Below are positions 1 to 47,305 of a DNA stretch of 47,305 nt, piece after piece (the stretch's first letter is position 1; the number at the start of each line of letters is the position of its first letter). The stretch lies in assembly GCA_014384375.1 (NCBI GenBank), contig JACNFY010000012.1, forward strand, positions 1-47,305, written 5' to 3'. A program made the translations under genes and the position numbers. Below the pieces are notes generated by a model. That model did no database searches. It was not told where the DNA came from and saw only the letters and a program-made list of their open reading frames with translations. The stretch is from Nanobdellati archaeon. GTDB lineage: Archaea; Nanobdellota; Nanobdellia; Woesearchaeales; GCA-2686295.

Positions 1-66
1 CAATCAAAGATTGAGGCAAACAAGTATTTAAATGTGTCGATTAATTGACAATGTCGAAATTAGAAA

Positions 67-82
67 AGTTTTTTAAAAATCG
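67..82 (+). promoter_or_regulatory. Putative TATA box for the phosphotransfer array
   Basis: The A/T-only core TTTTTTAAAAA lies about 25-30 bases before the ATG at 103, the usual archaeal TATA spacing for a transcript with little or no leader. A second candidate (TATTTAAATG, about 26-35) lies further up. Bases 1-66 hold no gene that I can see. No other obvious promoter occurs before the end of the ten-gene array, so this may drive about 17 kb; that is inference. Confidence 0.45.
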
Positions 83-102
83 TTCTATACTAAAACCATA
101 AA

Positions 103-1569
103 ATGGGGGAATCAAAAGATAAATGGTTGTTTGAGTGGGAAAAACCATGTGTACCATTATTCCCATCGTCATTCGTAAGCTGTTATATTATACATAAAAA
201 GAACTTCTTGACTCCAGTAACAACTCTACTCACAGGCATAGGTCACAGTGTGACTATGTTCTATGAGGCAGGGTCGCTGGCAAAATGCGAAAAATATATC
301 CTGAACAGCATATTGACAAACAAAAATTTCATACAAGAATATGACAGATTCATCAATAAGCAGATAAACAATATGTATGCTTATGGAGAGAAAATCCTCA
401 AAGACCCAAAACCAGAGTATTTCGAAGGTTTTTTCAATACTTATCAAGGAACCTCAACACCTGTCGCAGTCATAAGAGACTTCAACAGGATTGGAATAAG
501 GGAATGCACTAATTGGCTCTCCAAGAAAATAAAGGACAAAGAAGAAAGGAACAATGCTTTCAGTATACTAGTTGGAACTCATAAAAAAAGCTTTGCCCAA
601 AAAGAACAGGAAGAATTCAAGAAACTGCTAAAATATGCGATCGAGAAAGAAAGAGAACTCTTCTCAAGGAAAGACCCTGAAGACATCCTTCATCAGATGG
701 ATGGAAAATTAAAGTCAAAGATAGGTTCTTACTTGGAGAAATACCAGTGGTTCCCCTGTGGTTATGAGAATGAAGATGCATGGAATGAATTGTATGTCAT
801 AAAACAGCTGAAGGAAGCCATGCTTCAGCCAGAAAAAACCTTCAAGAAGATAAAGCGTTCTGAGAATTATCAGAAAAACATAAAGAAGAAGAGAGAAGAA
901 TTACTTTCAAAGCTAAACCCTCCAAAAGACATGAAGAAAATCTTTGACGTTCTTTCAGCATTCACCTACTACAAAGACCACATAAGGGAGAACTTAAACA
1001 GATACCACTTCATGACAAGGCCATATCTGGAAAAAGTAAGCAAAAGTATAGGCTTGAAAGGATTGGAATGCACAGAGCTCCTTCCATGGGATGTTACAAA
1101 GCTGATCAAAGAAAAAAAGAAATTCAAAGGCAAACTGCTGGGAGAATCAAATTATGCCCTGCTTTCTATCAGAGACAAAGTGATTGTAAAGAAAGGTAAA
1201 GAAGCTGTAAATCTGCATGAATACGCAATATCATGCGAGAGAAAAAAAGAAGACAAGGTCGAAGGGATAGGAACATCACCTGGAAAGGTGAGAGGTAGAG
1301 TCAAGCTGATATTCAGGCCAAGACATTATTATGGTGAAAAAGATGTTGTGCTAATAGCACCAATGACAAATCCAGACCTTATACCTGCTATGAGAAATGC
1401 TGTTGCAATCGTGACTAACGAAGGCGGAGTGACTTGTCACGCAGCTATTGTTAGCAGAGAGCTTGGCATACCATGCATTGTCGGTACAAAATACGCAACT
1501 AAAGTCTTCAAGAATGATGAATTAGTAGAGGTAGATGCAAATAAAGGATTTATAAGAAAAATAAAATGA
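103..1569 (+). CDS. RPH-like helical + phosphohistidine swivel protein, module 1
   Basis: This 488-residue protein is the first of thirteen related modules. Residues 1 to about 380 are predicted helical. Residues about 386-488 match the PEP-utilising-enzyme mobile (swivel) domain, with the phosphocarrier His446 in [17 protein letters not shown]. In PEP synthase and rifampin phosphotransferase (RPH) this histidine is phosphorylated on an ATP-grasp domain and swings to the substrate site. Here there is no ATP-grasp domain and no PEP/pyruvate TIM barrel. The helical part keeps [11 protein letters not shown] (about 293-303), resembling the REN motif of RPH-type helical domains, and a KYQW motif near 214. 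The N-terminus is tryptophan-rich. Its stop overlaps the next start in ATGA. The domain call is firm; substrate and reaction are unknown. Confidence 0.88.
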
Positions 1570-3020
1570 GAATAGACTCAGCAAAAACCAGGATTGAAAA
1601 GTTCACTGAAGAGAACAAGAAAATAATCGCCGAGAGGATGCCTGCAGTTCTTCAAACAATCAATTTTCCAGCTCTAACTCTCGCGGAGAATCTAAGAAAA
1701 AGAGACATATCATGGAATAGAATATATCTGGCAATAAAGGACAAGCAATTAACACTTATATTCTCAGAAGACAGAATGATTGAATTAGGAGAGAGATTCC
1801 TGAAGGAAGAACTGAAACATCCAGGATCCTATGCAAAGCTGATAAAGGAATGGAAAGAACACGAAGCCAGATTCCAAGAGATATGCCAAAAAATAGATTC
1901 ATCAAACCTTAAAGAGTTGTCTATAAATTATCTCAAAAATCTGTATCTTAAATTTACAAAATTGTATATGAAAGTTTGGGAGATTCCCTTAACAGCCAAC
2001 AATATCTCATATTATACAGACAATGAAGGGGTGCCCGACATAATAAAAAAGTATGGGAAAAAAGGCCTTAAGGATTTCATAACTCTCTCCACTCCCGTAA
2101 AAATGTCTTTCATAAAAGAGGAAGAAGAATTCCTTTTCAAGATAGCAATCAAAAAGAATAAAGGATTGGATATCAGGAGGGAATTGGAGGAACATGCTGA
2201 GAAATATCATTGGATAAAGAACAATTACAGAGATGCTGAGAAACTAGGTGTTGATTATTTCTTTGGTGAGATTAATAAAATAAAGAACCCGGAAAAGAAA
2301 CTTCGTGAATTGCATGAAGAAAATAAAGAATTAAAAGATAATCAGAATAGGGTTGCAACCAAATTCACAAAGGAGGAAACAGCGTTAGCGAATCTTATTG
2401 TGCAAGCAACCACCCTGCAGGATTTAAGAAAGAAAAACAATCTCATGGGAGATTATTACATTCTTGAGTTTCTAAAAGAGATAGCCAAAAGGACAGAGTA
2501 TAGCTTTGAAGAATTATGCTTTACAACTATTGATGAAATAAATAAAATACTCTCAGGAAAGAAAATCTCTGAATTAAAATCAAGGATCAAATACTGCGTT
2601 GAGTTAATAGAACTTGATTATGATGAAACTTTTCAAGGAGAAGAAGCTGTAGAGCTTTATAACTTATTAGACAATATAGACAATGTAAAATCACAAATTC
2701 TAGAAGTTAAAGGGGTAGTAGCGTCTTTAGGAAAAGCCAAAGGTGTTGCAAGAGTCGTGCAGGATGTTTCCAAAGCCAAAGAGTTCAATAAAGGAGACAT
2801 ATTAGTGGCATCTATGACAAGACCTGATTACACTACCCTGATGAAAAAGGCAGGAGGAATAGTTACTGACGAAGGCGGAATAACTTCTCATGCTGCAATC
2901 GTTTCCAGGGAACTGGGGATTCCATGCATTATCGGAACGAAGATAGCTACCAGAGTATTCAAGGACGGAGACATGGTTGAGGTTGACGCCAACAAAGGAA
3001 TAGTAAGGAAGATAGAATGA
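1566..3020 (+). CDS. RPH-like helical + swivel protein, module 2
   Basis: This 484-residue module begins inside the stop codon of module 1 (ATGA). The swivel domain covers about 382-484 with His442 in [14 protein letters not shown]; the residue before the histidine is Ser rather than Cys. The helical region carries KYHWIKNNY near 213-221 and [14 protein letters not shown], the family position equivalent to WQDxRK in other modules. The first 60 residues differ completely from module 1, with a charged start in place of the W-rich opening. The variable part is therefore the presumed ligand-binding end. The protein probably needs the separate ATP-grasp protein at 23517 for charging (inference). 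Confidence 0.87.
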
Positions 3021-4429
3021 TTAATCCAAAAAGAACTTTATTCAAATGGGGGCCGATTGATGCAGAAGTTATCTACATAGAGCCCTTTGTCGAAGCATTT
3101 GTTGAGTTCCCTAAAGTGATTGATGGCACATGGCCTGACCTGCTTGGATTGTTCAAGGACCACAAGGTTGTCTTCGCCCTTGATGATAAGCATCTAAGAG
3201 ACAGAGGAGAAGACTTGTTCAAGAAATACATCTTGGATGACAAGAAACTAAAGAAGGGTTACGATGATTGGCTGAAAACATTGAAAGTTCTTTCCAAATA
3301 TGAGAAACTGGTTAATAAAGGATTACAAGAACTATCTGATAAAGAATTGTTGAAAGAATACAATTCATGGAATAAAGCCCATATTGACTTCTGGATATAC
3401 GGATTCCTACCAGAGCTAAGCAACTGGGGTGCTGAAAGATTATTACAACAAAAGATTCTTGAAAAACACAAGGGCAACTTTATTGAAATTTTTGAAGCTC
3501 TTAGTGCTCCTGAAGAATTGTCTTTTTTCCAAAAAGAAGAGATAGAACTCCTGAAAATAAAATCAGAAAAAGGATTGGAAAAGCATCAGAAGAAATACTA
3601 CTGGCTAAGGAACAGCTATGGACACACACAAGCTCTAGATGAGAATTACTTCAAAAAAGAACTTGAAAAGATTTCTGAAGAAGAAGCTAAGAAAAAGATT
3701 GAAGAGATAGAATCATATCCTGGAAAGATTACATCCAGAAAAAAAGCAGTTATCAAGAAACACAATGTTTCAGAAGAGATAGTTAAGATTGCAAAGAAAC
3801 TGGCTTATTGCATGAACTGGCAGGACTACAGGAAGAAATTCATATTCATAGCAAATCATATCAACACTGTCTTCGGAGAAGAAATTAGCAAGAGGAAAAA
3901 TATTTCATTCGAAGATATCTGTTTCTACACAAGGAAAGATCTGATTGAACTGCTTGACAAGAATAAAAGAGTTGACATTAGCAAGAGAAAAAAAGCCTTT
4001 GTCACAATATATAACGAAGGAGGAGGAATAGAATACTTGGAAGGCGATGAAGCACTTGCTTATTCAAAGCCATTCCTTGAAACTAGAGTTAATGACATTA
4101 AAGAAATCAAAGGACTCGTTGTCAGCAAGGGGAAGAAGAACGTGATAAAAGGAAAGGCAAGGATTGTTTTGACTCCAAAAGAGAGCAGCCATTTCAAGCA
4201 TGGAGACATATTGGTAGCTCCTATGACATCACCGGATTTCGTTACAGTGATGAGAAAAGCAGCAGCAATCATCACAGATGAAGGCGGAATGACAAGCCAT
4301 GCTGCAATTGTTTCAAGAGAATTAGGAATCCCATGCATTGTAGGGACAAAAATAGCCACGAAAGTTTTAAAGGACGGTGACCTCGTAGAAGTAGATGCAG
4401 ATAAAGGAATAGTTAGGAGAATAAAATGA
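3017..4429 (+). CDS. RPH-like helical + swivel protein, module 3
   Basis: At 470 residues this is the shortest single module, coupled by ATGA on both sides. The swivel phosphohistidine is His428 in [17 protein letters not shown], followed by the [10 protein letters not shown] strand and the terminal [14 protein letters not shown] common to the family. Helical-domain landmarks are [13 protein letters not shown] and [12 protein letters not shown] charged segment rich in Lys and Glu separates the two and probably forms long helices. The N-terminus ([18 protein letters not shown]) is again unlike its neighbours. No catalytic domain other than the swivel is visible. Confidence 0.87.
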
Positions 4430-7400
4430 AATGGAAGTTTATTGTTCATAGAAGATTAGCATTGCTATTCTTTGAATTGATAACATTAGGTCAACCTGTA
4501 AAAGAAGTGAAGAATAGTTTAGGCTTAAATATAGGCCTGAATTATTATAGAAGCATTGACGGAAGGGTTGAGGAGAGCGAAGAAGAACTTAAAAAGATTG
4601 AAAAGTATTTCGAAGAAAAGCTAGAGGAGAAAGGAATAGAGTTCTTTGAAAGCATAGTTAAAAAGTGGAAAATGTTAGGAAAGAAGTTAATTGAAATTGC
4701 TGAGGAAATTAGTAAGAAGGATTACTCAGACAAAACAGATAAAGAGTTAATCAAAGAACTAAATAGGCTAAAAAAAGGATACTATAACTTATCATCCTCA
4801 CTCAATCTATTGTTACTAATGGGAAATGTTTTTGAAAAGCACATAAGAGAATTTCTAAAGAAAAAAGTTAGTAAAGAGAAAGCAGAGGAATACTTCATAA
4901 CCTTAACTACCACAGAGAGGGATACAGAAGGAACTCTCGAAATGGTCTCTATTCTTAAGATTGCACAAAAACATCTAAAGGGTGAAAAACTAAAGAATGC
5001 TATTGAAGAGCATATAAAAGAATTTGGATGGATAAACGCAAGGGGATTCGTTGGTAAAGAATGGAGCTTTGAAGAGGTTGAGTCAAGAGTTAAAGAATTA
5101 GAACAGAGCAACTGTAAAAAGAAATTAGAAGAATTCGAGCATAAAAATGAAAATGTGAAGAAGGAAAGTGAGATAATTCTAAAAGAACTTAAGGCTGATA
5201 AAGAGCTAAGAAAAATAGTTGCTCTAACAAAAGAGATGGTTGCCTTAAGAACAGACAGAATGGATATATTCGGAAAAGCAGGATTTCTAGCCAGACCCTT
5301 ATTCAGAGAAATCGGAAAAAGAGCAGATCTAAAACTTAACGATGTATTCTATTTGCTAACAAAAGAGATTGAAGGGGCTCTCTTAAAGAAAAAGAACTTC
5401 AAAGAATTAATAGAAGAGAGAAAAAAAGGTTTTTGCTTCTTCAACATCAATAATAAGATTTGGACATTATCAGGAAAAGAGTCTGAAGAGTTCAAAGAAA
5501 AAAATAGGCAACAAATAGAGGAAAGTGATGAACTTAAAGGAATGATTGCCTACAAAGGAACTGCAAAAGGAAAAGCAAAAATCGTATTAAGCAAGAAAGA
5601 TATTACAAAGATGGAAGAAGGAGATATTCTGATTGCATCAATGACAACTCCAGAATACATTCATGCTATGAGAAAAGCTAGTGCAATTGTAACAGATGAA
5701 GGAGGAATCACTTGCCATGCTGCAATTGTTAGCAGGGAGCTAGGAATCCCATGTGTTACAGGCACAAAAGTAGCCACAAAAACCTTCAAAAATGGCGACT
5801 TAGTAGAAGTAGATGCAAACAATGGAGTTGTTAGGAAAATCGAGAAACAAACTTTCAAAAGAGTTAATTGGTATCATGACGTTCCTAACCAGAGAGCACC
5901 GTTTTACATATTCTACATTGTGTTCCAATGCATAGATAGACACAATCAATATTATAAAAGGAAAGTCCAGGATATCTTCTTCTCTGTTAAGAACACTTCT
6001 TCTACACGAGCCTGTTATTCAGAACCTGACATCAGAGAAGGAGCTAAAAGCTTGTTGAACCTCTGCTTAAATGATAAGAACTTCTTAAGGAAAACAGAGA
6101 AACTAATGATACAAAGAAGCAAGGAAGTGTTAAACTCTGCAAGGAAATTCGAAGGAAAAAACCATAGAACTCTAAAACAATTGACTGGTTTGCTGAAAGA
6201 GATCCATGACCGCTACATCAAGTATTTCGTTATTGTCATGATTCCAGAGCTATCAGTAGAGTTTGTTGAAAAAGAATTCGACAAAGAACTCACAAAGGTT
6301 TTCAAATCAAGAAAATCAGAATATGTCAACATTCTATCAACTCCCAGAGAATCATTCCTAGAAAAAGAGAAGAAAGAACTACTAGCAATCTCCAAGAAAA
6401 AGAATTTCAAGAAATTACTAAAAGAGCATGTCAAGAAGTACTTCTGGATAGGAAACAACTACGTCGATACAAAAAAACTCAAAGAGGACTACTTTCTAAA
6501 AAGACTAAAGAACCTAGAAATATATGAAGATAACAATCTTGAGAAAAAAAGAAAATTACTAAACTCTTTGAAAGGAGAGAAATATAGAAAGCTAAAAACA
6601 TTAGCAAACATAATTGAATTCTTAACATTCACCCAAGATCTAAGAAAGAGAACTATTATGAAAGTAAGTTATTATATCAATGAGATTCTAAAACAGATAG
6701 GAAAGAAGAAAGGTTACACCTTTGAAGAGATGCTTCTGTTAAAACAAAAAGAGATGTATAAACTAGAAAAGGAAACTATCTCAAAGAAAACATTACTTAA
6801 AAGAAGAACAAAGATGCTTAGTTATTATCATGAAGGCAAAATTCATATCTACGAAGGAGAAGAAGCGAACAAGATGGAGAAAATCATAGCACCAATTGAA
6901 ATCTCAGATAGAGACTCGTTTAAAGGACGAAGCGCTTATGGAGGAAAAGTAACAGGAGTTGTAAGAGTAGTTAAGAGTCTACACGAACTAAAAAGATTAA
7001 AACAAGGAGAAATACTAGTAACCTCAAACACAACACCTGACTTTGTTTCATATCTGCACAAAGCCAAGGCAATTATAACAGAGAAAGGAGGAGTGACAAC
7101 ACATGCAGCAATAATCAGCAGAGAGCTAAAGATTCCTTGCATAGTAGGAATAAAACATATAACAATGGCTTTGAAAGACGGATATTATGTAGAAGTGGAT
7201 GCGAACAAAGGAGTTATAACAAAAATAAAAGAAGAAAAAGTTGAGTGGTTCGCTACTTCTAGCAGAGGAAAACCTCATGCAATTCTTTTCATAGATAGCG
7301 CTGCTCTAGGAATTCGAAGAGATTATGCACATAAACTATTTGGAGTGAATTACAAGATAAATAACTACAGACAATTCAACAATCAGCGAGCAATAGGTAT

Positions 7401-8670
7401 TGAAGACTACAATAACATAAATAGAATCCTTGAAGGAATGAACAAAAGAAATCCTCTTATATTCTACAAATTCGGGGCACTTATGGAGAAAATCGCAAAA
7501 CAAATCATAAAATTCACAGATAAGTATAAACATTCAAACTGGAAAAAACTCAGTAATAAACAACTATCAAATCTATTAGAAGAAAGCTGTGACTTACAAG
7601 CAAGGTTATGGGGAGGAGTCATATTTTACGGTTACTACTTCTACTTCAACGACATCTTCATGGAAAGATTCATCAAAGAGTTAGAGAAACTTAAGAAATC
7701 TGATGAAAAACTAATTGAGTACATAACAAGTCCAGAAGAGATAAGCATGATAGGAAAAGAAAAGACAGAACTGTTAAAACTAGCTAAAAAACATCTCCAA
7801 ACAAAGAATAAATTAAATAAAGAACTAGAAGAACACTGGCAAAAATACAGATTCCTAAATAGATATTACTTCTGGGGTGAAGGATACTCGGTTAAAGACA
7901 TAAAGAACAGATTCAAAGAAATAGTGAAAAAAGAAAAAGAACACATCGATGAAGAACTGGAAAAGATGAAACCTTTGAAGATCAACTTGAAAGACTACAA
8001 CTTAAACAAATATCAACAAGGAATAATAAAGTCTGCTAGAAAAGTATCATTAATAATGAACCTCGCTGATGAATCAGTTAATTATCATTTCCATTATATG
8101 AACGAGCTTTACAGAGAAATCGCTAGGAGATTCCAAATAAGCTATGAGCAACTAGTTTCGATGAGAAGAGAAGAGATAAAGAAAAGTCTAGCAGATAACA
8201 GACTAGCAATACCAAAGAAAGAATTAACTCTAAGACTGAAAGAACACGCATTGCTCTATGGCCACAACGCTCCAAGCGTGTTAACAGGAAAAGAGTTAGA
8301 AAAATATAAGAAAAAAGAAATCAAAGAAGAAGAAACTGACATAAATGAAATTAAAGGAACATCTGTTTCAAAGAAGAAAGAAAAAATAACCGGAAAAGTA
8401 AGAATAATAATGGAAATCGAAGATGGCAGGGACTTCAAAGAAAGAGAAATAATAGTCACACCAATGACTAACCCAGCGTTAGTACCAATAATGGAGAAAG
8501 CAGCAGCTATAGTAACGGATGAAGGAGGCCTGCTATCACACGCAGCAATAGTATCTAGAGAACTCGGAACTCCATGCATAGTAGGAACTAAGAATGCAAC
8601 AAGAGCCTTCAAAAACGGCGATATTGTAGAAGTAGATGCTGACAAAGGAATCGTTAGGAAGATAACATGA
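4426..8670 (+). CDS. Triple-module RPH-like swivel protein, modules 4a-4b-4c
   Basis: This 1414-residue protein is three complete helical+swivel units fused in one frame: 4a about 1-473 (His431), 4b about 474-935 (His893), 4c about 936-1414 (His1372). Each unit ends with the family C-terminus ([42 protein letters not shown]). In the first two the usual stop is replaced by sense codons leading straight into the next N-terminus. Unit 4b is the most divergent swivel in the window: [12 protein letters not shown] instead of DEGG, then GIKHIT instead of GTKxAT. Unit 4c has GLLSHAA. Units 4a and 4c keep RTDR and [11 protein letters not shown] at the RENxxF-like position. The frame is open throughout, so this is a genuine fusion unless a sequencing error removed stops. 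Both ends use ATGA overlaps. Confidence 0.87.
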
Positions 8671-10109
8671 AAAAGAACTGGTGGACCTGGGAGAGGCCTT
8701 CAGCGATTCATATAATCTATACTGCTGCACTAAGTGCTACAGCCCCTCTTAAGAAAAGATTCGGTGAGTGTTATGATAAGCAACTATACGGTTTTTTTAA
8801 AGATGGGATGATTAGATGGATTTGTGACCTTGATGAACTTATCGATAATGGTAAAAAGATAATCCCAATGTTTCTTAACAAGAAAAAATATGAAAGAGTA
8901 ATTTGTGAATGGAAAAGAAAGTGCTCAGAAATAAAAAAAGAGTTTAAAAAAATAAACTCATTAAATCTAGAATCTTTAAGCGATGAAAAACTCTTAAAAA
9001 TCTACAACGAGTTTGACAAAAACTATCTTGACTGGTGGGGAATTGGTCAGGTTGCAGAGATGATATCTTATGGGGGAGAAGATATCCTAAAAGAAAGATT
9101 AACAAAAGAACAATTCAGGATGTACTTCAATATTCTGGTTACACCAACAAAGAAATCAGCTGCCAATAACGAAGAAGAAGAATTCTTTGAACTGGTGAAA
9201 CTGGCAGACAAGAAAGGATTCAAGGACTCTGGATTCAAGAAAAAAGTAAAAAATCACGCAAAGAGGTACTATTGGATTCAAAACAGTTTTGGTGGAACAA
9301 AAGTCCTTGATGAAAAATTCTTTATAGAGAAAGCAAAGAAGCAATTAAAAGACAATGCAGATGTTGACAAACTAGTGGAAGACAATGAGAAAAGACTTGA
9401 GAGTGTGAAAAAAGAAAAGAAACAAATCTTAAAGCAGATAAATGCAGACAAGGAAACAATAAAGCTAGTTTCTTTACTAGATGACTTCTGCTTGTTCCAA
9501 GATGAAAGAAAATCATTAGATATGCAAGCAAATGGAATACTGGATTCTTTCTGCAGGGAAGTTGCTAGGAGAAAAAATGTTGAATTCCATCTTTTGGAAT
9601 ATGCATTACCAGACCAGATAAGAGATATCCTTTCAGGAGAAGATCTGCCGTTAGAACTGATAAAGGAACAGAAGAAAAGATGCATAGTTATTTTTAATGA
9701 CAAAGATTACACATCAGAAGTATTCATTGGAAAAGAAGCAAGAAAGAAAGAAAAGGAAATACTTAGCAAGGAAGACTTGAAGGAATACACAGAGATAATG
9801 GGAATGTGTGCAAGTACAGGAAGATACATCGGCAAGGTCAACAAGATTCTAACTGCAAAGGAGATTGACAAGATGGAAGAAGGAGATATTCTTGTAAGCA
9901 CGATGACAACACCTAACTTTGTCCCTGCAATGAAAAAAGCAGGCGCTATCGTGACTGATGAGGGCGGGATAACATGCCATGCCGCTATTGTTAGCAGGGA
10001 GTTAGGAATTCCATGTGTCATAGGCACAAAAGTAGCGACAAAGGTTTTCGAAGATGGCATGGAAGTCGAAGTAAGAGCGAATCATGGAGTTGTCAGGATA
10101 ATAAAATGA
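8667..10109 (+). CDS. RPH-like helical + swivel protein, module 5
   Basis: 480 residues, starting in the stop of the triple-module gene. It opens with NWWTWERPSA, recalling the W-rich start of module 1, so the two may be closer to each other than to the modules between them. The swivel histidine is His438 in [17 protein letters not shown]. Its tail is VRANHGVVRIIK, in the ANHG subgroup shared with modules 9, 10 and 11 rather than the DANKG subgroup. Helical landmarks are RYYWIQNSFGGT and CLFQDERKS. Substrate unknown. Confidence 0.87.
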   Translation: MKKNWWTWERPSAIHIIYTAALSATAPLKKRFGECYDKQLYGFFKDGMIRWICDLDELIDNGKKIIPMFLNKKKYERVICEWKRKCSEIKKEFKKINSLNLESLSDEKLLKIYNEFDKNYLDWWGIGQVAEMISYGGEDILKERLTKEQFRMYFNILVTPTKKSAANNEEEEFFELVKLADKKGFKDSGFKKKVKNHAKRYYWIQNSFGGTKVLDEKFFIEKAKKQLKDNADVDKLVEDNEKRLESVKKEKKQILKQINADKETIKLVSLLDDFCLFQDERKSLDMQANGILDSFCREVARRKNVEFHLLEYALPDQIRDILSGEDLPLELIKEQKKRCIVIFNDKDYTSEVFIGKEARKKEKEILSKEDLKEYTEIMGMCASTGRYIGKVNKILTAKEIDKMEEGDILVSTMTTPNFVPAMKKAGAIVTDEGGITCHAAIVSRELGIPCVIGTKVATKVFEDGMEVEVRANHGVVRIIK

Positions 10110-11593
10110 AATTCAACGAAATAGTCAAGGAAGTAAAGAAGCATTCTTGGTGGTGCGAGGAATGTCCTGGAACAGTACAGACATTATACTATCCACTCAA
10201 TTGTTTCATAACTTATTCTAGGGACCTAAAAGTAAGGAGTATGAGTTTAGCAATCATGGGATACAAGAAAGGAATGCTAATCGAGAGATCTCCTGAAGAT
10301 GGAAAGCTGGAGATGTACAAATATATTCTCAAAAATATGAAAAAAAATCCTGCTTTCCTAAAGAAAATAATAAAAGACACTGCCAGAAATGAGAAGATAG
10401 TCTTCTATCTGTACAAGAGATTCAGTAAAGAGAGGAAAAAGCTCAACAACAAAGAGCTTTGGGAAACCTACAAAAGATGGCTTGAAAAATACGTGAGCTT
10501 CCTAAGTTATCCTTTAATTGTAGAATGCACCGATATTTTCACAACATATCATCTGGAAGACGCTGTTAGAAAAGAACTTCCTGATTTGACTCCTGATGAA
10601 ATGTCAGATTTGATAATAGCAATGTCCTCTCCAAAAGAACTAAGCTTTATGGAGCATGAAAGGCTTGATTTCTTGAAGGCATGCATAAAGAACTATGGAA
10701 AGCTTAAGAAGAAGCATTTTGAGAAGCAGTCAAAGAAGCACTGGTTTGTCATCAACAGTTTCCGAAACATAAGATATCTTTCTCCAGAATATTTCTTGAA
10801 AGAAGCTAAGAAAGAAACCAAGAAAAACAAAAAAAAATTAGAAGCTGAATTGAAGAGCTTGAAGAACAAGATTCCAAACCTGAAAAAAAGAAAGAAAGAG
10901 ATTCTGAAAAAGTACAAATTATCAAATAACCTGAAACTTCACTTCAAAATCATAGAAGAGATGGGAGAAGGAATAGATAAGAGAAAGGAGAAGATGCTCC
11001 AATGCAATTACTTTATTGATATGTACTGCGAAGAGATAGCGAACAGATTTGATCTGAAAAAAAAGGAAGTCCACGAATTCACAGTTGAAGAGATAGAAGA
11101 ATTATTGCTAAAAAACAAGAAGCCAAGCAAAACAAGTGTCAAGAAAAGATACGAGATGTCTGCCTATGTCATGAAGAGGAAAGGAAACACAGACGATGTC
11201 GAAACAAAGTGGTTCTACGGAAAGAAAGCTGAGAAACTTATAGAACTAACAGGACCAGACCTTACAGGAGAGATAAAGGGATATGTGGCAAGCGCGCCTG
11301 TTGATAAGATAAGAGGAACAGCTCAGATAATAATGAACACTCATGAAGAGAAGTTCAAGAAAGGAAACATCTTGGTAACAACAATGACCAGGCCTGACTT
11401 TGTTCCTCTAATGAGAAAGGCAAAAGCAATCATAACAGATGAGGGAGGAATAACATGCCATGCAGCAGTTATAAGCAGAGAATTGAAGATACCATGCATA
11501 ATAGGAACGAAGAAAGCAAAGAAATTATTAAAAGACAATGATATTATTGAAATGGATTTGAAGAAAGGAGTTGTCAGGAGGCTATCTAAATGA
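10106..11593 (+). CDS. RPH-like helical + swivel protein, module 6
   Basis: 495 residues from the ATG at 10106, chosen because it keeps the ATGA overlap seen at every neighbouring junction. An in-frame ATG at 10013 would bury 96 bases in the previous gene and add residues unlike any family N-terminus. The swivel histidine is His452 in [17 protein letters not shown]. The tail (MDLKKGVVRRLSK) departs from the ANKG/ANHG pattern. The helical domain has KHWFVINSF and GIDKRKEKMLQ, so the WQDxRK position is only partly kept. The N-terminus (HSWWCEECPG) has two closely spaced cysteines, CxxC-like, not seen in the other modules. Confidence 0.86.
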   Translation: MKFNEIVKEVKKHSWWCEECPGTVQTLYYPLNCFITYSRDLKVRSMSLAIMGYKKGMLIERSPEDGKLEMYKYILKNMKKNPAFLKKIIKDTARNEKIVFYLYKRFSKERKKLNNKELWETYKRWLEKYVSFLSYPLIVECTDIFTTYHLEDAVRKELPDLTPDEMSDLIIAMSSPKELSFMEHERLDFLKACIKNYGKLKKKHFEKQSKKHWFVINSFRNIRYLSPEYFLKEAKKETKKNKKKLEAELKSLKNKIPNLKKRKKEILKKYKLSNNLKLHFKIIEEMGEGIDKRKEKMLQCNYFIDMYCEEIANRFDLKKKEVHEFTVEEIEELLLKNKKPSKTSVKKRYEMSAYVMKRKGNTDDVETKWFYGKKAEKLIELTGPDLTGEIKGYVASAPVDKIRGTAQIIMNTHEEKFKKGNILVTTMTRPDFVPLMRKAKAIITDEGGITCHAAVISRELKIPCIIGTKKAKKLLKDNDIIEMDLKKGVVRRLSK

Positions 11594-13065
11594 AATATCC
11601 ATGGAAGATGCAGAAAAAGAAGTTAAGAATACCTAATAGTCATTTTATCTTGCAAAAAAAGAAGAATGCAGCAGCATTCTACGCACAACCAGTGTTTCAC
11701 GGCATAATATACCTGGCGTCACAAAAGAATGTCTTTGGAATGCCATGGATAGAAGGAACTGTGAGCTATCACGATGCTCTAGCTTTCTGGACACATAATG
11801 AAAAAGAAACTGAAGAGCTTAATAAAAAAATCACTGATTTCATAATAAAGAAGCCAAAGCACATATTTGATTTGAAAGTTAAGTTTGACAAGGAATCAGA
11901 GGAGTTCCTAAAGTTCATAGAAACTAAAGTTGACAAAATAAAGGATGAGAACAACAAAAAGAAACTATATGAATTCTTTGCAGAATTCCACGATCATTAT
12001 GAAAACACATACATCTATGGAGAGCCAATTGTCTGGCCAATAAAGGATACTATCTTTGAAATGCTTAAGAAAAAGTATGAATATATTCCAATCAAGGACT
12101 TCAATGTGATGCTAACATCTGAAATTCTCACTTTTACTCAGAAAGAGAAACTGTCTTTGCTGAAAGTAGCTTTTTCTGATAATAAAGACAAAGATTTACA
12201 GAAACATTCTGATAATTTCTCATGGATTCCATTCGATTACGGAGTTGCAACATTTGATGAGAATTATTTCAAGAAAGAGCTTGATAAATTGATGAAAGTA
12301 GGAACAGAAAGAATGAAAGAAGAAGTTTATGAGTTGGAGAACTTCAAAGAGATAACATTGAAAAAACAAGCAGAGATAAATGAGAAGTACGATGTCAAAG
12401 AAAAATATCAGAAGCTGTTCAAGGTGCTGAGAGTTGCAGCCTATTTAATGGATTACAAGAAAGAAGTCTTCACAAAAGTGCATGTAGCAGTAATTCCAGC
12501 ACAGGAAAAGCTTGCAAAAATAGCAGGCATGGAACTCACAGACTCACAATATATTCTTCCTAATGAGCTCTATGAATTCTTGGTGGAAGGAAAGGAGCTG
12601 GATAAAAAGAAAATTATTGAAAGGAAGAATGGATCAATCTTCTGGATAAATAATCATGAAAACATTATTTACTATGATGAAGGACCTGAAGTAAGAGAGA
12701 ATCTTGGAAAGTTCTTGGAAACACATGATGTAGCTGGTTCGGTTTCTGAATTGAAAGGAATGACAGCTCATCCTGGAAAGATAAAAGGTAGGGCAAGAAT
12801 AATTGAAAGCGCTCATCACACACATGAATTACAGGAAGGAGAAATACTAATAACTGCAATGACCAGTCCTGACTTCATGATGGCCATAAAGAAAGCAAGT
12901 GCAATTGTAACCGATGAGGGAGGCATTACCTGTCATGCAGCAATCGTTTCAAGAGAGCTAAAGATTCCTTGCATAGTTGGAACGAAGAATGCAACTAAAG
13001 TATTCGAAAACGACGATATTATAGAAGTTGATGCCAACAAAGGAATAGTGAGAAAAATAAAATGA
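11590..13065 (+). CDS. RPH-like helical + swivel protein, module 7
   Basis: 491 residues with ATGA coupling on both sides. The swivel histidine is His449 in [17 protein letters not shown] and the protein ends [12 protein letters not shown]. The helical landmark is NFSWIPFDYG; the Asn after the Trp motif in most modules is replaced by a Pro-Phe pair, as in module 1 (WFPCGY). The WQDxRK position reads LMDYKKEVF. These substitutions in the presumed binding domain alongside an intact swivel domain suggest an altered ligand rather than decay. Confidence 0.87.
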   Translation: MKYPWKMQKKKLRIPNSHFILQKKKNAAAFYAQPVFHGIIYLASQKNVFGMPWIEGTVSYHDALAFWTHNEKETEELNKKITDFIIKKPKHIFDLKVKFDKESEEFLKFIETKVDKIKDENNKKKLYEFFAEFHDHYENTYIYGEPIVWPIKDTIFEMLKKKYEYIPIKDFNVMLTSEILTFTQKEKLSLLKVAFSDNKDKDLQKHSDNFSWIPFDYGVATFDENYFKKELDKLMKVGTERMKEEVYELENFKEITLKKQAEINEKYDVKEKYQKLFKVLRVAAYLMDYKKEVFTKVHVAVIPAQEKLAKIAGMELTDSQYILPNELYEFLVEGKELDKKKIIERKNGSIFWINNHENIIYYDEGPEVRENLGKFLETHDVAGSVSELKGMTAHPGKIKGRARIIESAHHTHELQEGEILITAMTSPDFMMAIKKASAIVTDEGGITCHAAIVSRELKIPCIVGTKNATKVFENDDIIEVDANKGIVRKIK

Positions 13066-14507
13066 AGGAAGAACTGAAAGAACAAATCAAAAGCATTGAA
13101 TGGTACAGACAAGCTGCGGAACTTACAGGTTTCTACTGCAACACACCAGTTGTTTCAGTATCATATGAATTCGGCCCTCCAGTAATAGCTACTTATATCA
13201 AGAATAAGTGCGAGTATTTCTACCCAAAGAAACATCTTGTCAGACAGGCTGAAGAATTCTTAAGAAAAACCAAGATTAGCAGAAAAACAGTTGATGACTA
13301 CTTTGTTATCTTGGAAAAATTTCAAAAGAAGCTCAGAGCAATGTTCAAAAAGTTAGACAAAGTAAACTTCGAGAAATTAGGAAAACAAGAGGTTTTAAGT
13401 CTATTGAAAGAATTTGATGATTTAATATATGATTACTGGGAAACAAACTGGATGTGTGACAAATTCGACCCTGAAGGACATAATATGCTTAAAAGAGAAA
13501 TAAAAGAATCCAAGCTAAAACTGTCAAAAGAAGAAGTTGGAGTATTAACCCAGCCTATAAAACTAAACTTTATGGAGTACTCTGAGCTAGATCTCTACAA
13601 GCTAGCAAAAGAATTACAAGCAAAAGGATTATCAGATGCTAAAGTTCTCAACTATCTAAAAGATTATGCGAAAAAATATTTCTACATTGAAAACTCTTGG
13701 AGTATAGCAAAAGTTCTGAAAGAAAAAGATTTTCTCCCATTATTAAAAGAACTCATAAAAAAACCATTGAAAGAATTAGAAAAGAGAATAAAAGAAATAG
13801 AAACAAAAGAAGAAAACATGAATAACAAAGTTTCAAGAATAATAAAAAAACATAATATATCAAAAGAGATGCAAAACATTTTCTACATGTACAGAAAGTT
13901 GTCCGAGCTAAGAGATGAGAGAAAATACTATGTTTTGAAATCAAATCATTTCTACATGTTATTCGCAAAGAGAATAGCAGAAATATACAATACAGAGTTA
14001 AAATTAATATTAAAAACACTTCCTAGAGAGCTTCTAAAAATAGAAAGCACTGCTGAATTCAGAAAAGAGTTGGAAAAAAGAGATAAATATGTCCTTGTAG
14101 TCGAAGAAAAAGAACATTACATATTGTCAGATAAAGATGCAAGAGAATGTATCAACTTGATACAAGAAGTTTTTCTAGAAAAACACACAGAGATAAAAGG
14201 ATACTGCGCTTCTAAAGGACAAGTCGAAGGAATAGTAAAAGTAGTTTGTGCATACACTCACTTTAGCAAATTTAAAGAAGGAGATATTCTGGTTGCACCA
14301 ATGACCAGGCCTGAGTATATTCCTTTGATGAAAAAAGCAAAGGCAATCATAACAGATGAAGGCGGACTTACAAGTCATGCTGCAATCGTCAGTAGGGAAC
14401 TAAAGAAACCATGCATTGTAGGAACACATGTCGCCACGAGAAAACTAGATGACGGAGATAAAGTATTTGTTGATGCGAATAAAGGAGTTGTTAGAAAAAT
14501 AAAATGA
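13062..14507 (+). CDS. RPH-like helical + swivel protein, module 8
   Basis: 481 residues, ATGA-coupled at both ends. The swivel histidine is His439 in [14 protein letters not shown], followed by KKPCIVGTHVATRKL; the swivel loop therefore differs slightly (KKP for GIP, HVA for KVA/KIA). The helical domain contains KYFYIENSW and ELRDERKYYVLK, close to the RxERK form. The N-terminus IEWYRQAAELTGFYC resembles the KKWYVQGFNAAL start of module 10 and KKWYHQRF of module 11, which helps fix the start of module 10. Confidence 0.87.
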   Translation: MKEELKEQIKSIEWYRQAAELTGFYCNTPVVSVSYEFGPPVIATYIKNKCEYFYPKKHLVRQAEEFLRKTKISRKTVDDYFVILEKFQKKLRAMFKKLDKVNFEKLGKQEVLSLLKEFDDLIYDYWETNWMCDKFDPEGHNMLKREIKESKLKLSKEEVGVLTQPIKLNFMEYSELDLYKLAKELQAKGLSDAKVLNYLKDYAKKYFYIENSWSIAKVLKEKDFLPLLKELIKKPLKELEKRIKEIETKEENMNNKVSRIIKKHNISKEMQNIFYMYRKLSELRDERKYYVLKSNHFYMLFAKRIAEIYNTELKLILKTLPRELLKIESTAEFRKELEKRDKYVLVVEEKEHYILSDKDARECINLIQEVFLEKHTEIKGYCASKGQVEGIVKVVCAYTHFSKFKEGDILVAPMTRPEYIPLMKKAKAIITDEGGLTSHAAIVSRELKKPCIVGTHVATRKLDDGDKVFVDANKGVVRKIK

Positions 14508-15967
14508 AGCGAATTTTACCAAAAGGAATCAAGCCTTGGATTCAGGAAGGAGGTGGAAAATATCATTATCTATGGTATGTTCTGCCCGCTGGTGTAAAAG
14601 AGCTTGCAAGACAACATGATTTCAGCTTTAATATTATAATAAACTTCATAAAGAATGACATGTTCATGTTCGGATTTGATGAGAATGACATGTTCAGGAT
14701 TGGTGACCTAGTAATTGAAGGGGAAAAAAAATACCCTGAATATACACAGAAGATTGTAAAGAAATGGGAACCCTACAGAAAGAAATTCTACGATGTCTGT
14801 GATGAGATCTCTTCTGTTAATCTATCAATACTTTCTGACAAAGAATTAAGTAATCTCTACAAGAGGTTTAGCGATTCTTACATAGGAGAATTTACTCTTC
14901 CGTTGATTGCGGATGCAATGGGATACTATCTAGAGACCAAGATAAACAAGGCTCTTAAAGCACACGTGAAAAAGCTAGGGAGAGAGAAAGAATTCAACAA
15001 AATATTAACAATACTATCAACACCTGTTGACCAAACATTCTTTGGTGATGAGAAGTACGAGCTCCTTTCAATTGTGAAGGATTACCTAAAAGGCAAGAAT
15101 GTTAAAGAGAAAATAAAAAAACATCAGAAGAAATGGTGCTGGATTCAAAATAATTATCTCAGAGCTGTAATCCTGGATGAAAAGTACTTCATGGATAGGA
15201 CTAAGGAACATTCAAAGAAACCTGAAAAAGTAAAGGATTACCTGAAGAACTATAAATCAAATCTTAAGAAAGCAAAGGAAGAAAAAGAAAGACTAATGGA
15301 TGAACTAGCACTCGGAGAGTATTTAAGATTGCTGGTCAGGATGATTGAAGAATATGGTCTCTGGCAGGATAAGAGGAAGAAAGCAAATCTTATAGGTGAT
15401 CACTACATAGCGTTATTCCTAAAGGAAGCTGAGAAGAGAACAGGCATATCAATGAATGAGTTGGAGTGTACAACAGGAATTGAACTACAAGCTTTATTTA
15501 ATAATAAGAAGATAGACTTAGATGCTCTGAAGAAGAGATTAGAAGTATGTGGAATTGTTTACACGAAAGAAAGCCCAGAGATATTTGACTACGAAGACAC
15601 AGTTCTGCTTGAGAAAGAGTTGAAGAGCTTCAACTATGATGAAATATTTGGGGACATCCACGGAACAGTGGCTAATCTTGGAAAAGTCACTGGAACTGCT
15701 AAGATTATACAATCACCTACAGAGTTTGACAAGATGCAAGAGGGTGATATAATAATTACTAGCATGACAAGGCCGGAGTTTGTCCCGATAATAAAAAAGG
15801 CTGGAGCGATTGTAACAGATGAAGGAGGCATCACTTGTCACGCAGCGATTGTTTCTAGAGAGCTTGGTATTCCTTGCATTATCGGCACTAAGGTAGCTAC
15901 AAAGATTCTGAAAGATGGGGATAAGATTGAAGTTAATGCCAACCATGGTATTATAAGGAGGGTGTAA
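14504..15967 (+). CDS. RPH-like helical + swivel protein, module 9
   Basis: 487 residues; the last gene of the uninterrupted ATGA chain. The swivel histidine is His446 in [17 protein letters not shown], with the tail VNANHGIIRRV (ANHG subgroup). Helical landmarks KWCWIQNNY and LWQDKRKKANLIGDHY fit the family consensus well. The last codons double as the Shine-Dalgarno sequence of the next gene (AAGGAGGGTG, 15955-15964), so coupling to module 10 uses a ribosome-binding site rather than an ATGA overlap. Confidence 0.88.
   Translation: MKRILPKGIKPWIQEGGGKYHYLWYVLPAGVKELARQHDFSFNIIINFIKNDMFMFGFDENDMFRIGDLVIEGEKKYPEYTQKIVKKWEPYRKKFYDVCDEISSVNLSILSDKELSNLYKRFSDSYIGEFTLPLIADAMGYYLETKINKALKAHVKKLGREKEFNKILTILSTPVDQTFFGDEKYELLSIVKDYLKGKNVKEKIKKHQKKWCWIQNNYLRAVILDEKYFMDRTKEHSKKPEKVKDYLKNYKSNLKKAKEEKERLMDELALGEYLRLLVRMIEEYGLWQDKRKKANLIGDHYIALFLKEAEKRTGISMNELECTTGIELQALFNNKKIDLDALKKRLEVCGIVYTKESPEIFDYEDTVLLEKELKSFNYDEIFGDIHGTVANLGKVTGTAKIIQSPTEFDKMQEGDIIITSMTRPEFVPIIKKAGAIVTDEGGITCHAAIVSRELGIPCIIGTKVATKILKDGDKIEVNANHGIIRRV
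15955..15964 (+). promoter_or_regulatory. Strong Shine-Dalgarno site preceding an AUU start
   Basis: AAGGAGGGTG lies in the last codons of module 9, with its GGAGG core seven bases before an ATT codon at 15969. No ATG or GTG exists in the frame of module 10 between the upstream in-frame stop (15954-15956) and the conserved N-terminus. The site therefore argues for AUU (or less likely AUA at 15975) as the start. Confidence 0.6.
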
Positions 15968-15968
15968 A

Positions 15969-17507
15969 ATTAAAATAGGCACATATGAGAAAACCGTTAA
16001 GAAGAAATGGTATGTTCAAGGATTTAATGCTGCTTTGAATTTCATATCTCATGGTCCTTATTCTGCACTTAAAGGAATGTACCCACAGATTGGTTATGGA
16101 TATACAGAAATACTCTTCATTTTTGACAAAGATTATCTTGAGTTCCATTATCTTGAAAAAGACTTTGCGAACATAGGTCGTGAATTCATGAAAAGATTTA
16201 AAGCGAATCCTGAGTATTTCAAAGAGGTTCTTAAAAAAGACGCAAAATTAGTTGAAATTGTGTGGAGAACAATTGCTAAAGTAAGAAACTCTAATTTACA
16301 GAAACTATCAAAAGAAGAACTTTTCAAGTTATACCAAAAAATGTGGTATGCATATCGTGATTCAATATCTGTAAGCCATATCGTAGAAGGAATATCATAT
16401 GTTGCAGAGCCCCTTTTTAAGAAGAAACTTGAGCAAATCACAGAGCTTGATCGCCATGATAAAAAGTTCAAGGAAACATTCAATGTTTTGATGCAACCTA
16501 AGAAACCATCATTCATAAGCAAAGAACATATTGATTTGTTAAAAATAATGACCACAATAGCTGAAGATAAAAACCTTCTAAGTCTTTTTCAGAAAGAATC
16601 ACTTAAAAATATTATACAAAAATTATCTGCTTCAATCAGAAAGAAAATATCAGCTCATAAAGAAGAATACTATTATAACCAATTAAATTACTATCATGGA
16701 GAAAGTCTGACAGATACCAACTACGTGAAAGAGATACAGAAACTATTAAAATCCAATATTTATATTCGACAAAGAATAAAAGAGGAAGAGATTCGTTATG
16801 AAAATAATAATGAAAAAAGAAACAAACTTATCAAAGAACTCCACATTGACGAGGATACAAAGAAACTTCTCGACCTGATAATAGAGGTTTTACACTGGCA
16901 GGATGACAGAAAAAAACATATGCTTTGCTCAGTTTATCATATGAACCTGATTCTCAAAGAGATAAGCAAAAAATTCACTATTCCTTTGGAAATGCTAAAG
17001 TGCTATTTCCCATTCGAATTAACTTTTTCAAAGCTAGAATCTTTTGACAAAAAGGATGGCGAAGAAAGAATGAAACATTTCATAGTGTATATGAAACGTG
17101 AAGAGGATGATATGAAGTTTGAGGTTTACACAGGAAAAGAATACAAGGAATTTATGGATGTTTATTACAGAAATTTTGTGCTAGAATCAGATATCCATGG
17201 GACATGCGCATCTCAAGGGTCAGCACTTGGAACAGTAAAAGTGTGCAAAACAAGAGATGACTTAGACAAAGTTGATAAAGGAGACGTATTGGTTGCTTCT
17301 ATGACAAGACCTGAATTCGTGCCAGCTATGAAGAAAGCATCCGCTATTGTCACAGACGAAGGTGGAATCACTTGTCACGCAGCGATTGTTGCAAGAGAAC
17401 TTAACAAACCCTGCGTCATTGGCACAAAGATAGCTACAAAAGCTTTGAAAGATGGAGACCTTGTCGAAGTCAAAGCAAACCACGGAATCGTTAAAAAGAT
17501 AAAATGA
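15969..17507 (+). CDS. RPH-like helical + swivel protein, module 10, probable AUU start
   Basis: 512 residues if translation begins at ATT 15969; a TTG at 16035 would give 490. I prefer 15969 because the extra residues include KKKWYVQGFNAAL, matching KKWYHQRF of module 11 and EWYRQAAEL of module 8, and because a strong Shine-Dalgarno sequence sits just upstream of it. The swivel histidine is His470 in [14 protein letters not shown] (ARE instead of SRE), with the tail VKANHGIVKKIK. Helical landmarks are EYYYNQLNYYHG and LHWQDDRKKHML. It ends in ATGA, but the next full gene starts 28 bases later. The start-codon choice is less certain than the gene. Confidence 0.82.
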   Translation: MKIGTYEKTVKKKWYVQGFNAALNFISHGPYSALKGMYPQIGYGYTEILFIFDKDYLEFHYLEKDFANIGREFMKRFKANPEYFKEVLKKDAKLVEIVWRTIAKVRNSNLQKLSKEELFKLYQKMWYAYRDSISVSHIVEGISYVAEPLFKKKLEQITELDRHDKKFKETFNVLMQPKKPSFISKEHIDLLKIMTTIAEDKNLLSLFQKESLKNIIQKLSASIRKKISAHKEEYYYNQLNYYHGESLTDTNYVKEIQKLLKSNIYIRQRIKEEEIRYENNNEKRNKLIKELHIDEDTKKLLDLIIEVLHWQDDRKKHMLCSVYHMNLILKEISKKFTIPLEMLKCYFPFELTFSKLESFDKKDGEERMKHFIVYMKREEDDMKFEVYTGKEYKEFMDVYYRNFVLESDIHGTCASQGSALGTVKVCKTRDDLDKVDKGDVLVASMTRPEFVPAMKKASAIVTDEGGITCHAAIVARELNKPCVIGTKIATKALKDGDLVEVKANHGIVKKIK

Positions 17508-17538
17508 ACATCATAAGATGAAGGACATAAAGAAATGA
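17504..17538 (+). other. Two coupled micro-ORFs bridging module 10 and the HAD gene
   Basis: The module 10 stop lies in ATGA at 17504, opening a five-codon frame (MNIIR, stop 17519-17521). That stop overlaps ATG 17518, which opens a six-codon frame (MKDIKK, stop 17536-17538). That stop in turn overlaps the HAD start ATG 17535. Three stop/start overlaps thus step across the gap. The pattern is read directly; a role in termination-reinitiation is inference, and A-rich sequence makes ATGA common by chance. Confidence 0.3.
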
Positions 17539-18122
17539 TAAAATTAATAATATTCGACATGTCGGATGTTTGCTCTAACTCAGAAGAGCCTCCGTTCATA
17601 GAAGGTTTCATGAAAATTCATGGATTACCCGAAGTTTTTGAAGAGGAATACTATGAATTAGGCTACAAGGCAGAGATGGACGAAATATCAGGAAGAAAAG
17701 TATGGGAAACACTCATCAAAAAATACAATATACAGGAAACGCCTGAAGAGATAATGGAAGCAATGATGAAGACAAAAGAATTCTATCCTGAAATGCTGGA
17801 GTTTACAAACAACTTAAGGGAAAAACACAAGGTTGTCTGCTTTACCAATTACTGCGAGGATTACTGGAAGCTTTTCGAAGATAAAATAAAAGATTACTTC
17901 GATGAGGTCATAGTGTCATACCAATTGAAGACAAGGAAGCCAAAACCAGAAGGTTTCAAAATAATCTTAAGAAAATACAATGTAAAGCCAGAAGAGGCAG
18001 TATTTATAGATGATACTAAGAAAAGCGTTGAACAAGCAGCAAGCTTAGGCATAAAAGCAATACAATTTAAAAACAAAGAACAATTACTTGAAGAATTGGA
18101 AGGTATAGGTGTTATAAAATGA
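17535..18122 (+). CDS. HAD-superfamily hydrolase (subclass IA-like)
   Basis: 195 residues. HAD motif I is IIFDMSDVC near residue 5: the nucleophile Asp is present but the +2 acid/base position is Ser rather than Asp, a departure also seen in FDxGxV-type HAD proteins. Motif II is CFTN, motif III the Lys in TRKPKPEGF, motif IV FIDDTKKSVEQA. A helical cap lies between motifs I and II (about 20-80). Such proteins usually cleave phosphate from small metabolites. Its place after ten phosphotransfer modules suggests that it removes or recycles phosphate from their products, which is inference. It overlaps the acyltransferase by ATGA. Confidence 0.85.
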   Translation: MIKLIIFDMSDVCSNSEEPPFIEGFMKIHGLPEVFEEEYYELGYKAEMDEISGRKVWETLIKKYNIQETPEEIMEAMMKTKEFYPEMLEFTNNLREKHKVVCFTNYCEDYWKLFEDKIKDYFDEVIVSYQLKTRKPKPEGFKIILRKYNVKPEEAVFIDDTKKSVEQAASLGIKAIQFKNKEQLLEELEGIGVIK

Positions 18123-19216
18123 AGAAGTATGTCAAGGACGCTGTTAAAGAACTTCAGAATTCTGATCAAAGAACAATAGAAATAACTCTTAAGAATAAGA
18201 ACGATTACAAGAAGAATTTTCTAAGACTACTGTATAACAAATTCATCCTGGCATTGCAAACTAGAATAGTCCCTAGCCATATAAAGAACTTCATTCTCAG
18301 AACAACAGGAATGAATGTCGGACATGACGTCTGTTTCCCGCACTACATAAAGATTGATCCTTACTTCCCAGAGCTTATCTATCTTGAGAAAGGGTGCATA
18401 GTAGGCGGTGATTCAAGGATAATCACACACGAAGTGAAAGGGAATAAGCTAAAACTTGGAAAGGTCACTATCAAAGAAAGGGCTTTGGTTGGAGGAGTCA
18501 CAACTTTGAAGCCAGGCTTCGTGCTTAACAAAAGCGCCATGCTCATGTTCTTCTCAGATTACGATAAAGAGGTTCCTGAAGGAGAGCTATGGGGTGGAAA
18601 GCCTGCAAGACTACTGAAAAAGTTCACAGAAGAAGAAATCGAAAAATATCACAAACCTTCAATCCATGACAAGAATTATTATAAGACTTTCAGAAAGCAA
18701 GTAAAAGAATTCCTAAAAGATCCTGAGAGAATGTACTTCAAGGTTCACTACAATGGAAAAAGGCTTAATGCAGGAGACGACTGGTGGAGAGCAAGGAATA
18801 TCTTTAAGATATTCTACAATGGAATCATTGTTGAAATAACAAGGCTAATGCCACACTCCTTCTTGAAAACATTTCTTTACAGGATGATGGGACTAAAGAT
18901 CGGAAAGAATTGCAGAATAGAGAAAGGGGTTGTTTTTGACCACCTTTACGGGGACATAATAAAGCTAGAAGATAATGTCACTATCGAGCATGACTGCTAC
19001 CTGGATGGGCATGAATACACAATAACCCAGACAGTGTTCGGCAAGATATTGTTGAAAAAAGGATGTCATCTGAAGCATCATTCTTTTGTAAGAGCAGCTA
19101 CAACAATAGGAGAGAACTCAGTAATAGAATCCTACAGTCTGGCCCAAAGAGAGATTCCTCCTAATGAAGTCTGGGGTGGAATGCCTGCAAAATTCATCAA
19201 AAAACAATATATATAA
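18119..19216 (+). CDS. Tandem left-handed beta-helix acyltransferase-like protein
   Basis: 365 residues made of two hexapeptide-repeat (LbH) units. Unit one spans about 40-180: TTGMNVGHDVCFPHY, then VTIKERALVGGVTTLKPG and the closing GELWGGKPARLLKKF. Unit two spans about 235-365: MMGLKIGKNCRIEKGVVF, VTIEHDCYLDGHEY, SVIESYSLAQREIPPN, then EVWGGMPAKFIKK. Both end in the WGG(K/M)PA signature of LbH O-acetyltransferases of sugars and related acceptors. Two units in one chain could give a built-in pseudo-oligomer (family members are typically trimers). Likely acyl-CoA-dependent; acceptor unknown. It is coupled to the HAD gene by ATGA and ends 34 bases before the next start. Confidence 0.82.
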   Translation: MKKYVKDAVKELQNSDQRTIEITLKNKNDYKKNFLRLLYNKFILALQTRIVPSHIKNFILRTTGMNVGHDVCFPHYIKIDPYFPELIYLEKGCIVGGDSRIITHEVKGNKLKLGKVTIKERALVGGVTTLKPGFVLNKSAMLMFFSDYDKEVPEGELWGGKPARLLKKFTEEEIEKYHKPSIHDKNYYKTFRKQVKEFLKDPERMYFKVHYNGKRLNAGDDWWRARNIFKIFYNGIIVEITRLMPHSFLKTFLYRMMGLKIGKNCRIEKGVVFDHLYGDIIKLEDNVTIEHDCYLDGHEYTITQTVFGKILLKKGCHLKHHSFVRAATTIGENSVIESYSLAQREIPPNEVWGGMPAKFIKKQYI

Positions 19217-19230
19217 ATACTTTAAATATA
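19209..19230 (+). promoter_or_regulatory. Putative TATA region for the alpha/beta-hydrolase gene
   Basis: ATATATAAATAC at 19209-19220 and TTTAAATATA at 19221-19230 sit 21-42 bases before the ATG at 19251, matching archaeal TATA spacing. This suggests that a second transcription unit (19251-24425) begins here, including module 11 and the ATP-grasp gene, separate from the ten-gene array. Confidence 0.45.
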
Positions 19231-19250
19231 ATTACTGGTAAAGAGATACA

Positions 19251-20213
19251 ATGATTAGACCAGTCTTCATATTCTTGTTAAGTCTAGAAGAAAAAGTTGA
19301 GCCAGCTAAACCTGAAACTCCAAAACCTTCTGAAGTTAAAAAACAATATGTTGAAAAAAAGTATGAAGAAATGAAAAAAGAATATAAACCATTAAAAAAA
19401 AAAGCTGAAGCTGCCTCTCAACGAAGCTTAAGCAACAGAACAAAAGTATTCTTTGAGAACAGCAAAAACATCGTAAGAAACGCAGTAGACAACACTGTCG
19501 GACTAGGGATAGCCAAATATCAGAACTACAAGACAAAAAAACATTTCAAGAAAGATGCTTCCAGTACTGATGAGATAGTATATTTGATGCACGGGCTTTT
19601 TCAAAACGAGGGCTCTCAGTGGAGGTTGGCTAAACAACTCAGAAAAGAAGGAAAGCACGCATATCACTTGAAAGGTCACCATTCTCTGCCAAGAAAAGAA
19701 AATGCAGACAAATCTTTTGAACAAATTGATGAAATGCATAAATACACAGAATTAAAAAATGCTGAAAAGAGAAGAGACACATTTAGCGGACACAGCAGCG
19801 GAGGAGATGTTGGAATATACATGGCTGGAGACGAAAGAATCAGACAATATGGAATAAAGAAAGTCCAAGCAAGAGCACCAGCACCTTCTGGAATAAAAGC
19901 AAAAACACTGCCACAAAAGCTATTAGTACCATTTGCAAGCGCGGATGATGTGAGAAAAACTAGTGGCAAGAAACACGCTCTTGAAATCACAAAAAGGAAA
20001 CCAACAGTTAATGTTCAAATAGTTGCTGGAAAATACGACAACCTTGTGAGGCCTTCAAATGCAGTCTATAAGCACGCAAAAGCACATTATATTATCGAAC
20101 ATCCAGATTCAACTCATTTTGGAACAAGCGGCGGTAATAAAGAAATGAACAAAATCACAATTGATCTGATGAATAAAGCCGACAAATACAAAGAAGAATA
20201 TCAAACTGCATAA
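19251..20213 (+). CDS. Alpha/beta-hydrolase fold protein (lipase/esterase-like)
   Basis: 320 residues. The N-terminal 100 or so residues are highly charged and probably coiled coil, after a short hydrophobic start (RPVFIFLLSL). The hydrolase core begins at VYLMHGLFQNEGSQW (about 110-124, oxyanion HG). The nucleophile elbow is GHSSGG with Ser182, the likely acid is Asp263 in AGKYDNLV, and the catalytic His is 289 in STHFGT. A complete triad argues for an active esterase, lipase or acyl hydrolase; substrate unknown. It overlaps the next gene's start by one base. Co-occurrence with an acyltransferase and a phosphate acyltransferase hints at acyl-group chemistry. Confidence 0.78.
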   Translation: MIRPVFIFLLSLEEKVEPAKPETPKPSEVKKQYVEKKYEEMKKEYKPLKKKAEAASQRSLSNRTKVFFENSKNIVRNAVDNTVGLGIAKYQNYKTKKHFKKDASSTDEIVYLMHGLFQNEGSQWRLAKQLRKEGKHAYHLKGHHSLPRKENADKSFEQIDEMHKYTELKNAEKRRDTFSGHSSGGDVGIYMAGDERIRQYGIKKVQARAPAPSGIKAKTLPQKLLVPFASADDVRKTSGKKHALEITKRKPTVNVQIVAGKYDNLVRPSNAVYKHAKAHYIIEHPDSTHFGTSGGNKEMNKITIDLMNKADKYKEEYQTA

Positions 20214-21025
20214 TGAAAAATAATTTCTTCAAGGGGGGATTAGATCTCTTAATAATTGACATAGACGACACTTTTATCTATCATCGAACAGTTGCAGTGG
20301 CAAATAGAATATTCCTCAAACTGATGTACAGCCTTTTTCAAAAAGAGATAGACCCTGATAAGATATACACAACCAAGCGGTTGTTGTTATTGATAACAAA
20401 ACTGATAATTCTAAATTTTTTTAGATTCAAGCCAAGCACAGATAAAATAAAAAAACTCATTAGACTAAGCATAACAGCCTTTTATTTACACATCCTTCAG
20501 ATTATAAGAGAGACAAACAACCGCTTTTTCAATATCATCAGCAACGAGAAAATAATTCAGATATGGATTAAAACAGTTATTTCTAACGAGGTTGAAGAAG
20601 AAGAATTTCAACTTTCAAAAACAACAATCAAAAACAATCTCAACAAAGAAGTATTATATATATACAATTCATTAAAAAGTCTAAACCCAAATATGAAGAT
20701 TATAGCAATATCACAAAATTTCGTTGTTGAAGAAGACCCAATCAAAAAAATATTGAAACTTGACATGATCAAATCAAACAAGTTCATAAGCGATGAGAAA
20801 GGAACAATAAAAAGTTTTGAACTTAATGTTAAAAATAAAGAAGATAAAAAAACAATTGCAGATAAAGCTATAAAAAAATTTAGATCAAGAAATATTGGCT
20901 TGTTTATAGAGGATTATGATGATATATACTTACTGGAGTTAAAAAATCTGAGATTTGTACTATACAAGAAAAAATTGAAAAGATTTATATGCAACAAGAA
21001 ATTCAAAGCAGTATCATTTAGATAA
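20213..21025 (+). CDS. HAD-like protein, probable phosphatase
   Basis: 270 residues. Motif I is LLIIDIDDTFIYHRT near residue 12 with both aspartates; motif II is probably AISQN near 167; a Lys-rich segment (NKEDKKTIADKAI) supplies motif III; motif IV is GLFIEDYDDIYLL near 232. About 130 mostly helical residues, including a strongly hydrophobic stretch (LLLLITKLIILNFFRF, about 57-72), sit between motifs I and II as an unusual cap that may touch the membrane. The class resembles phosphoserine phosphatase-like HADs. It is the second HAD in the cluster and immediately precedes the phosphate acyltransferase. Confidence 0.7.
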   Translation: MKNNFFKGGLDLLIIDIDDTFIYHRTVAVANRIFLKLMYSLFQKEIDPDKIYTTKRLLLLITKLIILNFFRFKPSTDKIKKLIRLSITAFYLHILQIIRETNNRFFNIISNEKIIQIWIKTVISNEVEEEEFQLSKTTIKNNLNKEVLYIYNSLKSLNPNMKIIAISQNFVVEEDPIKKILKLDMIKSNKFISDEKGTIKSFELNVKNKEDKKTIADKAIKKFRSRNIGLFIEDYDDIYLLELKNLRFVLYKKKLKRFICNKKFKAVSFR

Positions 21026-21032
21026 ACGGGTG

Positions 21033-22016
21033 ATGAAAATAGATCTAATCAAAAAAATGGAAGAGATTGCAAAGAAGAAACCAGTTAAAGTGCTTGTATG
21101 CGAAGGATGGGATGAAAGATTCTTAAGAGCAAGTGCACAGATTCTAGAAAGAAAACTTGCAAAGATAGTGTTATTAGGAGATCCTAAAGTTGTCAATGAA
21201 GAAGCCAAGAAGTTCGGTGTGGATGTGAGCGGAGCAGAGATAGTTGACTATAAAAATTCTGAGCTTAAGAAAGAATTAGCAGAGAAGCTTGTTGAAGTTA
21301 GGAAACATAAGGGAATGGACTTGAAAACAGCGAAGAAGTTGATCGAGAACGAGAACTACTTCGGATGCATGTATGCTTACTGCGGCTATGCAGACTCAGT
21401 TGCAGGTTCAGCTATCTGCCCAACAGCAGAGCTTATGAGGCCTGCCCTTCAGATACTGAGAAAGAAAAAAAGAATCGTCTCAGAAGTCGTTGTAGTGAGT
21501 GATGTAAAGAATAACAGAACACTATTCATAACAGATGTCAGCTTAAACATAGATCCTAATGCAGAGCAACTAGCTCAAATAGCTCTAAATGCAGTTAAGT
21601 GTGTAAGAAGCTTTGGAATAGTTCCAAAAGTTGCGCTACTATCATTTTCAACAAAAGGAAGTGGTGGAAACCATCCAGCCATACAAACAGTGAGAGACGC
21701 ATTGGAGATTGTGAAAAAAGAGGATCCAAAGCTACTCATCGACGGAGAGATGCAAGTGGACGCTGCTGTAAGCGAATTCGGAGCCCAAAGGAAATGTCCA
21801 GATTCACCGCTAAAAGGAAAGGCAAATATACTAGTGTTCCCAAATCTAACAGCAGCAAACATATTCGGACACTCAATACTCCAATTCTCTGATATGACCA
21901 TGGATTTCACAATGCTGGAAGGTCTGATGAAGCCAGTCGGCATAGTCGGAAGAAGCACTCCTTTAGACACTGTTAGAAATGTAATGGTTAGTGGTGCAAT
22001 GGAAGCGAATTCATGA
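21033..22016 (+). CDS. pta: Phosphate acetyl/butyryltransferase
   Basis: 327 residues, close to a typical single-domain Pta. It would interconvert acyl-CoA plus phosphate with acyl-phosphate plus CoA. Visible family features include VLVCEGWDERFLRASAQI at the N-terminus, YCGYADSVAGS, the central GSGGNHPAIQTVRDAL, and C-terminal NLTAANIFGHS. A GTG three bases upstream is an alternative start. The gene overlaps module 11 by ATGA, linking acyl-phosphate metabolism to the phosphotransfer genes. No acetate kinase is visible in the window. Acetyl versus longer acyl preference cannot be read from sequence. Confidence 0.88.
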   Translation: MKIDLIKKMEEIAKKKPVKVLVCEGWDERFLRASAQILERKLAKIVLLGDPKVVNEEAKKFGVDVSGAEIVDYKNSELKKELAEKLVEVRKHKGMDLKTAKKLIENENYFGCMYAYCGYADSVAGSAICPTAELMRPALQILRKKKRIVSEVVVVSDVKNNRTLFITDVSLNIDPNAEQLAQIALNAVKCVRSFGIVPKVALLSFSTKGSGGNHPAIQTVRDALEIVKKEDPKLLIDGEMQVDAAVSEFGAQRKCPDSPLKGKANILVFPNLTAANIFGHSILQFSDMTMDFTMLEGLMKPVGIVGRSTPLDTVRNVMVSGAMEANS

Positions 22017-23524
22017 AAATGAAATATATCCAAGGTCTGGCTAAGAAGAAACTAAAACATTGGGCTGGAAAGAAATGGTATCATCAGAGGTTTGACGGCT
22101 CACCTTACTTACTACATATGATTGCAGAAGCAGAGATATTGCCTGATAAAAGAAAAGAATTAGGCGGTAATCTGGTGCATTACTGCTTCTTTGACAACGG
22201 AAAGGCTGACTGGTATATTGAGATGGGGGCGATCAAGAAGATATACACAGCAGTCATTGAAGGAGGCAAGAAGAATCCTAACTTAAGTTCTGATCTTATC
22301 AAGGAATGGCTACCAGCTGAAGAAGCATTTTACAAGAAATGCATAGAGATAGGAAAGATTAATCTATCTAAACTGAGCGATAAGGAATTGATTGCCCTGC
22401 ACGACCAGTTTGTTAAGGTCACTCTCAGCAAGAACAGCACAAGCTCGATCATCGACGGGTTTGCATTGGGCACAGACCAGATGATAGCAGATAAGATAAG
22501 AGTTGTTTATGATAAGCATCCAGTGAAGGATAAAATGAGATTCACAGAGGTATTTTCAACACTCACAGCACCTGTACACCTATCATTCATAAACGAGGCA
22601 GAGATTGGACTTTTAAAAGTAGCACTCAAGGTGCAAAAACACAGCAAAGATAAGAAAAAGCTCTTAGAAGAGCATCAAAAGAAATTCTTCTGGACAAGAA
22701 ACAACTATGTTGATGCCCACGTGCTAAGGGTGAAATACTTTGAGAAAGAGCTTAACAAGATTCTAAAAGTAAAGAAAGACATCAAGGAAGAACTAGAAAG
22801 AGTAGAGAACACGCCGAAAGAAAACAAGAAAAACAAGGATAAACTGATGAAAGAATTGAAACTCTATAAAGAACTAAAATTCCTCATAAAAACATCTGAG
22901 GATTTCACGTACTGGCAGGATGAGAGGAAAAAAGGAACATTCTGGACAGCCCACTACGCTTCACAATTGCTTGAAGAGATAGGAAAAAGAGTTGACATAC
23001 CAGCTCACAATCTTAAGTATATGTCTCCCAGGGAAGTAAGCAAGATCTTTGAGAACAAACCAAATATAAATATACTTAAAGAGAGAGAGAAAAACGGTGT
23101 GCTCTACTGGGACAAGGAAGGTCATGAAGCAGTGTATGGACAGGAATGCACTAATATCAGAAACGCCATATTGCAAGAGAAAGATATCTTAGACATTGAT
23201 GATTTCCGAGGACTAACTGCCTCCTTGGGAAGAGTGGTTGGAAAAGTCAAGATTGTAAAGAGCGCAAAAGAGATTGATAAGGTTAAAGAAAAAGATATTC
23301 TTGTAGCAGTCATGACAAGGCCTGATTATGTTCCTGCTATGAAAAGAGCTGCAGCAGTGGTTACTGACGAAGGAGGCGTGACATGCCACGCAGCCATTGT
23401 TACCAGGGAACTAGGTATTCCCTGCATTATAGGAACAAAGATAGCCACAAAAATACTCAAGGACGACATGACTGTTGAGGTTAATGCCAATCACGGTATT
23501 GTCAGGATAATTCGCGATGTTTAA
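22013..23524 (+). CDS. RPH-like helical + swivel protein, module 11, beside the ATP-grasp gene
   Basis: 503 residues; the only module outside the ten-gene run. The swivel histidine is His459 in [17 protein letters not shown], with the tail VNANHGIVRIIRDV (ANHG subgroup, closest in look to modules 9 and 10). Helical landmarks FFWTRNNYVDAH and TYWQDERKKGTFWTAHYA are the clearest in the window. It overlaps pta by ATGA and the downstream ATP-grasp gene by eight bases, so kinase and acceptor are translationally linked. Domain order here (binding+swivel, then ATP-grasp) is the reverse of fused RPH. This pair is the best candidate for the ancestral or core unit. Confidence 0.89.
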   Translation: MKMKYIQGLAKKKLKHWAGKKWYHQRFDGSPYLLHMIAEAEILPDKRKELGGNLVHYCFFDNGKADWYIEMGAIKKIYTAVIEGGKKNPNLSSDLIKEWLPAEEAFYKKCIEIGKINLSKLSDKELIALHDQFVKVTLSKNSTSSIIDGFALGTDQMIADKIRVVYDKHPVKDKMRFTEVFSTLTAPVHLSFINEAEIGLLKVALKVQKHSKDKKKLLEEHQKKFFWTRNNYVDAHVLRVKYFEKELNKILKVKKDIKEELERVENTPKENKKNKDKLMKELKLYKELKFLIKTSEDFTYWQDERKKGTFWTAHYASQLLEEIGKRVDIPAHNLKYMSPREVSKIFENKPNINILKEREKNGVLYWDKEGHEAVYGQECTNIRNAILQEKDILDIDDFRGLTASLGRVVGKVKIVKSAKEIDKVKEKDILVAVMTRPDYVPAMKRAAAVVTDEGGVTCHAAIVTRELGIPCIIGTKIATKILKDDMTVEVNANHGIVRIIRDV

Positions 23525-24425
23525 AATGGAAAAGAAAAAAGTAAAAACAGAGGAAGGAGAGTACACTCCTGAAAACATTCTATGGCTTAAAGACTTGAAC
23601 AAGGATGATATTCCAATCGTTGGTGGCAAGGGAGCCAACCTTGGAGAGATGTTTCATCATTTCAACATTCCTAACGGCTTCTGCATAACAGTTCATGGCT
23701 ACAAGGACTTCATGGACGAAACAACTATAGGAGCACATATCCATGGATTACTTGATAAACTAGATGTTGAAGGCACAGAAGAACTTGATAAAGTCTCAAA
23801 AGAGATTAGAAAGCTAATCATGAAGCAGAAGTTCCCTAAAGACTTAAGAGAAGACATCTTGAAGAACTACCACAAACTGAAACACAAGATTGTGGCTGTG
23901 AGAAGCTCTGCAACAGCTGAGGATTTACCAACTGCCAGCTTTGCAGGACAGCAGGACACATATCTGGAGATAGAAGGAGATAACGACGTAATAACTGCTG
24001 TGCAGAAGTGCTGGGCATCGTTATTCACAAGCAGAGCAATATACTACAGGGAAAAGAACAACTTCCACCACAGAGATGTCTTGATATCAGTTGTCATCCA
24101 AGAGATGATAGATGCAGAGTATGCAGGTGTGATGTTCACTATCGACCCTGTGAACAAGAAATACATCTTGATAGAAATGGTAGAAGGACTTGGAGAAGCT
24201 CTAGTGTCAGGACAAGTAACGCCAAATTCTTATTTCTTGAAGAAAGACACACATGAAGTGAATGAGAAGATGGAGCATTTTGACCTAGACATAAAACTTG
24301 TTGAACAAGTCTCAAAAATAGGAGAAAAAATAGAGAAGCACTACGGCAAGCCACAAGACGTAGAGTTTGCTTTTTACAAAGGAAAACTGTTCATTCTGCA
24401 GTCAAGGCCGATAACAACGTTGTAA
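23517..24425 (+). CDS. Stand-alone PEP-synthase/RPH-type ATP-grasp domain
   Basis: 302 residues covering one complete PPDK_N (PEP/pyruvate dikinase ATP-binding) domain. Visible elements are VGGKGANLGEM with the nucleotide-binding Lys, VPNG-like PNGFCITVHGYKDFM, AVRSSATAEDLPTASFAGQQ, AGVMFTIDPVNK, MVEGLGEALVSGQVTP, and the closing ILQSRPITTL. In RPH and PEP synthase the chain continues from this last motif into other domains; here it stops. In the family this domain phosphorylates the swivel histidine, with ATP going to AMP plus phosphate in RPH and PEP synthase. As the only such domain in the window it is the probable shared kinase for the thirteen swivel modules (inference). A second ATG at 23526 is possible. 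Confidence 0.9.
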   Translation: MFKMEKKKVKTEEGEYTPENILWLKDLNKDDIPIVGGKGANLGEMFHHFNIPNGFCITVHGYKDFMDETTIGAHIHGLLDKLDVEGTEELDKVSKEIRKLIMKQKFPKDLREDILKNYHKLKHKIVAVRSSATAEDLPTASFAGQQDTYLEIEGDNDVITAVQKCWASLFTSRAIYYREKNNFHHRDVLISVVIQEMIDAEYAGVMFTIDPVNKKYILIEMVEGLGEALVSGQVTPNSYFLKKDTHEVNEKMEHFDLDIKLVEQVSKIGEKIEKHYGKPQDVEFAFYKGKLFILQSRPITTL

Positions 24426-24435
24426 TTATTTTATA

Positions 24436-26103
24436 CTATTTCTTTCTCCAGATAAAATAGACTGGAATAAGAACAAGAATAACATTTAGTAAAGGTTTAA
24501 ACTGAAAATCTAACACCTGCTCTAATAATAAACTCTGAGGTCCTTGACTTAATGTTAAAGGCAAATAGTGTTCAAATAAAGGATTTCCAAAAGGGATAAA
24601 GTTATCAACAGCTTTTCCAAGTCCTGCTTCTTCAGGGATTTGAAAGCCTAATACATTAAAGAATATAGATATCACTATGAATGGAATTATATACTTCAGT
24701 TTTATCTTCTTAAAAGAGAACAACAAAGGAATCATCAGGAAAGGCATTAGAGGAGTTAAATTACGAAGACCAAAACAAAAGCCACCCCACCAGATAGGAA
24801 ACCGTGCATTTAATATTAGAAAAGTTCCAAGCAAGAACCATATAAGAAAAGCTTCTCGTTTATGAGTTTTGTACATAAAGAACAAACCCACAAGAGAGAA
24901 TAGCAATATTGGGTAATAGAAAAATAAACCTCTATAAGGAAAAAAAGTTATTCTCAGCAATATATTAAGTCTGTCAGGTTTCATAAAACTCAATAAATTC
25001 TTGGTTCGAAGCCAAAAAAAAGAAAGAGACGATTTATCGACATAACCAGCACAATTCTTTTTCATTGACTCATCAGATATTTCTAAGCAATAGCTTGAAT
25101 CAAAATCTGTAAGTGCATTACAATAAGATTTCCAATCAAGATCCACAATGTGCTCACAAAGATAAGAATCTTTTACAGCGTTGGCAACATGGTATATACA
25201 CTCATCAGTGTTTGAAAGCCTTTTACACATATTAATATCTGATGCAGAGATTGCCTCACACAAAACCTTTTCATCAGATGTAGAAACACTATTACAAAAA
25301 GTGGGAAAAGCCATTATAATACTATTGTCTGCGTAGTCATATCCTAAACGAAGAGGATGATCAAAAACTGAGTAATTATAAGCCATAAATATAATTAATA
25401 AAGGCAAAGCTCCAAGAACAAATCTCATCCTTGACTTAGCACCTTTAAGATAAAAGAAAGTTCCAATTAATACAAAGACCAAAGGGATTGCAATCAATAA
25501 AGATAATGAGCCAAAAAAACCAGCCCAGAAACTATAATCTTTTTTCTCTTTATTTGTTTTCAAAGCCAAATAAAAGCAGAGAAACCCAAAAAAAGTGCTT
25601 GGAACATGTTCATAAAACATGCTTGAATAAATAAACACCAAGGTTCCAAAGCCATATATCATGGTAAGGATTTTTCTATGTGCCTCTTTTTTAGAAAATA
25701 GTTCTGAAATTCTATAAACTAACACTACTGAAAGCGCACCAAGTAGTGCTGAAGTAAATATAATGCTAATAAAGACAAGTCCTAACCACGACTTGCTAAC
25801 ACCTGTATTCCAAAGATTATCATGTGTCTCAGGCACACCAAAAAAGAATTTAAAAGGAGCATAAACAAACACTCCTAAGAAACTCATCCCAGGAACCTTC
25901 TCAGAATAATAATGACCCTTATAATAAGCTCTATCACCAGTATTCTTGTAGTAAGAGTCAATTGACAAACTACCATCATCAACTATTGCCAAAGTTAAAT
26001 CAAGACGGGAATTCTCATTCCAATTAATATACATTGAAAAAGAAGAGAAAATAATCCAGAAAGTAAAGAATAATTTCCACTCAAATCTGTTGAAAACCCC
26101 CAT
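24436..26103 (-). CDS. Polytopic membrane protein, GT-C glycosyltransferase-like, with Cys-repeat insert
   Basis: About 555 residues with around ten hydrophobic segments. The first luminal loop contains acidic residues (AIVDDGSLSID) and YYSEKVPGMSFLGV, resembling the K-PG signature in PMT/ArnT-like GT-C enzymes that use polyprenyl-phosphate sugars. Between membrane segments (about 270-356, counted from an upstream TTG/ATG at 26115) is a soluble insert with eight cysteines spaced 9-14 apart (274, 286, 297, 306, 320, 332, 343, 355) in a C-x2-I/L repeat. I chose ATG 26103 because a TATA-like sequence lies about 27 bases upstream. The gene converges on the ATP-grasp gene with 10 bases between. 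GT-C assignment is moderate. Confidence 0.7.
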   Translation of the reverse strand: MGVFNRFEWKLFFTFWIIFSSFSMYINWNENSRLDLTLAIVDDGSLSIDSYYKNTGDRAYYKGHYYSEKVPGMSFLGVFVYAPFKFFFGVPETHDNLWNTGVSKSWLGLVFISIIFTSALLGALSVVLVYRISELFSKKEAHRKILTMIYGFGTLVFIYSSMFYEHVPSTFFGFLCFYLALKTNKEKKDYSFWAGFFGSLSLLIAIPLVFVLIGTFFYLKGAKSRMRFVLGALPLLIIFMAYNYSVFDHPLRLGYDYADNSIIMAFPTFCNSVSTSDEKVLCEAISASDINMCKRLSNTDECIYHVANAVKDSYLCEHIVDLDWKSYCNALTDFDSSYCLEISDESMKKNCAGYVDKSSLSFFWLRTKNLLSFMKPDRLNILLRITFFPYRGLFFYYPILLFSLVGLFFMYKTHKREAFLIWFLLGTFLILNARFPIWWGGFCFGLRNLTPLMPFLMIPLLFSFKKIKLKYIIPFIVISIFFNVLGFQIPEEAGLGKAVDNFIPFGNPLFEHYLPLTLSQGPQSLLLEQVLDFQFKPLLNVILVLIPVYFIWRKK

Positions 26104-26125
26104 AAAAATTAACAAAAAACGAATG

Positions 26126-26135
26126 ATATAAATAT
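26126..26135. promoter_or_regulatory. Central TATA element between divergent genes
   Basis: ATATAAATAT is nearly symmetrical and lies midway between the divergent starts at 26103 (-) and 26162 (+), at about 27 and 31 bases. Either orientation would give a near-leaderless transcript. Use in both directions is inference. Confidence 0.4.
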
Positions 26136-26161
26136 TTTGTCTAAAACATATATGAGTAGTT

Positions 26162-27208
26162 ATGAAAAAAAGTCAAAAGAAGTATTGGATTTTGGTTATC
26201 ATCATTTTAATACTTTTTCTCATAGATCAGAAGTTTTTCTTAGGTGAGAGTAAAGCCAGATATAATTATGATGATTCACTTCTATGGATATTAAAGCCTA
26301 ATCTTGATAAAAATATCAACTCAAAAGGGTTTATGGATTACGAACACGAATATGAAAAACTCGATCATACAAAAAGGATAATACTTCTTGGAGATTCATT
26401 CATGGGGACAATCATTAATAGCTCATTAGAAAACACATATCCAAGACTTCTTGAGAAAATGTTAAATGAGTATAATTTAGACTATGAAGTAATAAACTTG
26501 GGAGTATCGGGTTATGGAACAGACCAAGAATTGTTGATGTTGAAAAAAGAAGGGTTAAAATATAATCCTGATATAGTTGTATTAGGGTTTTACATGGAAA
26601 ATGATATTCCTGACAATAGTAAAAAAATATTTGAGGTGACAGAAGGAGAATTAGTGGAAAATAAAAAGATAGGCTTTAAAGCCAATAAATTGCTATTCAA
26701 AATATTAAGTTCAGTAGCAGGTAGATCCGCAACATATAATATGTTCACAAAATATGGCGGATCAATGACTCACATATTAATTATTTCAGGAATTTATTCT
26801 CATATTCCATATTATGGATGGAAGATTTTTGAAGACCTGGAGCTAAAATATTTAGATGACGATGTAGAAAAAACTAAAATATTATTAAAAGAGTTTCAAC
26901 AAGTATGTGAAGAGAATAATATTTCACTTTATATTTTATTAATTCCTTCAATCTTAGAAATTAATAATGATATACAAACACATAATTTCACAAAACCAAA
27001 AGACTTGAACTTCGAGCAAATAAAGAATGAGATTATAACTTTCTTGGAAGAAAACAATATTAGATATATAGATCTTTATCGAATTTTTTCTGAAGAAAAA
27101 TCAAGATTATATGTCAAGAATAATATCCACTGGAATATAAAAGGTCAAGAAATAGCTGCAAATATAACATTTCATTTCTTAAAAAATTCAATGTATGCAG
27201 ACAAGTAA
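26162..27208 (+). CDS. SGNH/GDSL-hydrolase-like membrane-anchored protein
   Basis: 348 residues. An N-terminal hydrophobic anchor (YWILVIIILILFLID, about 8-22) precedes an SGNH fold: block I ILLGDSFMGT with the candidate nucleophile Ser, block II NLGVSGYGTDQE with Gly, block III FYMENDIPDN with Asn, and block V NIHWNIKGQEIA with His. The residue usually Asp three positions before the His is Asn here, so the triad may be altered. Family members remove or transfer acyl groups on lipids and surface glycans outside the cell. Location beside glycosyltransferases fits O-acyl modification of a surface polymer. The last 37 bases overlap the convergent GT2 gene. Confidence 0.75.
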   Translation: MKKSQKKYWILVIIILILFLIDQKFFLGESKARYNYDDSLLWILKPNLDKNINSKGFMDYEHEYEKLDHTKRIILLGDSFMGTIINSSLENTYPRLLEKMLNEYNLDYEVINLGVSGYGTDQELLMLKKEGLKYNPDIVVLGFYMENDIPDNSKKIFEVTEGELVENKKIGFKANKLLFKILSSVAGRSATYNMFTKYGGSMTHILIISGIYSHIPYYGWKIFEDLELKYLDDDVEKTKILLKEFQQVCEENNISLYILLIPSILEINNDIQTHNFTKPKDLNFEQIKNEIITFLEENNIRYIDLYRIFSEEKSRLYVKNNIHWNIKGQEIAANITFHFLKNSMYADK

Positions 27209-28065
27209 CCAAGAAAAAAAGCATAATCAAGTATTAACATAAAAAAAAAGAAGAATACTGCTTTAAAAAAATAAAGTTTAATAACTCTTAATAAAGATAA
27301 TATAGGAGTCACAAAGAATACCAATAGTACACCTAAGAAACTTGTTTTCAAAGCAGGCTTAAACGAAGAACCCCATTTTTTCTTTAGAAAAAAATAGTTT
27401 TTTCCTTTGTAGAATTGTTCTTTTAAAGATGGAATTAGTGGTTTATTATTTTGCCTTAGAATTTTCAGAGGATTATATTGATGTTTTAGATTCGAGAACT
27501 TCATCCTAATAGCCAGATCTATATCTTCAAGACAAGGTAAATTTTCATCAAACAATCCAACTTTGTTAAACACTTCTTTTCTAAAAGCAGCAGCTCCTGA
27601 AGCAGGCAAAATAGCATCAGGAAATTTTCTTCTACTATTAAAAACACTCAATGTTCCTCTAAGCCTTGTTTTATAATGTAAATCGTTTATCTGAGAATAA
27701 AAGCTTTTATCTTTAGTAAGGATGCTAAAAGAAATAACATCAACTGATTTATGTTTCTTGAAAAAATCATTAATTGTAGCTAAATAGTTTTCTGGGAATA
27801 AATAATCATCTGCTACAAAACAAATAATATCTCCTTTGGCATTCCTTATGCCATTATTCCTAGCAGTAGAAACACCAGAATGTTTTTGCTTAATATACCA
27901 AACATCATATTTATTAGCAATAGAATAAGTATTATCTGTTGAACCATCATCAACTACTACAATTTCATATTTTTTTTTAGAAATATCTTGTCCAGATAAG
28001 GATTCAAGACAGGTTTTCAAAAGTTGAGCACGATTAAAGGTTAAGACCACAACCGATATTAACAT
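27172..28065 (-). CDS. GT2-family glycosyltransferase with C-terminal membrane segments
   Basis: 297 residues. The GT-A fold is shown by ISVVVLTFNRAQLL, VVVDDGSTDNTYSIA (nucleotide-sugar Asp pair), GVSTARNNGI and FVADDYLFPENY, where the usual DxD reads ADD, then CLEDIDLAIRM supplying the catalytic ED. Two hydrophobic segments at about 240-295 anchor it to the membrane. Inverting GT2 enzymes transfer sugars from nucleotide or dolichyl donors to glycans or lipid carriers. The start is preceded by GGAGGTTT (28073-28080) and overlaps the upstream stop as TAATG, indicating an operon with the GT2-radical SAM fusion. Confidence 0.86.
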   Translation of the reverse strand: MLISVVVLTFNRAQLLKTCLESLSGQDISKKKYEIVVVDDGSTDNTYSIANKYDVWYIKQKHSGVSTARNNGIRNAKGDIICFVADDYLFPENYLATINDFFKKHKSVDVISFSILTKDKSFYSQINDLHYKTRLRGTLSVFNSRRKFPDAILPASGAAAFRKEVFNKVGLFDENLPCLEDIDLAIRMKFSNLKHQYNPLKILRQNNKPLIPSLKEQFYKGKNYFFLKKKWGSSFKPALKTSFLGVLLVFFVTPILSLLRVIKLYFFKAVFFFFFMLILDYAFFLGYLSAYIEFFKK

Positions 28066-30002
28066 TATGCAAACCTCCTTGTCACACTTATGAATTTCTT
28101 GATTTTATGAAGAAATGAATCCTGATAATTACAGTTTAATAACACACATTTATCTTTACAATAGTATATTTGCTTTCTTTGTTTTTTGGCTTGCTGAGAA
28201 CTCCATATTTTTCTAGGATTATCCTCTAGAATGTTCCCTATTGGTGGGAAACTATAACAATACTTAACATCACCCCTGTAAGATATTAAGAAGTTTTGAT
28301 TGCCAACAAAACAACGCATAGACACAGATTTATTATTAAGAAAATATTGTTTCATCAATCTTAACTGTTTTTCAGAATTTAATATTTTTGATTTCTTCAT
28401 AGATTTGATTGTGTTAAAAATCTTATCTACTTCATTAGAATTAGGCCAAGAAGGGTTGTTCTTATACCAATATTGATTATAAGTTTTATCATGGTAAGGC
28501 TTCTGTGTTAAACATTGGAATCTTATTCCGTTACTATAAGAATCTACAAACTCAACTAATGACTTAATAGATTCAAGGTTTTCTTTCATTAAAACTGTAC
28601 TAATGAAAGTTTTGAAAGAAAAATCCTTAGACAATCTTATCACATTTTTTAAGTGCTCACAACTACCTTTAGCACCAACGATTGAATCATGAATTTCAGG
28701 ATTGACTGATTCTAAAGAAACACTTAGAAATGAAAGACCTGAAGATTCAAGCTTTTGCATCGATTTTGAATTCAACAAAGAGCCATTTGTAAGGAGATGA
28801 GTCATGATTCCATTCTGAGTGCAAAAACTTATCACATCATATATGTCTTTTCTCAACATTGGTTCTCCACCACTAATTGTAAATACAAAAGAACCAAGCC
28901 AATTCTTTAGCTTCAAAATAATATGTTTGATTTCTTCCCTTGATAAGAAATCTTTGTTATTCTCTTCCCAGATACCACACTTGACACAGCGATAATTGCA
29001 TCTAGAAGTTGTTCCAATTGTTATATTTGTTGGTAAGGGCAGACCGATATGAAAAAGAGTTTTTATTCTAGTTTCAAGATGTCTAATACCAATAATTAAT
29101 GCAGTTTTCGAAGAAGTTCTTAATCTAAGCGTGCCTAGAAAATGAGCGAAGTTTTTCATTAGTAACAAAAAGAAGAGAACTATCGATTTTATTCCAAATC
29201 GTTTTACAAGCTTCCTTATTGTAGAAAAACTAATCAAAGAAACAGATGTGTTTTTGTAATGTTTACCTAAAATGTTTTTTAACTGACAATCACCCAAACC
29301 ATAAACATAACTCTGTTTTAAGAAAGAAAAAACAGAATCTTTTCGCTTATTAAAAGCCTTTATTTCTGGAATAAATAATATCTTCACATTCTGAGTATCT
29401 AATCGTCTTCTTAATAATTCATCTTCTCTCGTTATCGGAAATTCCATTAGGAAAAACATATCAAAAAATTTCTTTTTAACAGAAAAATTTCCTGTTCCTA
29501 GCAAACTTATATAGATTTTACCATCATGTCTGGCAATTTTTTTTTCAATATTAACATCCAATATAAATTTCCAAAGCAGGCCTATCAAATGATATTTATA
29601 ATAAACATCTAAACCTCCCTGAATAATGAGCTCCTGTTTGAATTGCTTATGATAATAAACAATTTTCTCTATCCAATCAGGATTAGCAACAAAATCATCA
29701 TCAATAAAAGCTATCACTCTTCCTTTTGATTTTTTTATACCTAAACTTCTTACAAACCCAGGTTTTCCTGAATGATGTCTGCAAGAAACTAAGGATATAT
29801 CTTTTATCTTAGAATGTTTGATTAATCTTGAAACATCATAATTAGAACAATCATCAACAACAATTACTTCAAATTTGTGTTTAGGAAATGTCTGAGATGA
29901 TAAAGAATCAAGACAACCTTGTAAAAGTAACTCTCGATTAAAAGTTGGTATAATAACACTAACTTCTATTTGGGATTTCATATTTTCTTTAATTAGTCCC
30001 AT
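28065..30002 (-). CDS. GT2 glycosyltransferase-radical SAM/SPASM fusion
   Basis: 645 residues from ATG 30002; an ATG at 30071 would give 668 and one at 29981 would give 638. Numbering here is from 30071. The N-terminal GT-A domain has VSVIIPTFNRELLL, VIVVDDCSN (Asp73-74), FIDDDF (124-126) and REDELL (216-219). A hydrophobic segment lies near 297-312. A radical SAM domain follows: CNYRCVKC (Cys358/362/365) and SGGEPMLR (400-407). The C-terminus carries a SPASM-like set (Cys587, 605, 638, 642, 647) that probably binds auxiliary Fe-S clusters. One chain thus combines sugar transfer and radical chemistry. A TATA-like GATTTTTTAAAG (30026-30037) about 30 bases before 30002 supports that start. Confidence 0.82.
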   Translation of the reverse strand: MGLIKENMKSQIEVSVIIPTFNRELLLQGCLDSLSSQTFPKHKFEVIVVDDCSNYDVSRLIKHSKIKDISLVSCRHHSGKPGFVRSLGIKKSKGRVIAFIDDDFVANPDWIEKIVYYHKQFKQELIIQGGLDVYYKYHLIGLLWKFILDVNIEKKIARHDGKIYISLLGTGNFSVKKKFFDMFFLMEFPITREDELLRRRLDTQNVKILFIPEIKAFNKRKDSVFSFLKQSYVYGLGDCQLKNILGKHYKNTSVSLISFSTIRKLVKRFGIKSIVLFFLLLMKNFAHFLGTLRLRTSSKTALIIGIRHLETRIKTLFHIGLPLPTNITIGTTSRCNYRCVKCGIWEENNKDFLSREEIKHIILKLKNWLGSFVFTISGGEPMLRKDIYDVISFCTQNGIMTHLLTNGSLLNSKSMQKLESSGLSFLSVSLESVNPEIHDSIVGAKGSCEHLKNVIRLSKDFSFKTFISTVLMKENLESIKSLVEFVDSYSNGIRFQCLTQKPYHDKTYNQYWYKNNPSWPNSNEVDKIFNTIKSMKKSKILNSEKQLRLMKQYFLNNKSVSMRCFVGNQNFLISYRGDVKYCYSFPPIGNILEDNPRKIWSSQQAKKQRKQIYYCKDKCVLLNCNYQDSFLHKIKKFISVTRRFA

Positions 30003-30085
30003 GATTATAAATTTTATCAAAAATACTTTAAAAAATCTAAACCTGATTAAAAAAATATTAAAACCAAACATAATTCTTTATTAAG
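30003..30085. promoter_or_regulatory. Divergent promoter region
   Basis: A/T-rich spacer between the GT2-radical SAM gene (-) and the TylF-like gene (+). A leftward TATA candidate lies at 30026-30037 and a rightward one, AAAAAATATTAAAAC, at about 30050-30064, each about 25-35 bases before its start. No inverted repeat stands out. Confidence 0.4.
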
Positions 30086-30814
30086 ATGAATAATAAGTTC
30101 ATTAAAGATATTCTAGATGCCAATATAAATCTTTCATGGAAAGAAAAGCTCGCTGTTAAGTTCACAAATCTCTTTAATAAAAATAAATTTTTTCATCTTC
30201 AGTATAAAAAAAGAACTATGATTAGTGTTGAAAGAGGCATAAATCTCTACCATATGCTTAATCAAACAGTTAATGCAAATATACCTGGCGAAGTAGTAGA
30301 GCTTGGTTGTTATGAGGGAATTACAGCAATAATAATGCAAAAAACTCTTGATAAATTAAAGTCTAAAAAAGATCTCCACGTTTTTGACTCATTCCAAGGA
30401 ATTCCAGGCACAGATATTAATGATGGAAAAATATTGAAAAAAGGTGCAATTTATACAAACAAAGAAACACTAGTTAATAACTTTGAAAAATTCAGAACAA
30501 AAAAACCAGTTATTCATGAGGGATGGTTTGACAAAACATTAAAAAATCTTCCAAAAAAAGTTTGTTTTGCGCATTTAGATGCAAATTTGTGTTCTTCAAC
30601 AAAGCTGGCTCTTGAGAAAGTTTATCCTAGAGTTAGCAAAGGAGGAATAATTCTTATTGATGATTATTGTGGTCAAGATTTTAATAAGCCATATAACCGA
30701 ATTCCTGGTGTAAAAAAAGCATGTGATGAATTCTTCAGTAACAAAGAAACAGTCAAAGTACTAATATCAACTAGTTTTGATGGAATCAATCAAGGTTTCA
30801 TAAAAAAGGAGTAA
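30086..30814 (+). CDS. TylF/macrocin O-methyltransferase-like SAM methyltransferase
   Basis: 242 residues. The SAM-binding motif I is EVVELGCYEGITAIIMQ (about 72-88), followed by LHVFDSFQGIPG, a hallmark of the TylF family, then FAHLDANLCSST and GGIILIDDYCG. The family's usual metal-binding HxDxDLY appears as HLDANLC: the first Asp remains, the second is Asn and Tyr is Cys. Metal binding may therefore differ. TylF-type enzymes O-methylate sugars in antibiotics and surface glycans. The gene is five bases from murB, so it may methylate a glycan product of this operon (inference). Confidence 0.82.
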   Translation: MNNKFIKDILDANINLSWKEKLAVKFTNLFNKNKFFHLQYKKRTMISVERGINLYHMLNQTVNANIPGEVVELGCYEGITAIIMQKTLDKLKSKKDLHVFDSFQGIPGTDINDGKILKKGAIYTNKETLVNNFEKFRTKKPVIHEGWFDKTLKNLPKKVCFAHLDANLCSSTKLALEKVYPRVSKGGIILIDDYCGQDFNKPYNRIPGVKKACDEFFSNKETVKVLISTSFDGINQGFIKKE

Positions 30815-30819
30815 AGCTA

Positions 30820-31659
30820 ATGTATCTCGAAAAACATGCTTTAATTGAAAATTCTTTTGGAGTTAAAAGCAGATGTGAGTTTTTAGCCAAAACAGAATCA
30901 ATTGAAGAAATTATGGAATGCTTAAGGTTTGCAAAAGAGAATAATTTGAAAGTAAATATCTTGGGAAGAGGCACAAACATATTAATTTGTAATAATGAAA
31001 TTGTGGGTCTAATAATCTCGATTAACAATAATTTATCAGACTATTCTATTCAAGATAATATAATAACTTTACAAGCAGGAATTGGACTCTCTGAAGCTTC
31101 AAAGATAGCTTTAAAGAATAGATTGTCAGGTCTTGAGTTTGCAGAAGGGATTCCAGGTACTATTGGAGGGGCTATTTTTGGCAATGCAGGTGCTTTTGGA
31201 GAGATAATAGGAACGCTTGTTCAGAAAGTTAAAATAATTGATATAGAAAAACTGATTGTTAAGGAAAAGAAAAACTTGCAATTCTCTCATCGACAAAGTA
31301 ATATTGAGAAGAACAGAGAAATAATTATTGAGGTTGAACTAAAACTAGAAAAAAAGAATAAGAAAGAGATCCAAGAAAAAATGAGTCTTTTCAGAGAAAT
31401 AAAAAAAGAAACCCAACCAAAAGAAAGATCTGCTGGTTGCATATTCAAAAACAATCAAGCAGGGAGAATCATTGATGAATTAGGGTTAAAAGGCACAAAG
31501 GTAGGGGATGCCGAAATCTCTGAAAAACACGCTAATTTCATAGTAAACAAAGGAAAAGCAATGGGTTCTGACATGTTGAAATTGATCGAAATAATAAAAA
31601 AGAAAGCAAAGAAAGAAAAGAACATTGATTTAGAATTAGAAATTAGTATTTTGAAATGA
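30820..31659 (+). CDS. murB: UDP-N-acetylenolpyruvoylglucosamine reductase MurB
   Basis: 279 residues. MurB reduces UDP-GlcNAc-enolpyruvate to UDP-MurNAc with NADPH and FAD. FAD-domain motifs are clear: ILGRGTNILI (LGGGSNLL-type), GLEFAEGIPGTIGGAIFGN followed by AGAFGE, and FSHRQSN in place of F.YR.S. The catalytic general acid position (Ser229 of E. coli MurB) is Cys in SAGCIFKNN. The C-terminal Glu is in DLELEISI. Length and the missing Tyr loop fit type II MurB. The gene overlaps murA by ATGA. MurB is a bacterial peptidoglycan enzyme; archaeal pseudomurein does not use MurNAc. Horizontal acquisition is likely, but base composition matches the neighbours. Confidence 0.9.
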   Translation: MYLEKHALIENSFGVKSRCEFLAKTESIEEIMECLRFAKENNLKVNILGRGTNILICNNEIVGLIISINNNLSDYSIQDNIITLQAGIGLSEASKIALKNRLSGLEFAEGIPGTIGGAIFGNAGAFGEIIGTLVQKVKIIDIEKLIVKEKKNLQFSHRQSNIEKNREIIIEVELKLEKKNKKEIQEKMSLFREIKKETQPKERSAGCIFKNNQAGRIIDELGLKGTKVGDAEISEKHANFIVNKGKAMGSDMLKLIEIIKKKAKKEKNIDLELEISILK

Positions 31660-32909
31660 AAAAAATAATTATTAACGGAGATAAGAAGTTAAAAGGAAGA
31701 GTCAGTATTAGCGGGTCTAAAAATGAAAGCTTGGCAATTCTATGCGCAGCACTTTTATCAACTGACAGAGTAGTTTTGAAAAATGTTCCAAATATCAAAG
31801 ATATTTCTGTAATGAAAAACTTGATTGAGAACATTGGAAGCAAAATTACCTCCTCAGATAATATTATAATAGCGCCTCAAATTATTAACCACATTATCAA
31901 AAGCAATAATGTAGGATTAATTAGAAACTCTATTTTACTTTTAGGTCCTTTAATTGCAAAGAGAAAAAAAGCGATAATTCCTGTGCCTGGAGGATGTAAT
32001 ATTGGCTCAAGACCAATTAATCTTCATTTGGAAGGATTAAAAAAATTAGGCGTTGATATAAAAGTTAGCAACGGTTTAGTTTCTGCTCAAACAAAAGAAC
32101 TTAGAGGTGCAAAGATAAAACTAGGATTTCCAAGTGTTGGAGCAACAGAAAGCATTATGATAACTGCAACAGTGGCAGAAGGTCAGACTATAATCTATAA
32201 TGCCGCCAGAGAATCAGAGATTCAAGGTCTTGCAAGGTTCTTAAACCAGATGGGCGCAGATATCAAAGGGATGGGAACTGACACACTTGTTATTAACGGT
32301 AAAAAAGAGTTGTCTGGAACAGAATATTCTGTGAGTCCTGATCGGATTGAAACAATAACTTACATGATTTTAGGAAGTTTTCCAGGAAATGAAATCAGGG
32401 TTGAAAACACGAATAAAGAAGACGTATGTGAGGTTATGCAAACATTAAGAGACATGTGTGTTTCGATTGAAAATGAAAGAACTGATATTATAGTAAGAGG
32501 CGACAAAGATTTGAAATCAGCGAATATAATTGCCAAGCCATTTCCTAATTTTCCAACTGATGCTCAAGCCTTAATAACTCCTTTATTATGTTCTGCAAAA
32601 GGGGAAAGCAGTATTACTGATAATGTGTTTCCAGAAAGATTCACACATATTAAAGAATTGAGAAAGATGGGTGCACATATAATACTTAAAGGAAACAAAG
32701 CGACCATATTTGGACAATACAAGCTTAAAGGTGCAAAAGTTATTTGTCATGATCTAAGAGGAGGAATGGCTTTAATTCTCGCAGGTTTGGTTGCAAAAGG
32801 AAAGACAATAATCGAAAACAAACACTACATAGATAGAGGCTATGAGAACTATATAGAGAAATTGCAGTCATTAGGTACAAAGATTAATCTGTTTAACCAT
32901 AAATTATAA
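31656..32909 (+). CDS. murA: UDP-N-acetylglucosamine 1-carboxyvinyltransferase MurA
   Basis: 417 residues, the normal MurA length. MurA transfers enolpyruvate from PEP to UDP-GlcNAc, the first committed step to UDP-MurNAc. Catalytic landmarks are present: ISGSKNESL (Lys22-Asn23 equivalents), VPGGCNIGSRPINLHLEGL with the active-site Cys (Cys115 equivalent), FPNFPTDAQA with the catalytic Asp (305 equivalent), and HDLRGGMALILAGL with the Arg (397 equivalent). The Cys implies fosfomycin-sensitive chemistry by family knowledge. EPSP synthase shares the fold but lacks this set. MurC-F ligases are not in the window, so UDP-MurNAc may be used as a sugar in a surface glycan rather than in peptidoglycan (inference). 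Confidence 0.93.
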   Translation: MKKIIINGDKKLKGRVSISGSKNESLAILCAALLSTDRVVLKNVPNIKDISVMKNLIENIGSKITSSDNIIIAPQIINHIIKSNNVGLIRNSILLLGPLIAKRKKAIIPVPGGCNIGSRPINLHLEGLKKLGVDIKVSNGLVSAQTKELRGAKIKLGFPSVGATESIMITATVAEGQTIIYNAARESEIQGLARFLNQMGADIKGMGTDTLVINGKKELSGTEYSVSPDRIETITYMILGSFPGNEIRVENTNKEDVCEVMQTLRDMCVSIENERTDIIVRGDKDLKSANIIAKPFPNFPTDAQALITPLLCSAKGESSITDNVFPERFTHIKELRKMGAHIILKGNKATIFGQYKLKGAKVICHDLRGGMALILAGLVAKGKTIIENKHYIDRGYENYIEKLQSLGTKINLFNHKL

Positions 32910-32912
32910 ATA
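32904..32912 (+). promoter_or_regulatory. TATA box for the winged-helix gene
   Basis: TTATAAATA overlaps the murA stop codon and lies 23-31 bases before ATG 32935, giving an expected start of transcription at or next to the ATG (leaderless). Confidence 0.55.
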
Positions 32913-32934
32913 CTAATAATTTCTTAAATCTTTT

Positions 32935-33387
32935 ATGGCAAAAGTTTCTATTGACACTCCACTAGCAGAGATAACTCTTCGGAAGTACGAGTCACCTAAA
33001 GGCTTGGAGAAGAGAGAGCTTGTTAGAAAACTATGCCTTTCTTTAGGACTTTTGCAACCAGGGGATTCTCGTGATGTTGTTGTCGATGTTCTACAAGTGA
33101 TGTTAGAAGCAAAAAGAGCATTAACTAGCAAAGAAGTTGAGGAACTAACAATTGCTAACAGAAAAAAGTACAAGCAACCAATGCTTGGCATAGCACCTTC
33201 AAACATTAGGAGGCAATTATTAAGGATAAGAGATTTGTTCTTAGTTGAAAAAGTTGCTAATAATTACAGGGTAAAAGAAAACTCTAAATTACTAGCATTA
33301 TTTGAAGAAAATATTGAAAAGTATTATCTTAATTCTATTATTAAAAGAGTCAAAGAATACTTGGAAGAAGTTGATAAAAATTTTTAG
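32935..33387 (+). CDS. Small protein of unknown function, possibly winged-helix
   Basis: 150 residues, no recognised family. The N-terminus (about 1-30) is a beta-like segment ending in RKYESPKGLEKRELVRK. Residues about 35-110 read as a helix-rich DNA-binding fold: VLQVMLEAKRALTSKEVEEL resembles a helix-turn-helix, followed by NIRRQLLRIRDLFLVEKVANNYRV, which resembles a recognition helix and beta wing. The C-terminus is helical. It has its own promoter and is unlinked to murA. A transcription regulator is the best guess, at low confidence. Confidence 0.6.
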   Translation: MAKVSIDTPLAEITLRKYESPKGLEKRELVRKLCLSLGLLQPGDSRDVVVDVLQVMLEAKRALTSKEVEELTIANRKKYKQPMLGIAPSNIRRQLLRIRDLFLVEKVANNYRVKENSKLLALFEENIEKYYLNSIIKRVKEYLEEVDKNF

Positions 33388-33503
33388 AAACACGAAAAAA
33401 ACAACAGGACAACCAAAATATTTTCATGACGAGAAAAAATAGCACTGGACATCAGGTCATAGCGCATATAAACAAAAACTCTTTCTAAAAAAATAAAGAA
33501 AAA

Positions 33504-33535
33504 CTGGACTTAAAATCCAGTTGACGTCCCCACAC
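33504..33535 (+). pseudogene. Partial tRNA relic: anticodon arm and variable region
   Basis: CTGGACTTAAAATCCAG followed by TTGACGTCCCCACAC closely repeats the anticodon arm and variable region of the tRNA 108 bases downstream, with two substitutions in the loop and a small change in the variable arm. The loop gives anticodon UAA (Leu). No matching acceptor, D or T arm flanks it, so it looks like the surviving core of a decayed tandem copy. The rest of 33388-33582 shows no gene; CATATAAAC at about 33464-33472 is TATA-like. Confidence 0.55.
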
Positions 33536-33582
33536 ATAAATAAGTAAGACAATTGTTTATTTATATTTTTCCTTTTAGCAAA

Positions 33583-33691
33583 GGCAGGGTGGTCGAGTTT
33601 GGCTTAAGACGCTGGACTTATGATCCAGTTGACGCGTCCCACACGTTACGCGGGTTCAAAACGTTAACACGGGAAAATCCCGTCCCTGCCG
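33583..33691 (+). tRNA. Type II tRNA (Leu/Ser-like body, anticodon reads UAU) with T-loop intron
   Basis: The acceptor stem GGCAGGG (33583-33589) pairs perfectly with CCCTGCC (33684-33690); discriminator G33691. The D-arm GTCGAGTTTGGCTTAAGAC has a three-pair stem and G13/A22 as in type II tRNAs. The anticodon stem CTGGA/TCCAG (33612-33616/33624-33628) closes a seven-base loop CTTATGA, so positions 34-36 read UAU. A long variable arm pairs TGACG with CGTTA. Removing 33661-33677 gives a perfect T-arm, GCGGG-TTCAAAT-CCCGT. UAU would read the Ile codon AUA, at odds with a Leu- or Ser-like body; G73 favours Ser over Leu. Amino acid identity is left open. A TATA-like TTTATTTATA lies at about 33556-33565. 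Confidence 0.7.
33661..33677 (+). other. Putative 17-nt tRNA intron at T-loop position 59/60
   Basis: The segment folds into a bulge-helix-bulge shape with the T-stem as outer helix (GCGGG/CCCGT). The central helix is TTC/GAA plus one A-G mismatch. The bulges are three bases each (AAA at 33659-33661; AAT at 33676-33678), and the inner helix is CGT/ACG with loop TAAC. Cutting after the second base of each bulge, the archaeal splicing rule, yields exactly the canonical T-loop TTCAAAT. T-arm introns are known mainly from Thermoproteales. The alternative is a 17-base insertion in a pseudogene. Confidence 0.6.
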
Positions 33692-33700
33692 GTGAAAAAA

Positions 33701-34003
33701 CTAGAATTTGTATAACTTTTTCTTGAAATAAATAATTCTATTGCTTTTTATGTCAATTCCCTCTTTCTTAAGTAATTTAATTTTATTCTTCACTCCACTG
33801 CTGAATCCTCCAATACTCCCATCACTATTCACAACCCTGTGGCATGGCACCTTTGGAGCATAAGGATTCTTATGCATCGCCTGACCAACAGCTCTATAAC
33901 CCTTACTTCCAACAGCTTTAGCTAGCTCTCCATAAGTCGTTACTCTACCCTTAGGTACTTTCCTAAGCTTTGCATAAATCCTTTCTTCGAATTTAGTTGG
34001 CAT
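33701..34003 (-). CDS. MGMT-like DNA alkyltransferase C-terminal domain protein
   Basis: About 100 residues from ATG 34003; the upstream in-frame ATG at 34024 would lengthen the overlap with the methyltransferase gene. The protein is the DNA-binding/active-site domain of O6-alkylguanine-DNA alkyltransferase: VPKGRVTTYGELAKAVGS, YRAVGQAMHKNP (Arg finger region) and the acceptor motif PCHRVV with the reactive Cys, then SDGSIGGFSSG. The N-terminal domain of full Ada/Ogt proteins is absent. Because it keeps Cys rather than Trp at the active site, it is more like a minimal alkyltransferase than an ATL protein. It overlaps the upstream methyltransferase by 11 bases. Confidence 0.88.
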   Translation of the reverse strand: MPTKFEERIYAKLRKVPKGRVTTYGELAKAVGSKGYRAVGQAMHKNPYAPKVPCHRVVNSDGSIGGFSSGVKNKIKLLKKEGIDIKSNRIIYFKKKLYKF

Positions 34004-34772
34004 TTTCAGGTTTCTTACAAACAAAAAACATGCAGTTTACACTGTCCTTCAACAATGAATCTTCAGGTGCAATAGTGTTTCTATAATCATTAAATTCTAA
34101 AACAAACCCTGCTTCTTCTATCATATTCTTTACTTCTGATAAGCTCGAGATATGAATATACATATCTGTTCCATAATCTGTAGATTTTCCTCTTCTAAAA
34201 AACCTATCTCCCCATTCTTGCTCTTCTACTTTGAAGCCTATTGGTTTCATGATGTACATTCTAAAAAATTGCTTTATCCAGAATGGGGCCCATTTACTGA
34301 AGAATACCCGTATATGTGATGTGAATATGAAGTAACCTCCAGATTTCATTACTCTAAATATTTCTTTAAAAGATTTTAACCTATTATTACTGCCTGGTAT
34401 TTGATCCCATCCGTTGAAGGAAAACAAAGCATTGTCAAAACTTTCATTTTTAAATTCAAAGTTAGTAGCATCTCCAACTCTGAAATCAGCATTTATTTTT
34501 AGTTCTTTACTCATTTCTTTTGCTGATTTAATCATTGCAGGTGTTAAGTCTATTCCAACAACCTTATAACCCATCTTTGCAAGTTCAAAAGTCGTTCTAC
34601 CAGAGCCACAACCAATATCTAGAATGGATGATTCCTTCAGGAAATATTTCTTAACTAGTGTTTCTTCAGATTTCCAGATTCCTCTCTTAGTCATTCCTTT
34701 GTACATTTCTTGTACTTTCTTGGTTGAGAATCCTTTTACAACTGAGTCTTTTAATGATTGAGAACCAGACAT
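33993..34772 (-). CDS. Class I SAM-dependent methyltransferase (methyltransferase-11-like)
   Basis: 259 residues from ATG 34772, chosen because it follows the tyrS stop by one base; ATG 34799 would overlap tyrS. SAM motif I is ILDIGCGSGRTTFELA, motif II VVGIDLTPAMIKSA, then FRVGDATNFEF and the post-motif GGYFIFTSH. The C-terminal third is a family-specific region with WGDRFFRRGKSTDYG. The acceptor cannot be inferred. The gene reads with tyrS in one direction and may be co-transcribed. Confidence 0.86.
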   Translation of the reverse strand: MSGSQSLKDSVVKGFSTKKVQEMYKGMTKRGIWKSEETLVKKYFLKESSILDIGCGSGRTTFELAKMGYKVVGIDLTPAMIKSAKEMSKELKINADFRVGDATNFEFKNESFDNALFSFNGWDQIPGSNNRLKSFKEIFRVMKSGGYFIFTSHIRVFFSKWAPFWIKQFFRMYIMKPIGFKVEEQEWGDRFFRRGKSTDYGTDMYIHISSLSEVKNMIEEAGFVLEFNDYRNTIAPEDSLLKDSVNCMFFVCKKPENAN

Positions 34773-34773
34773 T

Positions 34774-35850
34774 TTATCTTGTAACCTCAAACCTTTCAAC
34801 TTCCTTTTTCAAAGCTTTGGCTTTAGAATTCCTATCAAAGTGCTTTCTGACAGGCTCTACCAAATCATTCATCTTTTCAGCAACCGCTCCTTTCAAGTCC
34901 ATTGGATGTAGTTTTCCAGATGCAAACACTTTCTCCAACTCTTCATAGCTTTTGAACACTATGTCGCCGCCGAACTTTGCAGACCTCTTAATCTTTAAGC
35001 TCTTGTACTTCTCAAAGATTAAATATTTGCAGTATTCTAGAATTGGATTCTCACGAGTCTGTCCTTGAGGACAGTAAGCCTTGTTTATCTTTCTCTTTAT
35101 ATCTTCTCTCGTATCTGTCATGAAGATTGCAGAGTCTGGCTTTGATTTGCTCATCTTCAGATCAATAGTTCTTTCAGTAGCATCCTTTTCCTTGCTAACT
35201 GGCTGTCCAAGCCCCATTAGCATGTGATGTGAAACAATTACTGGTTTCCAGTAGCCAAGCTTTGGACCTATTTCGCGAGCCAAGACATTAACCTTTCGCT
35301 GGTCCATGCCTAGCTGACACACATCTGCTTTCAAGTGAAAGATATCAGCTGCTTGCATACAAGGATACAATATCTGTGATGCCTGCATTACTTCTCCTTC
35401 CTTACGCCCCATAATTTGTCCACATCTAATTACTCTCTTAACTGTTGAATTCCGTGCTACTTGCATCACTTTCTTCCAATACTCAGGATCATTAACCATG
35501 TCACTAACCCAGATAAACTCAACATTCTTCAGGTCCATTCCACAGGCCTTCCAGACCTCAATAAAGTACTTGCCGACTTTCTGTATCTTATCAAGGTCTC
35601 CACCCATCTTGTTATTAGCCCATCCATGCCAATCAGCAACGAGCATCTTGAACTTGGCTCCAGCCTTAGTCATTTTGTTGACGTTTATAGCTCTCAATAT
35701 TCCCTGCGCTATATGCATTGTGCCAGATGGTTCAAAGCCGTCATAAGCAACAAATTTCTTTTTCTTCTCTAGAAGTTCTTTTAACTCAGAAGGTTGTATT
35801 ATCTCTTCCCCAACTTGACTTATCAAGCTTAACCTTTGTTTAACATTCAT
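34774..35850 (-). CDS. tyrS: Tyrosyl-tRNA synthetase, archaeal type
   Basis: 358 residues, the compact archaeal/eukaryotic TyrRS form. It charges tRNA-Tyr. The class I signatures are HIAQG (HIGH equivalent) in YDGFEPSGTMHIAQGI and KMSKSKPDSAIF (KMSKS). Between them, QASQILYPCMQAADIFHLKA and QLGMDQRKVNVLARE match the tyrosine-binding region of the family. It lies downstream of rpoK after a 55-base A/T-rich gap that contains leftward TATA-like sequence, so it may also have its own promoter. Confidence 0.95.
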   Translation of the reverse strand: MNVKQRLSLISQVGEEIIQPSELKELLEKKKKFVAYDGFEPSGTMHIAQGILRAINVNKMTKAGAKFKMLVADWHGWANNKMGGDLDKIQKVGKYFIEVWKACGMDLKNVEFIWVSDMVNDPEYWKKVMQVARNSTVKRVIRCGQIMGRKEGEVMQASQILYPCMQAADIFHLKADVCQLGMDQRKVNVLAREIGPKLGYWKPVIVSHHMLMGLGQPVSKEKDATERTIDLKMSKSKPDSAIFMTDTREDIKRKINKAYCPQGQTRENPILEYCKYLIFEKYKSLKIKRSAKFGGDIVFKSYEELEKVFASGKLHPMDLKGAVAEKMNDLVEPVRKHFDRNSKAKALKKEVERFEVTR

Positions 35851-35905
35851 AAAAAAACTTAAGAATTATGGAATATTTAATGTTTTCTATTTTAAAACAA
35901 AAAAA

Positions 35906-36151
35906 TTATTTAGCCTGCTTTTGTTTGGTTCTCTCGTAAGGAAGGATTCTCTTCACTGTTATTGGTAGCACTCCCTCGTTGAATTCCAGCTTTGCAATCT
36001 CGACTGGGTTGTATTTCAGCTCTTCAAGCTTTTTGGGTTTGACTTTTACCAGGAAAGGCGCTCCCATCGCTATTTGCAGGGCTCTGCTTCCTATCATCCT
36101 AGCCATCTCATACTTGGTATATTCTTCCTCTACTAGTTCTATCTCAACCAT
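35906..36151 (-). CDS. rpoK: DNA-directed RNA polymerase subunit K (Rpb6 homologue)
   Basis: 81 residues. The signature [20 protein letters not shown] is characteristic of Rpb6/omega-family subunits, which bind the largest subunit and help assemble the polymerase. [19 protein letters not shown] and the basic C-terminus complete the family pattern. It follows rrp42 after 13 bases, so it belongs to the exosome superoperon. Confidence 0.95.
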
Positions 36152-36164
36152 CTTTTTTATAACC

Positions 36165-36935
36165 TCACAACAATTTTCTTAGCTCTTTGCTCTTTTTTAT
36201 CGCCAAATCTATCATCTTGAAGACGTCATCTTCTGATAATGGTGAGTCCCCGCCTTTCTGCATAGCGCAGAGATTACCATCTTCTAATATAGCTACTGTT
36301 AATCTAGCATCAACAAACTTCTCCTCATCATCTGTCAAGTCAACCAAGAAGTTGTCGCCAATCTTGGCAACTGTCACTTCTATCGGTACCTTAGATATTG
36401 GAAGTGATTTTTTTGAAAGTTTCTTATAATCAGGCTTACCATCCTTAAACTCTGGAAACTTCGCATTCTTTAAAGCAGCCATTGCTGCAAGGCAACCAAT
36501 GTCAATCAGGTTACCATCCATGTTTACAGGCGCTACATCAAGGAAAACCATCCAGACCTGCTCACCTGCTTTTATGCAAAGTTTCTTAGTATCTATGGTT
36601 CCAGACTCTCTTATACCTCTATCAATAACTCTTGCTGTTTCTATGGCTCTTTCTCTTGGAGGACCTCCTTCAAACTCAGGGTTTGATAGCGGATAGAGTT
36701 CTGCGCCTGTCATCAACACGCCTTCTTCAGGAATGTCAGGATAGGGGTTTCCTACTCCCATTTTCACTCCTACTATCAGCTCAGTCTCACCACACTTAAC
36801 TCTTGCAGATCCCTCTGCAGTTGATATTACTCCTGTCTCTATAGTTATCTTTCTGAACTCATCTTTTTTCCTTCCATCCATTCGGATGTTCTTGTTTAAA
36901 GATTTGTTTATGTGATTTTTGAAATCTTGATTCAT
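36165..36935 (-). CDS. rrp42: Exosome complex subunit Rrp42
   Basis: 256 residues, RNase PH fold. Rrp42 is the catalytically inactive partner of Rrp41 in the hexameric RNA-degrading ring. Family pattern: N-terminal [56 protein letters not shown], and C-terminal [20 protein letters not shown]. It lies ten bases after rrp41, conserving the archaeal gene order rrp4-rrp41-rrp42. Confidence 0.94.
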
Positions 36936-36945
36936 TTTTACTACC

Positions 36946-37644
36946 TCACTTGTATCTCTCTTTTAGTACTTTTTTTTGTATCTCTACAATCTCTTTCAGA
37001 GGTTTCTTAACCATCTCGATTGCTTTTTTCAGATCTTCCTTCTTTATCTTTCCGTCCATCTGCAACAAGGTTATCTCTCCTGTGTCTGGCACCATTGCAA
37101 CTGGAATATCTGCAACATCTCCATCCTCATAAGATTCTTCTTCATAATCAAGGTCTATCATTACCTTGTCATCCACCTTTCCACATGAGACTGCTGATAC
37201 CATATTCCTCATTGTGATACCTGCATCTGCAAGCGCTATTGAAGCTGCACAAATTCCTGCACATCTGCTTCCAGCATCTGTCTGTGGTAGCTCTATAAAT
37301 ACATCCACTACTGCGTTTGGATAGTCTGAAAGGTCAACCACTGGCAGTAATGCTTTCTCAGAGACCATTGATATCTCTTTTGATCTTCTGCTAGGTCCTG
37401 GTCTAACTCTTTCGCCAGCTCCTGAGAATGGCATCATGTTGTAGTTGCATCTTAGTCGCCCTTTCTTGGGGTCTTGTTGTGATCTCGGGAATAGCTCTCT
37501 TGGACCATACACTGCTGCGTAGGCAGCTGTTTTTCCTATTCTGAAATAAGCTGATCCATCTGCTTTTTTTATTATTCCTGCTTTTGCTTCTATTTCTCTT
37601 GTCTGATCGAATTTCCTTCCATCAGGTCTCTTCTTGAAAGTCAT
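36946..37644 (-). CDS. rrp41: Exosome complex exonuclease subunit Rrp41
   Basis: 232 residues, RNase PH fold. Rrp41 carries the phosphorolytic active site of the archaeal exosome. RPDGRKFDQTREIEA, GSAYFRIGKTAAYAAVYGP, RVRPGPSRRSKEIS and LPQTDAGSRCAGICAAS (phosphate-binding/active-site region with the TDAGSR block) are visible. The start overlaps the rrp4 stop by four bases, coupling translation of the two. Confidence 0.95.
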   Translation of the reverse strand: MTFKKRPDGRKFDQTREIEAKAGIIKKADGSAYFRIGKTAAYAAVYGPRELFPRSQQDPKKGRLRCNYNMMPFSGAGERVRPGPSRRSKEISMVSEKALLPVVDLSDYPNAVVDVFIELPQTDAGSRCAGICAASIALADAGITMRNMVSAVSCGKVDDKVMIDLDYEEESYEDGDVADIPVAMVPDTGEITLLQMDGKIKKEDLKKAIEMVKKPLKEIVEIQKKVLKERYK

Positions 37645-38348
37645 TGTTTTTCACCTTTTGTCTTTACTTTGTTCTTATCAAGAAATTTCTTGATATCATC
37701 TGTTAGTCCGTTTCGATGTGCTTCTGCTCCAATCTTCTTGATCGCTCTCACAGCCAACAATTCTTGCTCAGGCTCTCCTTGAATCCAGACAAAACCGTTT
37801 TGGCCTACTGTTATCCTGCAACCAGTGACTTCCTTTATCATCGAAACCATTGAGCCTTGTTTGCCAATTATTCTTGGAACCTTATACGTGTTTACTGTTA
37901 TGATCCTTCCACCATCAAGTTTTCTAAGACCCGGGCCTTTCATAGTTAAATCCACCAGGTTCTGGGATGATACTCTGATTATCTTCGCAACCACCCAGTC
38001 ATCCAATGAGAAGAACTTTGAAAGGTTCGCTCCCTTTTCGATGTATTTGAATGTTGCTTCTTGCAACATTAGGACTGCTGAGTATGCGCTGTTGATATTG
38101 ATTCTCCAGCCACTCATCAGTATATCGATAACCCTTCCTATAATCATATCATTCCTTCTAGGCACATATCTACCTGCAAGAGGTATGGTTCTTATCACTT
38201 TTCCATCTATTGATAATAGTCCTAATCTGTTGGCTATTATTCTCTGTTCTTTCCTGTAGGTTCCGAAGCTTGGTAGATAATCCATTCCTTCTGCGATTAT
38301 CTCTCCTGGAACCACTACTTCCTTGTCTTTCACTAATAGTTCTCCCAT
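37641..38348 (-). CDS. rrp4: Exosome RNA-binding subunit Rrp4
   Basis: 235 residues from ATG 38348. I prefer this to GTG 38366 because the end of the SBDS gene supplies a GAAGGGTGA-like ribosome-binding site seven bases upstream. The N-terminal domain (KEVVVPGEII) is followed by an S1 domain (about 55-130) and a KH domain (RIIGKQGSMVSMIKEVTGCR, about 155-175). Rrp4 caps the exosome ring and feeds RNA into it. Confidence 0.93.
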   Translation of the reverse strand: MGELLVKDKEVVVPGEIIAEGMDYLPSFGTYRKEQRIIANRLGLLSIDGKVIRTIPLAGRYVPRRNDMIIGRVIDILMSGWRININSAYSAVLMLQEATFKYIEKGANLSKFFSLDDWVVAKIIRVSSQNLVDLTMKGPGLRKLDGGRIITVNTYKVPRIIGKQGSMVSMIKEVTGCRITVGQNGFVWIQGEPEQELLAVRAIKKIGAEAHRNGLTDDIKKFLDKNKVKTKGEKQ

Positions 38349-38355
38349 TTCTATT

Positions 38356-39081
38356 TCACCCTTCACTTAGTATTTTTGTTTCTATATTTCCGTGTGTTTC
38401 TTTGTTCAATTCATCAAAGAATTCGTTTTGAAGGCCTGCAGGTATCTCTACTACTGCAAACCAAGAACCATCATTCATCCATTGATCTTTTTTTATCTCA
38501 CCAAAGTGCTGCACTCTTCCATACATCTTAGCAGCGTGTTCTGGTGGCACGATTAATTGTATCTCTTTCTTTGCAAATCTGATCGGCAGGATAGGAGTCA
38601 ATCTTTTTACTATCTCATTGACTTGATCTTCTGGTCTCTTGAATTCATCGATATGTATCTTTGCTTTTGCAAAGGCATTTTCTAATCTCTGGATTGGATG
38701 TGGTAACTTTGTCTTTGGGTCTATGCCGTTTTTTTGTATTATATCGATTATTCTCTTTTTTTTCTCTGCTCTCACTCTTTCTCTGTACTCAGCTGTGAGT
38801 TGTATCTCCCCATCAGCCAATATCTTATTCGCCACTTCTAAGACATCCTTTGTCCCAAATACTTTCCGAAGTTCTTTCTCAGGTGCGTGCATTCCTTTGT
38901 TTGCATCAGAGAAAATCTCTTCTGCTCTCAACAACTCTCTTATCTCCACCTCTTTTCCGTGCTTGAAATCAATTGCCAAGTCTGGATCAACAACTACCTC
39001 AAAGCTGTATCCATGTGTTTTCAATCTTGCTATGTTTATGGATATTTTCTGGTAATCAAATAATTGTTGTCCTTTAGTCAT
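38356..39081 (-). CDS. SBDS-family ribosome maturation protein (Sdo1)
   Basis: 241 residues. The FYSH domain (about 1-90) shows NIARLKTHGYSFEVVVDPDL and EVANKILADGEIQLTAEYR, and the later domains include RLENAFAKAKIHIDE and RVQHFGEIKKDQW. SBDS proteins act with an EF-2-like GTPase in releasing anti-association factor aIF6 from the large ribosomal subunit. Its place between psmA and rrp4 is the standard archaeal superoperon arrangement. Confidence 0.94.
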   Translation of the reverse strand: MTKGQQLFDYQKISINIARLKTHGYSFEVVVDPDLAIDFKHGKEVEIRELLRAEEIFSDANKGMHAPEKELRKVFGTKDVLEVANKILADGEIQLTAEYRERVRAEKKKRIIDIIQKNGIDPKTKLPHPIQRLENAFAKAKIHIDEFKRPEDQVNEIVKRLTPILPIRFAKKEIQLIVPPEHAAKMYGRVQHFGEIKKDQWMNDGSWFAVVEIPAGLQNEFFDELNKETHGNIETKILSEG

Positions 39082-39084
39082 TTT

Positions 39085-39174
39085 AAAAAACCTGTTTTTT
39101 GAATAACAAAATCTTTAGATTTTGTATCACAAAAACCTGAGGTTTTTGTAAATTCAAAAAGCTATGCCTTTTTG
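39085..39174. repeat. Four consecutive small inverted repeats
   Basis: In the 93-base gap between psmA and the SBDS gene, four hairpins follow one another: AAAAAAC/GTTTTTT (39085-39100), ACAAAATCT/AGATTTTGT (39106-39125), ACAAAAACC/GGTTTTTGT (39129-39149), CAAAAAG/CTTTTTG (39155-39174). They are similar to each other in an A-run/T-run design but differ in the central bases. They may attenuate, process or stabilise the superoperon transcript. Confidence 0.6.
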
Positions 39175-39891
39175 TCATTTTAGTAGCTTTTTTATCTCCT
39201 CTCTTGGTACTTTTTCCATGATTTTCTTGTCTGTTCGCACGAATGAGGCGTCTATTCTCCTTGCACGAAAGTCATCATTCAACACTTTTTTCAGTGCTTT
39301 GACGCATATTTTTAATCCATCTTCGATTTTCAATCCTTCTTTATACTTTTTGTAAAGTATGTCTTTTATCTCTGTTTCACCATCTCCTATGGCTGTTGCC
39401 ATGTACTGATTGTAGATGCCTGTCGGGTCTGTCTCGAAGAGTTTTGGTTCATCATCATCTATCCCAGTTATTAGCAGTGAGACTCCAAAAGGTCTTAGAC
39501 CTCCTGACTGGGTGCATATCTGCTTGAGATTGCATATATCCTTAACAACACTTAATGTGTCTATTGGAGTGTCATATGTTACTTTGTGTTGCTGGGCTTT
39601 TAGTTGTGCTCTCTCTACTAGTACTCTTGCATCAGATATTATCCCTGAGGCTGTTGCGATGACATGGTCATCAACTTGGAATATCTTTTCAATTGCATCT
39701 AGCACTACTAGTTTGTCAACAATCCTCTTGTCTGCCACAAGGAGTACGCCGTCTGCACACACCATTCCAATAGCTGCATTTCCCAGCTTGACTGTTTTCT
39801 TTGCATATTCAACTTGCAATAATCTTCCGTCAGGGCTGAACATAGTTATTGCCCTGTCATACCCCATCATTTGATGCTGTATTGGTTCCAT
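39175..39891 (-). CDS. psmA: 20S proteasome alpha subunit
   Basis: 238 residues from ATG 39891, selected because GAGGTGA sits six bases upstream; an upstream in-frame codon at 39912 would overlap the pop5 stop. The family N-terminus YDRAITMFSPDGRLLQVEYA is complete, followed by VGMVCADG-like IGMVCADGVLLVADKR and GGLRPFGVSLLITGID. Alpha subunits form the outer gated rings of the proteasome. The C-terminus lacks an obvious HbYX motif, as expected for alpha. Confidence 0.95.
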   Translation of the reverse strand: MEPIQHQMMGYDRAITMFSPDGRLLQVEYAKKTVKLGNAAIGMVCADGVLLVADKRIVDKLVVLDAIEKIFQVDDHVIATASGIISDARVLVERAQLKAQQHKVTYDTPIDTLSVVKDICNLKQICTQSGGLRPFGVSLLITGIDDDEPKLFETDPTGIYNQYMATAIGDGETEIKDILYKKYKEGLKIEDGLKICVKALKKVLNDDFRARRIDASFVRTDKKIMEKVPREEIKKLLK

Positions 39892-39901
39892 ATTGTTCAC
39901 C

Positions 39902-40246
39902 TCATGAAGCAAAGTATTTGTTCCTTGCTTTCTTCAGTATTCCGCTCACGCCTATTGTGCGTATTGTTATTTCCTCATCGTTTAGCTGGTTTATCAAAGC
40001 TAAACTTGTTTTTAGTTTATCTACTTCTTTGTTAGCCACTCTCAGTACACCCCTCTGTGCTCTTTTATTGTATTCAACTCTTTGGATTCCTGCTTTTGCA
40101 GAATCGAATATTCCTAGTAATGAAATTACCTTTTTAACTGTTTCCTCTGATAAGTCCTTGCCTAGCTTTCTTTCGCTTATTATTTCATAGACAAGGTATC
40201 TTTTCTTTTCTTTCAATGCCGGTAATATTGGCTTTAACTTAGTCAT
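39902..40246 (-). CDS. rnp2: RNase P protein component 2 (Pop5 homologue)
   Basis: 114 residues. LPALKEKKRYLVYEIISE is the Pop5 N-terminal signature, and VEYNKRAQRGVLRVANKEVD and TIRTIGVSGILKKA follow the family. Pop5 pairs with Rpp30 in archaeal RNase P, which matures tRNA 5' ends. It is the first gene of the superoperon in this window and ends ten bases before psmA. Confidence 0.9.
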   Translation of the reverse strand: MTKLKPILPALKEKKRYLVYEIISERKLGKDLSEETVKKVISLLGIFDSAKAGIQRVEYNKRAQRGVLRVANKEVDKLKTSLALINQLNDEEITIRTIGVSGILKKARNKYFAS

Positions 40247-40264
40247 TTTTCAACTAAAAGAGAA

Positions 40265-40287
40265 ATATCGAACTTGATCTTCGATAT
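40265..40287. repeat. Inverted repeat upstream of the superoperon
   Basis: ATATCGAA and TTCGATAT flank a seven-base spacer, a perfect eight-pair stem, 19-41 bases before the pop5 start. It could be an operator or the 5' leader hairpin of the superoperon, or mark the end of the phosphohexomutase-side region. The remaining bases to 40352 are A/T-rich without a gene. Confidence 0.45.
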
Positions 40288-40352
40288 GAACCTCGCTCTT
40301 TTTCTCTCAATTTCCTAGAATTAATTAATAGTTTATAAAGATATCGCTATGA

Positions 40353-41693
40353 TTATTTGTTGATTATATTCTCGACTCTGGATACCAAATCTTCTAAGAG
40401 TTCTCTTGTCTTTGCTTCTGCTCTTAGCCTGAGAACAGGCTCTGTGTTGCTTTTCCTCACGTTGAACCAGTAGTCATCGTAGTTAACTGTGATGCCATCA
40501 AGCCTTGATTGTTTGCCATCACTGAATTCCTGTGCCACTTCTTCTATCTTCTTGTCCTTTAATTCATTTGACTCAAGTTCATAGTTTAACTCTTCAGTCT
40601 TGACCCAGGCTTCTTTGAGTGGAGCTAGTAATTGTGATAGTGGTTTTTGTTCTTTATTTAGATATCCTATCATATCTAACAAACAAAGTATTGTTGCTTC
40701 TGCACCTCCTGCTTCTTGAAGGTACATATGACCCGCTATTTCCCCACCAACTCTAGCATCATTTTCAATCATTGTCTGCTTTATAAACACATGACCAACC
40801 CTGCTAATCACAGGGATACATCCCATTGATTTCACAACATCTAGAAACGCTCTGCCAAGCAGCAAATCATGGACTATCCTGTCACCTGGTTTAGCCAAGT
40901 ATTTTGTTAGCAGTATTAACGCATAGTCTCCTGGCAACTCCTCACCTTTCTCATCTATAAATATTATCCTATCACCATCCGCATCAAAGACAGCTCCAAA
41001 AGCAGCTCCTGTTTCTAAAACTGTTTTCTTCACTTGTTTTTGTGCTTCTCTCTTTATAGGATTTAATCCGTGTGTTGGATTATCAAGATTGTAATCCATG
41101 TTTAAGCCAATATAATCAACTCCTACTTTTTCTAAGATTTGCTTTGCAACAGGGCCTGCCATACCATTGCTTCCATCCACAACTACTTTTAACCCTGTAA
41201 GCTTTCCTACAGCACTTTTTGTTACAAAATCGACGTATTCATTTATGTAATCTTCCTGTTTCACAGTTCCTTTGCTATCTGCTAAAGCAATTTTTTCAAG
41301 TCCTCCAGAATGTATTAACTCCTCAACCTCTTTATAACCAGAATTATAACTCATAAATTCCCTGCCACCTTTCACAGCTTTCAAGCCATTGAAACCTCTT
41401 GGAAGATGGCTAGCTGTAATTATGACTCCTGCATCAAATCCTTTCTTCCATTTGAAGTAGTAGAACATAGGCGTAGTTACCAAGCCAGCATATGTAACAT
41501 CTGCTCCTTGGTCAGTCACACCTTTTATCAGTGCATCTGAAAGCTCTTTAGAACCTTCTCTTGCATCTTGACATACAAGAAAGTCTTTTGCTTCTAGAAG
41601 AACAACCATCGCTCGCCCAATGTTGTAGGCAAGCTTCTCGTTCACCTCTTCAGGGTATCTCCCTCTTACATCGTATGCTTTAAAAACATCCAT
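40353..41693 (-). CDS. Phosphomannomutase/phosphoglucomutase (alpha-D-phosphohexomutase)
   Basis: 446 residues from ATG 41693 (a GTG at 41714 is possible). The alpha-phosphohexomutase signatures are the catalytic serine loop GVIITASHLPRGFNG, the metal loop FDADGDRIIF, the sugar-binding loop GGEIAGHMYL (Ala replaces the usual Ser of GGExSGH), and the phosphate loop RKSNTEPVLRLR. It interconverts hexose 6- and 1-phosphates. It follows the nucleotidyltransferase gene by two bases, so the pair probably makes Man-1-P or Glc-1-P and then the NDP-sugar. Confidence 0.9.
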   Translation of the reverse strand: MDVFKAYDVRGRYPEEVNEKLAYNIGRAMVVLLEAKDFLVCQDAREGSKELSDALIKGVTDQGADVTYAGLVTTPMFYYFKWKKGFDAGVIITASHLPRGFNGLKAVKGGREFMSYNSGYKEVEELIHSGGLEKIALADSKGTVKQEDYINEYVDFVTKSAVGKLTGLKVVVDGSNGMAGPVAKQILEKVGVDYIGLNMDYNLDNPTHGLNPIKREAQKQVKKTVLETGAAFGAVFDADGDRIIFIDEKGEELPGDYALILLTKYLAKPGDRIVHDLLLGRAFLDVVKSMGCIPVISRVGHVFIKQTMIENDARVGGEIAGHMYLQEAGGAEATILCLLDMIGYLNKEQKPLSQLLAPLKEAWVKTEELNYELESNELKDKKIEEVAQEFSDGKQSRLDGITVNYDDYWFNVRKSNTEPVLRLRAEAKTRELLEDLVSRVENIINK

Positions 41694-41695
41694 CT

Positions 41696-42532
41696 TTATA
41701 GGAATCCTCGCCACTTCTCTTCTGCTACTTTGAATCTCTCTGGAGTTCCTGTATCAAACCATTGTCCACTGAATGGATATCCGTATAGTTCTTCCTCAGC
41801 TGCTAACTTTGGAAAGACATCTATTTCTAACATAGCATATCCTTCAGGAACATAATCAATGACTTGAGGGTCTAGGATGTACAAGCCGGCATTTATGAGG
41901 TTTGATGGAGTATTATCTTTTGGTGGTTTCTCAACAAAAGTCATTATCTTATTTCCATTCATCACAGCGACTCCGTATGCAGAAGGATCCTTAACACTTG
42001 TCAAAGCTATAGTGGCGCATCCTCTGTTTGAATTGTGAAAGGCAAACATGTCATCTAAATCTATATCTTTCAATTCATCTGCGTTGCACATAATGAACGA
42101 TTCTTTCAGAAAGGGTCTTGCAAGCCTTAACGGCCCTGCAGTTCCCAAAGGATTTTTTTCTTCAATATAGGTTATATTCACACCTAGTTTCTTTCCATCA
42201 CCAAACTTTTTCTTTATCGTATCTGTTTTGTAACCAACAGATAATATTATATCTTTTATCCCGAATTTTTTGAATAATTCTATATTGTATTGCAGGATTG
42301 GTTTGCCTTTTATCTCCAGCAATGGCTTTGGCAGCTCTTTGCTTAAGAATTTCAATCTGCTTCCTTTTCCACCTGCTAATATAAGTGCCTTTGTTGGTTT
42401 ATCAACTCCTATTGCTTGCCTAAGAAGTAGTTCTACTGCATGGCTTCTATTCTTTATTCTACTACCATCTACACTTTTGTCTATCTGTTCAAGAAGACTT
42501 CTTTCTAATGTTAATGTCACCCTCTCCTTCAT
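41696..42532 (-). CDS. Sugar-phosphate nucleotidyltransferase with N-terminal ribbon-helix-helix domain
   Basis: 278 residues. Residues 1-46 look like a CopG/Arc-type ribbon-helix-helix domain: RVTLTLERSLLEQIDKSV, then IKNRSHAVELLLRQAIG. Residues about 48-278 are a nucleotidyltransferase: KALILAGGKGSRLKFLSKEL, PKPLLEIKGKPILQYNI, then CNADELKDIDLDD in place of NGD, MTFVEKPP, NAGLYILDP, and the C-terminal WFDTGTPERF. It should form an NDP-sugar from sugar 1-phosphate and NTP, most likely GDP-mannose or a glucose analogue. The added DNA-binding-like domain suggests oligomerisation or self-regulation. A leftward TATA-like GATTTAAAAAC lies at about 42556-42566. Confidence 0.87.
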   Translation of the reverse strand: MKERVTLTLERSLLEQIDKSVDGSRIKNRSHAVELLLRQAIGVDKPTKALILAGGKGSRLKFLSKELPKPLLEIKGKPILQYNIELFKKFGIKDIILSVGYKTDTIKKKFGDGKKLGVNITYIEEKNPLGTAGPLRLARPFLKESFIMCNADELKDIDLDDMFAFHNSNRGCATIALTSVKDPSAYGVAVMNGNKIMTFVEKPPKDNTPSNLINAGLYILDPQVIDYVPEGYAMLEIDVFPKLAAEEELYGYPFSGQWFDTGTPERFKVAEEKWRGFL

Positions 42533-42623
42533 AAAACGCTAGAAAATTTTTCTGTTTTTAAATCTTTTGATTCGTATGATGAGGTATGAAGCGAGTATGA
42601 GGAAGTGTGATAAAAAGAAAAAT

Positions 42624-43877
42624 CTAAATAACCTCTCCCCTCAGATAATCCCTGAAAACATCCACTATTCTTACTTTTATTCTTTTTCCAAATAAATTTT
42701 CTTCCTGAACAACAACTGGTTTGTAATAATCATTCCTACCTACCAATGTTTTGTTCTTTCCTTCTTCATCAATTATTATATTTCCTTCCCAACCAAGCCA
42801 CTCCTTGTTTGAAACCAATTCGTCATTCATTTCCGCCAAAATCCTTGAACGTTCCTTGACAACCTTTGTGTTAAGCTTTTTCATCCTGGTTGCTTTTGTT
42901 CCGGGTCTTGGATAGAATTTTGATATGTTAATAATTGGAAACCTGAACTCTCTGACCAGTTCCAAAGTGTCTAAAAATTCTTCATCTGACTCTGTTGGGA
43001 AACCGCAAATTATATCTGTTGATACTGTCAAATTAGGAACTCCTTTTCTCATCTTGTTGATAGTTTTTTTGAATTCCTCAATTGTGTACTCTCGTTTCAT
43101 CAATTTCAAGATTCTGTTGTTGCCTGACTGTACAGGCACATGTAAGAATTTGAACATCCTTTCATCCTTGTATATCTCGATTAATTCATCTTCATACTTC
43201 CTCACATATTCAGGGTTTATCATGCCAAGCCTTATCCTGAAATCCTTAGGAATCTTCAATATCTTCCTTAATAATTTTAGCAAAGTTGTTCCTATATCCA
43301 GACCATAAGGACCTATGTCTTCAGATGTGAGCCAAATCTCCTTCACATCCTCATTGAGAGCTGTCCTTACCTGTTTGATTATTGCTTCTTCTTTGAAAGA
43401 CAACAAATCACCCCTTGCCTGTTTTGTCTTGCAGAAAGTGCAGTATCCAAGACAACCGGATGATATCGGAATTATCTCAACTAGGGGATTCCTCCTTATT
43501 CTTGGAAGGTTAAGCCTTACATCCTTTATCTGCTTTAGAAGATGAACCTTGTTACCTGCGAGTGTCTGTTCAACAATTTCCACAACATTGTGTATCTGCT
43601 TGACACCTATCAAAGAATAATTACTAAGCTCTGGATTATACTTGTCTGCCTGCGGAACACAACCAGCAACCACTACAGGCTTATTTATCCTTCTAAGTTC
43701 GGAGTAGAACTTTTTCTCAGAAGGATCCTTGACAGTGCAGGTGTTTATCAAAACAAGATCTGCATTCTTCTTATTATCAACAACATGAAAATCTTGCTCT
43801 TCTAATAAACCTGCCATGAACTCAGAGTCAGCTTGGTTATGAGCGCAGCCATAAGTCTTTATGAAAACCTTTTTCAT
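42624..43877 (-). CDS. tRNA methylthiotransferase, MtaB/CDKAL1-like (t6A to ms2t6A)
   Basis: 417 residues. The N-terminal UPF0004 domain begins KVFIKTYGCAHNQADSEFMA and has INTCTVKDPSEKK and VVAGCVPQ, giving the three Cys of the auxiliary 4Fe-4S cluster. The radical SAM motif is CLGYCTFC. VPVQSGNNRILKLMKREY and GFPTESDEEF follow the MiaB-type core. A C-terminal TRAM-like domain (about 350-417) should bind tRNA. Archaeal members of this group are predicted to modify t6A37 in tRNAs reading ANN codons. The gene has its own promoter in the spacer at 43878-43966. Confidence 0.9.
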   Translation of the reverse strand: MKKVFIKTYGCAHNQADSEFMAGLLEEQDFHVVDNKKNADLVLINTCTVKDPSEKKFYSELRRINKPVVVAGCVPQADKYNPELSNYSLIGVKQIHNVVEIVEQTLAGNKVHLLKQIKDVRLNLPRIRRNPLVEIIPISSGCLGYCTFCKTKQARGDLLSFKEEAIIKQVRTALNEDVKEIWLTSEDIGPYGLDIGTTLLKLLRKILKIPKDFRIRLGMINPEYVRKYEDELIEIYKDERMFKFLHVPVQSGNNRILKLMKREYTIEEFKKTINKMRKGVPNLTVSTDIICGFPTESDEEFLDTLELVREFRFPIINISKFYPRPGTKATRMKKLNTKVVKERSRILAEMNDELVSNKEWLGWEGNIIIDEEGKNKTLVGRNDYYKPVVVQEENLFGKRIKVRIVDVFRDYLRGEVI

Positions 43878-43896
43878 GCTTTGCAGAAAAAAACAA

Positions 43897-43937
43897 ATAC
43901 TTATAAATATTTTAGTTTCATAAAGTATATAAATAAA
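43897..43937. promoter_or_regulatory. Divergent TATA boxes
   Basis: ACTTATAAATATTT (about 43901-43914) reads leftward as a TATA box 24-37 bases before the methylthiotransferase start. GTATATAAATAAAG (43925-43938) reads rightward 29-42 bases before the isomerase ATG at 43967. AGGTGG (43956-43961) is a ribosome-binding site five bases before that ATG. Confidence 0.5.
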
Positions 43938-43966
43938 GAAACATTATAATTTTACAGGTGGTTTTT

Positions 43967-45007
43967 ATGGCTGAAAATGTTATGACTGAAGAAGAACCTG
44001 TTTTTCCAGATGATTATTATAAGTATGATTCTGAGGATATGAAGAGTGTCATCCAAGGATTTCCAAATCAGATAAGACAAGCCTACAAGCTTGGAGGAGA
44101 TATAAATTTTGAGGGTGAGATAAAAAAAGTCGTTATCACCGGTATGGGTGGAAGCGCAATAGCAGGCGACATCCTCAAATCATACCTACAAGATTCAAAA
44201 ATCCCTATAATCGTAAACAAAGCATATGAACTTCCAAAAGATGCTGACAAAGACACACTTGTTATTGTGAGCAGCTATTCAGGAAACACTGAGGAGACAA
44301 TATCATGCTACAAAGACGCTTTGAGAAAATTCTGCAAAATAGTCAGCGTCACATCAGGCGGTAAGATATCTGAGATGTCAATAAACAACAGAACACTTGT
44401 TGTGAAGATCCCAAGAGGAATGCAGCCAAGAGCAGCACTTGCTTACTCATTCTTCCCAATGCTCAGAATCATGGAAAACATTCGAGTCACAGGAAGCAAG
44501 AAGAAAGAAGTAGATCATCTAGTAAAGAGCCTTGACAAGAAGATATTCCAAGAAACAGGCATTAACTTGTCAGAAAAACTAGTGAGTAAAGTGCCGATAA
44601 TCTACTCCTCAGAACTATTCACACCAGTTGCTTACAGATGGAAGACACAGTTGAATGAGAACAGCAAGATAATGGCTTTCTACCACGCATTCCCAGAGCT
44701 GAATCACAACGAGCTCTCAGGAACTAAGAATCTTACAGCAAAGTTTCACTGTATAATGCTACGAACAGACTTAGATCCTCACAGGATTGTTAAGAGGATG
44801 GAAATAACCAAGGAGCGTTACAGACAGAAAGGGATAGATGTCACAGAGATAGCTATTAAAGGAGACACCTTATTGACAAAGTTATTCTCAGCAATCCACA
44901 TGGGTGATTGGACATCATACTTCCTAGCCTTAAGATATGAAACAGATCCAAGTCCTGTAAACGAGGTAGAGGAACTCAAGAAAGCACTTGGAACATTCAT
45001 ATCATAA
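43967..45007 (+). CDS. Bifunctional phosphoglucose/phosphomannose isomerase
   Basis: 346 residues from ATG 43967, preferred over GTG 43958 because AGGTGG is correctly spaced. Two SIS domains are visible: ITGMGGSAIAGDILKSYL and IVSSYSGNTEETISCYKDA in the first, and the family C-terminal half with HAFPELNHNELSG carrying the catalytic Glu and His. The enzyme interconverts glucose-6-P, fructose-6-P and mannose-6-P, feeding the phosphohexomutase and nucleotidyltransferase encoded nearby. Its last bases overlap the convergent membrane-protein gene by six. Confidence 0.92.
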   Translation: MAENVMTEEEPVFPDDYYKYDSEDMKSVIQGFPNQIRQAYKLGGDINFEGEIKKVVITGMGGSAIAGDILKSYLQDSKIPIIVNKAYELPKDADKDTLVIVSSYSGNTEETISCYKDALRKFCKIVSVTSGGKISEMSINNRTLVVKIPRGMQPRAALAYSFFPMLRIMENIRVTGSKKKEVDHLVKSLDKKIFQETGINLSEKLVSKVPIIYSSELFTPVAYRWKTQLNENSKIMAFYHAFPELNHNELSGTKNLTAKFHCIMLRTDLDPHRIVKRMEITKERYRQKGIDVTEIAIKGDTLLTKLFSAIHMGDWTSYFLALRYETDPSPVNEVEELKKALGTFIS

Positions 45008-45670
45008 GAGTTCATGCTTTTTCTTTAATCTCCTCTCATTTAATTCTATGAACTTCTTGACAAACCGTTCCATGATAAAGGAGTCACCGCCTTTAAGATA
45101 GAAATATCCACTTATAGAAACAATCAGAGCTCCTATAGAATCAACTATCAAGTCCCACATAGTATCCATCAAGCCAGATTTCAGCATGCTAAAACCGAAA
45201 AATGAATCCATACCAAACTCAAATATTTCCCATAAAGCGCCAATAGCCAAAGCAAAGGAAAAACTGAATAGAGCTGCAAAATGAGGTGCAAACACAACTT
45301 TGTGAGTATAGTATAAGGAATATATTATCATAAAGCCAATCAGACCAATCATAATCGCAGATAAGCTATGAAGTACTATATCCCACCAAGGATAAATAGT
45401 GTAGTAATCCTTCAGCTCACCTAATATGAAACTAGCATAAAGGAAGAGAGCGAACAAAGTCTCAAATTCTGGAGGAAGGATTATCTTGAACCTCTTCTCA
45501 ATAAGAGAAGGAAGAAAAGAAATCAACAAGACCAGCAATGACAAACCAGCCAAGAATATCCTAAACCTAATAATTGAAGTCACAAAAACAACAAGGATAG
45601 AAATCTTAACAGCCCAAGAAATATAGAGAAGAATCCTGTCCTTCTTTGGCAACAAGGAAAGCAATTTCAT
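45002..45670 (-). CDS. Polytopic membrane protein, YjdF/DUF2238-like
   Basis: 222 residues from ATG 45670 (a TTG lies two codons upstream). Six or more hydrophobic segments are visible. WWDIVLHSLSAIMIGLIGF and FALAIGALWEIFEFGMDS with GLMDTMWDLIVDSIGA match the pattern of YjdF-type membrane proteins, whose function is unknown. Conserved Asp, His, Glu and Trp residues lie in the membrane segments. A TATA-like sequence (about 45687-45698, leftward) sits about 20-28 bases upstream, suggesting a leaderless mRNA. Confidence 0.75.
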   Translation of the reverse strand: MKLLSLLPKKDRILLYISWAVKISILVVFVTSIIRFRIFLAGLSLLVLLISFLPSLIEKRFKIILPPEFETLFALFLYASFILGELKDYYTIYPWWDIVLHSLSAIMIGLIGFMIIYSLYYTHKVVFAPHFAALFSFSFALAIGALWEIFEFGMDSFFGFSMLKSGLMDTMWDLIVDSIGALIVSISGYFYLKGGDSFIMERFVKKFIELNERRLKKKHELL

Positions 45671-45766
45671 AGACAAAGATAAGTGAATTAGATATATAAA
45701 GTTGTTGTTGATATTTTCCCTTTATTATTATAAACCTATATAAACATTGTTTCATTCTCAAAAAAT

Positions 45767-46300
45767 ATGTTACCACATAATAATATTTCTAATCTGATAT
45801 TAAGGAATTCAAAAACATATTCAATAGAAGAAACAAGGCTTACAAAGCTATTGTTTGACTCTAAAAAAGTTGGAGTAACATGGCACACTGGCTTCCAAGA
45901 CAAACTAATAGTTGATGACCTAACAATAAAGCAAGACATACTCACAAAAAAAGTCTCTGAAAGTAAATATGATCGTTTAGTAATACCAGTCTATTTTTTA
46001 AAAGCATATTTCAGCAACTCTCAAATAATCAGAGGAGTTATTAGGCCAAGAGTAACAATGAAGGATGACCGACTAATAGTTCTACCAAGCTATTCAACTT
46101 TACCCTCAGAACTACATTTCTACTATGGAGAAGTAGACTGGGAAGTATGTGGAAAAACAACTACTTTAAGAAACAATATGTTAGAAGCAAAAACATTTGA
46201 AAAAGAAATATACGTTAACGACATAGGTCCAGACTTTGAAGTCGAACTGCCAAAAGACAAAAAACTTCTTAAGACTATTTATTTCACAGCGCTTTCTTAA
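45767..46300 (+). CDS. Protein of unknown function
   Basis: 177 residues, not recognised. It is soluble, mostly beta by appearance, with no signal peptide and no clear motif. Segments include KVGVTWHTGFQDKLIVDD in the N-terminal third and SELHFYYGEVDWEVCGKTTT centrally; the latter has a GKTT but no preceding P-loop glycine pattern, so NTP binding is not supported. CTATATAAAC (45737-45746) provides a TATA box about 25 bases upstream, so the mRNA is probably leaderless. A strong inverted repeat follows 28 bases after the stop. Confidence 0.7.
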   Translation: MLPHNNISNLILRNSKTYSIEETRLTKLLFDSKKVGVTWHTGFQDKLIVDDLTIKQDILTKKVSESKYDRLVIPVYFLKAYFSNSQIIRGVIRPRVTMKDDRLIVLPSYSTLPSELHFYYGEVDWEVCGKTTTLRNNMLEAKTFEKEIYVNDIGPDFEVELPKDKKLLKTIYFTALS

Positions 46301-46328
46301 TTAAAAGCTTACAAAAAGATTTGTTTTT

Positions 46329-46358
46329 AAACTTTGGAATTTCTCAATTCCAAAGTTT
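46329..46358. repeat. Perfect 13-bp inverted repeat, 4-base loop
   Basis: AAACTTTGGAATT and AATTCCAAAGTTT surround TCTC. The right arm runs into TTTTATAAACC (46356-46366), the probable TATA box of the L41e gene. It may terminate the upstream gene (a T-rich tract follows the stem) or act as an operator over the L41e promoter. Confidence 0.6.
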
Positions 46359-46434
46359 TATAAACCAATAATTTTTCCATCAGCTCATAACGGAGGTCTA
46401 AATAGCAGCATTGAAGCTGTGAAGGAAGTCAAGA

Positions 46435-46536
46435 ATGAAAAGAAGTTCAAGGCGCTGGAAGAAGAAAGGTCAGATGCGTTGGAAGTGGCAGCGCAAGAAG
46501 ATGAAGAAGGAAAAACGAAAGAGACAGAATAAATAA
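46435..46536 (+). CDS. rpl41e: Large-subunit ribosomal protein L41e
   Basis: 33 residues, nearly all Lys, Arg, Trp and Gln. MKRSSRRWKKKGQMRWKWQR followed by KKMKKEKRKRQNK matches my recollection of archaeal L41e, including the RWKKKGxMRWKW core of Thermococcales forms. Eukaryotic L41e corresponds to the part starting near the second Met (46474). L41e is a single helix at the subunit bridge. It is often missed because of its size. A GGAGGT at 46392-46397 is too far (37 bases) to serve ATG 46435 directly. The gene lies just upstream of the rRNA leader, separated by one convergent gene. Confidence 0.82.
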   Translation: MKRSSRRWKKKGQMRWKWQRKKMKKEKRKRQNK

Positions 46537-46538
46537 TT

Positions 46539-46865
46539 CTAATTCTTAATAATCTCTATTGCTCCTGATTCTCCGCAGAAGAAGTATGTCCTTTTAACCT
46601 TTGGCACTAGCTTTCTTATCTTTCTTAATTGTTTCTTAGCCTTGACAGGTCTGTAGCTGCATTTAACTTCGAATGCATCACAAGTATCTTCCCTCTCTGC
46701 AAGTACATCTATCTCTGCTATCTTTCTTTTCTTCTTAGAATAAAGAGGGATATTTGTAGTTATAACATCATAATTCGGCTTTAACCTATCATGAAGATCT
46801 TCAATATATTTGTCGTGTTTGAGTTTCTTCGCCGTTGCTCTGACCACCCACATCTTTTTTGACAT
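46539..46865 (-). CDS. Small PD-(D/E)XK nuclease-like protein
   Basis: 108 residues. The core reads KIAEIDVLAEREDTCDAFEVK, matching the E..ID(x)nEVK arrangement of PD-(D/E)XK nuclease folds (Holliday-junction resolvases and restriction-like proteins). The acidic pair and the EVK lysine are all present, so metal-dependent nuclease activity is possible. A basic N-terminus could bind nucleic acid. At about 108 residues it is near the minimum for the fold. It converges on the L41e gene with two bases between. Confidence 0.65.
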   Translation of the reverse strand: MSKKMWVVRATAKKLKHDKYIEDLHDRLKPNYDVITTNIPLYSKKKRKIAEIDVLAEREDTCDAFEVKCSYRPVKAKKQLRKIRKLVPKVKRTYFFCGESGAIEIIKN

Positions 46866-46941
46866 TAATATTATTTAAAGATTGTTATAATTAATAATAT
46901 ACAAAAATAATCATACCTTTTTCCCTGTTTTAATCGTAAGA

Positions 46942-47249
46942 TTTATAAACAGTTATTTTTTTCTTATTATTCTCACATTTATTTGATGTGAACATGCGGG
47001 AATCCGAACCGAGATTTTCTACACATCAACTCCAATTCTGTCAGAGACCGCAAGGTCGTTTGTATGACGAACATCATACAAAATTTATGCTTGAGATAAC
47101 ACTCAAGTATTGGTAGGAATGTAGTACCCGACTCTTTAAGAGTCAATTACTTATTGTGACCTATTTTAGCGACCAAAAAAAGGATTTAAAATTTTAATTC
47201 CCGTTGTATTCAACCATGTTGAATGCTCAGGAATTGTTTCAAACAAATA
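46942..47249 (+). promoter_or_regulatory. rRNA promoter and structured pre-16S leader
   Basis: TTTATAAAC (46942-46950) is a probable TATA box. The following 280 or so bases have no gene but are rich in hairpins: TTGATGTG/CACATCAA (46983-46990/47022-47029) enclosing CGG/CCG, GACC-GCAA-GGTC with a GNRA loop (47046-47057), TTTGTATGA/TCATACAAA (47059-47067/47074-47082), CTTGAG/CTCAAG (47090-47095/47102-47107), GACTCTT/AAGAGTC (47130-47144), and ATTCAAC/GTTGAAT (47208-47224) inside AATTCC/GGAATT (47196-47201/47230-47235). They probably direct folding and processing of the precursor. Confidence 0.6.
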
Positions 47250-47305
47250 GTTCCCGTTGATCCTGCGGGAGGTTGCTGCTATTGGGATTCGACTAAGCCA
47301 TGCAA
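47250..47305 (+). rRNA. rrs: 16S ribosomal RNA, 5' end (partial)
   Basis: TTCCCGTTGATCCTGCGGGA (47251-47270) is the archaeal 16S 5' end, where TTCCGGTTGATCCTGCCGGA is typical. The two changes are compensatory: helix 1 pairs CCCG with CGGG instead of CCGG with CCGG. GACTAAGCCATGCAA at the right edge is the conserved continuation. The gene runs beyond the window; the exact 5' nucleotide is estimated. Confidence 0.95.

Follow-up and report, generated by a model that had tools for sequence, protein, structure and literature searches.

Within the window, by which we mean the whole stretch of 47,305 nucleotides that was analysed, two genes on the forward strand encode MurB (UDP-N-acetylenolpyruvoylglucosamine reductase; 30820..31659, 279 aa) and MurA (UDP-GlcNAc enolpyruvyl transferase; 31656..32909, 417 aa). 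The genes share 4 bp, and the coordinates given in an earlier note on this DNA are exact. MurB matched TIGR00179 with 193.2 bits, above the curated cut-off of 144.5, and contains an FAD-binding domain (PF01565) and a MurB_C domain (PF02873; 102 bits in Pfam). Likewise, MurA matched TIGR01072 with 472.9 bits, above the curated cut-off of 392.7, while the aroA model gave just 109.6, and on these scores the protein is clearly distinct from AroA. The earlier note had also described both catalytic sets as complete, including the loop Cys and the Asp of MurA, and every position that we checked bears this out. MurA retains K22, N23, R90, C114, R119, D302, R328, R368 and R394, a set that includes the loop Cys (C114), the Asp305-type base (D302) and Lys and Arg residues of the PEP site; the last seven of these we take to be equivalent to R91, C115, R120, D305, R331, R371 and R397 in E. 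coli. MurB retains R158, C207 and E274, which presumably correspond to R159, the Ser229 position and E325 of the E. coli enzyme. At the proton-donor position MurB has a Cys (C207) where E. coli has Ser229; the same Cys occurs in the solved structure of Thermus caldophilus MurB (2gqt), aligned as SAGCAFKN, and in two further bacterial rows of the alignment (L193 and L202), and judged from these sequences Cys as the MurB proton donor is a natural variant.

Comparison with the sister genome G214 gave dS and dN values of 0.77 and 0.11 for murB, and of 1.49 and 0.21 for murA, with dN/dS against the sister genomes of about 0.14–0.17 and about 0.14–0.21, respectively. Both genes are under purifying selection and are thus neither decaying nor recent debris. 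The genome that contains the window (G000; 1.27 Mb, 95.5% complete, 0.55% contaminated) is archaeal, as had been claimed, and the flanks of the pair carry archaeal genes for TyrRS, for subunits of the exosome and for proteasome alpha. The earlier note had named bacterial contamination as grounds for dismissing the pair, and contamination does occur in these MAGs, where G372:C54 (carrying SecA) and G292:C33 (carrying ScpA/ScpB and MurD) look bacterial. However, G214 is an independent assembly that has the same block next to the same archaeal TyrRS, exosome and proteasome neighbours, which already refutes contamination for the window; in addition, MurB is found family-wide, and when MurA and MurB were compared with bacteria in trees the archaeal sequences formed their own clades, far from those sampled. 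We regard the chance that this is a contaminating or chimeric contig as negligible. The two bacterial-looking contigs within archaeal assemblies are a caution for MAG-based claims, and the MurB/MurF-type hits that they carry (L103 and L185, respectively) were discarded. Of the other MurA-like hits in the phylum, those inspected in G014, G111 and G205 (23–28% identity) were AroA in shikimate operons, and MurA fragments at the contig ends of G247 and G138 were given no weight.

MurB scored over the cut-off in six of the eight genomes of the family, including all five that are at least 90% complete, and in 8 of the 353 genomes of the order (about 2%), one of these eight being G372 with its bacterial-looking contig. 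The six family MurBs formed one clade (SH-aLRT 97), and MurA separated with support of 100 into two clades, type A (G000, G214 and G282) and type B (G126, G281 and G069); when a single joint MurA clade was forced it had a higher likelihood (p-AU 0.56). Placement of the archaeal MurA and MurB among bacteria was weakly supported, and a scan of named genomes for close relatives returned bacteria only, nearly all at 33–44% identity. Given the single MurB clade and the joinable MurA clades, the murBA pair was most likely acquired once from a bacterium, before the family radiated. The size of the order and the gene content suggest that the lineage is Woesearchaeales (DPANN). Synteny and trees support murBA as a resident trait of the family that came from its ancestor and exists in two diverged versions.

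A gene for a TylF-type methyltransferase (30086..30814, forward strand; PF05711, 94 bits) ends 5 nt upstream of murB, with the same gene order in G214, and tylF, murB and murA are probably an operon in which tylF is first. Beyond it on the reverse strand are a GT2 glycosyltransferase fused to a radical SAM/SPASM domain (28065..30071; PF00535, PF04055 and PF13186), a fusion that is conserved in G214 (81% identity) and G126, and another GT2 glycosyltransferase (27172..28065; PF00535, 105 bits). These are followed by an AlgX-like SGNH/GDSL hydrolase (26162..27208, forward strand; PF13472, PF00657 and PF16822), which from its sequence is possibly a glycan O-acyl enzyme and is matched by homologous proteins of the corresponding clusters in G126 and G282, and by a GT-C-like membrane glycosyltransferase of the LA_3751 type (24436..26115, reverse strand; NF047440, 66 bits, under the cut-off of 200). 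The GT-C-like protein has a homologue near murBA in G126, a search for a relative of solved structure found none, and it is a candidate for use of a polyprenyl-phosphate sugar. Together, these genes agree with the previous description of the neighbours as glycosyltransferases and a sugar-type methyltransferase. On the other side of murBA, a phosphohexomutase and a nucleotidyltransferase (40353..42532, reverse strand; PGM_PMM and NTP_transferase domains) have Man1P-GTase and Arch_glmU as the best NCBIfam matches, each under cut-off, and possibly supply a UDP-sugar. The island from 24.4 to 32.9 kb is of low GC with unusual trinucleotides; surface-glycan loci are frequently low in GC and odd in composition. 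Identity between G000 and G214 is 94% for the GT-C protein, 86% for GT2 and 67% for MurA, a patchwork of the kind to be expected if a surface-glycan locus had been exchanged.

The absence of Mur ligases noted earlier for the window extends to the whole G000 genome, in which a search for MurC-F found none and FolC alone carries a Mur ligase domain (Mur_ligase_M, PF08245). Likewise, G000 gave no match to PF00953 for an MraY/WecA-type transferase, to PF07478 for the D-Ala-D-Ala ligase Ddl, or to MurG in a single-sequence search made without a profile, and the pMur ligase set of pseudomurein synthesis is also not in this genome, with no Mur ligase besides FolC. By gene content G000 does not encode the canonical steps that lead from UDP-MurNAc to lipid II, within the limits of a completeness at which a missing ligase operon is not fully excludable. 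From orthology and the intact active sites we infer that MurA would transfer enolpyruvate from PEP onto UDP-GlcNAc and that MurB would reduce this to UDP-MurNAc, a product that most likely remains peptide-free because no Mur ligase, MraY or Ddl is detectable in G000. The lack of MurC-F, MraY and Ddl also gives better support to a glycan as the destination, and we favour, with moderate confidence, an explanation in which UDP-MurNAc supplies a surface glycan that the neighbouring glycosyltransferases assemble. The sugar would probably be carried there on a polyprenyl phosphate, with the GT-C-like membrane protein as transferase, and may be modified by the TylF methyltransferase and the SGNH enzyme. 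Transfer from UDP-MurNAc to polyprenyl phosphate and then to a surface glycan would be the simplest reading of these genes.

The loci of sister genomes also bear on this explanation. In G126 and G281, which belong to the same genus, a GT2 domain precedes MurB within a single ORF (L093:10536-12236 and L094:13751-15343, respectively). The GT2 part of these fusions matches dolichol-P-mannose synthase 5mlz and the cyanobacterial GT2 protein sll0501 with E values of 4e-5 to 1.5e-4, although chondroitin synthase scores equally against it and the match to polyprenyl-phosphate transferases is weak. In G282, murBA adjoins a Wzm/Wzt exporter and GT4/GT2 genes, and Wzm/Wzt is also present in G126. Glycosyltransferases, an SGNH hydrolase, low GC and an ABC exporter beside a sister murBA are features in common with O-antigen and Wzm/Wzt surface polysaccharide loci, in which a MurAB pair would however be unusual. 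A rival explanation is that MurA and MurB were recruited to make a different lactyl-ether nucleotide sugar for the surface glycan, and not UDP-MurNAc. Such a change of substrate is unreadable from sequence, which counts against a firm call on the product; it would be consistent with the stems of the two archaeal MurA clades, which are long at 0.88 and 1.0 changes per site, and with the position of murBA in a variable glycan island, and the MurA homologue NikO, which was among the PDB hits, does act on another substrate. However, all catalytic and PEP-binding residues are kept, MurA and MurB both score over curated cut-offs and the pair has been retained together, and we consider recruitment to another sugar rather improbable.

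The earlier note thought it possible that an archaeal surface glycan contains a sugar like muramic acid. This idea gains from the setting in a glycan cluster, from the missing ligases, MraY and Ddl, and from what sisters show, namely the fusions of GT2 to MurB and the Wzm/Wzt genes next to one sister pair. As a reading of genes, it meets a serious rival in a murein-like polymer, owing to a GT51 protein in G000 itself and a near-complete precursor pathway in a relative. Under this alternative, UDP-MurNAc from MurAB would be loaded onto a lipid, either bare or bearing a short peptide from ligases that escaped recognition, and polymerised by GT51, with the transpeptidase perhaps cross-linking the product. 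The G000 protein is class A PBP-like, with GT51 and transpeptidase domains (L144:1042-3582 on G000:C32, 846 aa; PF00912, 160 bits; PF00905, 24 bits), and matched TIGR02074 with 238 bits over residues 127–649. It shares the GT51 and transpeptidase domains and the ED, SxxK, SxN and KTG motifs of known class A PBPs (PBP1A/PBP2), all of them intact (ED, S432-F-V-K435, SNN504 and KTGT634), but unlike these it lies in an archaeal context, its total score is below the curated PBP_1a cut-off and its transpeptidase score is weak. The gene adjoins an archaeal L7Ae gene and is conserved in the genus, with synteny in G214, G280 and G281; in these three, EF-2 and NDK genes of archaeal type are nearby. A transpeptidase with intact motifs would be odd if no peptide is made, which speaks against the glycan explanation, and the GT51 enzyme could possibly polymerise a MurNAc-containing lipid-linked unit.

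Fuller Mur gene sets were found in two other genomes. The murBA contig of G126 also contains a MurF-like Mur ligase fused to an M23 peptidase (L092:4247-5851), a FemAB-like gene and a Ddl-like gene. In G396, which is of the same order but another family (stretches L102, L104 and L184, from contigs C2 and C7), about 13 kb of C2 encodes MurA, MurB, MurG-like, MraY-like, MurF-M23 (L102:14073-15815), FemAB-like and MurC-like proteins, together with GT51 and a MATE/MOP-type flippase. This cluster directly adjoins an archaeal YchF GTPase and is homogeneous in composition, and C7 carries MurE (596 bits, cut-off 373) near topoisomerase VI genes. The MurG, MraY and MurC scores in G396 are under the strict equivalog cut-offs, no MurD was seen among its Mur ligases and Ddl was not found in this genome. 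Its MurE gene is flanked by two transposase-like ORFs. G126 and G396, which represent two archaeal families, have MurF-M23 proteins that are homologous to each other, as are their FemAB-like proteins, and this, as well as the archaeal setting of both the G000 PBP and the G396 contigs, argues for a murein-like polymer.

Across the order, GT51 was over cut-off in 18 of 353 genomes, among them the single-contig genome G004, and it accompanied MurB more often than expected (4/7 genomes with MurB vs 14/346 without; Fisher p 1.5e-4, with kinship ignored). On the other hand, the majority of these GT51-bearing genomes have no MurB, G126 combines MurAB and a ligase but has no GT51, and G000 is without Mur ligases, MraY and Ddl, and for G000 we judge a reduced murein-like polymer, our second choice, to be unlikely. 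The wider conjecture that an archaeal clade produces a muramic-acid polymer of its own, which would amount to a murein-like wall outside Bacteria, with a series that runs from near-complete in G396 through G126 to MurAB and a PBP without peptide ligases in G000, is one that we offer tentatively and with some doubt. For G000 itself, delivery of UDP-MurNAc to a surface glycan remains our preferred explanation.

In bacteria, MurA and MurB perform the first two committed steps of peptidoglycan synthesis, and the G000 enzymes belong to the same orthologous families, with the same catalytic residues and reaction order. They differ in having an archaeal host, in lying inside a surface-glycan island and in the absence of detected MurC-F, MraY and Ddl. 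In pseudomurein, talosaminuronic acid replaces muramic acid. Pseudomurein synthesis in Methanobacteriales and Methanopyrales likewise involves bacterial-type wall enzymes in archaea and employs Mur-type ligases (PMC11915815), of which G000, with MurAB but no ligases, is the reverse. Bacterial-wall enzymes in archaea, including DPANN, also comprise Woesearchaeotal murein transglycosylases and archaeal peptidoglycan hydrolases, but these are degradative and have been read as weapons or attachment proteins (PMC8204110, PMC9723730, PMC12352652), whereas the MurAB of the window is biosynthetic. In the open literature, with subscription journals and preprints outside our scope, we found hydrolases and pseudomurein only, and no report of biosynthetic MurAB, class A PBPs or peptidoglycan synthesis in DPANN. 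Muramic acid serves as a chemical marker for bacteria, and textbooks set archaea apart by its absence. A native and selected MurAB, together with class A PBPs and most of the peptidoglycan pathway in a relative, makes the question of archaeal muramic acid or murein directly testable. If archaeal muramic acid is real, there would be consequences for its use as a biomarker, for the view that peptidoglycan hydrolases in archaea are weapons against bacteria and nothing else (PMC12352652), and for ideas of cell-wall evolution.

Elsewhere in the window, positions 103-17507 and 22013-23524 hold a tandem array of about a dozen proteins of ~485 aa that end in a PEP-utilizers phospho-His swivel domain. 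One ORF (4426-8670) contains three copies, and His446, in first-copy numbering, is invariant. Between the array genes, positions 17535-22016 encode a HAD phosphatase, a hexapeptide acetyltransferase-like protein, two uncharacterised proteins and a phosphotransacetylase, and beside the array there is a single, separate PPDK_N ATP-grasp gene (23517-24425). A predicted model (pLDDT 78) matches rifampin phosphotransferase 5fbt with an E value of 1e-13, and the array looks like many substrate modules served by one ATP-grasp kinase.
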